Source: Candidatus Electrothrix scaldis (GTDB lineage: Bacteria > Desulfobacterota > Desulfobulbia > Desulfobulbales > Desulfobulbaceae). Taken from it: a stretch of DNA of 64,000 bases. The number at the start of each line of letters is the position of its first letter. The stretch's first letter is position 1. A program made the position numbers and the translations under genes. Positions 1 through 64,000 of the stretch are shown here, in pieces. Below the pieces are notes generated by a model. The model saw nothing but the letters and a program-made list of their open reading frames with translations, had not been told where the DNA came from and made no database searches. Location of the stretch: positions 4,739,501 through 4,803,500 of the forward strand of contig CP138355.1 in NCBI GenBank assembly GCA_033584155.1, read 5' to 3'.

Positions 1-1
1 A

Positions 2-334
2 GAAAACTATCTTGGAGCAGTCAATGAAATTCTGACCGAGTTGGAAAAAGAGGATTCTTCAGAAGCGATTTCGAAAGGAATTGCCACACTGAACAAAGAT
101 CAATCCTTTACGAACATTCTGACTGTTGAAAAAAACCGGGTCACGTCCTTTAAGGTTGATCCGCCTATTGCGATCAAAAACCTTTTAACGCACCTTCGTG
201 AAGGCGGGGGAACTGACTTGGAAAGCCTTGTCAATCTTGTCGCCCTGAAGACTCTGATTGGACGCAATATCCCCATAGGAGATATCCTGCCCCAGGCCGG
301 AGACACCCAGGACCTGCCGGATTATTTCGAATAA
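2..334 (+). CDS. C-terminal part of an unrecognised protein (5' end outside window)
   Basis: The reading frame is open from base 2 without a stop, so the gene begins before the window and only its last 110 or so residues are visible. The visible part is hydrophilic, with no membrane segment and no motif I can name; it ends in an acidic tail. It lies 9 bases upstream of a receiver-PATAN protein and probably shares its transcript, which suggests a signalling or gliding-type regulatory role, but that is inference only. Confidence 0.55.
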   Translation, partial: ENYLGAVNEILTELEKEDSSEAISKGIATLNKDQSFTNILTVEKNRVTSFKVDPPIAIKNLLTHLREGGGTDLESLVNLVALKTLIGRNIPIGDILPQAGDTQDLPDYFE

Positions 335-343
335 CAGGAACTC

Positions 344-1042
344 ATGAGCCGCAAAAACATCCTGATAGTAGACCGGGACAAGGACTTCCTACTGGAATTA
401 CGGGATTCTTTTCTTCCCTTCAAAAACGTCTATCAACTCGCCTTTGTTTCCACTCTTTCCAAGGCTCAGGAAATCCTGCGTAAATTTACAGTCCACATGG
501 TCATTGCCAATGTGCAGCTTTCAGGAGAAAGCGGTCTGGAGCTCCTTCTCTCTGTCCGGCGCTGGCATGCAGAAACCCATATTGTCCTCTACAGCGAGGA
601 GCTCAATGAAGAAATAAAACGATCTGCCTATCATAGCGGCGTCGCTGCTATCCTTCCTTACCCCTTTAAGTTTGAGGAACTCCTTAAAGTTCTGGCAAGT
701 ATCTTTGCCAAAGAATCCGGCAACACGACTATTCCAGATACAATTCCTTTGGCAGATCTGCTCCAACTCATAGGCATGGGACACCATTCCACAGACATCG
801 TTGTTATTAATGCTAAAAGAGAACGAGGAATCATTCGCATCCGGAAGGGAAATCTTCTTGAAGCCGAGGCTGCCGGTTTGCAAGGCGTGCAGGCTGTGAC
901 CGAAATGCTTTCCTGGGAGTCGCCGACCATCAAAACCTGTAAGGGAGGACATGGCGTCCCCTTATCAGCCCATCCCGTGCCTTTGCATGATGCTCTGATC
1001 CAGGCTGCTGCACGATTAGACGAGAAATCCCATAAAAATTAA
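344..1042 (+). CDS. Receiver-like protein with C-terminal PATAN (DUF4388) domain
   Basis: The 232-residue protein starts at an ATG preceded by AGGAA. Residues 5-120 have the pattern of a response-regulator receiver: hydrophobic beta-1 followed by VDRD, and a final LPYPF block. The position that normally holds the phospho-accepting Asp reads IANVQL, giving Asn, and the conserved Lys before PF is Tyr, so phosphorylation looks unlikely. Residues 135-200 match the PATAN/DUF4388 pattern (IPLADLLQLI, then GIIRIRKGNLLEAE), found in regulators of surface behaviour and two-component systems. It probably acts as a protein-interaction adaptor in the cytoplasm. The upstream partial gene is only 9 bases away. 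Confidence 0.75.
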   Translation: MSRKNILIVDRDKDFLLELRDSFLPFKNVYQLAFVSTLSKAQEILRKFTVHMVIANVQLSGESGLELLLSVRRWHAETHIVLYSEELNEEIKRSAYHSGVAAILPYPFKFEELLKVLASIFAKESGNTTIPDTIPLADLLQLIGMGHHSTDIVVINAKRERGIIRIRKGNLLEAEAAGLQGVQAVTEMLSWESPTIKTCKGGHGVPLSAHPVPLHDALIQAAARLDEKSHKN

Positions 1043-1159
1043 ACCACAAAGACACGAGAAGACACAAGGGAACCCGATCATCTTTCAGTACCCAATATAA
1101 CCAGTAGCACAAAGATACAAGCTGACAGGCTCCCTACACATTTCACCCTTTATCTCGGG

Positions 1160-1510
1160 TCATTTTTGAGCAGAAGACGCTGAATTGCCGCTTTCTTTTT
1201 CCATTTTTCCCGCTGTTTTCTTCTTCACAGCAGTTGCGGTGCCCGTAGCAGCAGGCGCCTCACTCACGGTGATATCATTTTTTAAGCGGGCAACCGTCTT
1301 TTCACCAATTCCATACACATTACTCAGGTCTTCCACCTTGGCAAAAGAGCCCTTCTCACTCCTATACTTGATGATAGACTCCGCCTTAACTCGCCCAATA
1401 CCCGGCAACGAGGTCAGCTCTTCTAAATTCGCTGTGTTAATATTGATGACAGCCGCTGCCGAAGCCGTCAGGAAAAAAACAAAGAACAGGGTAAGGTAGA
1501 ATGATCTCAT
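1160..1510 (-). CDS. ComEA-like helix-hairpin-helix protein, secreted or periplasmic
   Basis: The 116-residue product has an N-terminal hydrophobic signal segment (residues 4-20, ending near an Ala cluster) followed by two helix-hairpin-helix units (INTANLEELTSLPGIG and the later VYGIGEKTVARLK). This is the ComEA/competence family architecture of non-specific double-stranded DNA binding outside the cytoplasmic membrane, typically in natural transformation. The C-terminal 30 residues are Ala/Lys/Ser rich and probably disordered. A GGAGGGAG-like ribosome site precedes the start (reverse complement of ctccctcc near 1512). No other competence gene lies nearby, so the role in DNA uptake is a family-based guess. 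Confidence 0.8.
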   Translation of the reverse strand: MRSFYLTLFFVFFLTASAAAVININTANLEELTSLPGIGRVKAESIIKYRSEKGSFAKVEDLSNVYGIGEKTVARLKNDITVSEAPAATGTATAVKKKTAGKMEKESGNSASSAQK

Positions 1511-1844
1511 AACTCCCTCCTTCTCAAGTTTTTAATCTATCACCTACTCACGCAGGTATTCTTATCTGAGCTTCGAAGCTCACCAACTATAGGCCTGTTC
1601 ATCGTCGCAAGTCAATAAAAAAATACTGCCTTTACAACTCGTTATCCAGTAAACACTTATTTTCATTGTCGCACAACAAAATTTCTTTTTTACACTTTCA
1701 ACTTTTTTTTCCAGAAGATACCCTGTACAGTTTACAAGATCATTACGCGGTTCCCTTGCACCGCAGAGTTAACAGCATAAGTATCTTTATATCTTCCAAA
1801 GAAGATTCTTTTCAATCCTATAGCATCGACACAATATACCTCCC
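1511..1844. other. Intergenic region between divergent genes, 334 bp
   Basis: The region separates the ComEA-like gene (minus) from the sat-cysC gene (plus) and must hold both promoters. It is AT-rich with T-runs around 1680-1710. I could not pick a convincing promoter box, operator or small gene; a 60-codon open frame inside it has no support. Confidence 0.4.
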
Positions 1845-3557
1845 ATGAAGGATAACCTTTCCCACAGCATTTCCTACTCAGAAAGTCTGATCGTTCATTC
1901 TTGCCGAGCCAAGGAATTACGATCCGAGGCTGTCCACCTTGTCTCCCGCGACCTGAATAGGCGTCAAATCCGCGACCTTGAATCTCTGCTCAACCGCGCC
2001 TTTTATCCTTTGGCTGGTTTTATGGGCCGGGATGATTACCAAAGCGTATTACAAGATATGCGCCTGAGCGATGGCTCTATCTGGCCGATTCCAATTTGTC
2101 TTGATGTTCAGGAGGAGTTTGCCGCATCTTTACAACCAGGGCAACGCATAGGACTCAATGATCAGGAAGGCTTTCTTCTGGCTATCCTCACGATCAGCGA
2201 CATCTGGAAAGCAGATAAAAAAGCAGAGGCACAAGCTATCTACGGCACTGCTGATCCAGAACAGCACCCCGCAGTACAAGCGCTCTTCTCCGAGGTGAAC
2301 GACTGGTATATAGGCGGGAGCGTGGAGGGAGTGACCCTACCAATCCATTATGATTTTTGTGACCTTCGCCTGACACCGGCAGAGAGCAACCGCCGCTTCA
2401 TTCAGTATGGCTGGCGAAAGGTGGTTGGTTTTCACACCAAGGAATACCTGCATTGCGCCCATAGGGAGATGGTTATGGCTGCAGCCCGCGATACCGGTAG
2501 TTCCCTCTTCCTGCATCCCGTGGTTGGCTTGGACCATCCCGGCAATATGGAGCATTACACCCATGTGCATTGCTATCAGGAATTTGTCCAGCATTTTCCA
2601 CGCAATATGATCCAACTGGGCATCATCCCCTTAGCAGAACGAAATGCTGGCCCCAGAGAGGCACTCTGGCATGCTCTCATACGGAAGAACTACGGGTGTA
2701 GCCATTTCATAGTCGCAGCAGACCACGGCGACCCCTTTGCAGACACCAATATCGATCTTTTTTATCCCCAGGGAGAAGCCCAGCAACTTGTTGCCTCCTT
2801 AGCCGCAGATACTGGCATTGAAATGGTTCCAGAACGAGCAATGGGCTATGCGGAACAACGAGGAAAATATGTCTATCTCGCAGAAACCCCTGATGAAGAG
2901 GTCAAGAATATTACCTCTAAGGAGCTCAAACGACGTCTGGAGCAAGGAGAGAACATACCGGAATGGTTTTCCTTTCCCAATGTGGTTGCTGAACTACGCC
3001 GTTCCTTTCCACCACGTTCAAAACAGGGATTCACTGTCTTTCTTACCGGCCTGTCCGGTTCAGGAAAATCAACCATTGCCAAGGTATTAATGGTTCGTTT
3101 CATGGAAATGCGTGATCGACCTGTCACCCTGCTGGATGGCGATATTGTTCGCAAAAATCTCTCCTCAGAACTCACATTTTCCGAGGAACATCGCAACCTC
3201 AATGTGACTCGAATCGGCTTTGTGGCCAGCGAGATCACCAAGAACGGCGGCATTGCCCTCTGCGCACCCATTGCACCCTACGAGGAACCCCGCCAGGAGA
3301 ATCGACGCCTGATCAGTCGATACGGCGGCTATATCGAGGTGCATATTGCCACCCCCCTGGAGGTCTGCGAGCAGCGTGACCGCAAAGGCCTCTACGAAAA
3401 GGCTCGGGCAGGCCTGGTTAAGGGGGTGACCGGCATCTCTGATCCCTACATTCCGCCAAGCAACCCGGAAATCGTGATTGACACCTCAAAAATGACCCCG
3501 GCCGAAGCTGTGCAGGAGATCTTTCTTTATCTTGAAGAACAGGGATATATTCGCTAG
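1845..3557 (+). CDS. Sulfate adenylyltransferase-like / adenylylsulfate kinase fusion
   Basis: The 570-residue protein has an ATP-sulfurylase fold region (about 30-385) followed by an APS kinase (about 396-570). The kinase half looks intact: P-loop GLSGSGKST near 402, LDGDIVRK, and the APIAPYEEPR loop, so it should make PAPS from APS. The sulfurylase half is recognisable (VGLDHPGN, GPREALWHA, IPEWFSFP), but the QTRNP nucleotide motif reads HTKEY (197-201), with HxxH kept at 203-206. The usual GRDHAG reads AADHGD near 291. Those changes remove residues that contact ATP and sulfate in studied enzymes, so sulfurylase activity is uncertain. No strong ribosome site precedes the ATG. It is unlike the single-domain dissimilatory Sat of sulfate reducers. 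Confidence 0.85.
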   Translation: MKDNLSHSISYSESLIVHSCRAKELRSEAVHLVSRDLNRRQIRDLESLLNRAFYPLAGFMGRDDYQSVLQDMRLSDGSIWPIPICLDVQEEFAASLQPGQRIGLNDQEGFLLAILTISDIWKADKKAEAQAIYGTADPEQHPAVQALFSEVNDWYIGGSVEGVTLPIHYDFCDLRLTPAESNRRFIQYGWRKVVGFHTKEYLHCAHREMVMAAARDTGSSLFLHPVVGLDHPGNMEHYTHVHCYQEFVQHFPRNMIQLGIIPLAERNAGPREALWHALIRKNYGCSHFIVAADHGDPFADTNIDLFYPQGEAQQLVASLAADTGIEMVPERAMGYAEQRGKYVYLAETPDEEVKNITSKELKRRLEQGENIPEWFSFPNVVAELRRSFPPRSKQGFTVFLTGLSGSGKSTIAKVLMVRFMEMRDRPVTLLDGDIVRKNLSSELTFSEEHRNLNVTRIGFVASEITKNGGIALCAPIAPYEEPRQENRRLISRYGGYIEVHIATPLEVCEQRDRKGLYEKARAGLVKGVTGISDPYIPPSNPEIVIDTSKMTPAEAVQEIFLYLEEQGYIR

Positions 3558-3621
3558 GCATTGCCAGCTCCCAAACGATCATATTGTTTTGAGTTTCAGG
3601 CAAGAATATGCTATATCCTAC

Positions 3622-3652
3622 CTAGTGGTCCCCATAACCACAACCCCACTAG
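3622..3652. other. Imperfect hairpin downstream of sat-cysC
   Basis: CTAGTGG at 3622-3628 pairs with CCACTAG at 3646-3652, with an inner tggt/acca pair. There is no T-run directly after it, so it may be a weak terminator or just a palindrome between two co-directional genes. Confidence 0.3.
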
Positions 3653-3771
3653 ATGACACGGTTCTTTTACTCTCAGTCTCCCTTCATTGTTGAAAATTTT
3701 GTAAAATGATGGCAGGCAGTTTATGAGGAACCTTTGTTGTTTGATATTGCTCTGCCAGCGAGTAAGAACGT

Positions 3772-5085
3772 ATGAACCTAAATAGCTTTATCTGTACCTT
3801 CAGTTTCTTGATAGCCGTAGCCTTTGTCAATATTTTACCAGAGATCTGCTCTGCTCAAGAATCTGACCTCAAAGCAAAAAAACCTCTCGCCTCCTATCTT
3901 GAGCAGGCCCTGGCCAATAATGATTCCCTCCAGGCTATGCGTGCTAAACTACGAGCAATCTCCTACAAAATCCCCCAAGCAGGGGTCCTTCCCGACCCCA
4001 AGCTTGCTGTTCAGTATTATCTTGAGCCCATAGAAACCAGAACCGGCCCCCAGCAAGCAGCCCTAGGTATAACGCAAGGCCTGCCTTGGTTCGGGAAGCT
4101 TGCTCTGCTTCGGAAACTTGCTGACCACGACCAGGTCATTGCCGGGGCTGAACTTGCGGCCACAGAGCTTGATGTGGCTCGCCAAGTGAAAGAGACGTAT
4201 ATTGCGTACTGTTTTCTGGGCCGATCACAGCAGATTTTTACCGACAACCTAGAGTTACTCCAATACCTTGAAGGCATTGCCCGTGATCGCTATACCGGTG
4301 GCAAAGCAACCTATTTTGATGTACTCAAGGTACAGACTGAACTGGCACAAACCCGGGAAAAGGTGCGCACCTTACAAGATAAGACCTCCTATCTCCGTGT
4401 TCAGCTGAATAATCTCCTTGGAACAGACCCGGAACTGGCTCGTCCTATTCCTGACACAGTCCCTGAGCTGGCCCTGAAAAAGAAAGAACATGTCATCTAC
4501 AAGCTCGCCCTTGAGCATTCGCCTTTGCTGACCGCTGCCCAGGAACGTATTGCCAAGACACAGACAGGCACGGCTTTGACAGAGAAAGATTTCTTCCCGG
4601 ACTTCCAGGTCTCACTCAAGACTCTCTTCACAGGCTCGGCTGAATACGGCAATCCACCGGATAGTGGCTCTGACCCCATTATTGCCGGAGTAAGCATGAA
4701 TATCCCCCTGTTCCGGGAACGCCGCCATGCCAGGGTAGCTGAACAGAAAGAAGCTCTTCAAAGTGCCCAGGCTCTACAGGCTGAACAGAAGCGAGGAATA
4801 CACAACCGCATTGAGCAGGCTCTCTATACCTATCAAGATGCGGAACATCGAGTCGCCCTGTACAGAGAAGAACTCCTGCCCAAGGTCAGACAGCAACTCG
4901 AAGTGGCTGTGAGCGGGTTCCAAAGCGGCAAGAATTCTATCCTGGAGATTATTGATGCAGAAAAAAGCTTATTGGGATTTGAACTCGCTGAAAGCCGAGC
5001 TTTGACAGACAAGGCCATTGCCCTTGCCAAACTGGAGGCGCAAACAGGGATCATCTTAGCTGATTGGCGGGGAAACGAAGAATAG
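3772..5085 (+). CDS. TolC-family outer membrane efflux protein (CusC/CzcC type)
   Basis: The 437-residue protein has a signal peptide (residues 1-28, ending in ICSA) and the duplicated helical repeat of TolC-family outer membrane factors (ALANNDSLQAM...KIPQAGVLPDP in the first half; LALEHSPLLTAA...FPDFQVSL in the second). It would form the outer-membrane channel of a tripartite heavy-metal pump. It is followed by a YHS-domain gene and an RND adaptor with copper-binding modules, so copper or silver is the likely substrate. The inner-membrane pump gene that usually completes this operon is not next to it; a matching gene lies at 44.7 kb. Confidence 0.88.
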   Translation: MNLNSFICTFSFLIAVAFVNILPEICSAQESDLKAKKPLASYLEQALANNDSLQAMRAKLRAISYKIPQAGVLPDPKLAVQYYLEPIETRTGPQQAALGITQGLPWFGKLALLRKLADHDQVIAGAELAATELDVARQVKETYIAYCFLGRSQQIFTDNLELLQYLEGIARDRYTGGKATYFDVLKVQTELAQTREKVRTLQDKTSYLRVQLNNLLGTDPELARPIPDTVPELALKKKEHVIYKLALEHSPLLTAAQERIAKTQTGTALTEKDFFPDFQVSLKTLFTGSAEYGNPPDSGSDPIIAGVSMNIPLFRERRHARVAEQKEALQSAQALQAEQKRGIHNRIEQALYTYQDAEHRVALYREELLPKVRQQLEVAVSGFQSGKNSILEIIDAEKSLLGFELAESRALTDKAIALAKLEAQTGIILADWRGNEE

Positions 5086-5088
5086 GTT

Positions 5089-5150
5089 GTAGGGGTGAAC
5101 CTATGTGTTCGCCCTTGTTATACCGGGCACGGCATGCCGTTGCCCCTACA
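5089..5150. repeat. Dispersed palindromic repeat, copy A
   Basis: This intergenic element begins with GTAGGGG, contains the nested pairs GAAC/GTTC and GGCACGGCATGCCG, and ends in CCCCTAC. The same architecture recurs at 22094, 23917, 25880 and 27420. Here it sits between the tolC-like gene and the YHS gene, immediately after the stop codon. Confidence 0.8.
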
Positions 5151-5221
5151 GCATAATGCAGGCTGCCGGAACAGCTCCCAATGCCTGTTATATTAACAAC
5201 ATAAATATCAAGGAGTCTGTT

Positions 5222-5554
5222 ATGCGTATTATGAAATCATTCAATATTACTGGTCTTTGCCTTTTTCTGCTTTTATGCTTTGCAGGAAGCGTTTTTGCTG
5301 CTCCTCAAACCAAATGTCCGGTTATGGGCGGTGATATAAATAAAGAAATCTATGCTGATTACGAGGGGAAACGCATCTATTTCTGCTGCCCTGCATGTAT
5401 TCCTGCATTTGAAAAAGATCCGGAAAAATACCTTGCCAAGCTGAAAGAGATGGACATGGAGCCAGCAGATATCCCTGCAGAAGACGAAGGCAATGATGCA
5501 GCACCGGCAGAGCATGATGCAAACCACGAAGGTCATGCTGAACACGCCCAATAA
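5222..5554 (+). CDS. Small secreted YHS-domain metal-binding protein
   Basis: I place the start at the ATG at 5222, which has AAGGAG 7 bases upstream; an earlier in-frame start lies within a dispersed repeat and is unlikely. The 110-residue product has a signal peptide (residues 1-25, ending FAA) and a YHS-like domain: KCPVMGG near the start and FCCPACIPAF in the middle, giving Cys ligands for a soft metal. The tail is rich in His, Glu and Asp (HDANHEGHAEH), suited to copper or zinc. It lies between the outer-membrane and adaptor genes of an efflux system and probably acts as a periplasmic metal carrier. Confidence 0.82.
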   Translation: MRIMKSFNITGLCLFLLLCFAGSVFAAPQTKCPVMGGDINKEIYADYEGKRIYFCCPACIPAFEKDPEKYLAKLKEMDMEPADIPAEDEGNDAAPAEHDANHEGHAEHAQ

Positions 5555-5696
5555 CCCTCACCCTGCAACCGTCCCGGCCTGCCGCGCCGGGATGGCATGA
5601 GACTGGACAGTGAAAACCAAAAACCGACCACGTTTTCGGCCAACATCTCCGACCATTTTCAGATAAGTTCAGACAAGAGATCACGAGGAAAATATC

Positions 5697-7790
5697 ATGC
5701 AGGCTCTGTTGCGTTACCTGATCATTCTCATCTGCTGTGGGCTTTTTTTCATTTCAGGGCCATCCTTTGCAGAACAAACAGATCAGCACAAAAATCCTGC
5801 TGAGCAACATGAGCAGGGGCCGGAAACCGTCTGGACCTGCTCTATGCATCCGCAGATTCAGTTGCCGGAGTCCGGCCAATGCCCTCTCTGCTTTATGGAC
5901 CTGATTGAGGTGGAAAAGCAGAGCAACGAGGAACGCCTCAGCCTCCGCCAGATCTCCCTGGACCATCAGGCAAGGAAACTGGCAGAGATCGATGTGCAGC
6001 CAGTCACCCGGGGCAATAAGGAAAGCGATGCGACTGTCCAGATCTTCGGTCGGATTGATTATGATGAAACCAGGGTCAGCACCATCACTTCCTGGGTGGA
6101 TGGTCGAATCGACAAGCTCTTTGTCGATTATACCGGTGCCAGCGTACAACGTGGTCAGGCCGTGGCTGAGGTCTACAGTCCAAATTTGTTCACGGCCCAG
6201 GCAGAGCTTATTCAGGCTGCCAAAGAGTACGAACGTACCCGACAGTCCGGCAATGAACTGGTCAAAAAGATGTCCGCCCGGACCCTGGAAGCAAGCCGGG
6301 AGAAGTTGCACCTCCTGGGCATCGGGAAAAAACAGATCCAGTCTCTAGAGGCACAGACCCAACCCACCCGTGACATCCCCCTCACCGCCCCTTTAGCCGG
6401 TATCGTCATAGAAAAACATGTCAACGAGGGCATGTATGTCAAAACCGGCAATCCGGTCTACACCCTGGCTGATCTGGCCCAGGTCTGGGTGATCCTTGAA
6501 GTGTATGAAACTGATCTTCATGCTGTCAGCATGGGCCAGAAAGTCGGCTTTACCGTAGAGGCCTACCCTGGCACGGAATTCCAGGGCAAGGTGGTCTATA
6601 TTGACCCGCTGGTCGACAAGAAGAATCGGACCGTGCGCGTCCGCCTCAATGCTGAGAACAAAAAAGGAAAACTGAAGCCCGGCATGTTTGTTCGGGCGGA
6701 GCTGGTCGCTCCAACAGAAAAACAAGGCCAGGCACCGCTACTGATCCCGGCCTCAGCCCCCTTACTCACCGGCAAACGGGCCTTGGTCTATGTCCAGGTA
6801 CCAGACGAACCAGGCACCTACATCGGGCGTGAGATCGTGCTCGGTTCACGACGCGGAGGATTTTACGAGATACGAAGCGGCTTGAAAGAAGGCGAGCTGG
6901 TGGTTGTTCGCGGCAATTTCAAGATTGATTCCGCCATCCAACTCCAGGCCCGTCCCTCCATGATGAATCCCTATAGTGGGAGAAGTGGAGACAAACAAGA
7001 CAATGCCTTTCCTGAGCTGTTCACCTCCCGGCTTGACCTCTTAAACCAGGATTTTGTCGCATTTTCCCGAGAGATCCACAAGCAGGATGGAGGGCAATAT
7101 CGCTCAACCTTGCAGGGCTTCAAACGGACGCTCTCAGCCATTACTGAAGATGGGCTCAAAGAAGAGGAGCGACTGAGCTGGCAGGAATTTGCCATGCTCC
7201 TGAAAAACGACCTTATCCTTCTTCAGGAAGCAGAAGACGCTCAAGAAGCGCAACGGATCTACGTGGAGTTTGCCGAGCATTTTCATCAGATTCGCGAACG
7301 CTTTGCTATTCAGGATGTCCCGGCAATGCATGCCGCCTCCCCGGAACTCCAGGCTAAGGTGGGAGAATTGCTCAAAGGCTACCTGATTCTCCAACAAAAC
7401 CTTGCCGCAGACAATGAGCAGGTGGCACTGGAGTCGGCAGCAGCCCTCCCACCCTTAACAGCCGCCTTAACCACGGCTCTCCGCCAAACAGCAGCAAAGG
7501 AAGCAGGTGAGCTGGCAAATCGTCTGGAAGAAGGGATGCATGGAGTATCAGCAGCCGGGAATCTGGCAAAGCTTCGCACGGCCTTCTCTCCCTATAGTCA
7601 GGCTGTGGTTGAGACCGTGGAGAGCTATGGCAGCAACGACCACACCTCCTGGTTTGTCCACTTCTGCCCTATGGCCTTTGACAATACCGGCGCGACCTGG
7701 CTGGCCCCGTCAGAAGAGATCAATAATCCCTATTTCGGTGCCATGATGCTCCGTTGCGGGGAAGTGCGCAAGCAGCTGACTCAGGAGTAA
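5697..7790 (+). CDS. RND efflux periplasmic adaptor (CusB-like) with heavy-metal-binding and DUF3347 domains
   Basis: The 697-residue protein has a signal peptide (1-25) and then a heavy-metal-binding module (WTCSMHPQI...CPLCFMDL, about 47-70). Next come the barrel-sandwich, hairpin and beta-barrel parts of a membrane-fusion protein (about 100-430; the motif LTAPLAGIVIEKHVNEGMYV marks the lipoyl-like half). The last 250 residues fit a DUF3347-type helical domain, followed by CPMAF...WLAPSEEINNPYFG..MLRCGEV, a Cys/Met-rich site typical of copper-handling adaptors. It would link the TolC-like channel to an RND pump and pass Cu(I)/Ag(I). Unusually, a patatin gene rather than the pump gene follows it. 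Confidence 0.88.
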   Translation: MQALLRYLIILICCGLFFISGPSFAEQTDQHKNPAEQHEQGPETVWTCSMHPQIQLPESGQCPLCFMDLIEVEKQSNEERLSLRQISLDHQARKLAEIDVQPVTRGNKESDATVQIFGRIDYDETRVSTITSWVDGRIDKLFVDYTGASVQRGQAVAEVYSPNLFTAQAELIQAAKEYERTRQSGNELVKKMSARTLEASREKLHLLGIGKKQIQSLEAQTQPTRDIPLTAPLAGIVIEKHVNEGMYVKTGNPVYTLADLAQVWVILEVYETDLHAVSMGQKVGFTVEAYPGTEFQGKVVYIDPLVDKKNRTVRVRLNAENKKGKLKPGMFVRAELVAPTEKQGQAPLLIPASAPLLTGKRALVYVQVPDEPGTYIGREIVLGSRRGGFYEIRSGLKEGELVVVRGNFKIDSAIQLQARPSMMNPYSGRSGDKQDNAFPELFTSRLDLLNQDFVAFSREIHKQDGGQYRSTLQGFKRTLSAITEDGLKEEERLSWQEFAMLLKNDLILLQEAEDAQEAQRIYVEFAEHFHQIRERFAIQDVPAMHAASPELQAKVGELLKGYLILQQNLAADNEQVALESAAALPPLTAALTTALRQTAAKEAGELANRLEEGMHGVSAAGNLAKLRTAFSPYSQAVVETVESYGSNDHTSWFVHFCPMAFDNTGATWLAPSEEINNPYFGAMMLRCGEVRKQLTQE

Positions 7791-7851
7791 CTCATCTCTC
7801 TCCCACTTTTTCAAACCTCAGATTCCCGTTCCCATGAAAGGCGGTACGATA

Positions 7852-8994
7852 ATGAACCGCAAAGTACATAACATTGTCACAGCACCGGGGAAAAAGAAAA
7901 TCCTGGCTATTGACGCCGGGGGCACCCGGGGCGTTATCTCCTTCGAGATTCTGGCCCGTATGGAAGCAATACTCAGAGAGGAACTGGGGGCAAGTGATGA
8001 CTTTGTGTTGGCTGATTATTTCGACTTTTTCGCCGGAACAAGTGCCAGTGCCAATATTGCCTGCTTTTTGTCCTTAGGTCTGTCAATCGAAAAAATCCGT
8101 GCCCTGTCAAGAGAGCATGTCCGCCTGTCCTTTGCCAAAAATGCATGGCACTGGCGCTGGCGCTCCAAATTTGATGGCCAATATGTCACTGCTGCGCTGA
8201 AGAAAGAGCTGGGCGAAGACATGCTCCTCGGAACAGATGCGCTCAACACCTTACTCATGCTGGTGATGCGGAATGCCCAAACCGAATCACCATGGCCGGT
8301 CACGAACAATCCCTATGCGATGTTCAATAAACGGGATATGCCAGGCTGCAACCTTGACCTCCCCTTATGGCAGCTGGTCAGGGCCAGCTCAGCAGCACCC
8401 CCACTCTTTTCGCCACAAAAAATTCAGATCGGCGAGCATGAATTTGTCTTTGAAGATGGTGCGATCAGCCCCTACAGCAATCCCGCCTTTATCGCCTTTC
8501 TTCAGGCAACCGTTGAACCATATAATATCTGTTGGAAAAGCGGCATAGAGGATATACTTCTTGTCTCTGTGGGCAATGGCAGATACAGTGAAAAATGTGA
8601 CGCGCTTCATCCGATGGGAAGAACACTGCTCGAAAACGCCAAGACTCTCCCGATCAGTCTTCTACGGGCGGCGAATGATGAGCAGGACATGCTGTGCAGG
8701 GTCTTTGGCCACTGCCTGACAGGTCCTCTTCTGGACAGTGAAATCGGTGATCTCATCAACAGCCAAGGCCCTGTTTCACCAAAGCTTTTCACCTATATCC
8801 GCTATAATTTCGATATAGACGAAGATTTCTTTCAGGGGATAGGCATGAACGATATTGATATGGATATCATCAGATCTGTTGCTGCTGCTGACCATCTGGA
8901 AGAACTTGAGGACATAGGCACGGAGGTAGGCAAACACCTTGTCAGCAAAGAGCATTATCAGAACTTTCTCTTTAAGAATACAAATAATGTGTAG
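7852..8994 (+). CDS. Patatin-like phospholipase, first gene of a putative defence cassette
   Basis: I prefer the ATG at 7852, with AAAGGCGGT upstream, over one at 7834; this gives 380 residues. The patatin oxyanion motif appears as DAGGTRG near the N-terminus, the nucleophile elbow as GTSAS (canonical GxSxG with the last Gly replaced by Ser), and the dyad Asp in EDGAIS in the middle. It probably hydrolyses membrane lipids in the cytoplasm. Patatin effectors are common in abortive-infection systems such as CBASS, and here the gene is followed almost without gap by a SLOG-like and a TIR gene. The final bases contain a short direct repeat (aatgtgtag twice) that supplies both this stop codon and the next start. 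Confidence 0.8.
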   Translation: MNRKVHNIVTAPGKKKILAIDAGGTRGVISFEILARMEAILREELGASDDFVLADYFDFFAGTSASANIACFLSLGLSIEKIRALSREHVRLSFAKNAWHWRWRSKFDGQYVTAALKKELGEDMLLGTDALNTLLMLVMRNAQTESPWPVTNNPYAMFNKRDMPGCNLDLPLWQLVRASSAAPPLFSPQKIQIGEHEFVFEDGAISPYSNPAFIAFLQATVEPYNICWKSGIEDILLVSVGNGRYSEKCDALHPMGRTLLENAKTLPISLLRAANDEQDMLCRVFGHCLTGPLLDSEIGDLINSQGPVSPKLFTYIRYNFDIDEDFFQGIGMNDIDMDIIRSVAAADHLEELEDIGTEVGKHLVSKEHYQNFLFKNTNNV

Positions 8995-8996
8995 TA

Positions 8997-9623
8997 ATGT
9001 GTAGATGGACTGGAGAGAGAAGAGGTAAAGATCCGTCTCCTTCTGTCATGGTCTTTTCCGGCCATATGATTGATTCGCCGACCAGAAAAATTCCTCGTTT
9101 CCCCCCTGAGCTTGAACACACTGTAACTCATTACGTAAACGAATATCTTGTCAAAAACAAAACAAAAATAGCGTATGCTGCTGCTGCTTCAGGGGGCGAT
9201 ATCATCTTCCTTGAACAGATGCTCTCTTTGCAAGGAGAGGTCAATATCGTCCTTCCAATTGAGCCTGCTGATTTTAAGGAACAAAGCGTCGCGTCTGCGG
9301 GACGAACATGGTTACTCCGTTTTGAACGGCTCCTGGCGCATGCCGCAACCGTACAGATCCTTGACTCCTATAGCCGGACAAGTTTCAATAAGAGCCTGAT
9401 GAACTGCAACCTGCACCTCTGTGAACGGGCAACAACCAGGGCTCGCAAAGAGAACATGCAGATTCGTGGCCTAGCTGTGCTGGATAGTACTCAGCCAGGC
9501 CACCTCACTGGAGGAACAGCCTCTATGATCTCTCTCTGGCAACAGCAGGATATCCGGTATTCCTGCATTTTTCTTGACAAGCTAAGGAGTAAAAACAACA
9601 CAGGTAATCCTTATGGGTCATGA
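8997..9623 (+). CDS. SLOG/Rossmann-like putative ligand-sensor protein
   Basis: The 208-residue product starts 2 bases after the patatin stop; an alternative ATG at 9048 begins directly at the conserved part (MVFSGHM). The visible pattern is VFSGHMID, then AYAAAASGGDIIFLEQML, then GEVNIVLPIEPADF. This fits a Rossmann-like SLOG-type nucleotide-binding fold, with a glycine turn followed by an acidic helix. Related segments occur next to TIR and TRAF-binding-like modules in multidomain signalling proteins, as far as I recall. The likely role is binding or making a nucleotide signal that controls the neighbouring patatin or TIR effector; this is inference. It overlaps the TIR gene by 11 bases. 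Confidence 0.55.
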   Translation: MCRWTGERRGKDPSPSVMVFSGHMIDSPTRKIPRFPPELEHTVTHYVNEYLVKNKTKIAYAAAASGGDIIFLEQMLSLQGEVNIVLPIEPADFKEQSVASAGRTWLLRFERLLAHAATVQILDSYSRTSFNKSLMNCNLHLCERATTRARKENMQIRGLAVLDSTQPGHLTGGTASMISLWQQQDIRYSCIFLDKLRSKNNTGNPYGS

Positions 9624-10701
9624 CGTTTTTATCAGTCATTCTTCGCAAAGCAGTACTGCGGCCACAAGCATTGTTCAGCAGCTTGAACAAAACGGTATCC
9701 ATTGCTGGATCGCACCTCGGGACCTGAACCCAGGCAGCGAATGGGCAGAGGGAATCATTGACGGCATTGAAGAATGCCCCGTATTCCTGCTCCTCCTCTG
9801 CCCCCATGCCAACAGCTCTCCGCAGGTCCTCCGGGAAGTGGAACGTGCTGTCAGCAAAAAGAAGCCTGTTATCCCGGTCATGCTGGGGAACTTCACCCTG
9901 TCAAAATCCCTGGAATACTTTATCAGCAGCCATCACTGGCTGGAGTTTTCCCCGAAGACCGCCCGCAACAACACCAAAATACTTATTGATGTTATCCATA
10001 AAAAGCTCTCAAACCAAGACCGTGTCGCATATTCATCGTCTCAGGAGGCCCCACTAAATACTCACAGCAGGCAAACTTTTTTTTCTCGCAAAAGAGCTGT
10101 TTTTTCGCTTCTTGCTCTCCTTTTCCTTCTGCTGAGCTGGCTCTTTTTTCATTTCTTCTGGCATCATTTTGCATCACCTGCCCCGCCCCCTGCTGTGCCG
10201 AAGACAACAACACAAGCCCTTGATCACTCCACCCAAGCAACAATCTCTGAAGAAGATCTCGGACCGGACGTTGTTTCTGGAGAAGTTTTCGGGATACCGA
10301 ATGGCAACGTTGTGAAAGCACGTATTAACGGCAAAGAAAGAGAGCTTCGCCTGTACGGCATAGATGCCCCTGCGCCTCAACAGGAGTACAATGAAGAAGC
10401 GCGAGCCTTCCTTGAACAACTGATTATTGACAACCGCATTCGTGCCACCTTACTTGGAAAAGACGATCGTGGACATACTGAGGCGATTGTCAGCAGCGGA
10501 GAAGCACTCCTCAACAAGGAAATGATCCGGGCAGGATATGCCTGGAAAAATCCCAAGCATTGCCAGAAAGAACCTTTATGTTCCGAAATGGGCAAACTTG
10601 AACAGAAAGCACGGGATCAACGCCTGGGACTCTGGCAGGGAGATAACCCTATCCCGCCTTGGGAATGGCCCAGGCATCAGAAACTTTTACAAAAACAATG
10701 A
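9613..10701 (+). CDS. TIR domain - transmembrane - staphylococcal-nuclease-like protein
   Basis: The 362-residue protein starts with a TIR domain (about 1-140): DVFISHSS, CWIAPRDLNPG, then ANSSPQVLREVERA, whose Glu75 is the candidate NADase residue. A single membrane segment (about 161-183) follows, preceded by Arg/Lys (SRKRA), which by the positive-inside rule puts the TIR domain in the cytoplasm and the C-terminus outside. Residues 222-345 match a staphylococcal nuclease fold (ELRLYGIDAP, LLNKEMIRAGYAW). Compared with SNase, Arg35 and Asp40 equivalents are kept, but Asp21 is Asn, Glu43 is Ala and Arg87 is His, so nuclease activity is doubtful. Overlap with the SLOG-like gene implies translational coupling. 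Confidence 0.8.
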   Translation: MGHDVFISHSSQSSTAATSIVQQLEQNGIHCWIAPRDLNPGSEWAEGIIDGIEECPVFLLLLCPHANSSPQVLREVERAVSKKKPVIPVMLGNFTLSKSLEYFISSHHWLEFSPKTARNNTKILIDVIHKKLSNQDRVAYSSSQEAPLNTHSRQTFFSRKRAVFSLLALLFLLLSWLFFHFFWHHFASPAPPPAVPKTTTQALDHSTQATISEEDLGPDVVSGEVFGIPNGNVVKARINGKERELRLYGIDAPAPQQEYNEEARAFLEQLIIDNRIRATLLGKDDRGHTEAIVSSGEALLNKEMIRAGYAWKNPKHCQKEPLCSEMGKLEQKARDQRLGLWQGDNPIPPWEWPRHQKLLQKQ

Positions 10702-10844
10702 GACGAACCTTGACCGTCTGGCATCTCGAGGCCTATTATGCATGGTACATTAGTCAGATTCACCCCTCCCCCTTTGCCTCTCTCCTTCTCTCTTCTCCTG
10801 CCCCGCCCCAGAGAACAAACTGACCATTGCATGACAAAATACCG

Positions 10845-10873
10845 TTGTCAACATATCACGCACAAGGTATAGT
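10845..10873 (+). promoter_or_regulatory. Candidate sigma-70-type promoter for the hdr-mvh operon
   Basis: TTGTCA at 10845-10850 and TATAGT at 10868-10873 are separated by exactly 17 bases, each one mismatch from consensus. The position gives a leader of about 100 bases before hdrC. It follows a pyrimidine-rich stretch (10756-10808). No experimental support. Confidence 0.45.
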
Positions 10874-10983
10874 TCATAATTACAACCACAACGTGCCACA
10901 AAGATGTAATACATCGCACCAAAACGAATGCCTTTCCTTTTTGAACACTCAAAAATGCAATCTGCAACCCCGGAGGACGTCCT

Positions 10984-11583
10984 ATGTCCAAAACACCCGT
11001 AGAACATGTACATGCACGCTTAGACCACGACGAAGACCTTTCTCTTCTCAACGAGGTCAGCATGAAAACCGCCGGTGTCTCCCGCCTGGAGATGTGTATC
11101 CAGTGCGGAAGCTGCGGTGGCTCCTGCCCCTCTGAGATGGATATGGACCACACCCCGCGCACCCTGTTTGCCATGCTGCGGGCCGGTATGCGGGAAGAGG
11201 CCCTACTGAGCAACACTCCCTGGATCTGTGTTTCCTGCTACCACTGTGTTGTCCGGTGCCCACAAAACGTACATATCACTGATGTCATGTATACCCTCAA
11301 AGGCATGGCTATCCGCGAAAAGAAATACCGCGACTCCACAGCGCCTGACTTTTCAGAGACCTTTGTGGACATGGTGGAGAAATATGGCCGCAGCTATGAG
11401 TTCGGCCTCGCGACCCGCCATTACCTCAAGCATTCGCCCCTGCGTATGATACGTACAGCTGCAATGGGACTGGATATGCTCAAAAAAGGACGTCTCAGCA
11501 TGAAGCCAACAACAATCGAAGGGATGGATCAACTCACGGCCATCCTCAATAAAGCCAAGGAAATGGAGCTGGCCCATGAGTGA
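10984..11583 (+). CDS. hdrC: HdrC-like heterodisulfide reductase iron-sulfur subunit
   Basis: The 199-residue protein starts at an ATG with GGAGG 7 bases upstream. It has two 4Fe-4S motifs, CIQCGSCGGSCP and CVSCYHCVVRCP, in the arrangement of HdrC. The subunit passes electrons between HdrA and the catalytic HdrB in the soluble Hdr complex. It overlaps hdrB by 8 bases and heads a six-gene operon hdrC-hdrB-hdrA-mvhD-mvhG-mvhA, the gene set of the electron-bifurcating MvhADG-HdrABC complex. In non-methanogens the disulfide substrate is not CoM-S-S-CoB and remains unknown. Confidence 0.9.
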   Translation: MSKTPVEHVHARLDHDEDLSLLNEVSMKTAGVSRLEMCIQCGSCGGSCPSEMDMDHTPRTLFAMLRAGMREEALLSNTPWICVSCYHCVVRCPQNVHITDVMYTLKGMAIREKKYRDSTAPDFSETFVDMVEKYGRSYEFGLATRHYLKHSPLRMIRTAAMGLDMLKKGRLSMKPTTIEGMDQLTAILNKAKEMELAHE

Positions 11584-12580
11584 TTACATCTTCTATCCGG
11601 GCTGCGCAATGGAAAGCAATGCCAAGGCCTACTATGACTCCTTGATGGAGATCGCCCAACCGCTGGGCATCAACCTCCAGGAAATCGACGACTGGAACTG
11701 CTGCGGTGCCACAGAATATGTGGGCATCAACCTCATTCCTGCCTATTCTCTGATTGCCCGTAATCTGGCCCTGGCAGCAAAAATGGGTCACAAGACCATC
11801 ATCTCCCCTTGTTCAGCCTGTTATCTGAATCTTGCCAAGGCCGATTATTACATGGCAGAACGCCCCTCCCTAGGCGAAAAAGTCAACGAGGCCTTAGCAG
11901 CAGGTGACCTCCAATACACACCAGGCTCCCTGGACATTCGCCACCTGCTTGATGTGTTGATTAACGACATCGGGCTCGACAAACTAAAAGAAAAAGTCGT
12001 CCGACCACTCAAAGGCCTCAAGGTTGCCCCGTACATGGGCTGTATGGTCCCTCGTCCTGATTACCATAATCGCTGGTCAGATGCGGAACACCCGACGGAG
12101 CTGTTTGATGTCCTTAAAGCTATTGGCGCAGAGGTCGTGGACTTTCCAGGAGCAGCTACCTGCTGCGGTGGTCATATGACCCAAATCGGCCCAGAAACCG
12201 CTTACGAGCTGATTCGCCGCCTGATCTCCTCTGCGGAAAAAAGCAAGGCAGATATCATGGTCACGGTCTGTCCCATGTGTCAGCTCAATGTGGATGCCTA
12301 TCAAGGCGAGACCAATAGCCATTTCGGCACCAATTATAATATGCCCATCGTTTTTTTCTCCCAGCTGGTTGGGTTGGCCCTGGGGTTTCCGCCAGAGAAA
12401 CTGGGCTTTGGCAGTGAAGTCACCAGCACAGAAAAAGCCTTGGCTCAAATTGGCGTAGACATTCCCGAATCAGCCATTGCAGAAGGAAAAAAACGCCAGC
12501 AGGAAGGACTTCCCATGCCGCTTTGCATGCGAAAAACAACCACGTCGGAAAGCAAGCACGCAGAGGAGGCAAAAGCATGA
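11576..12580 (+). CDS. hdrB: HdrB-like heterodisulfide reductase catalytic subunit
   Basis: The 334-residue protein carries two cysteine-rich CCG modules: WNCCGATEY with a later SPCSACYLN, and ATCCGGHM with a later VCPMCQLN. In methanogen HdrB these modules hold the unusual noncubane 4Fe-4S clusters that cleave the disulfide. It should be cytoplasmic and bound to HdrC and HdrA. The start overlaps hdrC, and the stop overlaps the hdrA start in an ATGA arrangement, so the three subunits are translationally coupled. Confidence 0.9.
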   Translation: MSDYIFYPGCAMESNAKAYYDSLMEIAQPLGINLQEIDDWNCCGATEYVGINLIPAYSLIARNLALAAKMGHKTIISPCSACYLNLAKADYYMAERPSLGEKVNEALAAGDLQYTPGSLDIRHLLDVLINDIGLDKLKEKVVRPLKGLKVAPYMGCMVPRPDYHNRWSDAEHPTELFDVLKAIGAEVVDFPGAATCCGGHMTQIGPETAYELIRRLISSAEKSKADIMVTVCPMCQLNVDAYQGETNSHFGTNYNMPIVFFSQLVGLALGFPPEKLGFGSEVTSTEKALAQIGVDIPESAIAEGKKRQQEGLPMPLCMRKTTTSESKHAEEAKA

Positions 12581-14586
12581 GCAAGCAAAAGAAACCAGCA
12601 AAGATCGGGGTCTATGTCTGCCATTGCGGCACCAATATCTCGCACACGGTTGATGTGGAAAAAGTCCGCGAATGGGCCTCAAAAAGCCTTGATGGAGAAG
12701 GAGTTGTCATTGCCCGTGATTATAAGTTTATGTGCTCCAGCCCTGGCCAGGAGCTGATTGAAAACGACATCAAAGAGCTGGGCCTGGATCGGGTGGTGGT
12801 TGCGGCCTGCTCTCCTCATCTCCATGAGCTGACCTTCCGCAATGCCAGCAAAAGGGCAGGACTCAATCCCTACCTCACCGAACTGGCCTCCATCCGCGAG
12901 CAGGTTTCCTGGGTGCATACCGATAAGGAAGCAGCTACAGAAAAGGCCAAGGCCGTGGTGACCGGTGCAGTTGAGCGGGTTATTGAGAATGAACCGCTTG
13001 AGGAACTCAAGGTCTCCATCCACCCGGACACCCTGGTGGTCGGTGGTGGTATTGCCGGTATCCAGGCAGCCCTGGAGATTGCCAATGCCGGTAAGAAGGT
13101 CTGGCTGGTGGAACGGGAGGCCTCCATTGGTGGTCATATGGCCCAGTTCGACAAGACCTTCCCCACCCTGGACTGTGCCGCCTGTATCCTGACCCCGCGC
13201 ATGTTTGAGGCTGGCAATCATCCCAATATCGAGCTGATGACCTGGAGCGAAGTAACCAACGTTGCTGGCTATGTGGGCAACTTCTCAGTCACGATCAAGA
13301 AAAAGCCCCGCTACCTCAAAGAGGAGCTGTGTACCGGCTGTCGAATCTGCGTAGAAAAATGCCCGAAAAAGATTGTGGATCAGGGTTACGAAGCAGGTAT
13401 CGGCTACCGCAAGGCTATCTACACCAGCTCGGCCCAGGCCGTGCCCAAGTATCCGGTCATTGACACTGAAAACTGCAATTTCTTCCAAAAAGGCGCTTGT
13501 AAAATCTGTGAGAAATCCTGCCCCACCAATGCCATTGACTACGAGCAAAAAGAAGCATTCCTGACTGTGGAGGTTGGCAACATTATCCTGGCCACTGGCT
13601 ATGATCTCTTTGATGCCCGTAAGGTGAGCAACTACGGCTACGGACGCTTGCCCAATGTCTTTACCAGCATAGAGTTTGAACGCATGTGTAATGCGGCTGG
13701 CCCTACTTCAGGTGATATTGTCCTGCGGGACGGCAAAACCACACCCAAGACCGTGGGTATTATCCACTGTGTTGGTTCCCGTGATCGCAATTACAACAAC
13801 TACTGCTCCAATATCTGCTGTATGCAGAGCCTGAAATTCGCCCATCTGGTCAAGGAGCGCACCGGGGCCACGGTCTATGATTTCTATATTGATATGCGGA
13901 CCCCGATGAAGGCCTATGATGAGTTCTATCAGCGCGTCCTGGAAGAAGGCACCCTCTTTGTTCGGGGCAAGGTGGCCCAGGTCACGGATGCAGCCCGCAA
14001 GGCAAGCGAGGAAGGCAAGCTGATGGTCCAGGTGGAAGACACTCTGATCGGCAAGCAACGCCGGATTCCTGTGGATATGGTGATCCTCTCCATCGGTATG
14101 GAGCCGCGTCATGATGCCAAGGAGACCGGTAAGCTCTTCGGCATCGGCTGTTCAGCCAATGGTTGGTTTACTGAGAAGCACACCAAGCTGGACCCCATCT
14201 CCACCATGACCGAGGGCATTTTTATTGCTGGTACCGCAACCGGCCCCAAGGACATCCCCACCTCAGTGGCCCAGGGCAGCGCAGCAGCAGCTCGGGTCCT
14301 GAATATGATCATGCGTGGTGAAGTTACCCTGGAACCCATCAAGGCCAGTGTCTATCAGGGGCAGTGCTCAGGTTGCCGCATCTGCAACAGCCTCTGTCCG
14401 TTTAACGCAATCACCTTCCTGGAAGACCGCAAGGTCAGTGAAATCAACCCGGCCCTGTGCCAGGGCTGCGGCACCTGCGTGGCAGCCTGTCCTGCCGGAG
14501 CAATCAGCGGCACCGGCTTTAGCAATGATCAGATACTCGCCCAGATCGACGGCCTGCTGATGGACGTTACTCTGGCTGACGCATAA
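12577..14586 (+). CDS. hdrA: HdrA-like FAD- and iron-sulfur-containing subunit
   Basis: I use the ATG at 12577, which has GAGGAGG upstream and overlaps the hdrB stop as ATGA; the upstream in-frame start lies within hdrB. The 669-residue protein has an N-terminal cysteine region (VCHCGTNIS, SPGQELI), a dinucleotide-binding VVGGGIAGIQ near 154, and the HdrA cluster site CAACILTPRM. Several ferredoxin-type motifs follow (CTGCRICVEKCP, CKICEKSCP, CSGCRICNSLCP, CQGCGTCVAACP). It is the flavin subunit where electrons from hydrogenase are split between ferredoxin and the disulfide branch. All cluster positions are ordinary Cys codons. Confidence 0.92.
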   Translation: MSKQKKPAKIGVYVCHCGTNISHTVDVEKVREWASKSLDGEGVVIARDYKFMCSSPGQELIENDIKELGLDRVVVAACSPHLHELTFRNASKRAGLNPYLTELASIREQVSWVHTDKEAATEKAKAVVTGAVERVIENEPLEELKVSIHPDTLVVGGGIAGIQAALEIANAGKKVWLVEREASIGGHMAQFDKTFPTLDCAACILTPRMFEAGNHPNIELMTWSEVTNVAGYVGNFSVTIKKKPRYLKEELCTGCRICVEKCPKKIVDQGYEAGIGYRKAIYTSSAQAVPKYPVIDTENCNFFQKGACKICEKSCPTNAIDYEQKEAFLTVEVGNIILATGYDLFDARKVSNYGYGRLPNVFTSIEFERMCNAAGPTSGDIVLRDGKTTPKTVGIIHCVGSRDRNYNNYCSNICCMQSLKFAHLVKERTGATVYDFYIDMRTPMKAYDEFYQRVLEEGTLFVRGKVAQVTDAARKASEEGKLMVQVEDTLIGKQRRIPVDMVILSIGMEPRHDAKETGKLFGIGCSANGWFTEKHTKLDPISTMTEGIFIAGTATGPKDIPTSVAQGSAAAARVLNMIMRGEVTLEPIKASVYQGQCSGCRICNSLCPFNAITFLEDRKVSEINPALCQGCGTCVAACPAGAISGTGFSNDQILAQIDGLLMDVTLADA

Positions 14587-14598
14587 GAGGAGTCAATA

Positions 14599-15081
14599 AT
14601 GAGCGAACAATTTGAACCGGTGATCATCTGTTTCACCTGTAACTGGTGTTCGTACCGGGCTGCGGACCTGGCAGGTACAGCCCGAATGCATTACGCCCCC
14701 AATGTCCGCTTGGTCCGGCTGATGTGTTCCGGTCGCCTGGACCCCACCTTTATAATGAAGGCCCTGTCCGGCGGCGCAGACGGCGTCCTGATCACGGGCT
14801 GTCATCCTGGTGAATGTCATTATATTGAACAGAACTATAAGGCCCAAAGCCGCTGGCTCCTTCTGCGACGAGTGCTGAAAGGCTTGGGCATTGCCCCGGA
14901 GCGGGTCAAGCTCACCTGGACCAGTGCAGCTGAGGGGACAAAGCTGACCAATGAAATCAACTCCTTTGTTGAGGAGATCCGTGGCCAAGGCCCGTTGGCT
15001 TGGCATAAAAACCTACAGCAAGAGAAGCAAGAGACATCACAACACAATCCGAAGCAGGCTCCTGTGGAGGTGACAGTATGA
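14599..15081 (+). CDS. mvhD: MvhD-like hydrogenase / Hdr-linking iron-sulfur subunit
   Basis: The 160-residue protein starts 12 bases after hdrA with GAGGAG upstream. It has the MvhD 2Fe-2S pattern: CFTCNWCSYRAADLAG near the N-terminus, then RLMCSGR and TGCHPGECHY. In the Mvh-Hdr complex this subunit wires the hydrogenase to HdrA. The tail (after about 140) is hydrophilic and Gln/Lys rich. The stop overlaps the mvhG start (ATGA). Confidence 0.9.
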   Translation: MSEQFEPVIICFTCNWCSYRAADLAGTARMHYAPNVRLVRLMCSGRLDPTFIMKALSGGADGVLITGCHPGECHYIEQNYKAQSRWLLLRRVLKGLGIAPERVKLTWTSAAEGTKLTNEINSFVEEIRGQGPLAWHKNLQQEKQETSQHNPKQAPVEVTV

Positions 15082-16070
15082 GCAAACCAAAATTCGCCAT
15101 GTACTGGTCTGGTTCCTGCGGTGGCTGCGAAATTGCGGTCATCAATATCCATGAGAAGATCCTGGATGTGGATGCCAATTTCGATATTGCCTTCTGGCCT
15201 GTAGCGATGGATGCCAAGGTCAAGGATGTGGAGGCCCTGGAAGATGAGGAAATCCTGCTCTGCCTCTGGAACGGCTCCATCCGCAATGAGGAGAATGAGC
15301 ATATGGCCCATCTGCTGCGCAAAAAGTCCAAGCTGCTGGTCTCCTTTGGCTCCTGCGCCACCGAGGGCTGTGTGCCCGGCCTGGGAAACCTCTTCCCTGT
15401 TGCCGAGCTCATCGACACCGCCTATACCACCCTAACCACGGATAACCCGGATAATATCCGTCCGCAGACCGTAACCCAGGTTCCAGAGGGTGAGATCACT
15501 ATTCCGGCCATGAAGGACCGGGTACATACCCTGGCCCAGGTCGTGGATGTGGATTATTTCATGCCCGGCTGCCCGCCGGAGAGCCACCAGATCGCAGCAG
15601 TGATTGATCTGGTTATTGAAGTCCTCCAGGGTAAGGCCGAGCTGCCGCCCAAGGGTGCGGTAATCGGGGCTGGTCATTCCACAGTCTGTGAGGAATGCCC
15701 GCGCCAACGCAACGTCAAGGCCATCAAGGCCTTCCGCCGTATCCAGGATGTGGCCCCGCTTGACCCGGAACTCTGTATCCTGGAACAGGGCGTGCCTTGT
15801 AACGGCCCAGCCACCCGTAGCGGCTGCAAGGCTCGTTGCCCCAGCGTCGGTGCCCAATGCATTGGTTGCTATGGCCCGGCAGAAGGCGTGGTGGACTACG
15901 GCGCACGTCTGGTCACTGCCTTTGCCTCGGTCATTGACTCCAGAGATCCTGAAGAGATAGAGCAGATCCTGGACGGCATCCCTGACCCGGCAGGGCAATT
16001 CTATCGTTTCAACCTGGCTGACTCGCTGTTCCAGGCGGGTGCGTCAGCATTCAAGAAAAATGAGGTGTAG
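15078..16070 (+). CDS. mvhG: Ni-Fe hydrogenase small subunit (MvhG type)
   Basis: The 330-residue protein has the small-subunit proximal cluster pattern (YWSGSCGGCEIAV at 9-21, then FGSCATEGCVPG and the MPGCPPESHQI motif) and a C-terminal set of cysteines (EECPRQR, GVPCNGPATRSGCKARCPSVGAQCIGCYGPAEG) for further clusters. It lacks a twin-arginine leader and membrane anchor, so the enzyme is cytoplasmic, as in group 3c hydrogenases. It lies 2 bases upstream of the large-subunit gene. Confidence 0.92.
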   Translation: MSKPKFAMYWSGSCGGCEIAVINIHEKILDVDANFDIAFWPVAMDAKVKDVEALEDEEILLCLWNGSIRNEENEHMAHLLRKKSKLLVSFGSCATEGCVPGLGNLFPVAELIDTAYTTLTTDNPDNIRPQTVTQVPEGEITIPAMKDRVHTLAQVVDVDYFMPGCPPESHQIAAVIDLVIEVLQGKAELPPKGAVIGAGHSTVCEECPRQRNVKAIKAFRRIQDVAPLDPELCILEQGVPCNGPATRSGCKARCPSVGAQCIGCYGPAEGVVDYGARLVTAFASVIDSRDPEEIEQILDGIPDPAGQFYRFNLADSLFQAGASAFKKNEV

Positions 16071-16072
16071 TC

Positions 16073-17539
16073 ATGGAACGCATAACTATTGATCCCATTA
16101 CTCGCCTTGAGGGACACGGGAAGATTGATATCTTTCTGGATGATAAGGGCGACGTTGCCAATTCCTATTTTCAGATCCCTGAGCTGCGCGGCTTTGAACG
16201 CTTCTGCGTGGGCCGCCCCATTGAGGAAATGCCCCTGCTGACCAACCGTATCTGCGGAGTCTGCCCGGAGGCCCATCATATGGCGGCGGTCAAGGCCGCA
16301 GACGCTGCTTACAAGGTCACACCGCCGCGCACAGCCAAGCTGCTGCGCGAGCTCCTCTACATGGCCTTTTACTGCACCGACCATACCACCCATTTCTACG
16401 CCCTGGGCGGCCCGGACTTTATCATAGGCCCGGATGCCCCGGTTGCTGAGCGTAACATCCTCGGTGTTATCCATAAGGTGGGTATGGAGATCGGTGGCAA
16501 GGTCATCCAGATGCGGAAATTCGGTCATAAGGTGGTGGAGATGATCGGGGGCCGCAAGGTCCACCCGGCTGTTGCCATCCCCGGTGGTGTGACCAAGATT
16601 CTCAGCGAGGGAGAGCGGAAAGAGATTGAAGAGATGGGCCGCTGGGCCATTGATTTTGCCCAGTTCAGTCTTCAGGCATTTAACGACATCGTTCTGGCGA
16701 ACCAGACCTATCTGGACCTGATTGTCGGGGATATCTACCGCGATGAGACCTATTATATGGGGCTGGTGGATGAAAACAACAAGGTCAATTTCTACGATGG
16801 TAAGGTGCGGGTGGTTGATCCTGAAGGCAAGGAGTTCTGTAAATACGCGCCCAATGAGTACATGAACCATCTTTCTGAGCATGTGGAGCCCTGGACTTAC
16901 CTCAAGTTCCCTTACCTGAAAAACGTGGGCTGGAAGGGATTTACTGATGGCAAGGATTCCGGCGTGTACATGGCAACCCCGCTCTCCCGCCTCAATGCGG
17001 CAGACGGCATGGCCACCCCGCTGGCTCAGGAACATTATGAAAAGATGTACGAGACTCTGGGCGGCAAGCCAGTCCATCAGCGGTTGGCGATCCATTGGGC
17101 CCGCCTGATTGAGCTGCTCTATGCAGCGGAACGCTGGGTGGAGCTGGTAACCGATCCGGATATCACCTCTTCAGATGTTCATTGCAAACCCACGGAGATC
17201 CCCACTGAGGGCGTCGGTATTGTCGAGGCCCCACGCGGCACCCTGACCCATCATTACTGGACCGATGAGCGGGGAATCCTCACTCAGGTCAACCTGATTG
17301 TGGGTACCACCAATAACTATGCCCCGATTCAGATGAGCACCAAAAAGGCGGCGCAGCATCTGATTAAGGGCGGTAAGGTGAATGAAGGCTTGCTCAATAT
17401 GGTGGAAATGGCCTTCCGGGCCTACGATCCCTGTTTTGGTTGTGCGACCCATTCGTTGCCGGGACAGATGCCGCTGGAGGTGCGTTTGCATGACCAGCGT
17501 GGTGAGCTGATGGATGTGATTAAGCAGTATGTGGATTAA
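16073..17539 (+). CDS. mvhA: Ni-Fe hydrogenase large subunit (MvhA type, group 3c)
   Basis: The 488-residue protein holds the nickel-iron active-site cysteines in RICGVCPEAHH (about 62-72) and DPCFGCATHS near the C-terminus. The 22 residues after that His would be removed by a maturation protease during cofactor insertion; a candidate protease gene lies at 21.5 kb beside hypABFCDE. Together with MvhG, MvhD and Hdr it should oxidise H2 and feed bifurcation of electrons to ferredoxin and a disulfide. It is the last gene of the operon and is followed by a GC-rich hairpin. Confidence 0.93.
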   Translation: MERITIDPITRLEGHGKIDIFLDDKGDVANSYFQIPELRGFERFCVGRPIEEMPLLTNRICGVCPEAHHMAAVKAADAAYKVTPPRTAKLLRELLYMAFYCTDHTTHFYALGGPDFIIGPDAPVAERNILGVIHKVGMEIGGKVIQMRKFGHKVVEMIGGRKVHPAVAIPGGVTKILSEGERKEIEEMGRWAIDFAQFSLQAFNDIVLANQTYLDLIVGDIYRDETYYMGLVDENNKVNFYDGKVRVVDPEGKEFCKYAPNEYMNHLSEHVEPWTYLKFPYLKNVGWKGFTDGKDSGVYMATPLSRLNAADGMATPLAQEHYEKMYETLGGKPVHQRLAIHWARLIELLYAAERWVELVTDPDITSSDVHCKPTEIPTEGVGIVEAPRGTLTHHYWTDERGILTQVNLIVGTTNNYAPIQMSTKKAAQHLIKGGKVNEGLLNMVEMAFRAYDPCFGCATHSLPGQMPLEVRLHDQRGELMDVIKQYVD

Positions 17540-17556
17540 GCAGCTTTGCTCTAAAT

Positions 17557-17583
17557 GCCGGGGTTAGATACTCTTACCCCGGC
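17557..17583 (+). terminator. GC-rich hairpin after mvhA
   Basis: GCCGGGGT (17557-17564) and ACCCCGGC (17576-17583) form a perfect 8-bp stem with an 11-base loop 18 bases after the mvhA stop. The usual T-run is missing, so termination may be incomplete. Confidence 0.55.
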
Positions 17584-17646
17584 TGCTGGTTGCCATTGCC
17601 ACTACCACCTGCACCTTCTCTTTTCCCCTCTCGAACCTTTCCCTTA

Positions 17647-17675
17647 TTGACAAGGATCGATCCTCTTCTTAAGCT
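17647..17675 (+). promoter_or_regulatory. Possible promoter upstream of the Gabija-type pair
   Basis: A perfect TTGACA (17647-17652) is followed after 17 bases by TAAGCT, a poor -10 box. It lies about 70 bases before the nuclease start and after the mvhA hairpin, the expected place for an independent promoter. Confidence 0.3.
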
Positions 17676-17744
17676 GACAGTTACTTATGCAGGTCAGCCA
17701 TCCTAACTTCCTCTACCAGCAGAAACCGCAAAAGAACAGTGCCT

Positions 17745-19466
17745 ATGCAACTTATAGAGATTAAAATAGAAAATTTTCGCGGTATCCGATCTCTGCACCT
17801 GCCGTTTGACGAGTTGACTGTACTCATCGGAGAGAATAACACCGGAAAATCAACCGTATTAGAAGCCATTAAGCTGATTTTGACACGAGGATTCGGTGTT
17901 AGACGTGGAGGTCAGTTTACAGAATACGATTTCCATCTAAAAGATGCTGACGCGACACCACAAACAGCCAACCCTATATCAATCATATTGCATTTTGCCG
18001 AGCATCAGGAAGACGAATGGCCGGAAGTAGTTGTTCAACAACTGAACGAGGTCATTCAATTCGACACAAACGGCTTGAACCATATCCGGTTGCTGGCAAA
18101 GGGCTTTTTCCAGGCTGAGTCAAGCTCCTTCCAAACCCAATGGGCTTTTCTTGATTCAGGTGACTCAGAACTACCTCTCAAGAACGCCACACCAATCAAC
18201 CTGCTTTCCCGTTTTATTCCCCTTTTCTTTCTCTCGGCACTTCGTGATGCCTCTCTGGAATTCGGCCAGCGCGGCCAATTTTGGAGCGGATTTCTGAAAT
18301 CTATCCAGCTTCCCGAAGATCAGCAAAAACGAATAGAAGATATGCTCCGAGAGGTCAACTCATCCGTTATTCGTGCCAACACAGGTCTGGAAAAAGTCAG
18401 GGAGAAAATCGCTGATACAGGACGACTTGTTCCGCTGGATTCAACAGATCCCGTGGCACTGGAGGCAATCCCCACCCGCGTCTTCGACATGGTTGGAAAA
18501 ATCCAGGTTCATCTGAAATCAAGCTACGGTGCTAAACTTCCCATGCAGAGACATGGTGAAGGAACTCAGAGCCTTGCCGTATTGATGTTATTTCAAGCAT
18601 TCGTGGCAGCGAACCTGTCCGAGGCCTATGCTCCGGAATCAACCCCTATACTGGTATTAGAAGAACCCGAGGCTCACCTGCATCCTTCAGCAATCCGTTC
18701 ATTGGGAGCATTTTTAAAGGATCTGACGGGTCAGATTCTTGTTTCCAGTCATTCCGGCGATCTTGTCTCAAGAGTTCCTGTCATGGCTTTGCGCAGATTG
18801 TATAAGCATAATGGAGAAACGAAAATCGGACGTGTTGAGGAAGGCTCCTTCACTGATCGAGAGTTACAAGCTATCGACTACAGTATACGATTTACCAGAG
18901 GACATTATCTATTTTCACGCTGCTGGCTGTTGGTTGAGGGAGAATCAGATTTTCACCTTATGCCGCTGCTCTTTGAGGCTATGGGTCACTCTCAAGATCA
19001 AGTCAGTTTCTCAGTCCTTGAACTCAGTCAGGTTATCGATAAAGGTGAACCGCTTATAAAGTTTGCCAACGCACTGGGTATACAGTGGTTCTTAATGGCA
19101 GATGGAGACTCGGCCGGAAGGGACTATGTGAAACGTGCCCAAAAATACCTTATGACGGGACAAACTCCAACAGATCATGCTCGTACTTTGGAACAGATTG
19201 ATATAGAACACGAATTTTGGCATGCCGGATATCATGATGTCATAACCAACATAGTTGACCCGCAAAGCAAAATTAATATTGAAAATGAAATAGACGATGA
19301 TGCAAAAAAAACAAAGCATCTGATCAAAGCAGCCATTAAAGGAGCTGGCGGAAAACCTGCCTTTGCTCAAATGCTGGCTGCTGAAATCAAGCAACGCGGT
19401 CCGAACACTATTCCGCAAACCATCCGAGATATTATAGCCCGTATTGTGCAACTGGCCGGAGCATGA
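17745..19466 (+). CDS. OLD-family ATPase/TOPRIM nuclease, GajA-like (Gabija defence)
   Basis: I choose the ATG at 17745 over a GTG at 17739; the product is 573 residues, the usual GajA size. The N-terminal half is an ABC-type ATPase (IENFRGI, P-loop GENNTGKST near 29-37, LVLEEPEAHLHP in the middle). The C-terminal half is a TOPRIM nuclease with VEGESD near 398 and the metal-binding ADGDSAGRD near 453. With a UvrD-like helicase starting 1 base after its stop, this matches the class 2 OLD/Gabija arrangement: a nucleotide-sensing DNA nickase that acts with a helicase partner against phage. Key residues all look intact. Confidence 0.85.
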   Translation: MQLIEIKIENFRGIRSLHLPFDELTVLIGENNTGKSTVLEAIKLILTRGFGVRRGGQFTEYDFHLKDADATPQTANPISIILHFAEHQEDEWPEVVVQQLNEVIQFDTNGLNHIRLLAKGFFQAESSSFQTQWAFLDSGDSELPLKNATPINLLSRFIPLFFLSALRDASLEFGQRGQFWSGFLKSIQLPEDQQKRIEDMLREVNSSVIRANTGLEKVREKIADTGRLVPLDSTDPVALEAIPTRVFDMVGKIQVHLKSSYGAKLPMQRHGEGTQSLAVLMLFQAFVAANLSEAYAPESTPILVLEEPEAHLHPSAIRSLGAFLKDLTGQILVSSHSGDLVSRVPVMALRRLYKHNGETKIGRVEEGSFTDRELQAIDYSIRFTRGHYLFSRCWLLVEGESDFHLMPLLFEAMGHSQDQVSFSVLELSQVIDKGEPLIKFANALGIQWFLMADGDSAGRDYVKRAQKYLMTGQTPTDHARTLEQIDIEHEFWHAGYHDVITNIVDPQSKINIENEIDDDAKKTKHLIKAAIKGAGGKPAFAQMLAAEIKQRGPNTIPQTIRDIIARIVQLAGA

Positions 19467-19467
19467 A

Positions 19468-21393
19468 ATGATTGACTTATCTTTACTTAACGAAAATCAG
19501 CGTGAGGCTGTGTTGTGGGACAAGGGTGCTCTTCTTGTACTCGCCGGTCCCGGGTCTGGAAAAACACGAGTTTTGACCTATCGTATTGTTCGAATTTTAG
19601 AGCAATCAGCAGGACAGTATTTTCGAATTCTTGCGTTAACATTCACCAATAAGGCTGCTGCTGAAATGCGCAGCAGGGTTGAGGAGCTGGTTCCCGGTGA
19701 ACTTGGTCGTGTACGGCTCACAACCTTCCACTCTTATGCAGCCGAGCTGCTTCAGCAGCACGGCAGTCATCTCAATTTTCGCCCTGACTTCCAAATCCTT
19801 TCAAATGATGCAGACCGCGAAGCATTGCTGGACGATGTCTTGGTTCGAATAAACAAACGCCTTGATTATTCGTTACCAAACCATTTTAGAGCAGCTCAAC
19901 TCCTTCCGGCACTCACTCGACTTCTTGAAAAATGTATCCCGGCGGACCAAGCGGAAACCCTTCTCCAGCAAGCTAACGTAGAAAACGCTATCCCCTTGGC
20001 CCGTGTCTACGCTGCATACCGTGACGCACTGCGCCGGAATAATTCTCTCGATTTCCCAAGTCTGATCGCTGAGTCACTTGATCTTCTCAACAAATATCCC
20101 TTTTTAGTAAAGCATATCCGCAAAGTTTACAAACATATCCTTGTTGATGAATTCCAAGATACTAATCACTCCCAGTACCGGGTTCTCTCCCTTATCGCAC
20201 AATCAGATCCTTCTACTCTATTCGTCGTCGCGGATGACGATCAAATTATCTATCAGTGGAACGGTGCCAGCCCTAAAAGAATTCAAGCATTGAGAAATGA
20301 TTTCGGTATTTCGGCCTTACAGCTCCCGGAAAATTACCGTTGCCCAGCACTGGTTATCGAATTGGCCAATGCGCTCATTGAAAAAAATCTCAACCGATCT
20401 GCTGGCAAAAAACCGCTGAAAGCGGTTAAGCAAGGAGAAACCGGCGACGTTGTGCGCATATATCGCTTCAACGATATTGACGAGGAGGCAAGATGGATCG
20501 CCCAGGATATAGCTCAAAGGAACCCAGCCGACCGGAAGGATTGTGCTGTTCTCGCACGAACGAAGAAACTTCTTGAGTTAGCAGGAAGGAAACTCGAAGA
20601 GGCAAATATTCCTGTCTATTACGCAACTCGTAAAAGCGAATTCAAGAGTGCCCCTTTAAGAATGTTGCATGCAATTTTTCGACTGGTAAATTCAAAAGAA
20701 GACAAGCAATCACTCGCTCGGCTTTCAAAAGCATTCTATGAACTCGAGGGTATAAGTATTGAACTCGCTCCCGTCCTCTCCCGTGCTTCTGCGGACGGAA
20801 AAGATTTGCTACGCGCATGGATTGACGAAGTTAAGCGTCGCGATGCCTTGGAAAAACGCACGATACAATTGCTAGAAACAGATATTAAACCACTCCTGAA
20901 TTCACTAAACTATCGATCCTTCGCAGACAACCTCCTAATATGGGCGGAAGCCTGTCAAAATACATCCCGACAGGACGAAAACGCCTTCGATGAGTTCGAG
21001 GAGGAACGAGAAGTCTGGAAACAGCTCCTTAGCGAGATAATCAAAAAATTCGAAGGAGAAGATGTGAGCCTGCACCAGTTACTTCATGAACTGGACCTCA
21101 CATCCAAAACTCCACCTAAGCCACCGGAAGCCATCCCTTGTTTTACTGTTCATGCCTCAAAGGGAATGGAGTTCGAGCATGTCTATCTTATGGGGCTAGT
21201 GGAGGATCAATTGCCTAGTTGGGCTGCTGTCAAAAAAGGTGACGACTCACTCGAAATGCAAGAAGAACGTCGAAATTGTTTCGTTGCGATAACACGGGCG
21301 CAAGAGACCTTAACACTTACCTTTTCGAAAAAAGTCTTCGGTTGGTCAAAACACCCTTCTCGCTTTTTAAAGGAGATGGGGATAGAGCTATGA
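19468..21393 (+). CDS. UvrD/Rep-type superfamily 1 helicase, GajB-like (Gabija defence)
   Basis: Start ATG at 19468, with GGAG upstream inside the end of the nuclease gene; an earlier start would overlap without a ribosome site. The 641-residue protein has SF1A motifs: Q-motif LNENQREAV, Walker A AGPGSGKTRVL, TFTNKAAAEM, Walker B VDEFQDTNHSQY, DDDQIIYQWNGA, and motif VI ITRAQETL. It is longer than the roughly 490-residue helicase of the studied Gabija system but has no visible extra nuclease motif. Tight coupling to the OLD nuclease is the main reason for the Gabija call; stand-alone UvrD paralogues look similar. Confidence 0.83.
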   Translation: MIDLSLLNENQREAVLWDKGALLVLAGPGSGKTRVLTYRIVRILEQSAGQYFRILALTFTNKAAAEMRSRVEELVPGELGRVRLTTFHSYAAELLQQHGSHLNFRPDFQILSNDADREALLDDVLVRINKRLDYSLPNHFRAAQLLPALTRLLEKCIPADQAETLLQQANVENAIPLARVYAAYRDALRRNNSLDFPSLIAESLDLLNKYPFLVKHIRKVYKHILVDEFQDTNHSQYRVLSLIAQSDPSTLFVVADDDQIIYQWNGASPKRIQALRNDFGISALQLPENYRCPALVIELANALIEKNLNRSAGKKPLKAVKQGETGDVVRIYRFNDIDEEARWIAQDIAQRNPADRKDCAVLARTKKLLELAGRKLEEANIPVYYATRKSEFKSAPLRMLHAIFRLVNSKEDKQSLARLSKAFYELEGISIELAPVLSRASADGKDLLRAWIDEVKRRDALEKRTIQLLETDIKPLLNSLNYRSFADNLLIWAEACQNTSRQDENAFDEFEEEREVWKQLLSEIIKKFEGEDVSLHQLLHELDLTSKTPPKPPEAIPCFTVHASKGMEFEHVYLMGLVEDQLPSWAAVKKGDDSLEMQEERRNCFVAITRAQETLTLTFSKKVFGWSKHPSRFLKEMGIEL

Positions 21394-21554
21394 CAGTCGA
21401 CCTGGGCAACCCATAGTAAATGTACCCGTTTGGGCTTAGGTTATTTCATCACATATCGACGATATGTCAACGTAAAGAAACAACATACTGACATGAAACA
21501 ACATTCTTATTTCATCGCAAATGGAACTAGAAATAAAATACAATAAATTCAAGT

Positions 21555-22097
21555 ATGCGTGATCTACCCTCTCAATCATCCACCATATCCACCCTCATAG
21601 TCGGCCTCGGCAACCCCATCCTCGGAGATGACGGCGTAGGCTGGCGAGTCGCCGAGGAAGTCAGCAAACAGAGCGGCATTCCAATGGGCGACGCTCCCCT
21701 GCCCGGCCTGCATGACCTGGAGCAGCAACCAGTCACCATTGAGTGCTACTCGCTGGCTGGCCTCAGCCTGATGGAGCGCCTCATCGGCTATGACCGGGTG
21801 ATCCTCATTGATGCCCTGAACACTGGCAAGCACCCGCAGGGCGAGGTAGTTTGCTTCACCCTGGACGATATGGAGGACCTGACCCACGGCCACACGACCT
21901 CAGCCCATGATGTCTCGCTTAAACAAGCCCTCAAACTGGGTCGTAGCATGGGTGAATCCCTACCCGATGACAACCAGGTGTATATTATCGCGGTAGAGGC
22001 TTCCCACGTCTACGATTTCCAAGAAGAGCTCAGCCCAGCAATAGCTACTGCGGTACCGCTAGCTGTGCAGAAGGTACTGGAACTGATTGACACGTAG
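21555..22097 (+). CDS. Ni-Fe hydrogenase maturation protease (HycI/HyaD family)
   Basis: The 180-residue protein contains LIVGLGNPILGDDGVGWRVAEE at the N-terminus and LIDALNTG and HTTSAHDVSL later, all features of the nickel-dependent peptidase that trims the large-subunit C-terminus. The likely substrate is MvhA (16.1-17.5 kb). It begins the maturation cluster, followed by hypA after a dispersed repeat. No strong Shine-Dalgarno is visible before the ATG. Confidence 0.88.
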   Translation: MRDLPSQSSTISTLIVGLGNPILGDDGVGWRVAEEVSKQSGIPMGDAPLPGLHDLEQQPVTIECYSLAGLSLMERLIGYDRVILIDALNTGKHPQGEVVCFTLDDMEDLTHGHTTSAHDVSLKQALKLGRSMGESLPDDNQVYIIAVEASHVYDFQEELSPAIATAVPLAVQKVLELIDT

Positions 22098-22150
22098 GGG
22101 CAGGCCCCTGTGTCTGCCCGAGTAAGGGCACGGCGCGCCGTGCCCCCAAC
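22094..22150. repeat. Dispersed palindromic repeat, copy B
   Basis: GTAGGGGCAGGCCC...GTCTGCCC followed by GGGCACGGCGCGCCGTGCCC. It begins within the stop codon of the protease gene and fills most of the gap before hypA. Same family as the copies at 5089, 23917, 25880 and 27420. Confidence 0.8.
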
Positions 22151-22174
22151 AGAATTTCATCAACAAAAAGAACC

Positions 22175-22507
22175 ATGCACGAACTCTCCGTCACCCAAAG
22201 CATTCTTGATATCGTCCTGCAACACGCCAAGGAACGAAAGGTCCAGCAGGTCAATCTGGTGATCGGCCAGTTTTCATCCATTGTCGATGATTCGGTGCAA
22301 TTCTATTGGGATATTATCGCCAAGGAGACCTTGGCAGCAGAGGCAAAACTCCATTTTGAACGCATCCCCGGCGAGATGACCTGTAGTAGCTGCAACCACG
22401 TCTTTCACCCCGGCAGCGAAACCTTTCTCTGTCCGGCCTGCGAAAGCAATGCGGTACGGGTCAGCGGCGGTCGGGAGTTTCAGGTGGACAGTATTGATGT
22501 TGAATAA
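22175..22507 (+). CDS. hypA: Hydrogenase nickel incorporation protein HypA
   Basis: The 110-residue protein starts MHELSVTQSI, whose His2 is the nickel ligand of HypA. Two CxxC pairs (CSSC near 69 and CPAC near 89) form the zinc ribbon. Length and layout are typical. It delivers nickel to the hydrogenase large subunit with HypB, encoded next. Confidence 0.95.
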   Translation: MHELSVTQSILDIVLQHAKERKVQQVNLVIGQFSSIVDDSVQFYWDIIAKETLAAEAKLHFERIPGEMTCSSCNHVFHPGSETFLCPACESNAVRVSGGREFQVDSIDVE

Positions 22508-22608
22508 CTCAAAAACATAGTCAGTACAGCAAGGCAACACCCTGACTGACTTTACTTTCTTGCTGCCCCACTCCTACGAGCTGAGACAGCATTTATCGGA
22601 GAAATACT

Positions 22609-23310
22609 ATGTGCGATGGTCACAATCACACTCATAGCCATACAACAACACGGGTTCCTGTAGCAGAGCAGATTCTGTCCGCTAATGACAGAATCGCCCA
22701 GCGTAACCACAGCCTGTTACATCAAAAAAATATCTACGGCATCAACATCATGGCCTCACCCGGTGCTGGCAAGACCAGTGTCCTGCTCAAAACCTTGGAG
22801 GCTCTGCAAGGACGACTAAAAATTGGCGTCATTGAAGGCGATCCGGCGGGGTCCATTGATACAGAACGGGCGATTAAAGCGGGCATGCCAGCGATCCAGG
22901 TCAATACCGGCGGGGAATGTCATATGGATGCGGTGATGATGGAAGATGCCCTCAGCCAGCTGCCCCTGGATGACCTTGATCTGCTGGTGGTGGAAAATGT
23001 GGGCAACCTTATCTGTCCGGCCAATTTCCGGCTCGGTACCCACCTCAATCTGGTGATTGCCTCCATCCCGGAGGGCGATGATAAACCTTATAAATATCCA
23101 GGTATGTACATGGGCATGCAGGCCCTGATCGTCAACAAGATTGATATCCTGCCTTACGTGCCCTTTGATATGGATTATTTCCAGCAGGGTGTTGAAATTC
23201 TCAATCCCGGCATAGCCACCTTCCCGCTTTCCTGCCGGACCGGTGAAGGGCTGGATGCCTGGGCTGATTGGCTGGTTGAGAAAGCACGCGCGGAGATTAC
23301 ACCCAAATAA
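22609..23310 (+). CDS. hypB: Hydrogenase nickel incorporation GTPase HypB
   Basis: The 233-residue G3E-type GTPase has a His-rich N-terminus (CDGHNHTHSH), the P-loop ASPGAGKTSVL near 47, the metal site GGECHMDA and a NKID guanine motif. GTP hydrolysis drives nickel transfer from HypA. A GGAGAAATACT sequence precedes the ATG. Its stop codon overlaps the hypF start (TAATG). Confidence 0.95.
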   Translation: MCDGHNHTHSHTTTRVPVAEQILSANDRIAQRNHSLLHQKNIYGINIMASPGAGKTSVLLKTLEALQGRLKIGVIEGDPAGSIDTERAIKAGMPAIQVNTGGECHMDAVMMEDALSQLPLDDLDLLVVENVGNLICPANFRLGTHLNLVIASIPEGDDKPYKYPGMYMGMQALIVNKIDILPYVPFDMDYFQQGVEILNPGIATFPLSCRTGEGLDAWADWLVEKARAEITPK

Positions 23311-25865
23311 TGTTCGTCCGGGTACAGGGGCTGGTGCAGGGCGTGGGGTTTCGCCCCTTTGTCTACGGTCTGGCAACAAACTTAGGGCTGTGCGGCTGGG
23401 TGCGCAATACCTCTGCTGAGGTGGAGATTCTCCTCCAAGGACAGGACGAGGCTCTTGAAAAATTCCTTGCCTGCCTGCAAAAGGATGCACCCTCACTGGC
23501 CCGCATTGATGCCATCTCCACCGAGCCAGATTTTTCTGCAGGGCAACAGGAAGAAACGTACAGGGATTTTACTATCCTGCTCTCCGAGGAACAGAAGGAT
23601 AAAAGGCAAGGCGTACAACCCATTCAACCCATAGCACCGGATGCGGCTCTCTGCCCGGACTGCGCACGGGAGCTGCTGGATCCCACCGACACGCGCTATC
23701 TCTACCCTTTTATCAGCTGCACCAATTGCGGCCCACGTTTTACCATTATTCAGGATCTGCCTGTGGACCGCCAACGTACGGTTATGCAGGCATTTCCCCT
23801 TTGCCCGACCTGTCAGAAAGAATACGAAAACCCGCTGGATCGTCGCTTCCATGCCCAGGCCTCAGCCTGTCCGGTGTGCGGGCCATCCCTCAACCTGTAT
23901 GAGGTCACGACATCCCGTAGGGGCGAACCTATGTGTTCGCCCTCCCCGGATTCCGTAGGGGCACGGCATACCGTGCCCCTACATATCACCGGGCAGACAC
24001 ACAGGTCTGCCTCTACAAATCTGAATCTGGATGTGCTGCTCACCGCCCGTCGCCTTTTACGCGAAGGCAAGATCCTCGCCATAAAGGGGCTAGGCGGTTT
24101 TCATCTGGCCTGTGATGCAGAAAACCCTGCTGCGGTGGCAGAACTGCGCCGTCGCAAGAACCGCCCGGATAAACCCTTTGCCCTCATGGCAGCGAATCTG
24201 GAGCAGGTCAGAGCTATTTGTCAGGTCAGCGAGGCAGAAGCGGAACTTCTTCAGGGATCAGAAAAACCGATCGTTCTCTTAGAAACGAAACACTCCGTGC
24301 CCACCGTTAAAACGATGGGCTATGTTCGCCCGGCCCCTCCGGGGCGGCAGGAAAAAAGCGTCCCGGAGGGACAGTCGATAATAGCCCAGTCTTTCAAGAC
24401 TGGGCTCGAAAACCAATATGAAGACATTGCCCCCAACCTGGACCGGCTGGGCTGCATGTTGCCTTATACCCCGCTCCACCTCCTCCTACTCAATCAAACA
24501 GACCCGGTTCTTGCCCAAGAACCTACCCCGGCTCTGCTGGTGATGACCAGTGGCAACCGCAGCGGCGAACCCATTATCACGGAGAACGAGGAGGCCCTTG
24601 CCCAGCTGGCTCCCTTGGCCGATGCCCTGCTCCTTCACGACCGGCCCATCCACAGCCGCTGCGATGACTCGGTGCTGCGGATAGACAAAGAAAACCGCAC
24701 AGCCCTTTTTCTCCGCAGGAGTCGGGGCTATGCCCCCTATCCGATCCAGCTCCCTTTTACCGTCGAGCCGATACTGGCTGTGGGTGGTCAGCTCAAGAAT
24801 ACCTTTTGCCTGGCCGAGGGAAGGCAGGCTTTTCTTAGTCAGCATATCGGAGACATGGACGAAGTAGCAACCTGTAATACCTTTGAAGCAAGCGTACAGC
24901 AGGCTGGCAAGCTCTTCCGCATCCAGCCAAAATACATCGCCCACGACCTCCACCCGCAATACTTCACCAGCAGTTATGCCCAAAGAGAATCTCAACGCAA
25001 CGGGCTCCCCTGCCTTGCGGCCCAGCACCACCATGCCCATATCGCGGCCTGTATGGCAGATAATGGCCTGGAGGATAGAAAACTCATCGGCCTTGCCTTT
25101 GACGGCACCGGTTATGGCCCGGACGGTACCATCTGGGGCGGCGAGGTTCTGCTTGCCTCCTATGGAGATTTTGAGCGCTTTGCCCATCTCCAATGCTTCC
25201 CCTTGCCTGGCGGTGAGGCAGCCATCCGGCAGCCCTGGCGTATTGCGGTAGGTGCAACCCATGCCCTTGGTATAGAAAGCGCGGAACTTGACGACCTGCC
25301 CTTTCTCGATCATATTGAACCCCAGGCCCTGAGCATTATCCGGCAGCAGGTGGATAAGCAGATTAATTGCCCCCAGACCTCTTCGTTGGGACGGCTCTTT
25401 GATGCAGCGGCCAGCCTGATCGGCATCCGCAATCAGGTGAATTACGAGGCCCAGGCAGCCATTGAGCTGGAGGTACTTTCTAAGTCCTACTTGAACTCAA
25501 CAGCCCCCTACCCAGCTGATCTTTTCTCTACTGATGGTTCAGAGAGGATTGTTCCCTTACAGGGACTGTTCCAGGCCATAATAGAGGATGTCCAAAGGCA
25601 AGAACCAGCAGGCCTGATCGGAGCACGACTCCATCATACTCTTGCCCAGCTCGCCATCACGCTCTGCCGCAAGGCCCAAGCCACAACCGGTCTCCAGGAG
25701 GTGGCCCTGTCCGGCGGGGTTTGGCAGAATCAAATTCTGCTCAATCTGGTCCGTCAGGGTCTGGAAGAACAGGGGCTAACCGTCTATTGCCATCAACAGG
25801 TTCCCTGCAATGACGGTGGCCTTGCCTTGGGTCAGCTTGCTGTGGCCAGTCATCAAATAGAATAG
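23310..25865 (+). CDS. hypF: Carbamoyltransferase HypF, with two in-frame repeat-derived inserts
   Basis: The 851-residue protein has the HypF domain order. An acylphosphatase comes first (VQGLVQGVGFRPFVYG), then zinc fingers (CPDC, CTNCGP, CPTC, CPVCGP), a YrdC-like domain (KGLGGFHLACDA) and a Kae1-like carbamoyltransferase (AVGGQLKNTF, HHHAHIAACM, AFDGTGYGPDG, ALSGGVWQN). It makes the cyanide ligands of the Ni-Fe site from carbamoyl phosphate, with HypE. It is about 75 residues longer than usual. The extra length coincides with two sequences made of palindromic repeats, near residues 203-236 and 330-366, both in frame. The first lies in the linker after the zinc fingers, the second in a variable loop, so activity may be kept. 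Confidence 0.92.
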   Translation: MFVRVQGLVQGVGFRPFVYGLATNLGLCGWVRNTSAEVEILLQGQDEALEKFLACLQKDAPSLARIDAISTEPDFSAGQQEETYRDFTILLSEEQKDKRQGVQPIQPIAPDAALCPDCARELLDPTDTRYLYPFISCTNCGPRFTIIQDLPVDRQRTVMQAFPLCPTCQKEYENPLDRRFHAQASACPVCGPSLNLYEVTTSRRGEPMCSPSPDSVGARHTVPLHITGQTHRSASTNLNLDVLLTARRLLREGKILAIKGLGGFHLACDAENPAAVAELRRRKNRPDKPFALMAANLEQVRAICQVSEAEAELLQGSEKPIVLLETKHSVPTVKTMGYVRPAPPGRQEKSVPEGQSIIAQSFKTGLENQYEDIAPNLDRLGCMLPYTPLHLLLLNQTDPVLAQEPTPALLVMTSGNRSGEPIITENEEALAQLAPLADALLLHDRPIHSRCDDSVLRIDKENRTALFLRRSRGYAPYPIQLPFTVEPILAVGGQLKNTFCLAEGRQAFLSQHIGDMDEVATCNTFEASVQQAGKLFRIQPKYIAHDLHPQYFTSSYAQRESQRNGLPCLAAQHHHAHIAACMADNGLEDRKLIGLAFDGTGYGPDGTIWGGEVLLASYGDFERFAHLQCFPLPGGEAAIRQPWRIAVGATHALGIESAELDDLPFLDHIEPQALSIIRQQVDKQINCPQTSSLGRLFDAAASLIGIRNQVNYEAQAAIELEVLSKSYLNSTAPYPADLFSTDGSERIVPLQGLFQAIIEDVQRQEPAGLIGARLHHTLAQLAITLCRKAQATTGLQEVALSGGVWQNQILLNLVRQGLEEQGLTVYCHQQVPCNDGGLALGQLAVASHQIE
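23917..24016. repeat. Dispersed palindromic repeat, copy C, inside hypF
   Basis: Three palindromic blocks lie in a row: GTAGGGGCGAAC..GTTCGCC, GTAGGGGCACGGCATACCG..CCCCTAC, and GGGCAGACACACAGGTCTGCC. They match the intergenic copies at 5089, 22094 and 27420 but here are translated within hypF without breaking the frame. Confidence 0.8.
24299..24407. repeat. Second type of multi-hairpin repeat inside hypF
   Basis: Consecutive hairpins are GCCCACCGTTAAAACGATGGGC, GCCCCTCCGGGGC, a CCGGAGGGAC block, and AGCCCAGTCTTTCAAGACTGGGCT. The modules look like REP-type elements seen between genes in many bacteria. No second copy of this type is present in the window. The reading frame of hypF runs through it. 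Confidence 0.65.
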
Positions 25866-25879
25866 AGTACCAGGGTTCG

Positions 25880-25955
25880 GTGCAGGGGCGACCGGCGGTC
25901 GCCCTTGCTTAACCACAACGGAGACATTCCAGGGCACGGCACGCCGTTCCCCTAC
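25880..25955. repeat. Dispersed palindromic repeat, copy D
   Basis: GTGCAGGGGCGACCGGCGGTCGCCC and GGGCACGGCACGCCGTTCCCCTAC lie between hypF and hypC. Same family as the other copies but with a diverged first block. Confidence 0.75.
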
Positions 25956-26029
25956 GGATTATGGAATACGCTCCATTTAATCGTCTCAGGGAAACGCCCT
26001 GAGTATCTTCATATAATCTGAGAACACCC

Positions 26030-26272
26030 ATGTGCCTTGCTATCCCAGGAAAACTCACAGAAATATATCAGAAGGATAAACTCCGTATGGCCAAGATCGA
26101 CTTCGGCGGTATAGCCAAGGAGATCTGCCTGGAATTTGTCCCTGAAGCCGAATTGGGCGATTACGCCTTGGTCCATGCGGGCTTTGCCATCAGCCTGATG
26201 ACGGAGACAGAAGCCCAGGAAAACATCCAGCTGATTCAGGAGGTTTCGCGCTTTGGCAATGAAACATCTTGA
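26030..26272 (+). CDS. hypC: Hydrogenase assembly chaperone HypC
   Basis: The 80-residue protein begins MCLAIPGK, the HypC signature in which Cys2 binds the iron-cyanide-carbonyl precursor. The second conserved block ([11 protein letters not shown]) is present. It works with HypD and overlaps hypD by 14 bases. Confidence 0.95.
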
Positions 26273-27341
26273 CGAATACCGCGACCCGGCCCAAGTCAAG
26301 ACTCTGCTCCGGAAGATAGAGGAACTTGTCAGCCAGCACTGGGTGATCATGGAGATCTGCGGTGGACAGACCCACTCCTTTCTCCGCCACGGCCTGAATG
26401 CCCTCCTCCCGCCCCAGATTGAATTGGTCCACGGGCCGGGTTGCCCGGTCTGCGTGACCCCGCTGGAGCAGATCGACAAGGCCATTGCCATTGCCTCCCG
26501 TCCCGAGGTTATCTTCACCTCCTACGGTGATATGTTGCGGGTGCCCGGTTCCAGCACGGATCTCTTTTCCGTGCGTGCCAAGGGTAGCGACGTACGGGTG
26601 GTCTACTCGCCCCTGGAGGCGGTCCAGCTCGCTGAGGCCCATCCAGACAAGGAGGTGGTCTTTTTTGCCATTGGCTTCGAAACCACGGCCCCGGCCAATG
26701 CAATGGCGGTCCTGCTGGCCCAGCGGAAGGGAATCACTAACTTCTCTATCATCACGGCTCAGGTTCGGGTACCGCCAGCAATGGAGGCCATTCTCCAGGC
26801 CGAATCCTGCCGGGTTCAGGGCTTTCTGGCAGCAGGCCATGTCTGCGCGGTCATGGGTTTTCACGAATATCTCCCTCTGGCGGAAAAATACCAAGTACCC
26901 ATCATGGTCACCGGTTTTGAACCTGTTGATCTGCTCCAAGGTCTGTACGCGACCATCAGGCAGTTGGAGGGAGGACAGGCCCTGGTGGAAAATCAATATC
27001 AGCGGACAGTCAGCCAACAGGGGAATACAGCGGCCCAACAGAGCATCCAGCAGGCCTTCCGGGCTGTTGACCGCAAATGGCGTGGCATCGGTACTATCCC
27101 GCAAAGTGGCTGGGGCCTGCGCTCTGAGCTGGCCGCCTTTGATGCAGAATTAAAGTTTGAGGTACAGGGCCTGCTTACCCAGGAATCACCGCTCTGCATT
27201 GCAGGCGAGATCCTTCAGGGACTGAAAAAAACCGTGGAATGCCCTGCCTTTGGCAAAGAATGCACCCCGCAAAATCCGCTCGGCGCCCCTATGGTTTCCT
27301 CGGAAGGGGCCTGCGCGGCCTATTACAGGTACCATAGATAA
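26259..27341 (+). CDS. hypD: Hydrogenase assembly factor HypD
   Basis: I use the ATG at 26259, with CAGGAGG upstream inside hypC, rather than a TTG at 26253. The roughly 360-residue protein has the HypD motifs [29 protein letters not shown], and the C-terminal cysteine set ([15 protein letters not shown]). HypD holds a 4Fe-4S cluster and a thiol pair and assembles the Fe(CN)2CO unit with HypC and HypE. Confidence 0.94.
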
Positions 27342-27367
27342 GGTATCGTTGGATAGAGAAAGCCCAT

Positions 27368-27391
27368 CCCTCCTTTAAGTTTAAGGGAGGG
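27368..27391. other. Hairpin between hypD and hypE
   Basis: CCCTCCTTTAA pairs with TTAAGGGAGGG across a two-base loop with one mismatch, 26 bases after the hypD stop. It is followed by an A-rich stretch rather than a T-run, so it may stabilise the hypD message end rather than terminate. Confidence 0.4.
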
Positions 27392-27419
27392 AAAATAATT
27401 GCAACAAGAACCGGGAACT

Positions 27420-27494
27420 GTAGGGGAAAACCTGTGTGTTTACCCTTGCCACCACCCAGAAAGATAAAGGGCAGACACAGAGGTCTGCCCCTAC
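27420..27494. repeat. Dispersed palindromic repeat, copy E
   Basis: GTAGGGGAAAACC..GTTTACCC and GGGCAGACACAGAGGTCTGCCCCTAC end one base before the likely hypE start codon. The element therefore replaces the normal ribosome-binding region of hypE. Confidence 0.75.
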
Positions 27495-27495
27495 A

Positions 27496-28563
27496 ATGAC
27501 GACCATGAATAAGCCTGATTTTGCAGGAGCAACCTGCCCTACTCCACATCAAGCCAAAGAAACCGTCCTGCTCGGACACGGCTCCGGTGGCACCCTGAGT
27601 CGGGAGCTGGTGGAACAGGTCTTTCTCCCGGAGCTGGGTGAGGCAGCCCCGCGCACCCTGGACGATGCCGCAATCATTGAGACGGCGGAGCAGGGACAAC
27701 GCCTAGCCCTGAGCACGGATTCCCATGTTGTTGAACCGCTCTTCTTTCCTGGCGGGGATATCGGTCATCTGGCCGTCTGCGGGACCGTCAATGATCTGGC
27801 AATGATGGGGGCAAGGCCCTTGGCACTGACCTGCGGCTTTATCCTGGAAGAGGGTCTGCCCTTTGCCACCCTCCGGCAGGTGCTGGCCTCCATGCGGGCA
27901 GCGGCTGAGGAGGCTGGTATTTACTTTGCTGCGGGCGACACTAAGGTGGTGCAGCGCGGTAGTGCTGATAAGATGTTCATCAATACCTCCGGGCTGGGGG
28001 TGGTGGACCAAGGCGTACAGATTTCCGGGGCCAATGCCCGGCCTGGAGATGTCATCATTGTCTCCGGCACTCTGGGTGACCACGGCATCACCGTGCTGGC
28101 CACCCGTGAGGGCCTGGGGTTTGAGACCGATCTGGCCAGCGATGCAGCCCCGCTCAACCATCTGGTCCAGGCCATGCTGGCCGCCGGGACTATCCATGTC
28201 CTCCGTGACCCCACCCGGGGTGGGTTGGCAACTTCCCTGGTGGAGATTTCTGAGCAATCCCAGGTCACCCTGCTGATTGAGGAGGACAAGCTCCCGGTAA
28301 AACCTGCGGTTCGGGCAGCCTGCGAAATGCTGGGCTTTGATCCGCTCTTTATCGCCAATGAGGGCAAGCTGGTCGCCTTTGTCCCACCGGAGGATGCCGA
28401 GGCCGTGCTTGCCACTATGCGCCAGACCAAGTACGGGGAAGATGCAACGATTATCGGCAGGGTTCTTGAGGCAGGAAAGGCACAAGTGCAGCTGCAAACA
28501 GCTATCGGCGGAACACGCTTGCTGGATATGCTTCCGGGAGAGCTGCTTCCGAGGATTTGTTGA
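27496..28563 (+). CDS. hypE: Carbamoyl-dehydrating protein HypE
   Basis: The ATG at 27496 or 27505 is the likely start; the open frame reaches back to 27436 but that part lies in a repeat. The roughly 355-residue product has the HypE/PurM-like pattern: LLGHGSGGTLSREL, LDDAAII, STDSHVVEPLFFPGGDIG, DPTRGGLA. It ends in the obligatory PRIC, whose terminal Cys accepts the carbamoyl group from HypF and is dehydrated to a thiocyanate. It is the last gene of the maturation cluster. A partial second copy of its 3' end lies at 30.5 kb. Confidence 0.94.
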   Translation: MTTMNKPDFAGATCPTPHQAKETVLLGHGSGGTLSRELVEQVFLPELGEAAPRTLDDAAIIETAEQGQRLALSTDSHVVEPLFFPGGDIGHLAVCGTVNDLAMMGARPLALTCGFILEEGLPFATLRQVLASMRAAAEEAGIYFAAGDTKVVQRGSADKMFINTSGLGVVDQGVQISGANARPGDVIIVSGTLGDHGITVLATREGLGFETDLASDAAPLNHLVQAMLAAGTIHVLRDPTRGGLATSLVEISEQSQVTLLIEEDKLPVKPAVRAACEMLGFDPLFIANEGKLVAFVPPEDAEAVLATMRQTKYGEDATIIGRVLEAGKAQVQLQTAIGGTRLLDMLPGELLPRIC

Positions 28564-28627
28564 GTGAGGGAGAGCGGGACAATCTCTTTGTTTTAAAGGA
28601 GAGCAAGATACGCGGCGCAGTGTCAAC

Positions 28628-28660
28628 AAAAAGGGTGGGGCCTTGTGGCCCCACCCTTTG
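28628..28660. terminator. Bidirectional terminator between hypE and the dockerin gene
   Basis: AAAGGGTGGGGCC and GGCCCCACCCTTT form a perfect 13-bp stem with a 4-base loop (ttgt). A-runs on one side and T on the other suit termination of both converging genes. Confidence 0.8.
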
Positions 28661-28743
28661 CATCTATTCCGTTTACTGCATAACCTGTGTTATCATACAA
28701 ACCGGTAACTGTCGAAAATCTACCTGATTCAAAAACATCAGGC

Positions 28744-30255
28744 TTATATTTTATCTTTACAAGGCTCCATAAGCTCTTTAAGTATATCCAGATCATCATT
28801 ATCCAGATCACCATCTTCATCAAGATCGAATACAAAGAATTCCCATTCCTCTAACTCTTCGGAGTTTGGATTATTCAAATAAGTATTCAACCTGCTCCAA
28901 TCAAATCCGTTTACGCAGTTATCATCGTTCACATCACCCTTTTTCATCACCATGATACGATCAATGCGTGTCAAAAAGGCTGCCTGAGTGACCGTTTTTT
29001 TTAATCCGCCTGTAGGATCATCTGGAAAAGGCGAGCTGTTTGTAAAACCTGCTGCAAACAAATAGGAATCTCCGCCCGGTATTACATCAGCACTGAACGC
29101 ATAGGAAATATCATTTCCCGCGCCTCCGATGTAGGTGGCAATTGCTCCAGATAAATCAAAACTGACTTTTGCGATAAAGAAGTCAATTCCCCCTGCATTA
29201 TTTTTCTGCACGGCAACCTCGGGAACCTCCTCAAAGTCAGTCGAAGTTGTATATCCCCCATAATATAAGTAGCCCCCCTGACTGTTTCCCACAAAAACAT
29301 CACCCCGCATCATTTCAGAACCGGTACCGCCAAGATATAAGGTTTTCAATATGTTGAGAGGGCCTGAAATGTCAATCATTGCAACAAATGCATCTGCCTC
29401 CCCCTTAAATGTGCTGGCTACTGCACCGGGCATGTCGGTTGATTCAGTACTAGCTCCTAAATAGAGGTTATTACCATTTATTACGATATCAAAGTCATTA
29501 TAAAATTCATTTCCACTTCCTCCGACGTAGATAAGATCGTTCACGGCGGAAAGGGTGTTATCAATTTGCGCTACAAAATAAGAATCTCCCGGAGAACCGG
29601 GATATCCAGAAATGCCATTTTGGGTATATCCGGCAATATATATATTACCATCCGTATGATATTGAACATCCCATCCATAATCATTTCCGCTTCCAGGCAA
29701 AACAAGCTCATTTTCAAAAAACATATTTATGTCATATTTTCGTACAATGACATTCCGCGGGCTGCCGTGTTTAGATCCGATAAGATATACCTTACTGTTA
29801 GCAATGGTAAAATCATAAACAGAATAAGAATTAAAATCGTATTGACTCAGGACATTAAAACTGGAGTCTAAAATCCAAAAAAATCCTTTGAAATTCCAAC
29901 TGGTATTATTGGAATACACCCCTCCTATATACACTTTTCCATCCAGTTCTCTGACAAAATACGGATAGCCATTTACGGGAAATGTCACTTCGTCAACAGG
30001 GGTCATGGTCTCATTATCGTACTTGACGATAAACATCTGATTCGCAGCCCATGATGCATTGGGCTTGTCGCTTGAGGGTCCGGCTATGTAAGTATGAGTT
30101 CCGGTTGAGGATGAACTCCAGACAGAATGATAGTCCTGTGGCGGTGGTTCTGTCGATGAGAGATTTTCGTATAATGCCGAAACTATTGCTCCTTGAGCGG
30201 TTGTAAAATAACATATGGAAATACAAACTAAAATTACGGATACTTTTTTTATCAT
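28744..30255 (-). CDS. Secreted beta-propeller (SBBP-like) protein with C-terminal dockerin-like domain
   Basis: The 503-residue protein has a signal peptide (1-22). A repetitive middle part follows, with recurring GGSGNEFYNDFDIV, GGTGSEMMRGDVFV and GGAGNDISYAFS blocks separated by about 50-70 residues, as in SBBP beta-propeller repeats. The last 70 residues hold paired calcium-loop motifs (GDVNDDNCVNGFDW and FDLDEDGDLDNDDLDIL) like a type I dockerin. It is probably exported to the surface and structured by calcium; the partner cohesin is not in the window. A GGAGGAAAT sequence precedes the start. Codon use is AT-rich compared with hypE. Confidence 0.75.
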   Translation of the reverse strand: MIKKVSVILVCISICYFTTAQGAIVSALYENLSSTEPPPQDYHSVWSSSSTGTHTYIAGPSSDKPNASWAANQMFIVKYDNETMTPVDEVTFPVNGYPYFVRELDGKVYIGGVYSNNTSWNFKGFFWILDSSFNVLSQYDFNSYSVYDFTIANSKVYLIGSKHGSPRNVIVRKYDINMFFENELVLPGSGNDYGWDVQYHTDGNIYIAGYTQNGISGYPGSPGDSYFVAQIDNTLSAVNDLIYVGGSGNEFYNDFDIVINGNNLYLGASTESTDMPGAVASTFKGEADAFVAMIDISGPLNILKTLYLGGTGSEMMRGDVFVGNSQGGYLYYGGYTTSTDFEEVPEVAVQKNNAGGIDFFIAKVSFDLSGAIATYIGGAGNDISYAFSADVIPGGDSYLFAAGFTNSSPFPDDPTGGLKKTVTQAAFLTRIDRIMVMKKGDVNDDNCVNGFDWSRLNTYLNNPNSEELEEWEFFVFDLDEDGDLDNDDLDILKELMEPCKDKI

Positions 30256-30279
30256 GACATTTCCTCCTTAGTTTTAAAT

Positions 30280-30500
30280 ACATGCGGAGTGCCTTTCACT
30301 CTGCATTTCATGCAGCAGCATCGGATATTTTGCATAATCTATGCCATGCACAACAGTCCTCCTCCGAAAACATTTAAATATTATTTTTTAAACCGTGAGT
30401 ACAAATATCTAAACAATAAACCCTGACTGGTAATTATTATTATCAGATTGAAATACGGTCAAAATTTGTCACAGCGTGACATGTATGAGCACCTTAAGGT
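30280..30500. repeat. Dispersed AT-rich element, copy 1 (shared with 44350-44600)
   Basis: The stretch contains AATACATGC..AGTGCCTTTCAC.CTGCATT, TTGCATAATC.ATGCCA, a CCTCCT block and near its end AAATTTGTCACAGCGTGACAT. The same blocks appear in the same order and similar spacing at 44.35-44.6 kb. Here it lies between the dockerin gene and a hypE fragment. Confidence 0.5.
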
Positions 30501-30516
30501 GGTTCAGGAAAACAAG

Positions 30517-30749
30517 CCGTCTGCGGGATGCTGGGGGTTAATCCACTCTTTATCGCCAATAAGGGCAAGCTGGTTGCCTTTGTCCCACCAGAGGATGCCG
30601 AGGCAGTGCTTGCCACTATGCGCCAGACCAAGTACGGGGAGGATGCGACGATTATAGGGAGGGTGCTTGATGCAGGGAAGGCACAGGTGCAGCTGCAAAC
30701 AGCCATTGGTGGTACCCGGCTGCTGGATATGCTGCCGAGGATTTATTGA
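30517..30749 (+). pseudogene. 3' fragment of a second hypE
   Basis: This stretch matches the last 235 bases or so of hypE (28319-28563) at roughly 90 percent identity by eye, in the same orientation. The protein reads PLFIANKGKLVAFVPPEDAE and on to LLDMLPRI, with a 12-base deletion near the end. The essential C-terminal Cys is Tyr. No 5' part is present, so it is non-functional. It shows that part of the hyp cluster was duplicated or recombined here. Confidence 0.88.
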
Positions 30750-30861
30750 AAGGGAAATCTGGCAAACCCCACTTTCTCCCATTGGAAAATTCAAGGCTCA
30801 GCCTGTATAATACCTTCATGTTGCTGCTCTTCCATGCAGGAGAAAGCTTTAAACTGACATA

Positions 30862-32073
30862 TTGCCACATAGGGAGGTGCCAGATTTCTACTTTTATGAT
30901 CAACTCAAAAACCACGTTGCAGCCGGTAGATTAAAAATCATCGCCATTATTGCTCCGGCAAGAACAGGCTCAACCTTTGTTATGAATGCATTGGCGCACT
31001 CGCCCTCAGTGCATGATTTCCTCAATCAACCCTTTCACCTCACCTATACCCATCCCTACACACCTCCTGATAACCGGGAAGAAATCGCCTATCAGCGAAT
31101 ATGGAACACCTATCAACAGGCACGAGAAGAGCATAACGGAACGCCCATTACCCTCGTTATCAAATGCATGGCTCGCAATTTGGGCATCGGAGAACGTCTC
31201 TTCCGGCTCCTTGATATTGCGGACAGCATCGTCCTTCTCGTTCGTAATCCCTACCTGAGCATTGATTCCCTGCTACGAACCCAGGTCGCGACTATTGAAG
31301 AAATGCCCGAGGCAAGTCAACATGACCTCAATGAATATGCCGTACAAAAGGGGATTGCGAAAAACAGCGACTCTGGAGAGCAATGGCTCGCTCTCAAGCA
31401 ACGCATCTTAGCAACAAAAGAGTATAATCGTATTGATGACCTCCTCATAGAAACGATGGCCTTTATCGAACTCAATAAGTATGAAGGTGATATGGTCACC
31501 GAATATCAGAGACGTCTTGATAATCACGATGAATATACCTCCCTTGCTGAAATAGAGGCCATTGCCTGGACTGGATGGGATAATATGGCGGTCATCGCAA
31601 AGCAACATCTGGAAAAAATGCATAGTTTTTCCATCATTGACTCGACAATTCTCCGTTGCATGCCAGAGCCTATTCTCCGCAGCCTGAGCGAAGACATGCA
31701 AATCAGCTATTCACCGGAAATGGCCTTTGATTGGCAACCACGAAAGGTAACAGACGACGAGATCATCCAAAGTACATGGATGAAGCATTGCTACGAGACA
31801 GTGGCATCGAGTTCAGGAATCAAGCCACCAAAGGAGAGCCCCATTGCGCCTGACCTGTTTCCAGAAGTGTTTCAGAAGCATCTCAAAAGAACAGCATACC
31901 CGGCCTATGTCGCCTTACTGCACAGTAGCCACACTATTCGACCACGCGGTCATGAGGAGATACAGACGCTGCTTGATACAGCAGTAACAAAGGAGGGTAC
32001 ATCGTTGAGGGAGGTTGATCCAATTTTCTCTGAGGCGCTCCTGACTTCAGAAAGAAAGGAGACAATGCAATAA
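30862..32073 (+). CDS. Sulfotransferase-like P-loop protein
   Basis: The 403-residue protein has a sulfotransferase 5'-phosphosulfate loop (APARTGSTFVMNAL near 30-43) and a 3'-phosphate site (LLVRNPYLSIDSLLR near 127-141). This suggests PAPS-dependent sulfonation of an unknown acceptor, although some relatives are regulatory. The start is uncertain: the frame opens after a stop at 30850 and offers TTG 30862 or GTG 30877, neither with a well-placed ribosome site. The PAPS-forming kinase encoded at 1.8 kb could supply the donor, but the genes are not linked. Confidence 0.65.
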   Translation: MPHREVPDFYFYDQLKNHVAAGRLKIIAIIAPARTGSTFVMNALAHSPSVHDFLNQPFHLTYTHPYTPPDNREEIAYQRIWNTYQQAREEHNGTPITLVIKCMARNLGIGERLFRLLDIADSIVLLVRNPYLSIDSLLRTQVATIEEMPEASQHDLNEYAVQKGIAKNSDSGEQWLALKQRILATKEYNRIDDLLIETMAFIELNKYEGDMVTEYQRRLDNHDEYTSLAEIEAIAWTGWDNMAVIAKQHLEKMHSFSIIDSTILRCMPEPILRSLSEDMQISYSPEMAFDWQPRKVTDDEIIQSTWMKHCYETVASSSGIKPPKESPIAPDLFPEVFQKHLKRTAYPAYVALLHSSHTIRPRGHEEIQTLLDTAVTKEGTSLREVDPIFSEALLTSERKETMQ

Positions 32074-32224
32074 ACAAAGAAACAAGCAGAAAAGAAAACT
32101 CATCTCTTGAGAGGATATTGGATACCTGATATACTACTTTGTTGCACGATCCTCTCCCCAAGAAAAAGGAATTACGTACTCTTGTTCTTCTGGATATCCA
32201 TAAAAAACAACAGGGGCTGCAACC

Positions 32225-33250
32225 ATGACAAACGATTCTTTTACAGCATCAGAAATCGACAAAGAGACAAAGCGCCTGCATGAAAGGCTGCATAAGCTTG
32301 GTTGGACACGAGAGGGATGCCGTTTACTGGCACCGACCACCCTTGAAATCAACACCTTAAAAAAGGAACAAGGCGCGCTTATCCTTGTCCATTCCTATCA
32401 AACGCCTGACATCATGTACGGTGTGGCTGACTTTGTTGGTGATTCCTACGACCTCAGCCGTAAAGCAAGCGAGCACCCTGCCCAGAAAATTATCTTCAGT
32501 TCTGTCTATTTTATGGGCGAAACAGCCAAGCTGCTCAACCCTGAAAAAGAAGTCTTAGTTCCCAGAAAGGCAGGTTGCTCACTGGCAGACTCAATCACAG
32601 CTGAACAGGTCAGAGAGTTACGGAAACAATACCCGGATGCCGGAGTTGTCTGTTATGTGAACACCTATGCCTCGGTAAAAGCTGAAAGCGATGCCTGCTG
32701 CACCTCGTCCAATGTGCAAGCGGTTGTTCAAGCCATGCCCCAGGAAGAAATCATCTTTATTCCTGATCAGATGATGGGCATGAACCTCCAGAACATGACC
32801 TCCAAAACCATCATCCCCTGGCAAGGCACCTGTATTGTTCATGATGAATTCAATGAAAACAGTATACAGCAGATCAGGCAGCAGTTCCCTGATGCTGAAA
32901 TCCTGGCCCACCCGGAATGTTCTCCCGGCATCGTGAGTCTGGTTGATTTTGTCGGCGGTACAGCAGCCATGCTCAAGCACGTGCAAAGTTCCCCAGCTAC
33001 AACCTTCATGCTGGTCACCGAATGCGGCCTGACAGATCGTTTCAAGGCGGAATGTACAGAAAAAAATATTGTTGGCAGCTGTATCCTCTGCCCCTATATG
33101 AAAGAGATAGGGCTTACAGATATACTCGACACCCTGAAAAATCCACCACCTGAAAACAGAGTGGAGCTGGAACCAGCTCTGGCTGAAAAAGCCCGGGCCT
33201 GCCTGGACAATATGTTTGCTTTGGAAAAGAAATCAAACTCTTCGACCTGA
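32225..33250 (+). CDS. nadA: Quinolinate synthase NadA
   Basis: The 341-residue protein has the NadA motifs: LVHSYQTPDIMYGVADFVGDS, the cluster Cys in GCSLADSI, VCYVNTYASVKAESDACCTSSN, and HPECSPGIV, with the last Cys ligand in CILCPYM. It condenses iminoaspartate with dihydroxyacetone phosphate to quinolinate using a 4Fe-4S cluster. It stands alone between a sulfotransferase-like gene and a convergent HAD gene; nadB and nadC are not in the window. Confidence 0.93.
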   Translation: MTNDSFTASEIDKETKRLHERLHKLGWTREGCRLLAPTTLEINTLKKEQGALILVHSYQTPDIMYGVADFVGDSYDLSRKASEHPAQKIIFSSVYFMGETAKLLNPEKEVLVPRKAGCSLADSITAEQVRELRKQYPDAGVVCYVNTYASVKAESDACCTSSNVQAVVQAMPQEEIIFIPDQMMGMNLQNMTSKTIIPWQGTCIVHDEFNENSIQQIRQQFPDAEILAHPECSPGIVSLVDFVGGTAAMLKHVQSSPATTFMLVTECGLTDRFKAECTEKNIVGSCILCPYMKEIGLTDILDTLKNPPPENRVELEPALAEKARACLDNMFALEKKSNSST

Positions 33251-33255
33251 TAGCG

Positions 33256-34026
33256 CTAGTCCTCCACCCCATCGAACTGATCCGGCTGCTCAGCAAAGAA
33301 ACGAACCGCGTTCAGGAGCTCAGGAAAATTATAGATAATATAATCCGGCTCTGTGCCTTCATACTTTTGCTGGCCCTGATTGGATTTGAAGAAGACGGTT
33401 TTCAGGCCAAACTGCTGGGCGCCAAAGACATCGCGGTACATGTCATTACCAATAAAGAGGACCTCTTCAGGTTGAAGCTGCATGGCCTCCAGGGTCATGG
33501 TGAAGAGCCGTTGGTCCGGCTTGCGGAAGCCGTGGTCGCCAGAGACAATCACCGGGGTAAAATAATCAAGCAGACCAGCGGCCCGAAGCTCCGGTACGGC
33601 CCAGGCCGTCTGCCCGTCAGAGAGGGCTGCCAGCTGATACTGTTGCTGGAGTTCTCTAATCGTATCCTTCACGCCCCGGTAGCGTTTCAAACGGAAAAGT
33701 GAAGTGGCCCGAAAGGTTTCAGCCAGAAAGAGTGGCAGTTGCTCCAGCTTTGCTGCTGGTAAACTCCGGGTAAACTCGGTTGCGTGCAGATCAATCATCT
33801 CCCGAAAAATGCCAGTTGCATCAAACTCAGGATACTCTTCTTCGCCTGCCTTACGCTGGCTCTTGAGCAGACGATAATACAGGTCGCGGACCTCCTGCTC
33901 ACTTAAGGAAATCCCCTGATACAGGAGCAGATTACTGAGGACGCGATAAATTTCACTATGCCATTCATTGGTATTAATGTCCGTGACTGTACCATTAATA
34001 TCAAAAATAAGCCCTTTGATGATCAT
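33256..34026 (-). CDS. HAD-superfamily hydrolase
   Basis: I place the start at the second ATG (34026), with GGAGGT upstream and an ATGA overlap with the kinase gene, giving 256 residues. HAD motif I reads FDINGTVTD, where the second Asp of DxD is Asn; motif II is ALSDGQ, motif III Lys is in FRKPD, and motif IV reads FIGNDMYRDV. The cap is the helical type of phosphoglycolate- and nucleotidase-like members. Loss of the general acid Asp suggests a slow or unusual phosphatase. Coupling to an APH-like kinase suggests the two act on one metabolite. Confidence 0.78.
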   Translation of the reverse strand: MIIKGLIFDINGTVTDINTNEWHSEIYRVLSNLLLYQGISLSEQEVRDLYYRLLKSQRKAGEEEYPEFDATGIFREMIDLHATEFTRSLPAAKLEQLPLFLAETFRATSLFRLKRYRGVKDTIRELQQQYQLAALSDGQTAWAVPELRAAGLLDYFTPVIVSGDHGFRKPDQRLFTMTLEAMQLQPEEVLFIGNDMYRDVFGAQQFGLKTVFFKSNQGQQKYEGTEPDYIIYNFPELLNAVRFFAEQPDQFDGVED

Positions 34027-35102
34027 GCAAACCTCCGTAGGCATTCTTTGGCCTCGTGGATTAAACAGCGGCGGTAGTCCTGAGTGATCCAGCTGTTGCG
34101 GGCAATACGCAGCAGAGTAATCCCCATGTAGAATGGCACCCTGCCTGTGATCGAGCGGAAGGCCTTCTTTCTGTCAGGGAAATGGCAGGCATATTCCCAG
34201 AGAAAATGACCAATAAAGGGTTCTGCCGCCTCTTTGCAACCTGTATCACGGAGGAAGAAATGCTTCAGCTCACCAGCGATGCGGCCCACATCAAAGACGC
34301 GATCATCCCGATGGGCCCGCTCCAAATCATAGGTACTCACGTTCAGACCACCGGTAAACTTGAAGTTTTCCGGGGTGGCATCGCCATGCACCAGCACCTC
34401 CCGGTCTTCCCACATCCGCTCCTGCCGATACCACTGATCACGCAACCAGCGCAACTCATCTGCCTCTTTTCCCTTGAGGCCATGAATCCGCAACAGTTTT
34501 CGGATCAGATGTTCTGTATAGTCGCAGGTCGGGGCAAAGTCAACTTTACGGCCATTCGCGGTTCGGTTATGGAGTTTTGAAAAAAAATACGCCAAGGCAG
34601 TAAGCCGCTGGAAGAGTTTTTCACGTTCGCCACGATGGATGGCTGCAAGAATCACCGTACTCAACAGCTCGCCTTCACAGATTTCCGTGACTAGCAGAGC
34701 ATTCAGATCGTAATTTTTCCCCAAGGGACGGGCCACATGATGAGGCGAACCGGTCAGGCCGCAGCCGCGCATGACGTGGAGATTATCAAATTCATGCTTT
34801 AGCCGGGCAGCAGCTTTTGTTGCATCCTTGGTTCGGTCACAACGAAAAAACTTGCCAATGAATTTTGCGCCGCTGTATTTTTCTTCATAGAGGAAAACGT
34901 CATTGGAGGCGTTAAGACGGAAGACTCGATATTTTGCTCGCTCAGGAGGTCTGCCGACTTGCGGATGAATTTCATGCCACAGGTAGTTATAAAGCGGATC
35001 ATCCCTGCGGACATGGCCAAGATATTGCCCATTGCTCATGATGTCCAGTCTGCTTGCATGATTAATAGAGTTTTTTACCGACTTATAACTGTTTTCTAAC
35101 AA
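34023..35102 (-). CDS. Aminoglycoside-phosphotransferase-like small-molecule kinase
   Basis: The 359-residue protein has an APH/choline-kinase-type catalytic core: VLVHGDATPENF (catalytic loop) followed by STYDLERAHRDDRVFDVG (metal-binding Asp). A Lys in KFIGKFFRC of the N-lobe would bind ATP. The substrate is unknown. An in-frame ATG at residue 22 (MSNGQYLG) is an alternative start. The last codons overlap the HAD gene start, so kinase and phosphatase-like protein are co-translated. Confidence 0.72.
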   Translation of the reverse strand: MLENSYKSVKNSINHASRLDIMSNGQYLGHVRRDDPLYNYLWHEIHPQVGRPPERAKYRVFRLNASNDVFLYEEKYSGAKFIGKFFRCDRTKDATKAAARLKHEFDNLHVMRGCGLTGSPHHVARPLGKNYDLNALLVTEICEGELLSTVILAAIHRGEREKLFQRLTALAYFFSKLHNRTANGRKVDFAPTCDYTEHLIRKLLRIHGLKGKEADELRWLRDQWYRQERMWEDREVLVHGDATPENFKFTGGLNVSTYDLERAHRDDRVFDVGRIAGELKHFFLRDTGCKEAAEPFIGHFLWEYACHFPDRKKAFRSITGRVPFYMGITLLRIARNSWITQDYRRCLIHEAKECLRRFA

Positions 35103-35242
35103 AATTAGAATACTTTTTTAATGGTGGGGCTATTATTGAGCGAGCTGGTACTTATGCAATTTTAATCATATGAGTGCTCGATACGGGAAGGAGCGAGCTT
35201 AGGTTCCAATTTTATTTTTCTTCTACTCAGGACAAGAGAATC

Positions 35243-36001
35243 ATGATTGCTTCAAATACCTCAGAAGTTATTGAAATCATAAACACGATAATTTCAGATG
35301 CAAAAGAGAACAACAGCAGGCACGGATATTTCGCTGCTCTTTACAAACAAGTGACGATCCAGATAAAGCAGGGAATTGATGACGGAAGGTTTGCTGATTC
35401 TGAGAGGATGGACAGATTGGACACGGCCTTTGCCAACAGATATTTTGAGGCATACAAACAGTTCAAACAAGGTCAGGCAAGTAAAAGCTGGAGCGTCACC
35501 TTCAGATACAGCAAGAGTCAGGAGCTGATAATCCTCCAGCATCTTTTACTGGGAATAAATGCCCATATAAATTTAGATTTAGGTATTGCGGTTGCCGAGC
35601 TCAACCTGGAGGATCTAGATACATTCAAAGATGATTACGAGCAAATCAATAATATTTTAGAATCGTTACTCGATAATGTCCAAAAAATCGTGGGCAGATT
35701 CTCTCCACTGTTAATATTTTTAGACAAGATCGGAGGCACAGTGGATGAAACTCTTGTGAACTTCGGTATAGAGAAAGCCAGACGAGATGCATGGGATTTT
35801 GCGGGACTACTTTCACAGCAAAATCAAAAGGAACGGGCCAGAACAATACGCAATATGGACAGAAGAACAGCGATGCTTGGAAGATTGATTGCGGAACCGG
35901 GAGGCCCCTTAGGCAAAGCGATAGATGTCATCCGGTTCCAAGAAGACCAAGAGGTTGCTGAAATCATAGATGCATTGGAACAATTCCAACCAGAGCCATA
36001 A
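35243..36001 (+). CDS. DUF5995-like protein
   Basis: I use the ATG at 35243, preceded by AGGACAAGAGA. The 252-residue protein is mostly helical, with RHGYFAALYKQVTIQIKQGI, RMDRLDTAFANRYFEAY and HLLLGINAHINLDLG, a pattern I associate with the DUF5995 family. His and Asp residues in the last block resemble a metal site, but no function is known. No signal peptide or membrane segment. Neighbours give no clue. Confidence 0.65.
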   Translation: MIASNTSEVIEIINTIISDAKENNSRHGYFAALYKQVTIQIKQGIDDGRFADSERMDRLDTAFANRYFEAYKQFKQGQASKSWSVTFRYSKSQELIILQHLLLGINAHINLDLGIAVAELNLEDLDTFKDDYEQINNILESLLDNVQKIVGRFSPLLIFLDKIGGTVDETLVNFGIEKARRDAWDFAGLLSQQNQKERARTIRNMDRRTAMLGRLIAEPGGPLGKAIDVIRFQEDQEVAEIIDALEQFQPEP

Positions 36002-36032
36002 GAAACGCACTCTTCAACAATAGTCAGCACCC

Positions 36033-36431
36033 TTATGGCTCATCTTCATCAACTTCTTGGGCAATCTTCTCAATCGCCTCCATAGACAAGCCTGTCAAAT
36101 CAGCTATTATTTTTTTATCAAGTCCCTGTTTCAGTCCTCTGATAACTGTTTCCCGCTGGTTTTCCGCTATCCCTATTTCTTTTCCCTTCTCTAGTCCTTC
36201 CTCTCTTCCCTCATCAAACGCCGTATCAAGTGAGTTTTTCATATCCCGATAATACTTGAGACTCTTCTCGTAGGAACGAACCTGATCCGGGGTAAATCGG
36301 GCGATTTCTGCTGTGGCGAAGAGCTGCTCATTAAGAAAATCGAGGAGGAGATTTTTATTGGGTTCTTCGCCGAAGATTTTTTTGAACCCATAGTCGGCGA
36401 AAAGATTGACGTAGCGTTCTTTGGAGGGCAT
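36033..36431 (-). pseudogene. Internally deleted Rpn/PD-(D/E)XK-transposase-family gene
   Basis: The 132-residue frame begins like Rpn-family nucleases (RYVNLFADYGFKKIFGEE, then LLLDFLNEQL) but jumps after about 45 residues to the C-terminal part (YEKSLKYYRDMKNSLDTAFDEGREEG, with a Lys/Glu-rich coil). Family members are about 280-310 residues with the catalytic PD-(D/E)XK core in the missing middle. It therefore looks like an in-frame deletion remnant with no nuclease activity. Confidence 0.7.
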
Positions 36432-36752
36432 CGTTTTCGCGGGGGAACGGGTTGGTGGTCACTGCTTTTGTATGCTTCTTTGCATGAAGTCAATATACCC
36501 TATTATGAATAAATGGCAAATATTGTCCTGTGGAGCATTCTTGAGGAAATGGAAGATCAGTAAACCAGGAGTATCTTGCTCTCTCCACTGGCAAATCCTT
36601 CCAGCTGGGTGTATGTTTTTTTCATCATCTTTTCAGAGCACGTCTTTTTGCAAGGGTGATTAAGCATTTAATTAAAGGTGAATATGACCTCTGCAAACCT
36701 ATACTGTTATTTTTAATCACGGCTCCTTAACAAAAGAATTTTGACAGAAATT
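36432..36752. other. Intergenic region, about 320 bp
   Basis: AT-rich spacer between the Rpn remnant (minus) and the nuclease-STAND gene (plus). It must hold the promoter of the latter. I see no convincing promoter pair, repeat or small gene in it. Confidence 0.35.
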
Positions 36753-39683
36753 ATGCCTACTTCCCCAATCCCAAAAGGTGACAAGGCACGAGAAGCTATC
36801 GACTCCTTAAGGGGATATGTTTATCAAATATATCAATCAGCTCTCGCATGGATAGAACTTGAACCTGAAGAGTTCCTTTTCCTGGAGGTGGCAGAAGACT
36901 ACGCAGTTGTCGCTACTGATGCGTTAAACGCTGTTCAGGTTAAAGATACCGGACATAACGTCACAATCAATACTGAGGATATCATCGCCTCAATTGACAG
37001 CTTTGTTGACCTGCGCCAGAAGAATCCCGAACTTCAAGTCAGACTGCGTCACCTCACCACATCAAAAATAGGAAAGGAGAAGTCGAAAGAGGATCGAATT
37101 GGCAACACACCTACTTTGGAAGCATGGAGAACACTGGCAAAAGCTGGTGACCTTGCACCTCTCAGGAAAATCCTTAACTCTTCAAAACTCTCCGAACAAA
37201 CAAAGAAGTATATCGGCGAACTCGACGACACAGAGTTCAGAGAAGGCTTCCTCAAACGAATCCATTTTGATTGCGGTGCGCTTAACTCAGAGTTTCTGAT
37301 ACGCCAATTGCGATCAAAGCTGTCGCAGTTAGTGATTGCCCGTGGAGGAGTCAACTCACAAGTGGACGGCTGTCTCAACAGCATCCTCATGACTCTCTTA
37401 GGGAAAGCCTCACAAAAAACAGAAACAGCCCGTTTTGTCGATAGAAACGAGCTGGAAAAGCTACTTGAGCAAGCTACACACATCCCAGTAAACCGAGATC
37501 AATTTGAAACACAAAACCAACTCATCAACCGACTATTAGCTGCTTCTGTTCCACAAACACACTCTACAAACTTGGTTACTACAAGGTTATCTGAGCCAAC
37601 CCCTATTGATGAAGTACCACTTCCAGCAGCAAGAGCCCGCCGAGAACTTCTGACAGACAACATCTTGTCTTCACTCACTCAATATGGAGTATGTTGGATT
37701 TTTGGAACTGCCGGGGTTGGCAAAACCACTGCTGCCAGAATAGCGGCCCGGCGTTTAGGTGGCAGTTGGGCGGGCATCAATTTAAGAAATCTTGATGCGG
37801 AGCAATCAAAAGCTGTTCTATCCGGCGCCATAGACCATCTTGGCGAACAAAAGATTAACGGCTTGCTCGTTGATGATCTTGAATGCCCACATGAACCATA
37901 CTTTGTTGATAGTCTGCTATACCTGCAAGCGATATGCAACCGAGCAGACCTGTTGCTTCTCTTCACCTCTCCCAAGCCTCCCAATTCTGATTTTCTGTTC
38001 TCCGCAAACCTGCCAGCAGCCATCGGGCAAAAAACTGAAGACTTCTCTGAACAAGATATTCAAGAAATACTGGAAGGATTGGGTGTACAGAATAACAACT
38101 GGGCTCACTACATTTATCTTATTTCAGGAGGCGGGCACCCGCAACTTGCTGTCGCAGCAATCCAGAGTATGCAAAACAGTGGTTGGGACGCGAACGAATT
38201 TAAGACGTTGGATTCGTTACTCGTTGGCAACCCAGCTATTGAACAGGTTCGTGCTCGCACAAGAGAAAGACTGCTGCAAGAATTGCCTGAAGGCGGTCGG
38301 CGACTGCTTGAACGTTTATCGCTCAAAATTGGGGGATTCCGGCGGAGTTTCGTTTTGGATATGGCGCAAATTACCCCCGCAGTGTCTGATGGCGGGATAA
38401 TCTTTGACCGACTGATCGGCTCTTGGGTAGATCAGCAGGAACGGGATCAATTCGCTTTATCCCAATTATTGTCAAACCTCGGAACCAAAACATTGACCGA
38501 TGAACAAAAAAAGAAAATCAACTTTGAAATAGCGAATTCTCTTATCAAGGGGGAAACGTTAAACCCTATTGATGCTGATTCTGCATTGCTGGCAGCATGG
38601 TCTAGTAAGAACACTCAGGCTATAATTTGGTTATCTTTAGCAGTGCTTCGGACAAGTCGAGATGATCTTAAGATGATCGCCCCACATCTTAAGGTATTTA
38701 CTCTTATGAGAACAGACACCTTTGCCTATAAAGACGACCCGGCTGTCAATCAGATGTTTCGTGGAGCTCAACTCGTGTTAGTTTGCCAACAGGAAGAGAC
38801 GCAAGAAAAGGTAATGGAAATCCTTGCTTGCTTTGAAGCCGAAAGCAATCATGTAGAGCATGAAGCAATGAGGGACTTGATGATCTTCGGAGTGTATGGG
38901 GCTCTACTATCCTCTGAACCAAAGTTTGGTTCACTACCATTTTTCTGGAAACTTATTCACGAGCTACATTTATTGTGTGAAAAATTAAAAAAGCACATGC
39001 CTCAAGAGTTATCAGATATGTTTATAGACAAGGAAAGAAATGGCATGGCATTTTGGGGCTTTCTATTTATGAATCAAACTCGGCAAATAAGACAGATTAA
39101 CGAATTACTCCCTGTTTTTGAATTTCTCGACTCGTGCGATCCGCCATTTCGACAAAAGCTCTTGAAGCCGTATAGCAAGCCGGAGATCACTACAGATATG
39201 CTGTTTTACAAACCATGTTTGAAGGAACATGAAGCAGGCACGATAAATCCACCCGATCATTCAGTCGTATTTACCCGATTAGAAGAGTTTTCCAACTCTT
39301 GGACGAATACCGAGCTGGCCGTATCTTGCAGGAAGCATCGTGCGATCATCGCTGATGAATATGCCAAAGATAAAGATCAGGCCCTTGCGATACTTGATGA
39401 AGGGATGAAACTCTATGGCGAGACTAATTCAGAACTCGTCAGAGCAAAAGCTAAAGTTCTTTACCGTGCGGATGATCACCAAGCCAGCTTGGAGCTGTCA
39501 AAAGTGTTGATTGAAGGAAACGCTCCACTCAACGAAACTGAAAAGGCTTTTCTTGGCCGAGAGGCTGCCATAAGCGCAGAAAAACAAGGAGATTTTGAGA
39601 CTGCAAGACGCTATTATCTTTATGGAAGCAATGCGAGTAGGGTTGCTGGCAGATGCAGCCTTAGCGAGCTGGCAGGCCGGTGA
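36753..39683 (+). pseudogene. Nuclease-STAND NTPase (Avs-like), N-terminal part before a frameshift
   Basis: From the ATG at 36753 (a TTG at 36741 is possible) the frame encodes about 976 residues. Residues 10-90 look like a DUF4297/Cap4-type nuclease (RGYVYQIYQSALAWIE, LEVAED, AVQVKDT, giving an E-D-QxK site). A STAND NTPase follows (P-loop GTAGVGKTT near 318, LLVDDL Walker B, LLLFTSP), then helical repeats to the end. This is the plan of antiviral STAND proteins: C-terminal repeats sense a phage protein and the nuclease kills. The frame ends early at SELAGR; the expected continuation is in another frame from about 39640, so the gene is frameshifted. Confidence 0.72.
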
Positions 39684-39978
39684 TCATGAAACATGCCTGC
39701 GTGATCTTGTTGTAGTTCTCCGCGAACTCAAAGATATTGATTCCAAAAGCAGTCTTCGTGCCGCACATTGCCATGCAGCTTGCCGCCATATCCTGTTATG
39801 GCTTGATCAGGATGTAACCGGTGAAAAACGCTTCTCAGAGAAGGGCGAAGAGTTAAATATATATCCCGGTGCTGTCAGTAATCCTGAGCCTCATCAAGAA
39901 ATCGGAAAGCATTTGATTGTTCCTATAGAAATGGCTTGGTATTGGTTGGCTGTTGTGGAAATTCATAGTTGTTTAGAT
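39637..39978 (+). pseudogene. Nuclease-STAND gene, middle segment in shifted frame, cut by an IS
   Basis: Starting near 39637 the second frame continues the helical repeats (MRVGLLADAALASWQAGDHE, ALKDI-like and HAACRHILLWL blocks) and ends at the insertion sequence after the codons for SCLD. The last readable host codons, tta gat, are repeated on the far side of the element. The nominal open frame runs on to 39996 only by reading into the element. A one-base deletion (or two-base insertion) near 39630-39640 would explain the shift from the upstream frame. Confidence 0.72.
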
Positions 39979-41824
39979 AAGGGTGTTGAAAAGTAGTATT
40001 TTTATGAGTTAGTAAGGTTGTCCAGTAGCCGTAATGATGGCTTTTTTTCGCTTTGAAACCTCCGAAGGAACTGTTCCGACCTGTTTTCCGGATTTAATCT
40101 ATTGAGTTGAAACAATCAATAAAGATTCTTGGTATTTTCAGGGCGTTATATCCTTGGAGCTTTGCAGCGTTTTGTGTGTAACTATTTGTTATTTCTATTA
40201 CATCATGCTGCCTTACTGAACAGTTCAAGTTGTTGACTTTCATTCTTTGGTTTCTTTTTACGAAATCCGGCCATTTCAATAAGCAAGGTTGTTATCATGG
40301 TAAATGTCATCCTGCCGCACAGAGCATGTTGACTGCGAACAACCGCATCTTCCAGGCATTCTCGTTTTTTCATGAGATTAAAAGGTCTTTCGCAATTTTT
40401 TTCGCATCTCGATTGCCTGTCGTGCCGCTTCGCTATCAACCGGCATCCTCTGAAAATGGGCGTCATCAAAAGCAATTAGACGAAACCGGGGACAAATTGC
40501 CGCGCGTGAACATTCACCGGCACCGGCTGCGCATTTATATTCATGTCCTTCGTCCGTCAGGCCCATACGATTCATTGGAATTTCACAGAATTGATCACAT
40601 TTCACATGGAGGCTCCCCGGCTCGACATGTTCCGGCAGGGGTGTATCGGCTGACACCGGCGTGATGAGATGGACTCCGGTGTCGGACAACAAATCCCCCT
40701 CTTTGTCATGATACGCCTGATCCGCGCTGATGAGTTTCATTTCAATACCAATTGCTTGCGCAAGTTCAACCAACGGCTTTAAGTACAGGCTGTCATGATG
40801 ATTGGCCGGACCGAGCAGAGAAACAAGGGGATAACTCAATCCTGTCGACGGGTTGATTGCCGTCAACGTATGCATACGATAACCTACTACATACGGGGAC
40901 TTATCGCGCTTGTTGCGTCGAGCGCCGCAGTCGCAATCTATATCACTGTAGACCCGTACCTTTTTATCGCCGACTTTGATGCTGTACAGTGGGTACTGGT
41001 TATCATTGGCTATTTCAGTGGAATCAACTCCATGCAGCACACTGTTCTCCAACAGACCGCTGCCATAGAAATGATGTAATATGTACACCAGAATATTCAC
41101 AAGTTGAGAGAATTTCAAATCTCTGCGGAAATGACAAAGCTCAGTATGATCAATAATTTCCTTGGTGTTGAGCGGTAACCCTAAAAATCTGCGATTCTCT
41201 TTACGTTCCTGCCCCATGTATTCCGAGCTGCAAAATTTACGGTAGCTTATCTCAGGGTATTTTATGGCTTTTAATAGTTCGGCACGAAAAAGTTGGCATG
41301 GAAAGATGTCCCGCATTTGCGGTGAATAACCTTCGTTGGCTAATAACGCATTGATGATGCGATTATCAAGCAACTCGTCAATGAATCGAAGTTCCTCATT
41401 GTGAATCTCAGTCCATGATTTATGAGAGCGGGAAAATTTCAACAATCCGGCTTTTGTATAAAAATTATCTACAAAATCAGCCATATCCTGTAATGGTATA
41501 ATCCGACTGTCAGGCTGTTGTTGCTCAATGCCGATCAGCTCCTCAATCGGTATGTCCAGTTCCTCATCAAACTCCTGATAATCTGCTGCCGCTGCATCCG
41601 TTATCTCTTTGGTGATTTTCTTTTTTTGCTTTCTGGAGAGACGCTGCCAATTCGGATGGTTCGATTTCAGCTGCTTCCTGATGATTCGTTTGATATCTTT
41701 CTCTTTCATAACGCCTCTCTTTGGTATCAATTTGTTTTTGTTGACTTTTATACCATTATAGAGGCTTTATATGTTTTAAGCAACTGTATTGATTTGTTTA
41801 TTTTGCATTTTCTTCAACACCCTT
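39979..41824. mobile_element. Insertion sequence, 1,846 bp, with 12-bp terminal inverted repeats
   Basis: The ends are AAGGGTGTTGAA (39979-39990) and its exact complement TTCAACACCCTT (41813-41824). A 5-bp direct repeat, TAGAT, flanks it at 39974-39978 and 41825-41829. Removing the element plus one TAGAT rejoins the host gene in frame (SCLD then VGITK). It carries one DDE transposase gene on the minus strand, itself frameshifted. Size and protein are compatible with the IS1182 group, but the family is a guess. The 39997-40202 stretch is element sequence without a gene. Confidence 0.88.
40203..41709 (-). pseudogene. DDE transposase with a frameshift at an A7 run
   Basis: The main frame (40378-41709, start ATG at 41709) encodes about 443 residues with transposase features: GVDSTEIAND (first Asp), VVGYRMHTLTAINP, and SADQAYHDKEG (second Asp). 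It stops after EMRKKLRKTF. The next frame, to 40203, continues the family ending (NCERPFNLMKKRE, RSQHALCGRMTF, LLIEMAG). The switch coincides with seven A's on the coding strand at about 40395-40401; six would restore the frame. It may be a mutation, a sequencing error or a slippage site. Confidence 0.82.
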
Positions 41825-42633
41825 TAGATGTAGGAATTACTAAAAACTTGGGAGATTTCTTACCGAACGGTCCCGTTTTTGAAGGTCAATTTGGGCTAAC
41901 TCCTTCAAAAATGAGAAAAGCCTTTATGATACTTGATTGCACACTTTTCATTGAATCATTACAGGAAACTGTCACTCAATTCGCTTATGTCACGAAACAA
42001 GGTGCATACCAAAATAGTTTCAATATAGAAAACGTAACATACGGTATGATTCCACCTGCTACTTTGGAACAGCAGATTGAGCTTTCCGAATTTGCAGAGG
42101 AATTTACACTTTGCTTTATTTCAAATTGTATCTTCCTGGAAGATGTTACGAAGGCGGATCAACTGGTAATCATTCTTGAAAAAGAAAATCAAGGCTTCAA
42201 GTTCCGAGAAGAACTCTTAGACTCCCTACAAGGAAAAAGAGCCGCTATGGATTACAATACCTCTTTAGCAGAATTACTGGCCGTTCATAAGGATGCTCTT
42301 GAAAAGCAGAGCAACCTGCCACCAACACAAATTTTTGAGTTGGTCTTCAAAGCAGTTCAACTTGCAGGAAAGACAAATATTCTCCCTGTGATAACGAAAC
42401 ATGCTTTCCATTGGCTTGACAAGAAATGGAGCTTTATCGACGAAAAACAGCGTTTTTTGCTCAAGCATCCTGCTTTCTACGAGGACTCTATTAATCAAGC
42501 ACGTATTGCAAAAAGAGATTCATGGACAGAAAAGCTGATTAATCTTATGCAAGCAATACTGCCAACAATGGGTATTAGAAATGAAAGTCAGTTAAGCCGG
42601 ATACTAAACGACTTGCTCAAAGCCAACCGCTAA
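41825..42633 (+). pseudogene. Nuclease-STAND gene, C-terminal segment after the IS
   Basis: Downstream of the element the host frame resumes with LDVGITKNLGDFLPNG and runs about 269 residues to a stop at 42633. The segment is helical (LEQQIELSEFAEEFTLCF, ILNDLLKANR) and has no own start or ribosome site; an upstream open frame from 41518 lies inside the element and is antisense to the transposase. Together with the two upstream segments the intact protein would be roughly 1,350 residues. Confidence 0.72.
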
Positions 42634-42701
42634 TTTATCCAACCCTTTTAAACGAAAGAAAGATATGAGTTACCTCAATACATTCAAATTAATTCAATGT
42701 C

Positions 42702-43382
42702 TTGTTGAAAGAAAAAACACCGGATGTCAGGAGTTTCCTGAAAGAGGTGGATGAGGACAAGGTTATCGCTGCTCTGAAAAGAAGCAAAGACGGGCTTCCT
42801 CAACCATTCGAGTGGACAACTGAACCAATCGAAGAAGAGAACTTTGCCAAATTATCGGTTGCAGAGAAGAAAAAAATCAATAAGGTCTTCCAACGAGTTC
42901 AAAAAAAACCGAGCAAACAGATACCCATATTATTAAAACTCAAGAAGAAACATCCTGACCTTCCGGTACTGTACAATTATCTCGCCATTGCCTATCAAAG
43001 CTCTCAACAACTCGACCAATACACAGAAATACTCCATGAGACTGTACAGTTATTTCCTGATTACCTGTTCGGTAAAGTAACGCTGGCAGACTATCACTTT
43101 AACAGAAACAATCACAGGGAAGTACGAAAAATATTTAACAATAAGCTGGAAATACACCACCATTTCCCTCCTTCCCGCACAATCTATCATATCAGCGAGG
43201 TTCGATCATTTTATTCCACTATCGGTGCCTTACATGCCAGGTCAGGCAACATGAGCAGAGCAATATTCTGTTATTTTCTACTCCAAAAAATAGACCCGGA
43301 TCATCCTTTATCTCTTCGGATTGGCAATGAAATACTTCTGAAGGAGATTTCTAAACTCGGCAAAAAGATAAACAGAAAATAG
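42702..43382 (+). CDS. TPR-like protein of unknown function
   Basis: The open frame gives 226 residues, highly charged at the N-terminus and with tetratricopeptide-like helices from about 80 (ILLKLKKKHPDLPVLYNYLAIAYQ, YTEILHETVQLFPDYLFGKVTLADYHF). It begins at TTG without a ribosome site. A better start signal (GAAAGAAAG then ATG at 42665) lies in another frame and reads into the AAAAAA run at 42711, so a frameshift at the very 5' end is possible. Function unknown; it follows the broken STAND gene by 68 bases. Confidence 0.55.
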   Translation: MLKEKTPDVRSFLKEVDEDKVIAALKRSKDGLPQPFEWTTEPIEEENFAKLSVAEKKKINKVFQRVQKKPSKQIPILLKLKKKHPDLPVLYNYLAIAYQSSQQLDQYTEILHETVQLFPDYLFGKVTLADYHFNRNNHREVRKIFNNKLEIHHHFPPSRTIYHISEVRSFYSTIGALHARSGNMSRAIFCYFLLQKIDPDHPLSLRIGNEILLKEISKLGKKINRK

Positions 43383-43651
43383 ACCTGTTTCCCAGCTATC
43401 TCCGGTCCGAAAATGCCAGACTCTGAAAAAACGTATTGTGATATGCCCCTGCTGGGACAAAATGATAGAAAACAATGACGAGATACGCCCTAAAAACCCC
43501 TGTTCCCATTGCGCTGCGGAACTGACCGCAATACGGCCCGGCAAAGGGCGGAGCCATAACGACTCTGCCTTTCCACATTTCCCACGTTATGTCCCGGAAG
43601 AAATACCGAACAGATCAAAGCGGTTGCCATTCAGACAGCCCCAGTGATACA

Positions 43652-44194
43652 TCAATGCTCGGTCTGGCTCGAATAATAATCCAACTTCCTAAACCCGGCA
43701 GACATTATTTTTGCAGCAATCACTTCAACTTCCTGCCAGACACTCTGTAATTCCGGTGACAACTCAGAGAACATGCGCGGGGTCGGTACCCAATCACGAC
43801 ATTCACGGCAATAAGCAAGATAGGCAGCCAGCCCTGTGCCCTCAGCACCATCTATAAAAGACATAACCTTAGGCGTGCCAACAGAGATAAGAAAACTGGC
43901 CTCGGCAACAGAATGCCAAACATTCATCCAGGCTGACTCCATATGGCTGGGTGCCGCTGTGATCTTACGATGAATAGGCTCGGTAATAGTCCGGTATGTT
44001 GAGCCTGCTGGCGGAGTGGAAAACTCCATGCAGGTAATCTGTATTTTTTCAGTGCTGGTCATCTCTGCAAAAACTCTCTGTGCTTCAAGAGCTGCTTCAA
44101 TTTCAAACTCATGCACTTCCCTGCCGAGATGTCCTTTTTTATACAAGCCCTTACCACTCTGATTAACCATCATCAACCAAATATCTCTTTCCAT
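43652..44194 (-). CDS. Hypothetical protein, 180 residues
   Basis: A soluble protein starting MERDIWLMMVNQSG with no signal peptide or membrane segment. It has several Cys and Trp residues in its second half (YCRECRDWVP). I do not recognise the family. It lies between an orphan TPR gene and a long gene-poor stretch. Confidence 0.5.
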   Translation of the reverse strand: MERDIWLMMVNQSGKGLYKKGHLGREVHEFEIEAALEAQRVFAEMTSTEKIQITCMEFSTPPAGSTYRTITEPIHRKITAAPSHMESAWMNVWHSVAEASFLISVGTPKVMSFIDGAEGTGLAAYLAYCRECRDWVPTPRMFSELSPELQSVWQEVEVIAAKIMSAGFRKLDYYSSQTEH

Positions 44195-44720
44195 TTCACA
44201 TCTCGCTGTTGACTTCCAACTTCACATACCAACGTTTATGTGAAGCCTTGTTCCCCATTTTTTCTTTTGCCTGTGCTCAGAAAAAATAAGCCGCACCTTT
44301 CTTCGCCTTTTATCTTCACCATCGCCATAAATTGAGCTTTTGGGATTACCTCGTTCAATACATGCCAAGTGCCTTTCACCCTGCATTATCATAATGTAAG
44401 CTTGCATAATCCATGCCAAACCAACCTGCCCCCTCCTAGATATCACCAGTATCTGCTTGAAACTGCTTACCTAAAAAACGTTGCGCAAATCAACAGCAAT
44501 CAACTAGATAATAAATATTAGTTAATATATATTATTAAGAAGTTCAGGATGCCGCAAAAAATTGTCACCAAGCGACATAAAACGTCTGAGCGCGATCTTC
44601 GAGATGACTCTGGACAGAGATAGAAAAAATATTGGAAGATCATAATGCATGCCGTACAATAGCGAAAACGATTAAACCACACCGTATCACGCACAATGAA
44701 TCATCTTTCCCGGCACCGGC
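44195..44720. other. Gene-poor region, 526 bp, upstream of cusA
   Basis: No supported gene. It contains the second copy of an AT-rich element shared with 30.3-30.5 kb (see 44350-44600), then a short stretch of unknown content before the pump gene. Promoters for the minus-strand hypothetical gene and cusA must lie here; none is clear. Confidence 0.5.
44350..44600. repeat. Dispersed AT-rich element, copy 2 (shared with 30280-30500)
   Basis: CAATACATGCCAAGTGCCTT and CACCCTGCATTAT are followed by TTGCATAATCCATGCCAAA, CCTCCT and, at the end, AAATTGTCACCAAGCGACAT. The order and spacing match copy 1. Both copies lie directly upstream of a sequence that is itself duplicated in the window (hypE fragment; cusA). 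Confidence 0.5.
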
Positions 44721-48614
<3,894 letters not shown>

Positions 48615-48626
48615 ATTGAAGGGATA

Positions 48627-49229
48627 TCATTTCATCTTCAGCTTGATCTTCCGGCGATTCTCTTCTGTACAGCCAACGCAGCTTAATGTGAGCGTTGGTT
48701 TGTCTTCATCTTTCATGACAGTTAAAGAAATCTGGTCCTTTTCATCTGGAGATAGCCAGCAGATGTTATCACCCGTCTGTCCATCGTAGGTATATTCAAC
48801 CGTTAAGGAGAATGGAGAGGGAGCAATTTCAGTCTCGCACTTTTCGGATGGAGGATCATCTTTATATGGTACTTTAATAAACACTTTCAGATCTTGTTCA
48901 TTTTCATGAGACAACCTCACTTCTGTTTTCCAGAATTTCTCATCACCTTCTAACCCAGGGGTGAGTTCCATTGTACAACTTTGTTGTTGTGCATTGAGGA
49001 CAAACAGCTCCTGTGCTGGATGCCCGTTGCACTCTATCTTTGCGAGGTTCACGGCCGGAGCAAAAGGTGCTAACAGCTTATTGATTAAAGCAGGCCACTG
49101 ATACTCCTTAACTTCATCAAGGCCGCTGGTCTTTTTTCCGCCATTATGAATCCCCAAAGTTAAGATGGCAAAATATACTGCTGTCAGCACGCTCCCAAGG
49201 ATAATGAGGTTTCGCTTATTTTTAGTCAT
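48627..49229 (-). CDS. Membrane-anchored protein of unknown function, end of injection-system operon
   Basis: The 200-residue protein has one N-terminal membrane segment (about 8-27) after a Lys/Arg-rich start (MTKNKRN), so the rest should face the periplasm. The exported part has four or more Cys (IECNG, QSCTM, NICWL, CVGCTEE) and beta-rich, acidic sequence. It overlaps the PASTA gene in an ATGA arrangement and is therefore part of the same operon, but no homologous family is evident to me. Confidence 0.65.
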   Translation of the reverse strand: MTKNKRNLIILGSVLTAVYFAILTLGIHNGGKKTSGLDEVKEYQWPALINKLLAPFAPAVNLAKIECNGHPAQELFVLNAQQQSCTMELTPGLEGDEKFWKTEVRLSHENEQDLKVFIKVPYKDDPPSEKCETEIAPSPFSLTVEYTYDGQTGDNICWLSPDEKDQISLTVMKDEDKPTLTLSCVGCTEENRRKIKLKMK

Positions 49230-50749
49230 TTTCTGTTAGTTACCTTATATTTACCTGGTAACGCCACAGAGGGGCTTAATTTTCTCATAGAAGGAATTCT
49301 AATTGAGCGAGGGTATGTAATCACTACAGTTGATCCAAGCAAAACTCTATTATTCTGTGCAGGTAATTGCTTAGTAACGGTTATATCCTGATGAGGTCCA
49401 GAACGACCTGAATATTTATTTGTTACCTTCAACCCAACACTTTCTAATATTTTTCGTGCGTCAGAAGGCGTTCTCCCTATCACAGGGGGGACAGGTACTT
49501 TGTCTGCTGTAACAAAAAGTTTTACCTTGCTTCCAGGGTTAACATGCTGACCCCCCGATGGGCTGGTGTTAATAATGAGCCCAGGGTCGCTATCTCCTAT
49601 ATCCCGTATTTCTTGCTCTGTTCGTAATCCCATTGATTCTAAGGCAGATTTCGCCTCTGTATAAGAATATCCCTTTAGGGGAGGAATAACGACGACATGC
49701 TTTGCCAATACAATGTTAATTTTGCTTGCAGGCAAAACTCTTGTCTCCTCATCTGAAGAATCAGGAAATTGTCGTAACACTTTGGGTGGTTCCCCGCTTA
49801 CTTCTGTAACTTCTTCATATCCTATTTCCCCTAATTCAAGGCCAGCTGTTACTATTTCATTTTCAGCCTCAGCTATTGTTTTACCAACAACATTCGGAAC
49901 TAAAACGCTTACCGCAGAAACAGAGAATTGTAACGGTCTTTTTCCTTCAGCATTTTTTCCAGGAAGCTCCTCTCCTCCTCTGGGAGTTTGCTTAAGAATA
50001 TATCCTGGCTCCTTGTCACTGAGTTCTTCAATTACAGACGGCGCAAAATTATTTGAGAGCAATTGAATATTAAGTTCTTGGGAATATATTTTACCGATAA
50101 AATTGGGCGTGCTCACCGCAGAAACAGAGAGCTGTAACGGTCTTTTTCCTTCAGCATTTTTTTCAGGAAGTGGATCTCCTCCTCTAGGATTTTGCTCAAG
50201 AATATATCCAGAACCCTCTTTGCTGAGTTCGTAAGTTATATTTATATCAAATCCTTGCCCTTCAAGCTCATTACTTACATTAGAATATATTTTTCCTTCA
50301 TAATTTTTCATTGTTGCTTCAGGCCATAGAACCCATGTAACAGTTCCTCCAATGACCAGAAGTAACGCAAGAACAGCCACAGCTATCAATTTCCACAGCT
50401 TTGGGCATTTTTGCGGAGTAACTTCAACGCTGACCGTTGCACTTTCCACTGCATCCTCAGGTTCCAAAGCATCATAAACCCGCAGGCGAAAAGTGTATTC
50501 ATTTTCCGGAACAAGCTCTTTCGGTGGAGCGGCCTTGACAATGACGGTGGTATCTCCGTCCGCATCAAGGTCTCTTTCTAAAGCCCCTTCAATGCTGATC
50601 CACTCACCTGCATCATCATCTGCACGAACCTGTATACCGTAACGCAGGTCTTTTTCGGAAGCGTTGGAAACGTTAAATTGAAAAGATGCGGATTTGCCAG
50701 CTTGACAGCTTATTTTTTCAGTAGCTGGAGTTATCTTTACTATCGACAT
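49226..50749 (-). CDS. PASTA-repeat membrane protein linked to the injection system
   Basis: I place the start at the ATG at 50749, preceded by AAGAGAA; the frame extends upstream without a ribosome site. The 507-residue protein has an N-terminal Ig-like beta domain (1-110: FQFNVSNASEKDLRYGIQV), a single membrane helix (about 121-142), then five PASTA-like repeats (for example VPNVVGKTIAEAENEIVTAG and IPPLKGYSYTEAKSALESMG). PASTA domains bind peptidoglycan or lipid II in kinases and PBPs. Here they would lie in the periplasm while the Ig-like domain faces the cytoplasm, so the protein could tether the contractile apparatus to the envelope. That role is inference from position. Confidence 0.78.
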   Translation of the reverse strand: MSIVKITPATEKISCQAGKSASFQFNVSNASEKDLRYGIQVRADDDAGEWISIEGALERDLDADGDTTVIVKAAPPKELVPENEYTFRLRVYDALEPEDAVESATVSVEVTPQKCPKLWKLIAVAVLALLLVIGGTVTWVLWPEATMKNYEGKIYSNVSNELEGQGFDINITYELSKEGSGYILEQNPRGGDPLPEKNAEGKRPLQLSVSAVSTPNFIGKIYSQELNIQLLSNNFAPSVIEELSDKEPGYILKQTPRGGEELPGKNAEGKRPLQFSVSAVSVLVPNVVGKTIAEAENEIVTAGLELGEIGYEEVTEVSGEPPKVLRQFPDSSDEETRVLPASKINIVLAKHVVVIPPLKGYSYTEAKSALESMGLRTEQEIRDIGDSDPGLIINTSPSGGQHVNPGSKVKLFVTADKVPVPPVIGRTPSDARKILESVGLKVTNKYSGRSGPHQDITVTKQLPAQNNRVLLGSTVVITYPRSIRIPSMRKLSPSVALPGKYKVTNRK

Positions 50750-51331
50750 AATATTCTCTTTTTTTTCTAAAGGTTCAAAAAATCGAAATAAACGTTCTTC
50801 AAATATAAAGCAAAACACAGGGCTGTAATCCCGCCAAACACAAATATTCCCGCAAAAAAGGACCATTCGGCAGACCAAATAAGTTCAGATCCCCATGCTT
50901 TTCGATCCTGTCTTTGCACGGCGTAGCCCCAGACCTCCCAAGGGCAATTGAAGTAGCAGCAGCGTTCAGCCCCTTTTCCTGCTCCCACCGCATTTCCGGT
51001 CGTATCCTTGCTTACAGCCCCTGCAATAAGGTCGGGGAGAAGCTATATGATCATCCAGCCGATATAATTTAAGGTATAAAAAAGGGAGCAAACATCCGGT
51101 TCTGCCAGATATGAATCATTTCGTAACGGTAGAGGCTGTTCCCTGAAGGCTCCGAGAAATTGCTCATAACAGAGCCTTGAGAATGCAAATGTCGATTTGA
51201 GCTGAGGCATTAGAAAGGGTAAATTGAAAAGATCCGAATTTGCCTGCCTGACAGCTTATTTTTTCAGCTACGGGTGTAATCTTGACGAACGACATAAATA
51301 TTTTTTTGTTTTTCTAAGCAGAAGATAAGGT
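50750..51331. other. Degraded stretch, 582 bp, inside the injection-system operon
   Basis: It holds an N-terminal remnant of a second PASTA-type gene (51212-51296) and a 73-codon minus-strand frame (50767-50988) ending in a plausible membrane segment (FFAGIFVFGGITALCFALYL) without a clear start. I treat both as decay products. No full gene is supported. Confidence 0.5.
51212..51296 (-). pseudogene. Remnant of the 5' end of a second PASTA-type gene
   Basis: Read on the minus strand it starts ATG TCG and encodes a near copy of the first 28 residues of the PASTA protein (KITP, EKISCQAGK, SFQF). The matching part of the intact gene is 50668-50749. The sequence then falls out of frame and homology ends. 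Confidence 0.7.
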
Positions 51332-51925
51332 TTATGAGTCTACGGTAATAAGTTCATCAGTGATGTGTGCTGGCTTCTCATGCGCCACAATCCGTTTAAT
51401 AAGTTCTTTGTATTTTTCCGCACTAGATGGAATAGTCACGCGAATATGAAAGGGTGGCAATGTATCCCCTGAGTCGGTTTGACCTTCTTCCACTTTCACC
51501 CCGGTTAATCCAGTTGCCGTCTGGAGCATCTGCTCCAGACCGTAGCGTGTGCCGCGCAATTTTGCTAATTTTACCGCAGTCGCAATCAACTCGCGCAAGT
51601 AACCGGCTTCGGTCGGCAGAGTACGCTCCTGCCAGTGACGCGGTGCTGTACCGACTTTGTTCGGTTCAAATAAATATGTCAAATTAAGCCAATGAGCAAG
51701 CATGGGCAGGAAGGCTTCGCCAGTCCGGCGCGGATCAAAAAACTGGTCCGAATTCTGCAGGATCTCCTCTATCGGAGCATGCATTTGCGCCATAATTTCC
51801 AGAATAACGCCCAAAATCGAACCGTCCTGCGCTGTTCTCTGCATGACCATAGGCAGTAATTTTTCAATTTCAGAACGTTTCTTTTTAATTTCAGAACGTT
51901 TCTTTTCAATTTCAGAACGTTTCAT
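51332..51925 (-). CDS. Phage tail protein I-like baseplate component
   Basis: The 197-residue protein matches the tail-protein-I type of contractile injection systems (FDPRRTGEAFLPMLAHWLNL, LRELIATAVKLAKLRGTRYGLEQML, ITDELITVDS), which links baseplate wedges to fibres. Its N-terminus is a three-fold repeat of about 7 residues (KRSEIEK), coded by a 21-bp tandem repeat, forming a charged helix. It lies 28 bases after the baseplate J gene and is the last core structural gene of the operon. Confidence 0.8.
   Translation of the reverse strand: MKRSEIEKKRSEIKKKRSEIEKLLPMVMQRTAQDGSILGVILEIMAQMHAPIEEILQNSDQFFDPRRTGEAFLPMLAHWLNLTYLFEPNKVGTAPRHWQERTLPTEAGYLRELIATAVKLAKLRGTRYGLEQMLQTATGLTGVKVEEGQTDSGDTLPPFHIRVTIPSSAEKYKELIKRIVAHEKPAHITDELITVDS
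51862..51924. repeat. Three-unit 21-bp tandem repeat at the start of the tail protein I gene
   Basis: Units based on AATTTCAGAACGTTTCTTTT on the plus strand repeat three times with one or two changes. They encode the repeated K-R-S-E-I-(E/K)-K heptads at the N-terminus. Unit number could vary between strains. Confidence 0.75.
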
Positions 51926-51953
51926 CGCAACTCATCGTATGCAAAGGAAAAGT

Positions 51954-54563
51954 TTATTGATCATGCTCAACAACAACTTCATGAACATCGGAACAGAACA
52001 GCCACGTCGGCGGCAGGGTTACCTTATCGCTGAATTCATTAACGGAACAATTTTTATAAGTCTTCCCAAGATCATAACTGCGATATATTCCGTGTGAACC
52101 GACCGCCAGGAGACAATGCTGATTATCCTTAACAGGGCGTTGAGCAACACCTTCAACAGTATAAAATTTCTCCAATTTTTCGACCTTAAGACCGCAATTG
52201 ACATCTGACGGGTTCCATTCCGAATCCCCCGACCCCGTATTCAGCTGTAAAACACCACGACGGCTACTACCAGCAATGACCTGTCGGCCCATAAAGTCCA
52301 GGGAGGTGCATGTTCCGGCATCCCACCCTTTACTGAATTTCTTCCAGTGTTTTTTCGAGTCGCCCGATTCCTGAAGCTGCCAACGCGCACAGCCTTCTCC
52401 GGGGTCACTGCCTATAGCTGCAAATCCAGCCCATAAATAAAGTTGCGTCTCACCGTACTGCACTTTCAACAGCTTGATATTCTTTTCTTTCTGTCCGATT
52501 CCTTTAAATTCCTTTCCGGAATCGACAGATAGATACACTCCTGTATCCGGCGGAGTGGCCACTGCAATATAGTTGATACCGGCCTGATCAGTGGCAACGG
52601 CTACAGAACGGGCCTTTAACAGCTGCATATTCCGATCACGACTATTAGGCATCGGTTTCCATTCCTGATCGGTTCTGATACTGTAGACAAACAGCCCGTT
52701 TTCAGTGGCAACAAGTAAATCCGGTCGACCGTTACGCTCCATCCATGCAATATCATTAATTTTGTAATCCATTCGACGTATCGGCTCCCAGTTTTCTCCG
52801 CAATCACGGGACAAATACAGTTTATGTTTATTATCAGTACTTGATGAACGGCTCCAAACCGCCACTAAGCCAGCAACACCAGCGGTCACCTGATTAGCTT
52901 TCGGAAAACTTTTTACACCCTGCACTTTTTCGTCGGGCCACTGTCCAATACACTCCCAGCCATCTCCATTATTAAGGGACCGGAAGATTGAATCTCCAGA
53001 TGCGGCATACCAAGTATCACTATGCCAATCATCAACATCAATCGAGGTTACATCGCAGGAAGGTGCCTGACTGACTTTGAGCTTAACCGGGTCAACAGTT
53101 TTGACTCCGGGATCCTCGTTGAGGATGCGATAAATATCATAGGTTGTAATTGATTGCCCGAAAGGCCAGCCCGCTGGTTGCAGGTGCTCAGTACACAGCG
53201 GGTTAATCATCTGATACAAACGCTGAGTAATCCGCTGCTTCACAACCTCGCAATCCTCTTCCTGATGTACCTTCAGCGAAACGCAGGCTTTCACGGTTTT
53301 GTAGTGGCACCAGACCACACTGCAAATGCTGCCCAGTGGGCTGCATTTTTCAAGATTGCTGCGAATCTTCCGAGCGACCTCCTCGTTTTCAGCCCCATGC
53401 AAAATTTCTGGCGTCATCGGATCATCAGAACTTGATATCTGCGGCACTAAAACAACTTCAACTGTTCCTCGATCAGCATACTTCCAGTGTGAATGCTTTG
53501 TGTAGGCATGGACTCGACTAGCCTGTTCAGACTGCCCGGCAATCAGCTCAAAGTCCTGAGCTGTTACAGCCCTCTTGAGAGAATGTAATTCCAAAGGACC
53601 GCGTATTAATGCATTGTCTAATGATTCTAAATCGCTCCCTCCATTAGCCTGTTCAGGATTAGTAACCTCAAGCTTAGCCCCTTCAAGCCCCTCAACTTTA
53701 TCAATGAGCTTGACAAGTGTATCCGGTAGGAGATTACCTTTCCGTCCTCCGCCTATGCGGAACCGTGCAATGATACTGCGCTTGAATTTAGGGGTTGCTG
53801 CAATCGCCCCCGTTGTCGATTCGTTACCTTTCGCTTGATGCTGTTCGAGTGAAGGAGCAAAGCTGATTGTTCCTGCGGCCCGGTCAGCTAAATAAACATG
53901 ATCATCAGGACTGACGCTGGCAAAGGTTTCAACTTCCTGCCATATATAATACTTTTTCTTGTTAAAAGGTATACACCTGTCACCGACATTATCAGGCAGT
54001 TCTTCTTCCTCGGCTTCAATAGCGATAATCAGGTCCAAATACCCGGTCGGTGCAATAAGCGGTGCCTGCGGTAATTGCAGGCGTAATCCGGGCTCCCCTG
54101 TCCCTCTGCCTACTTCTGTAAAACCGAGCCACTCGGAATGTATTGCCGGGACATCAATAAAGGTTTGCCCGACAGAAAGCTCGACATCTCGTAAGGTCAT
54201 AAACTGTGGACCTGATTGTTGACAGCCGACCTTGGTGTTTTTTTTGATTATCACAGGATCATTTGCTGGCTCCGATAGGCTGAAACGAAGGTTTGTGACT
54301 GCTGCGGAAGGGGGCTGCAGTTCAACACCGATTAACCGCAAAAGTTCAATATATACCTTTTCCGGTAGACGGTTGACACGATAGATCATCGCATCGGTCA
54401 GATAAGCAAACAGCTCCAGAAGAATTACGCCCGGATCACCCGGATCACCCGGATGGCTGGGTTTCCATCCAGATGATGATGATAATGATTCGGCATAGCT
54501 AATAGCTTCATCCCGCAATTTCTTAAAGTGGCGATCATCCAGATTCGGCGAACGTAGCGACAT
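51954..54563 (-). CDS. Baseplate J-like protein with C-terminal BNR/beta-propeller extension
   Basis: The 869-residue protein has a baseplate J N-terminal part (about 1-520: DPGVILLELFAYLTDAMIYRVNRLPEKVYIELLRLIG, then a beta-rich core and RIGGGRKGNLLPDTL), as in the Afp11/12 wedge proteins. From about 525 to the end it has repeated WYAASGDSIFRSLNNGDGW-, KLYLSRDCGENWEPI-, TGVYLSVDSGKEF- and GIYRSYDLGKTYKN-type blocks. Such S-x-D-x-G-x-x-W Asp-box repeats form six- or seven-bladed BNR propellers. Attaching one to a baseplate wedge is unusual and could give a receptor- or envelope-binding ring. It overlaps gp25 as TAATG. Confidence 0.82.
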   Translation of the reverse strand: MSLRSPNLDDRHFKKLRDEAISYAESLSSSSGWKPSHPGDPGDPGVILLELFAYLTDAMIYRVNRLPEKVYIELLRLIGVELQPPSAAVTNLRFSLSEPANDPVIIKKNTKVGCQQSGPQFMTLRDVELSVGQTFIDVPAIHSEWLGFTEVGRGTGEPGLRLQLPQAPLIAPTGYLDLIIAIEAEEEELPDNVGDRCIPFNKKKYYIWQEVETFASVSPDDHVYLADRAAGTISFAPSLEQHQAKGNESTTGAIAATPKFKRSIIARFRIGGGRKGNLLPDTLVKLIDKVEGLEGAKLEVTNPEQANGGSDLESLDNALIRGPLELHSLKRAVTAQDFELIAGQSEQASRVHAYTKHSHWKYADRGTVEVVLVPQISSSDDPMTPEILHGAENEEVARKIRSNLEKCSPLGSICSVVWCHYKTVKACVSLKVHQEEDCEVVKQRITQRLYQMINPLCTEHLQPAGWPFGQSITTYDIYRILNEDPGVKTVDPVKLKVSQAPSCDVTSIDVDDWHSDTWYAASGDSIFRSLNNGDGWECIGQWPDEKVQGVKSFPKANQVTAGVAGLVAVWSRSSSTDNKHKLYLSRDCGENWEPIRRMDYKINDIAWMERNGRPDLLVATENGLFVYSIRTDQEWKPMPNSRDRNMQLLKARSVAVATDQAGINYIAVATPPDTGVYLSVDSGKEFKGIGQKEKNIKLLKVQYGETQLYLWAGFAAIGSDPGEGCARWQLQESGDSKKHWKKFSKGWDAGTCTSLDFMGRQVIAGSSRRGVLQLNTGSGDSEWNPSDVNCGLKVEKLEKFYTVEGVAQRPVKDNQHCLLAVGSHGIYRSYDLGKTYKNCSVNEFSDKVTLPPTWLFCSDVHEVVVEHDQ

Positions 54564-54991
54564 TAACTTTCTCCAACCATTAAATCCATTGTCAGTACCA
54601 GTTGATCATCAACGCGAGTGCTCCGCATGCGATAGTCAAGGGTTATAACCAGGTAAGCAGCATTCTCAGGGGATCTTTGCGCATCCAATGCCAATATTTC
54701 AATTCGTGGTTCCCATTGATCCAGTGCCCGTCGCACATAGTGAATAGCAAGTCCGGCTGTCGTATCGTCATTAGGTGAAAATAACAGGCGATGCAGATAA
54801 CAGCCATAATCCGGTCGCATCACTCGTTCTCCCGGACGCGTGGAAAGCAACATCAGAATAGCCTGGCGAATTGATGCTGTTCCTTCGGTTGTCTGTAGCG
54901 TTCTGTCAGGGTTCGTTACTAACCCTGTTTGTCCTTCATGCAGATCAAAATCCGGATGGATAAAACGAAGGGCCTGATAACGTAATGACAT
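54563..54991 (-). CDS. gp25/GPW-type baseplate protein
   Basis: I use the ATG at 54991, with GAGGT 8 bases upstream; a TTG at 55009 would lengthen it by 6 residues. The 142-residue protein has the gp25 signature: SIRQAILMLLSTRPGERVMRPDYGC, then LLFSPNDDTTAGL. It starts sheath assembly in contractile systems. It sits between the PAAR-position gene and baseplate J. Confidence 0.88.
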   Translation of the reverse strand: MSLRYQALRFIHPDFDLHEGQTGLVTNPDRTLQTTEGTASIRQAILMLLSTRPGERVMRPDYGCYLHRLLFSPNDDTTAGLAIHYVRRALDQWEPRIEILALDAQRSPENAAYLVITLDYRMRSTRVDDQLVLTMDLMVGES

Positions 54992-54992
54992 A

Positions 54993-55337
54993 TCAAATAC
55001 CTCGGACAAAATTTTGGCCGGGACGGGTCACCTGATATTTTGACGGAGGCACACTGTCAGTAACACCGTTCACGGTACCCAGACAAACAGGCTTTCCGTT
55101 AATGCGAATAAAACGTGAGTATCCGGTACTGACAGAAAGTGTCAAGGTACATGGTTTACTGTTCGTGCTTGCAGGATGCTTACAACCGCTGATCGGGCGT
55201 TTAAGAGTATTCGCCTGAATACTTACCCGCCCGCCCGAAATCTTCACAAATGACTGCGTAACCTTTAGATCCACTTTACCGGCAGCAGGGTGCAGACAAT
55301 GCAGTACACTTTTTTCTGTCAACCAATAATGCATCAT
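54993..55337 (-). CDS. PAAR-position spike-tip candidate, 114 residues
   Basis: The small protein is beta-rich with Cys and His (CLHPAAGKVD, GCKHPASTNSKPCTLT, GKPVCLG), compatible with the metal-tipped cone of PAAR-like proteins (Afp10 position), although the classic PAAR repeats are not evident. Its place immediately downstream of the VgrG-like spike gene, with a 4-base overlap, is the main argument. Confidence 0.55.
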   Translation of the reverse strand: MMHYWLTEKSVLHCLHPAAGKVDLKVTQSFVKISGGRVSIQANTLKRPISGCKHPASTNSKPCTLTLSVSTGYSRFIRINGKPVCLGTVNGVTDSVPPSKYQVTRPGQNFVRGI

Positions 55338-56854
55338 TTTTGCTCGAAGTCTATTTTGTTTGCCCGAAAAAGCATTTTTTTTCCAGGTGCTTCGATTGTC
55401 AGGTCACTCTCCGCATGCAAAATTACTTTTTTGGGATGCAACTCTATGTGGCTGCCATCTCGGTTCGTTACCTTCACAGTACCTTGTTCGTCATCCAAGC
55501 ACAATTTCTGACCTCCCGGTGTGGTAAAGGTATAGCATTTTACGCCACCGCTTCGAATCCCGTCATCCGGCGGGCCAGCCTTGCCGTAGAGACCGCCGAT
55601 CACGACGCCCTGACTTGGGTTTCCGTCAATAAATAAAACCAGTACCTGGTCCCCTGCATCCGGCAGTGCGATGAGTCCTTTATTGCGTCCTGCCCCAGGA
55701 TATGTGACTTCCAGCCAGAGAGATTCAAGCTTACCCAAATCTGGGAACTCCACCTTGATACGCCCTTTATTTTCCGGGTCATGGATATCGCTGACAACCC
55801 CCATTGAAGACTGAATATGCTGTTTTGGAGTGCTGAAAGCAGGAGGGAATGTGTCAAATTCACAAAGATAACCTTGTGAACGGTTTAAAATATGCTTGAC
55901 GTTTGACAACACATACCGGCCTGTTTTCTGTTTGGCGGCCACCCCGGCCAGACAGACCTGTTGACCGGGACGCAATAACGGGTTTCCTTCCGCCACTCCC
56001 TGAAGCACAGCTTCACCAGCCTTCCGCCTCTCCAGCATAGCCTGCCCCAAAGCCGCTGCTTCCTCAGTGCTGCCAAGCGGCTGGCCTGTCAGAAATCGTT
56101 CGCCGGACACCCCTGAATGGCCCGACCGCGTCTCGTGCTTTTCCGGTTCAGGATATCCATCCGCGCCTGCTTTACCTGAAACAGCTTCAGCTGTTTGCGG
56201 GTTCCAACCAAAGACCTCCACAGAACGACAGGCAGGTTCGGTATTGCGTGTCGTTGTTACACTGAGTAAATTCCGTTCCCACTCAAGCTCTATCATGTTT
56301 CGCTCAATTCCAGACAATGAAAAAATATGAAGCTCGTCATCCCATAGAGCGAAATAACGACCGTATCGTTGGATATTCTCGTTCAATAATGCCAGATCCG
56401 ACTGTTGCCACTGCATGATTTGCCTGAATCGAATTGCCGGGCCGTGAACTTGAATGTGCAAACCCAGATCTCCGGTCAGCTCTTTCACCAATCCAGCTAA
56501 CGAAATATCTTCAAACTGACGTAGATGCTGACGTTTACGTAAGCGGTGCAACAAATCGTAACTGCGAAGGATCATATTCTGATGACCATCGGCTGTATAT
56601 TGCTGTTCGCATGCCGTCACCTCACCGGTAAAAAGACAATTCGTCTCGTTACCGATCCAAATTCTGATCGCTGTGCCTAAGGCGACAGAATCTGAAGCGG
56701 ACATATTCTGCATGCAAAATGTTATCTCACATTGAGCAGGCAGACAAAGCACTTGCTGTACAACAATACTTTGAAGAGCATTCCGGAGCCTGCTCTTCAA
56801 GGGCTGTTCACCGAGGTATATTTGCAATGGAGGGAGCTGAGATGCTTGTATCAT
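55334..56854 (-). CDS. VgrG/gp5-like spike protein of the injection system
   Basis: The 506-residue protein has a gp27-like N-terminal half (IRIWIGNETNCLFTGEVTACEQ, LRSYDLLHRLRKRQH) and a gp5 OB-fold (MGVVSDIHDPENKGRIKVEFPDL, ALPDAGDQVLVLFIDGNP). It ends with a beta-helix-like tail (IELHPKKVILHAESDLTIEAPG). It forms the trimeric puncturing hub. It overlaps the LysM gene upstream (ATGA) and the PAAR-position gene downstream. Confidence 0.9.
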   Translation of the reverse strand: MIQASQLPPLQIYLGEQPLKSRLRNALQSIVVQQVLCLPAQCEITFCMQNMSASDSVALGTAIRIWIGNETNCLFTGEVTACEQQYTADGHQNMILRSYDLLHRLRKRQHLRQFEDISLAGLVKELTGDLGLHIQVHGPAIRFRQIMQWQQSDLALLNENIQRYGRYFALWDDELHIFSLSGIERNMIELEWERNLLSVTTTRNTEPACRSVEVFGWNPQTAEAVSGKAGADGYPEPEKHETRSGHSGVSGERFLTGQPLGSTEEAAALGQAMLERRKAGEAVLQGVAEGNPLLRPGQQVCLAGVAAKQKTGRYVLSNVKHILNRSQGYLCEFDTFPPAFSTPKQHIQSSMGVVSDIHDPENKGRIKVEFPDLGKLESLWLEVTYPGAGRNKGLIALPDAGDQVLVLFIDGNPSQGVVIGGLYGKAGPPDDGIRSGGVKCYTFTTPGGQKLCLDDEQGTVKVTNRDGSHIELHPKKVILHAESDLTIEAPGKKMLFRANKIDFEQK

Positions 56855-57606
56855 TTCCGAACATCATCCTGAGCAGGAATCTGCAAAACTGACCCAACAT
56901 CCAACTGTAAAGGGTCATTGATATTATTAACCCATGCCAGCAACCGCCACAAGGCGGGATCTCCATAATATTTGTAGGCCATCTGTTCTAGCCGCTCTGC
57001 TTCACCGGTTTCGGAAAAAGCGTCCGTAACTGCTCCGCTGACAGCATGCGTCAATGTAGTACTTTTCAACTCAGGTATCTCACCGGAAAAATCATCCGGT
57101 AGTTCCAAAGGAAGCTTAGCTCCGCCTGACATATCATCGCGGCTTTCCGTCACCCTGCGCATGCGTAAGCGAAGAAAAGAACGCTGAGGAATTCCATCTG
57201 CTGTAAAATGCTCAAGCCGCTCGGCAATATCTGTTATTACACCGAGAAAATTAAATGCTTTTCCCCAAATAAAACGAACCGACTCCGGGTGCCAGCGCCC
57301 TTCATCCGAAGCATAATTTTCTGTCAGCAGCCAAAGAGGTTTTGTCAGCCGACGCACGTCCCTATATTCGATTTGTGTACCGGAATTTGAGAGATTGATA
57401 TCAAAAAGAAGGTTCACTGTCAGCAAGGTAGTGCCTCCGCCGGTAAACAGCAGAGGATCATCAGTTAAATTGCTCCCTGTCACTAAGCCGCCATGCAGAC
57501 TTCGCGTTTTTACACCTGCCTGTCGCTGCATCAGCAGACTTTCCGGGTTGAGCAGACAGGGAATTTGCTCATTTTTAGACTCAATAAGAAACATTACGCG
57601 TTCCAT
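56851..57606 (-). CDS. LysM-type tube/hub protein (Afp7-like)
   Basis: The 251-residue protein begins with a beta-rich hub domain (IESKNEQIPCLLNPESL, TTLLTVNLLFDI) and ends in a LysM-like module (QMAYKYYGDPALWRLLAWVNNINDP...LDVGSVLQIP), the layout of Afp7-type proteins that connect tube and spike. A second start at 57594 is possible. It overlaps the spike gene and, by 13 bases, the upstream unknown gene. Confidence 0.85.
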   Translation of the reverse strand: MERVMFLIESKNEQIPCLLNPESLLMQRQAGVKTRSLHGGLVTGSNLTDDPLLFTGGGTTLLTVNLLFDINLSNSGTQIEYRDVRRLTKPLWLLTENYASDEGRWHPESVRFIWGKAFNFLGVITDIAERLEHFTADGIPQRSFLRLRMRRVTESRDDMSGGAKLPLELPDDFSGEIPELKSTTLTHAVSGAVTDAFSETGEAERLEQMAYKYYGDPALWRLLAWVNNINDPLQLDVGSVLQIPAQDDVRK

Positions 57607-58856
57607 AATGTCCCCATCATTTCTTTCCTGCGTTGTTTTTCTCGCTGTTCTGACGTGGTGGAGTGATCAGTTCGAAACTGTTCCTGAAAAGTCTCTTCAA
57701 TAAGAGAGGGCCATTCCTTGGCAGTAAATTTCGTTTCCGACATACCTGTTGAATCTAATTCGTCATTTTTAAGTGAAGGCCACGTTCCTGTTACATGCAA
57801 AAAACTTTGTCGAGTCTGTCCGTTTTGTTGAGAAAAATCAAATTGAAGGGAGTTATCAGCGTGTTGTCCAGTAGGAGTAATTTTTTGAAAAGAGCAAGAC
57901 GGTTCTTCTATGGAGTTTTCGGATCTGGACAACGTTCCGTTGACCGTATTGCTCCTCAACCCATCCTGTTCTCTTTTTTTCTCTACAGATTGACCCGACA
58001 CAGAACAGAACTCATTATATTCGTTTTTCTCCTCTAATCTCTTATGATGAATTTTGTTTTCAAACGTACTTTCTCCAAAATTGTCGCTTCGAATATCAGG
58101 TTGTTTTTTAATTAAATATTCATTTTTCGTCGGTTTTCTTTTTCTTCTGTTCAGTTCGTTGGCTGGCAACTCCCCTGAGTTCATCTTGTTCCGAGGCGGA
58201 ACAGCAGGTGAATATACATTTTGTCGAACCGATAAGGTGCGCCGGTTCATATCAGTCATTTTTTTATTTTCAGTCAAACAGGTTGAAATACAATTTTTCT
58301 GTGAAATATCTTCAACGTTTTTTTCCTGTTGAGAACTTTCAGCAGAGCGTGTATCTGCTTCGGGACTCTGAGCCTGCAAAGGTACGCTACGTAAATTGTT
58401 ATGGTGCCAGTCGCGGACACAGCTTTTTCTCTTAGGTGTTACAAGATGCTGCTGCAAGGAATGAAAAATTCCAGTTACTCTGCGCTTTATTACACTCCTG
58501 TTTTTATCTTCAGGCGCAAGCGGTTGTTCAATGGCTGAACCTTTATCGCTGGTCAATTGTTCTGAAGCAAACTCATGTTGAAATGCCTGTGCCGATGTTG
58601 CCTGAGAACTCGGCAGTTCTTCAGAGCTTTTTGGTTCTGCATTAAAATAAATCACCCCTTCATAATCTTCGTTTTTCAGCAACTGCGGTGCTTTTTCTTG
58701 GACCAAGTTCAGCCAGTGTTGAGGGGGGCCGGATGCATTGCCTTCAGCCACCTGTCTTGCCGAATCACTCCTTGCCCCTTCGGCCTCAAAAGCAGCAAGC
58801 CTGCTTCCCCAGTCAATGAGCATGGAGCTGATTCTTCTCAAGAATCGCTTAAACAC
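57594..58856 (-). CDS. Large, mostly disordered protein of unknown function within the injection-system operon
   Basis: The 420-residue protein has an ordered start (SMLIDWGSRLAAFEAEGARSD, GPPQHWLNLVQEKAPQLL) and a short conserved-looking end (REKQRRKEMMGTLWNA). In between lie about 320 polar residues rich in Ser, Gln, Glu, Lys and Asn that look disordered. No membrane segment or catalytic motif is visible. By position (between tube and LysM protein) it replaces the small Afp6-type gene. It could be a cargo, a length-determining or a chaperone-like protein; no single reading is favoured. Confidence 0.6.
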   Translation of the reverse strand: MFKRFLRRISSMLIDWGSRLAAFEAEGARSDSARQVAEGNASGPPQHWLNLVQEKAPQLLKNEDYEGVIYFNAEPKSSEELPSSQATSAQAFQHEFASEQLTSDKGSAIEQPLAPEDKNRSVIKRRVTGIFHSLQQHLVTPKRKSCVRDWHHNNLRSVPLQAQSPEADTRSAESSQQEKNVEDISQKNCISTCLTENKKMTDMNRRTLSVRQNVYSPAVPPRNKMNSGELPANELNRRKRKPTKNEYLIKKQPDIRSDNFGESTFENKIHHKRLEEKNEYNEFCSVSGQSVEKKREQDGLRSNTVNGTLSRSENSIEEPSCSFQKITPTGQHADNSLQFDFSQQNGQTRQSFLHVTGTWPSLKNDELDSTGMSETKFTAKEWPSLIEETFQEQFRTDHSTTSEQREKQRRKEMMGTLWNA

Positions 58857-59286
58857 CGGGATCCCGCTCTACCGATTCAGCCTGCAAGGTCATTCTTTCA
58901 ATAGCTATATTGTTGCCGCCAGCATCAAGCTCTGCTCCGCGCCACTCCGATGGCCAAACCCCGCTTAAGTTCCAGCGTGTTTTTTCAGTAACACCATCCG
59001 TTCCCAAAATAATAATGGAAATTTCTTTACGCTCAACATTACCGTTGACTGCTGTCATAAACCAGTCCCACATACTTCGAGTAGCGGTGAGTCCCCATTC
59101 ACAAAGGATAGGGGCAACAGTAGTTTGTACGGGCAGTTTCCGCACAACATTGGGCATTCCACCCTCTCGGTACTCAAGGCAGGACACTTTCATGCCCAAA
59201 CCGGAAACGCGTGTGAAATAGCCTGCCCTCTCCCCTTGTAATTCCAGAATAAAAGCGTAATTACGAAAAATATCCTGTTGCGGCAT
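58849..59286 (-). CDS. Inner tube protein (Hcp/gp19-like)
   Basis: The 145-residue protein has the contractile-tube pattern: NYAFILELQGERAGYFTRVSGLGMKV, then WGLTATRSMWDWFMTAVNG, WNLSGVWPSEW and ERMTLQAESVERD. It would stack as hexamers inside the sheath. A strong AAAGGGGA site precedes the ATG. Only one tube gene is present. Confidence 0.9.
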   Translation of the reverse strand: MPQQDIFRNYAFILELQGERAGYFTRVSGLGMKVSCLEYREGGMPNVVRKLPVQTTVAPILCEWGLTATRSMWDWFMTAVNGNVERKEISIIILGTDGVTEKTRWNLSGVWPSEWRGAELDAGGNNIAIERMTLQAESVERDPGV

Positions 59287-59389
59287 CTGTTTTCCCCTTT
59301 AGTACGTATCTATTTGGTTATGAAATCTCATTCCAACTAAAAAAATGAGCGGCCTCATTCTCGCATCCGCAAAGATGGTATTATTAATT

Positions 59390-60619
59390 TTACATTTCCG
59401 TCACCTCGGACCCGCCTTGCCACTGTCCGACACGAAAGATAATAAATTCCGCAGGTTTTGATGGTGCAATTCCTATATCAACAATCAATCTTCCTTCATC
59501 CACAGATTCCTGAGGATTGTTTCCTGAGTCACATTTAACAAAAAATGCTTCGTTTTGCGATGTTCCGACGAGTGCGCCTGCCTGCCACTGAAGCTTTAAA
59601 AATGCTGTAATGTCACGGGTTATTGATTTTTGTAATATCGTATCATTCGGTTCAAACACTGTCCACGACGTACTGCGTTTTATTGATTCCTCAATCATTA
59701 AAAATAATCGGCGCACATTAATGTAACGCCACTCGGGATTATCCGTCGATAAGGTTCTTGCTCCCCAAACACGGATACCTTCACTGGGAAAGTAACGAAT
59801 ACAGTTAACATAATTGCTATTTAAAGTACCCTGTTCAGCAGCGGTGATGCGTTGTGTCAACCCCGTGCAGGCTCGGATACCTATATTGGCCGGGGCTTTA
59901 TGCACACCTCGCACTGTGTCTGTTCTCGCATAAATACCGGCAATATGGCCGGAAGGAGGACATTTCACTTTTTCATTGGTAAGAGGACTTGTCATGAAAA
60001 GATGGGGAATATATTGAGCAGCAAATGATGTTGGTCGTGCTCGTCCTCCTGTAGATTTCCCTCCTGACCCTGCGGCGCCCTCGGAACCAGATATAGATGG
60101 CGATTCAACAGCAACAATGCTCATTTTTTCGGGATCATCGAATGATTCCGGACCGTCAAGAATGGCAAAACAATTCTTCATGTTTTCACAATAAGTAATC
60201 AATGCATCGTAATCAGATGGCGTTTGACGTCCGGGAGCTGCAACTAGAGCAACATCCTCATACCCTTTGAGACGTTCAATGCCAGTCGCAATGCTTTCTT
60301 TTGCAACATTAACAATATAACAGTATGTACCGCCGTTGCTAAAAAAACCGTAGACTGCATGAACAAAAGAAATATCTATAGAATTTTCATCTTTAAGTTG
60401 TTTTTTGTCCTCTGGTAAGAATTTTCTGGAAAATTCTTCAAAATTATTACATGGGATCGGTTTGTTATCATCTTTGTTCTTATCGTTATTGTCGTCGGTT
60501 TTTACCTTTACCGGTGGTGCGTTCCCGATAAATGCACAGGTCGTAGTGGATACCGCAGAAATAGGTTTGGAACCCGTGGATTTTTCCTCAATATAAACAC
60601 CAGGCGTATTATAGTCCAT
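59390..60619 (-). CDS. Contractile tail sheath protein
   Basis: I choose the ATG at 60619 with AAGGAG 8 bases upstream over a TTG at 60625. The 409-residue protein starts MDYNTPGVYIEE and has sheath motifs: PISAVSTTTCAFIGNAP, GRQTPSDYDALITYCEN, SGHIAGIYARTDTVRGVHKAPAN, GIRVWGARTLS, YINVRRLFLMIEESI, and an ITDELK-like end VDIGIAPSKPAEFIIFRVGQW. An Asp/Lys/Asn-rich insertion (DDNNDKNKDDNK) lies near residue 42. It is the only sheath gene. It starts within a few bases of the preceding stop. Confidence 0.93.
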   Translation of the reverse strand: MDYNTPGVYIEEKSTGSKPISAVSTTTCAFIGNAPPVKVKTDDNNDKNKDDNKPIPCNNFEEFSRKFLPEDKKQLKDENSIDISFVHAVYGFFSNGGTYCYIVNVAKESIATGIERLKGYEDVALVAAPGRQTPSDYDALITYCENMKNCFAILDGPESFDDPEKMSIVAVESPSISGSEGAAGSGGKSTGGRARPTSFAAQYIPHLFMTSPLTNEKVKCPPSGHIAGIYARTDTVRGVHKAPANIGIRACTGLTQRITAAEQGTLNSNYVNCIRYFPSEGIRVWGARTLSTDNPEWRYINVRRLFLMIEESIKRSTSWTVFEPNDTILQKSITRDITAFLKLQWQAGALVGTSQNEAFFVKCDSGNNPQESVDEGRLIVDIGIAPSKPAEFIIFRVGQWQGGSEVTEM

Positions 60620-60621
60620 AA

Positions 60622-61293
60622 TCAAAACTCCTTCTTGTTGATGAATATTTCAACCGGAACATGTGTAATGGACACCGAGGTGCGATGTAAATACTTTTTA
60701 TAATTCACCACGACATCCTGAGTAGTTGGCTGTGGAGGAACAGCCGAAAAACAAAAGCAACCCTTTGAATCCGTTGTTGCGGATAAGTTGAGGTTTGGCA
60801 GGTCTACCCTGGCTCCGACTAACGGAAGATGCTCGGAGGAAAAAACTCCTCCGTAAAATTTGATGGTTGGAGTCAGGTGCAGTTCCGGAGCTTCAGTAAC
60901 CAAGGGCATGGGATGAACATCCCGATCCTTGCTATATATAATGCTCAACCAGAAACCTGGTCTTGCCGAAACCCCCAGCGAAAGCCAGACTTGAGGATCT
61001 GTCGGGGACAGTTCCAGTTCTATTTCAGAATGTTGCATTGCAGCAAAAGCCAGTTTCTGCAGAATATTATGAGCAACGTTTATATCCTTTGCCGACGTGG
61101 AAACCAAATAACGTAATGTCAGCTGTAACGGTGCTTTTTTATTCCTGTAGCTCGGGGCAACCGGTAATAAATCGTGCAGGAAAAAAACAACAGAAGGAAT
61201 ATCCGGTTCCGGGATAAACTGGTTATTCACCTGAACATTTGAGTCAAGTACCTCTGTTGCCCATGTTTTCAAAAGTGAGTTAACGGTCTCCAT
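60622..61293 (-). CDS. DUF4255-type tube terminator with C-terminal beta-sandwich domain
   Basis: The 223-residue protein begins like the DUF4255 cap proteins (VNSLLKTWATEVLDS, LTLRYLVSTSA, LLPVAPSYRNKKAPLQL), which cap the end of the tube and sheath in injection systems (Afp16 position). After about 145 residues it has a carboxypeptidase-regulatory-like segment (PLVGARVDLPNL, TTDSKGCFCFSAVPP). It is the first gene of the operon. No promoter was identified in the 250 bases upstream. Confidence 0.8.
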   Translation of the reverse strand: METVNSLLKTWATEVLDSNVQVNNQFIPEPDIPSVVFFLHDLLPVAPSYRNKKAPLQLTLRYLVSTSAKDINVAHNILQKLAFAAMQHSEIELELSPTDPQVWLSLGVSARPGFWLSIIYSKDRDVHPMPLVTEAPELHLTPTIKFYGGVFSSEHLPLVGARVDLPNLNLSATTDSKGCFCFSAVPPQPTTQDVVVNYKKYLHRTSVSITHVPVEIFINKKEF

Positions 61294-61551
61294 GTACTTT
61301 TCCGGTCAGATTATCGCCTGAATGTTAACGTCTTGATGGTATTTCTCCAACAAGCACAAGGTGTATCCCATGTTGGGTACTGCAATTCTGCATAAAAAAT
61401 CAAGAAAAAATGCCGGAATGAGGTGATTGCTGGTAAGACACCCGAAATTTATATCCGGTAATAAATTTTATTTGCATCGTATTTAATCTTTGATACCATT
61501 GTCAATATATATATTTATTCTCTATGAAAAAAAAAGAAAGGGTTGAACATT

Positions 61552-62256
61552 ATGCGCCGTTGGATCACTTATCTTTCATGGGCATTGATAGCAATTATTG
61601 TTGGAATTGAGGTGAAATCCGACAATGTAATTGAGTGGGTTGCCAAGTTGAAAGAGCTTGAAAAGGCAGTCGTTCCAGGCATGGGGATCAAGTCCATGGT
61701 GCTTATTGACGGCATTTTGCTATACTCCTGGAGCGTCATCAAGCTGGGTGCTTTTTTATCGGAAAAGGTTTTGACACCTGCAGTCAAAATCTGTAATTTT
61801 CTGTTTTTCCTTGCAATGCTCATCTTTTCATTTGTAATTATAGGAAGAGCTGTTACACAGCTGATGTTGATGATATCCTTGTTGCTGGCCGTCCCTTTCG
61901 GCACTATTGTCTACATGGTCAAATATGCCGAGTTCCAAACAACAACTGCCTTGGCAATACTCGGCATGCTGTTTGCTTTGAAACTTTCTTTTACCGCCTC
62001 TCTTGTTGTTGGAGAAAAACGTTTATTTGAAGATTATCGGACGTTTTTACTTCTGTTGCTTTTTTCATTCATCGCCAATTTTTTAATAAATTTTTTGCAT
62101 GCAATTGCACCCGGCTTCCTGGTCAGTATAACCGATGCCGTTGCTGCCATTGTCGTAGCAGTAATTGCAATTATTTGGTTGCTCTATATGTTTCTTGATT
62201 CTCTGTGGGGTGTGATCACGTTGCTTTTGGATGCGGTTGGCATTGCATCTAGATAA
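61552..62256 (+). CDS. Polytopic membrane protein of unknown function, divergent from the injection system
   Basis: The start is the ATG at 61552 or an in-frame TTG at 61543; GAAAGGG lies upstream. The 235-residue protein has about six hydrophobic segments (for example ITYLSWALIAIIVGI, LFFLAMLIFSFVIIG, FLLLLLFSFIANFLINFL) with short loops and no transporter motif I know. Its place beside the operon start suggests, but does not show, a link to it. Confidence 0.6.
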   Translation: MRRWITYLSWALIAIIVGIEVKSDNVIEWVAKLKELEKAVVPGMGIKSMVLIDGILLYSWSVIKLGAFLSEKVLTPAVKICNFLFFLAMLIFSFVIIGRAVTQLMLMISLLLAVPFGTIVYMVKYAEFQTTTALAILGMLFALKLSFTASLVVGEKRLFEDYRTFLLLLLFSFIANFLINFLHAIAPGFLVSITDAVAAIVVAVIAIIWLLYMFLDSLWGVITLLLDAVGIASR

Positions 62257-62295
62257 AATCCCGGTTAAAAGTGATCAGATCAGGTTGCGCAACGA

Positions 62296-63796
62296 AGGCC
62301 GCACCCCGGACGGTAAACCCGCAGGTGGCTGGGACTTAGCCGAGCTGCGTTCTGTCCAGGACTGGTATGTGCGCTACGCCCTGATGGGGCCCTGCGGCGG
62401 GGGGTGCTGGACAAGGCCGGCAGCGAGGTGGTGGGCGGGGTGGCGGTGGTGCGTTACGGCGATAATCCCTTGGCCGCCATTGAACGGATCAAGGAGAAAA
62501 TCCGGGAGATCTCGCCGGGCCTGCCCAGCAAGACCCTGGCCGACGGCACGGTGAGCAAAGTCACCATTGTCCCTTTTTACGACCGCTCCGGCCTGATTCA
62601 CGAGACCCTGGACACCCTGAAGACCGCCCTGAGCGAGGAGATCCTGATCACCATAATCGTGGTGCTGGTCACGGTCATGCATCTGCGCAGCTCGGTGCTC
62701 ATCTCCTCCCTCCTGCCCCTGACCGTGCTCATGGCCTTTATCGGCATGAAGGTCTTTCATGTGGATGCCAACGTGGTGGCCCTGTCCGGCATCGCCATCG
62801 CCATCGGTACCATCGTGGACATGGGCATCATCATCTGCGAGAACATCCTCACCCGGATGGACGAGGCCGGGCCGGAGGAATCCACCCTGCAAATCATCTA
62901 TGAGGCCTCGGTGGAGGTGGGCAGTGCCGTGCTCACTGCGGTATCCACCACCATTGTCAGCTTTCTGCCGGTCTTCACCATGCAGGCCGCCGAAGGCAAG
63001 CTCTTCAGGCCCCTGGCCTACACCAAAACCTTTGCTCTGATATCCTCAGTGGTCATCGCCCTGACCGTGTTGCCGCCTCTGGCCCATATCCTCTTCCGAC
63101 GCAGGAAGGAAGGCAGAGCTTCCTGGCGAATCCGCTTTGCCCTGCCCATCCTGCTGATCATCGCCGGGGCTGTCCTGGCCTGGAAGGTCCATTTCCTCGG
63201 TCTGATCGTGCTCGGCTTCGGTTGCTATAGGCTGATCCTTCAGTTCCTGCCCAAGAAGCTCTCGCCCCTCCTCACCCGGCTGGAGAACTGGCTGGTCATC
63301 CTGCTGGTCACGGTGCTGCTGGCCCGGAGCTGGCAGCCCCTGGGGATTGAGAAAGGGGCATGGGCCAACTTCTTCTTTGTCGGCCTGCTCATCGGCGGCC
63401 TGCTGGGATCGTTCCAGGTCTTCCAGTGGCTCTATCCGCACCTGCTGCGCATCTTCCTGCGCCGAAAACTGGCCTTCCTGACCCTGCCCCTGCTGATCGT
63501 GATCGGCGGGGCAATGGTCTGGCTGGGCGTGCCCAAACTCACCGGCTGGCTGCCGGACAGCATCCGCCGCACCAAACCCATGATGGGCCTGGCGCACAGC
63601 TTTCCTGGACTGGGCCGGGAATTCATGCCCGCCCTGGATGAGGGATCCTTCCTCTACATGCCCACCACCATGCCCCATGCCGGACTGACCGAGGTGCAGG
63701 AGGTGCTGGCGACCCAGGATCGGGCCGAGACCCCGCTGGATCCGGCACCGCTCTCCATGATCGAGACCATCATCAACTACCATCCCGAATATCTAG
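62296..63796 (+). pseudogene. Broken second copy of the cusA-type pump gene
   Basis: This is homologous to 45228-47080 of the intact pump gene at about 90 percent nucleotide identity by eye. It begins at GRTPDGKPAGGWDLAEL. It has a deletion of roughly 290 bases (frameshifting) at 62390 and a 51-base deletion at 63726, and ends after NYHPEYLE where unrelated sequence begins. The rest of the frame (62404-63796) is still open, so the damage is recent. It lacks both ends of the gene and cannot make a working pump. Confidence 0.88.
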
Positions 63797-64000
63797 AGTC
63801 TCCTCAAAAAGTCAGAGGCTCGTACAGGTAAGATTTTAGGACTCGTCGTCCAGTAATGGGAAGCTAACTCAATCGTTATCACATTATATCTACATAGTTT
63901 TACAATTCAGTTTTCCACCGAATGGAGAAGAAGGTCTTTAAGACTAAGCTGCTTACCTTTGGTGTGCCAAATCATGTGCATGTTTTATGAGAGGGGGATC
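63797..64000. other. Unassigned sequence at the window end
   Basis: No gene is supported in the last 204 bases. The homology to cusA stops abruptly at 63796; the following sequence (starting GAGTCTCCTC) matches nothing else in the window. Confidence 0.4.

Follow-up and report, generated by a model that had tools for sequence, protein, structure and literature searches.

The baseplate J protein encoded in a 64,000-nucleotide stretch of the Candidatus Electrothrix scaldis genome (the window) carries, after its J core, a region that is predicted from its structural model to be an Asp-box beta-propeller. The propeller occupies the same position within the J proteins of a single clade and is accompanied by co-conserved membrane genes. 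By analogy with Streptomyces CisA and with the membrane partners of thylakoid and haloarchaeal contractile injection systems (CIS, phage-tail-like machines), we infer that the propeller serves an envelope-anchored CIS as its surface for docking or triggering, a reading to which a probability of about 0.5 is given.

The J gene (51954..54563, minus strand, stop codon included) encodes a Cis11-like protein of 869 amino acids, whose core comprises residues 1-495 (53079..54563, minus strand) and is defined by Pfam, TIGR02243 and 9GTP matches. The Pfam family Baseplate_J (PF04865) matches residues 259-453 with 36.6 bits (cut-off 21.1), the NCBIfam model TIGR02243 gives the 869-aa protein 199.9 bits (cut-off 155.8), and the closest solved J protein by sequence, as found by phmmer in the PDB, is that of the S. 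coelicolor CIS (9GTP), with residues 1-115 and 138-496 aligned to 9gtp_1K at an E value of 8.7e-50. Genes for sheath, tube, gp25, spike and tail-I proteins are all found in the operon with the J gene, as expected of a member of the J family. A long insertion near residue 130-136, present in most of 18 other J proteins (484 residues in L081, about 150 in 9GTP), is missing in the propeller J proteins, and likewise in L013 and L014, which have no propeller. The 9GTP structure has 12 chains, with two Cis11 per wedge (PMC12237407, excerpt); since this is the nearest solved homologue, the six copies of J assumed in an earlier note on this DNA may instead be twelve.

The region after the core was modelled with AF2 (residues 496-869, 25 sequences), giving an all-beta structure with a mean pLDDT of 87.5 and a pTM of 0.88, while a first model of the full-length protein, made from 5 sequences, had a pLDDT of 52.6 and was set aside as poor. 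In our own grouping of strands, the model consists of seven blades of four strands each, and the predicted propeller extends over about residues 505-842 (52038..53051, minus strand). Among the structures matched by VIA-align, the yeast Elp chain 8asw_B (Z 27.9) and GH74 xyloglucanases (Z 26.5-27.8, rmsd 2.9-3.4, 306-321 residues aligned) are tied with WD40 chains (Z about 27-28). The best Foldseek matches are GH74 enzymes, at 11-16% identity, and YCF48 (5oj3_A, E 1.8e-7) is also found among the matches. By sequence, a profile of the propeller family matches the BNR hydrolase 3b7f (4e-10), the GH74 enzyme 6p2k (9.1e-10) and sortilins (about 5e-4 to 1.3e-3). The strict Asp-box pattern S.D.G..[WFY] occurs three times after the core and a relaxed pattern five times, and neither is found before it; 24 of the 25 aligned propeller J proteins have one to three strict boxes and L093 has none. 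No Pfam match in the post-core region exceeds its cut-off: Sortilin-Vps10 (PF15902, residues 507-622) stays at 22.9 bits against 33, short of family membership, and BNR_6 at 12.9 against 27. GH74 xyloglucanases have two propellers per chain, and the 374 residues modelled here form a single one. The beta-propeller and the repeated Asp boxes that the earlier note had read from the letters are thus both borne out, and the structure prediction proposed there as a check returned a propeller model for residues 496-869. Its extent needs correction, because the note had placed it at 51957-52990 (residues 525-869), and the start really lies near residue 505 (about position 53051), with the last 27 residues or so falling outside.

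These last residues (843-869; about 51957..52037, minus strand) form a conserved C-terminal J motif, identified by pairwise identity and by similar ends in other J proteins, and lie outside the confident propeller, with pLDDT values of 53-59. In 25 homologues, residues 845-866 have a mean pairwise identity of 0.595, compared with 0.426 for the propeller, and ends resembling the motif were observed in 3 to 6 of 18 J proteins without a propeller. At the C-termini of L145, L146_0 and L147 the motif profile outscored 500 of 500 shuffled sequences; in L012, L013 and L081 its score was reached by 3, 6 and 10 of 500 shuffles, and in the other 12 of the 18 it did not stand out (108 to 500 of 500). The end of the S. 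clavuligerus J protein is a weak case, with 75 of 2000 shuffles matching the motif as well. Given that the conserved motif resembles the end of some non-propeller J proteins, sequence comparison makes the propeller look like an insertion immediately ahead of the last J strand and not an appendage, a reading well supported in some J lineages and weak in others. The fusion to the C-terminus of J, as first described, is better read as an insertion with a conserved J motif beyond it. In the J proteins of L145 and L147 the propeller's site is taken by another stretch, about 180 residues long.

The propeller J protein is not confined to this genome. No other genome with a full-length match was found in the host's own family (73 genomes searched, own included) or among 57 relatives; the phylum sample (395 genomes) contains one genome besides the host, and the class of that second genome contains four in 192, that genome counted. 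The propeller J proteins score at least 659.6 bits in these genome searches and every other match at most 100.3 bits, with no close relative of the J core lacking a propeller. A scan of contigs using the propeller alone retrieved 24 loci, and a J sequence stands in frame ahead of the propeller in 23 of them, the remaining locus beginning at the propeller because its contig begins there. According to the record titles, many of them of MAGs, these loci belong to Pseudomonadota, Thermodesulfobacteriota, Chloroflexota, Actinomycetota and Planctomycetota, and one of the records, from Desulfobacteraceae (JAABTQ010000051.1, genome G549), is of the host's own phylum. Members of the clade include Thiococcus pfennigii, Sulfitobacter algicola, Catellatospora and Rhodovulum. 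Plasmid records with a match of any extent number 53, and 5 of them span 80% or more of J (one Deinococcus, three Rhodovulum and one Paracoccus), Deinococcus being a sixth phylum, and in the Streptomyces and Streptantibioticus plasmids listed it is the J core that is matched and not the propeller. J proteins with similar extensions, suggested in the earlier note as an object of search, thus exist in five phyla and on plasmids of Deinococcus and Rhodobacterales. As the loci were found through the propeller, the frequency of its loss cannot be told from them. Neither the 869-aa query (0 of 7 candidate stretches confirmed) nor the propeller J alignment (0 of 18) gave a confirmed match in viral contigs, and tblastn found none in phage records, so that within those collections nothing points to a prophage.

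In a tree of J cores, a branch with a support of 100/100 separates all 25 full-length propeller J proteins from 14 non-propeller ones. Four of the 18 non-propeller proteins (L015_2, L015_3, L144_0 and L018_1) were left out as the weakest core matches apart from L146_1, and the tree is to be read with two warnings, one of long branches that meet, those of L013 and a second protein with the propeller J proteins, and one of an odd composition in five rows, including the window's. L086 was dropped as a duplicate of L077, L058 is the same protein as L086, and L095, L097 and L104 were left out of the J alignments because contig ends cut them. The window's J protein groups with three gammaproteobacterial ones (100/95) and apart from the others of its phylum, a placement suggestive of transfer. 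The propeller is somewhat less conserved than the core, with mean identities of 0.426 and 0.486, and the two sets of identities correlate with an r of 0.93 over 300 pairs.

The genes surrounding J, all on the minus strand unless stated otherwise, make up a compact CIS operon. Next to J lie a Tail_P2_I protein, a Cis12-like wedge component (51332..51925, Pfam 38.1 bits), and a gp25-like sheath initiator (54563..55009, 87.7 bits), followed by a small conserved protein in the spike-tip position (54993..55337), kept in relatives and without a Pfam match above cut-off, for which a PAAR-like role is presumed from its position. Further on are a VgrG-like spike (55334..56854, Phage_base_V and Phage_GPD), a tube initiator of the CIS_tube family (56851..57606, 44.4 bits), a 420-aa protein without a family match and variable among relatives (57594..58856), the inner tube protein (58849..59286, Phage_T4_gp19, 115.4 bits), the contractile sheath (59390..60625, Phage_sheath_1 and 1C) and a probable cap protein (60622..61293) with a putative C-terminal carboxypeptidase-regulatory-like domain (CarboxypepD_reg, sub-threshold at 28.4 against 32.3), whose relative in L089 matches Pvc16_N with 26.7 bits (cut-off 27). 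Among relatives the recurring order is cap-like protein, sheath, tube, variable protein, tube initiator, spike, small protein, gp25, propeller J, tail-I and then a single-pass membrane protein (Ig-TM). None of the 13 window proteins compared with Pfam was assigned to a tail-fibre family.

Three membrane-associated genes complete the module. The Ig-TM gene (49226..50752, minus strand), identified by PASTA (141.2 bits), hydropathy, alignment and linkage, encodes 508 amino acids from its ATG, with an N-terminal Ig-like domain of about 110 residues, one transmembrane segment and five PASTA stretches, the segment and the topology being read from hydropathy alone; its product is the proposed anchor. 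The others encode a 200-aa protein with an N-terminal hydrophobic segment (48627..49229, minus strand), without a Pfam or NCBIfam match, and a 237-aa polytopic protein (61543..62256), on the plus strand here and without a Pfam match, and both are conserved in the module.

Some further features of these loci were observed. The CIS genes form a low-GC island (0.41-0.48) between two high-GC (about 0.62) copies of an RND transporter gene, which we take to be of the CusA type, at 44721-48614 and 62294-63795 of the window (the latter running on into L020); the copies are mostly about 90% identical, the second lacking roughly the first 500 bases and having internal gaps, and the duplicated gene may mark how the island arrived. 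Between the Ig-TM and tail-I genes, positions 51204-51312 repeat, over 109 nucleotides and with 78% identity, the start of the Ig-TM-PASTA gene (50658-50766), perhaps as the remnant of a second Ig-TM copy, since L096 and L097 have two Ig-TM genes each. The tail-I protein begins with a K-R-S-E-I-E/K-K repeat, encoded by three 21-nucleotide tandem repeats (51861-51923). In L105, a Chloroflexi member, an FHA domain (56.6 bits) is fused to tail-I (11154-12194), which hints at regulation by phosphorylation. The host genome also has a second, different CIS cluster (L018, G000:C1:4140000-4159900) with a 1271-aa J protein lacking a propeller.

The linkage of the membrane genes to the propeller was followed in 28 loci, namely the window, four found in the genome searches and 23 that the scan contributed after removal of one duplicate. 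Of these loci, 25 gave tail-I, 24 Ig-TM, 20 the small single-TM protein and 22 the polytopic protein. Many of the proteins counted had themselves gone into the search models, though five of the 24 Ig-TM proteins had not. Contig ends cut three of the four loci without Ig-TM (L082, L095 and L104), and in the fourth, L098, neither tail-I nor Ig-TM was found in the 2.0 kb beyond J. Of the 24 loci with an Ig-TM protein, 20 have PASTA in it according to Pfam; of the exceptions, L092 has the repeats in the next reading frame, L093 has DUF11, and L097 and L105 have no Pfam match, while the second Ig-TM copy of L096 has PKD in its outer half. The linkage with PASTA genes that had been suggested as a comparison is therefore real. 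Three of the five plasmid loci were read, and all three, which are independent of the models, have Ig-TM (Deinococcus 118.6, Rhodovulum 67.5, Paracoccus 99.4 bits), with PASTA in it and the polytopic protein also there; the database annotation at these loci reads 'PASTA domain-containing protein'. Among eight non-propeller CIS loci, Ig-TM was found in none, L018 giving a marginal match of 16.4 bits, and the polytopic protein in one, L081 (148 bits).

In whole genomes, the Ig-TM profile is matched strongly (at least 152.6 bits) in exactly those genomes of the two overlapping samples that have a full-length propeller J (2 of 395 and 4 of 192), the next best match scoring 34.6 bits; sequences from four of these five genomes are part of the profile, so that their scores are inflated, but the gap below them does not come from this. 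The profile alignment was built without L078, L084, L099, L100 and L105 and without the second L097 copy. Weak matches, up to an E value of 0.001, occur in 21 and 11 further genomes, and among the genomes with a match to the J query and no propeller J (17 and 18, respectively) in 0 and 1, the single case being G556 (192 sample), at 24.5 bits in an 8807-aa frame. Since the operon is inherited as a block, this linkage does not single out the pair of propeller and anchor. In a mirror-tree comparison with the core factored out, distances of the Ig domain and of the propeller have a partial r of 0.27, with 5 of 2000 permutations as high (18 loci, 153 pairs); the signal is not specific, because the N-terminus of J does better against the Ig domain (0.41).

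These observations can be combined in a model in which J is the Cis11 wedge protein of a compact, membrane-linked CIS. Inserted before the last J strand, the propellers, 6 or 12 of them, would be expected to project from the rim of the baseplate and would dock at the producer's own envelope and trigger firing. The Ig-TM protein would use its cytoplasmic Ig-like domain to retain the extended particle or to capture it when it fires, and its outer part, made mostly of PASTA, a fold that binds peptidoglycan, would grip the cell wall. The topology of the anchor, its contact with the propeller, the anchoring and the triggering are thus all conditional. Among the functions offered in the earlier note, docking to the producer's own membrane is the best supported, and receptor binding on a target is less likely. 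A bolder and tentative extension holds that these loci could form a separate, widely transferred class of envelope-anchored CIS, in which bitopic proteins that grip the wall are clamped at their cytoplasmic Ig domains by 6 or 12 iris propellers, and that the loop before the last J strand could be a general slot in which CIS lineages place the domain deciding how they act.

Other roles for the propeller have to be weighed. Parts that bind a target usually change faster than the rest, and the propeller is only a little ahead of the core in its rate of change, the two evolving in parallel. This, together with the conserved membrane proteins that accompany the propeller, makes it rather unlikely that the particle is released and that the propeller ring is a lectin-like adhesin for target-cell receptors, replacing tail fibres, even though some of the relatives in sequence and fold are enzymes acting on glycans (GH74, sialidase), the fibres of the eCIS group eBAP3 carry propeller lectins (PMC12923769, excerpt) and in AlgoCIS the cage built from Alg11 domains contains two potential carbohydrate-binding modules (PMC13314943, excerpt). 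A wedge-to-wedge structural or gating part, which would replace the mid-protein insertion of other Cis11 proteins and stabilise or time the iris, agrees with the missing insertion near residue 130-136 and with the passing of the firing signal by the Alg11 cage (PMC13314943, excerpt), but leaves the coupling to the Ig-TM gene unexplained and is considered improbable. The match to YCF48 would fit a folding or assembly scaffold, YCF48 being an assembly aid for photosystem II, but the propeller belongs to a structural wedge subunit and no client is known, which makes this role very unlikely. An enzyme of the GH74 or sialidase kind can be practically dismissed, because, although GH74 enzymes are the best Foldseek matches, there is one propeller of about 340 residues against matched GH74 chains of 685-778 residues, aligned in part, identity is as low as given above, and the NF045728 hydrolase model scores 42.4 against a cut-off of 175.

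For the docking reading, a J protein with a propeller, encoded in several phyla alongside membrane proteins that grip the wall, suggests that a CIS may be docked to the cell's own envelope in a manner not described so far. Literature searches among open-licence papers retrieved nothing on this combination in a CIS, the available text of a catalogue of eCIS receptor-binding domains does not report propellers in Afp11 (PMC12923769), and the words propeller and PASTA have 0 occurrences in the accessible text of the Roseiflexus CIS paper. It is an open question how contact with the cell's own membrane is made by injection systems that lack a T6SS membrane complex, and the propeller and the Ig-like domain are two small folded candidates for direct contact testing, for which named members of the clade are available in Thiococcus pfennigii, Sulfitobacter algicola, Catellatospora and Rhodovulum.

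Among known systems, the Asp-box propellers of GH74, sortilin, YCF48 and BNR hydrolases have the fold and the motif in common with this one, but none is part of an injection baseplate, and the eBAP3 propellers are located on the fibres and not on Afp11/J (PMC12923769, excerpt). In haloarchaeal CIS of the T6SS mode, a conserved gene for a polytopic membrane protein, the proposed anchor, is linked to a subset of clusters including anchored systems (PMC11566945, excerpt); the differences are the polytopic nature of that anchor and the absence of the word propeller from the available text. A closer likeness, a C-terminal Cis11 extension with a membrane-spanning partner, is seen in the thylakoid CIS of Anabaena (7B5H), where the extension contacts the TM-bearing Cis13 (PMC8894136, excerpt), although this partner is fibre-like and the word propeller does not occur in the text available.

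With type IId, the Streptomyces-type cytoplasmic CIS, the window shares a single-TM gene just downstream of the baseplate genes, as judged from position and hydropathy, but differs in having a domain after the Cis11 core: the 9GTP chain has 652 residues, the core alignment ends at 614, leaving no room for a propeller, and the S. clavuligerus protein also lacks one. Streptomyces CisA is a membrane protein needed for firing, and its gene follows tail-I, in the same place as the Ig-TM gene; in S. clavuligerus (L151) this position (14625-16379) is occupied by the gene for a 584-aa protein, whose one TM lies near residue 403. According to excerpts of PMC12237407, CisA is bitopic with its N-terminus inside, its gene lies just downstream of the baseplate genes, and experiments did not succeed in confirming its contact with Cis11. 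The cytoplasmic part of CisA is largely unstructured and its outer domain is a different one, in contrast to the Ig and PASTA parts of the Ig-TM protein, whose topology, judged from hydropathy, may nevertheless be the same as that of CisA.
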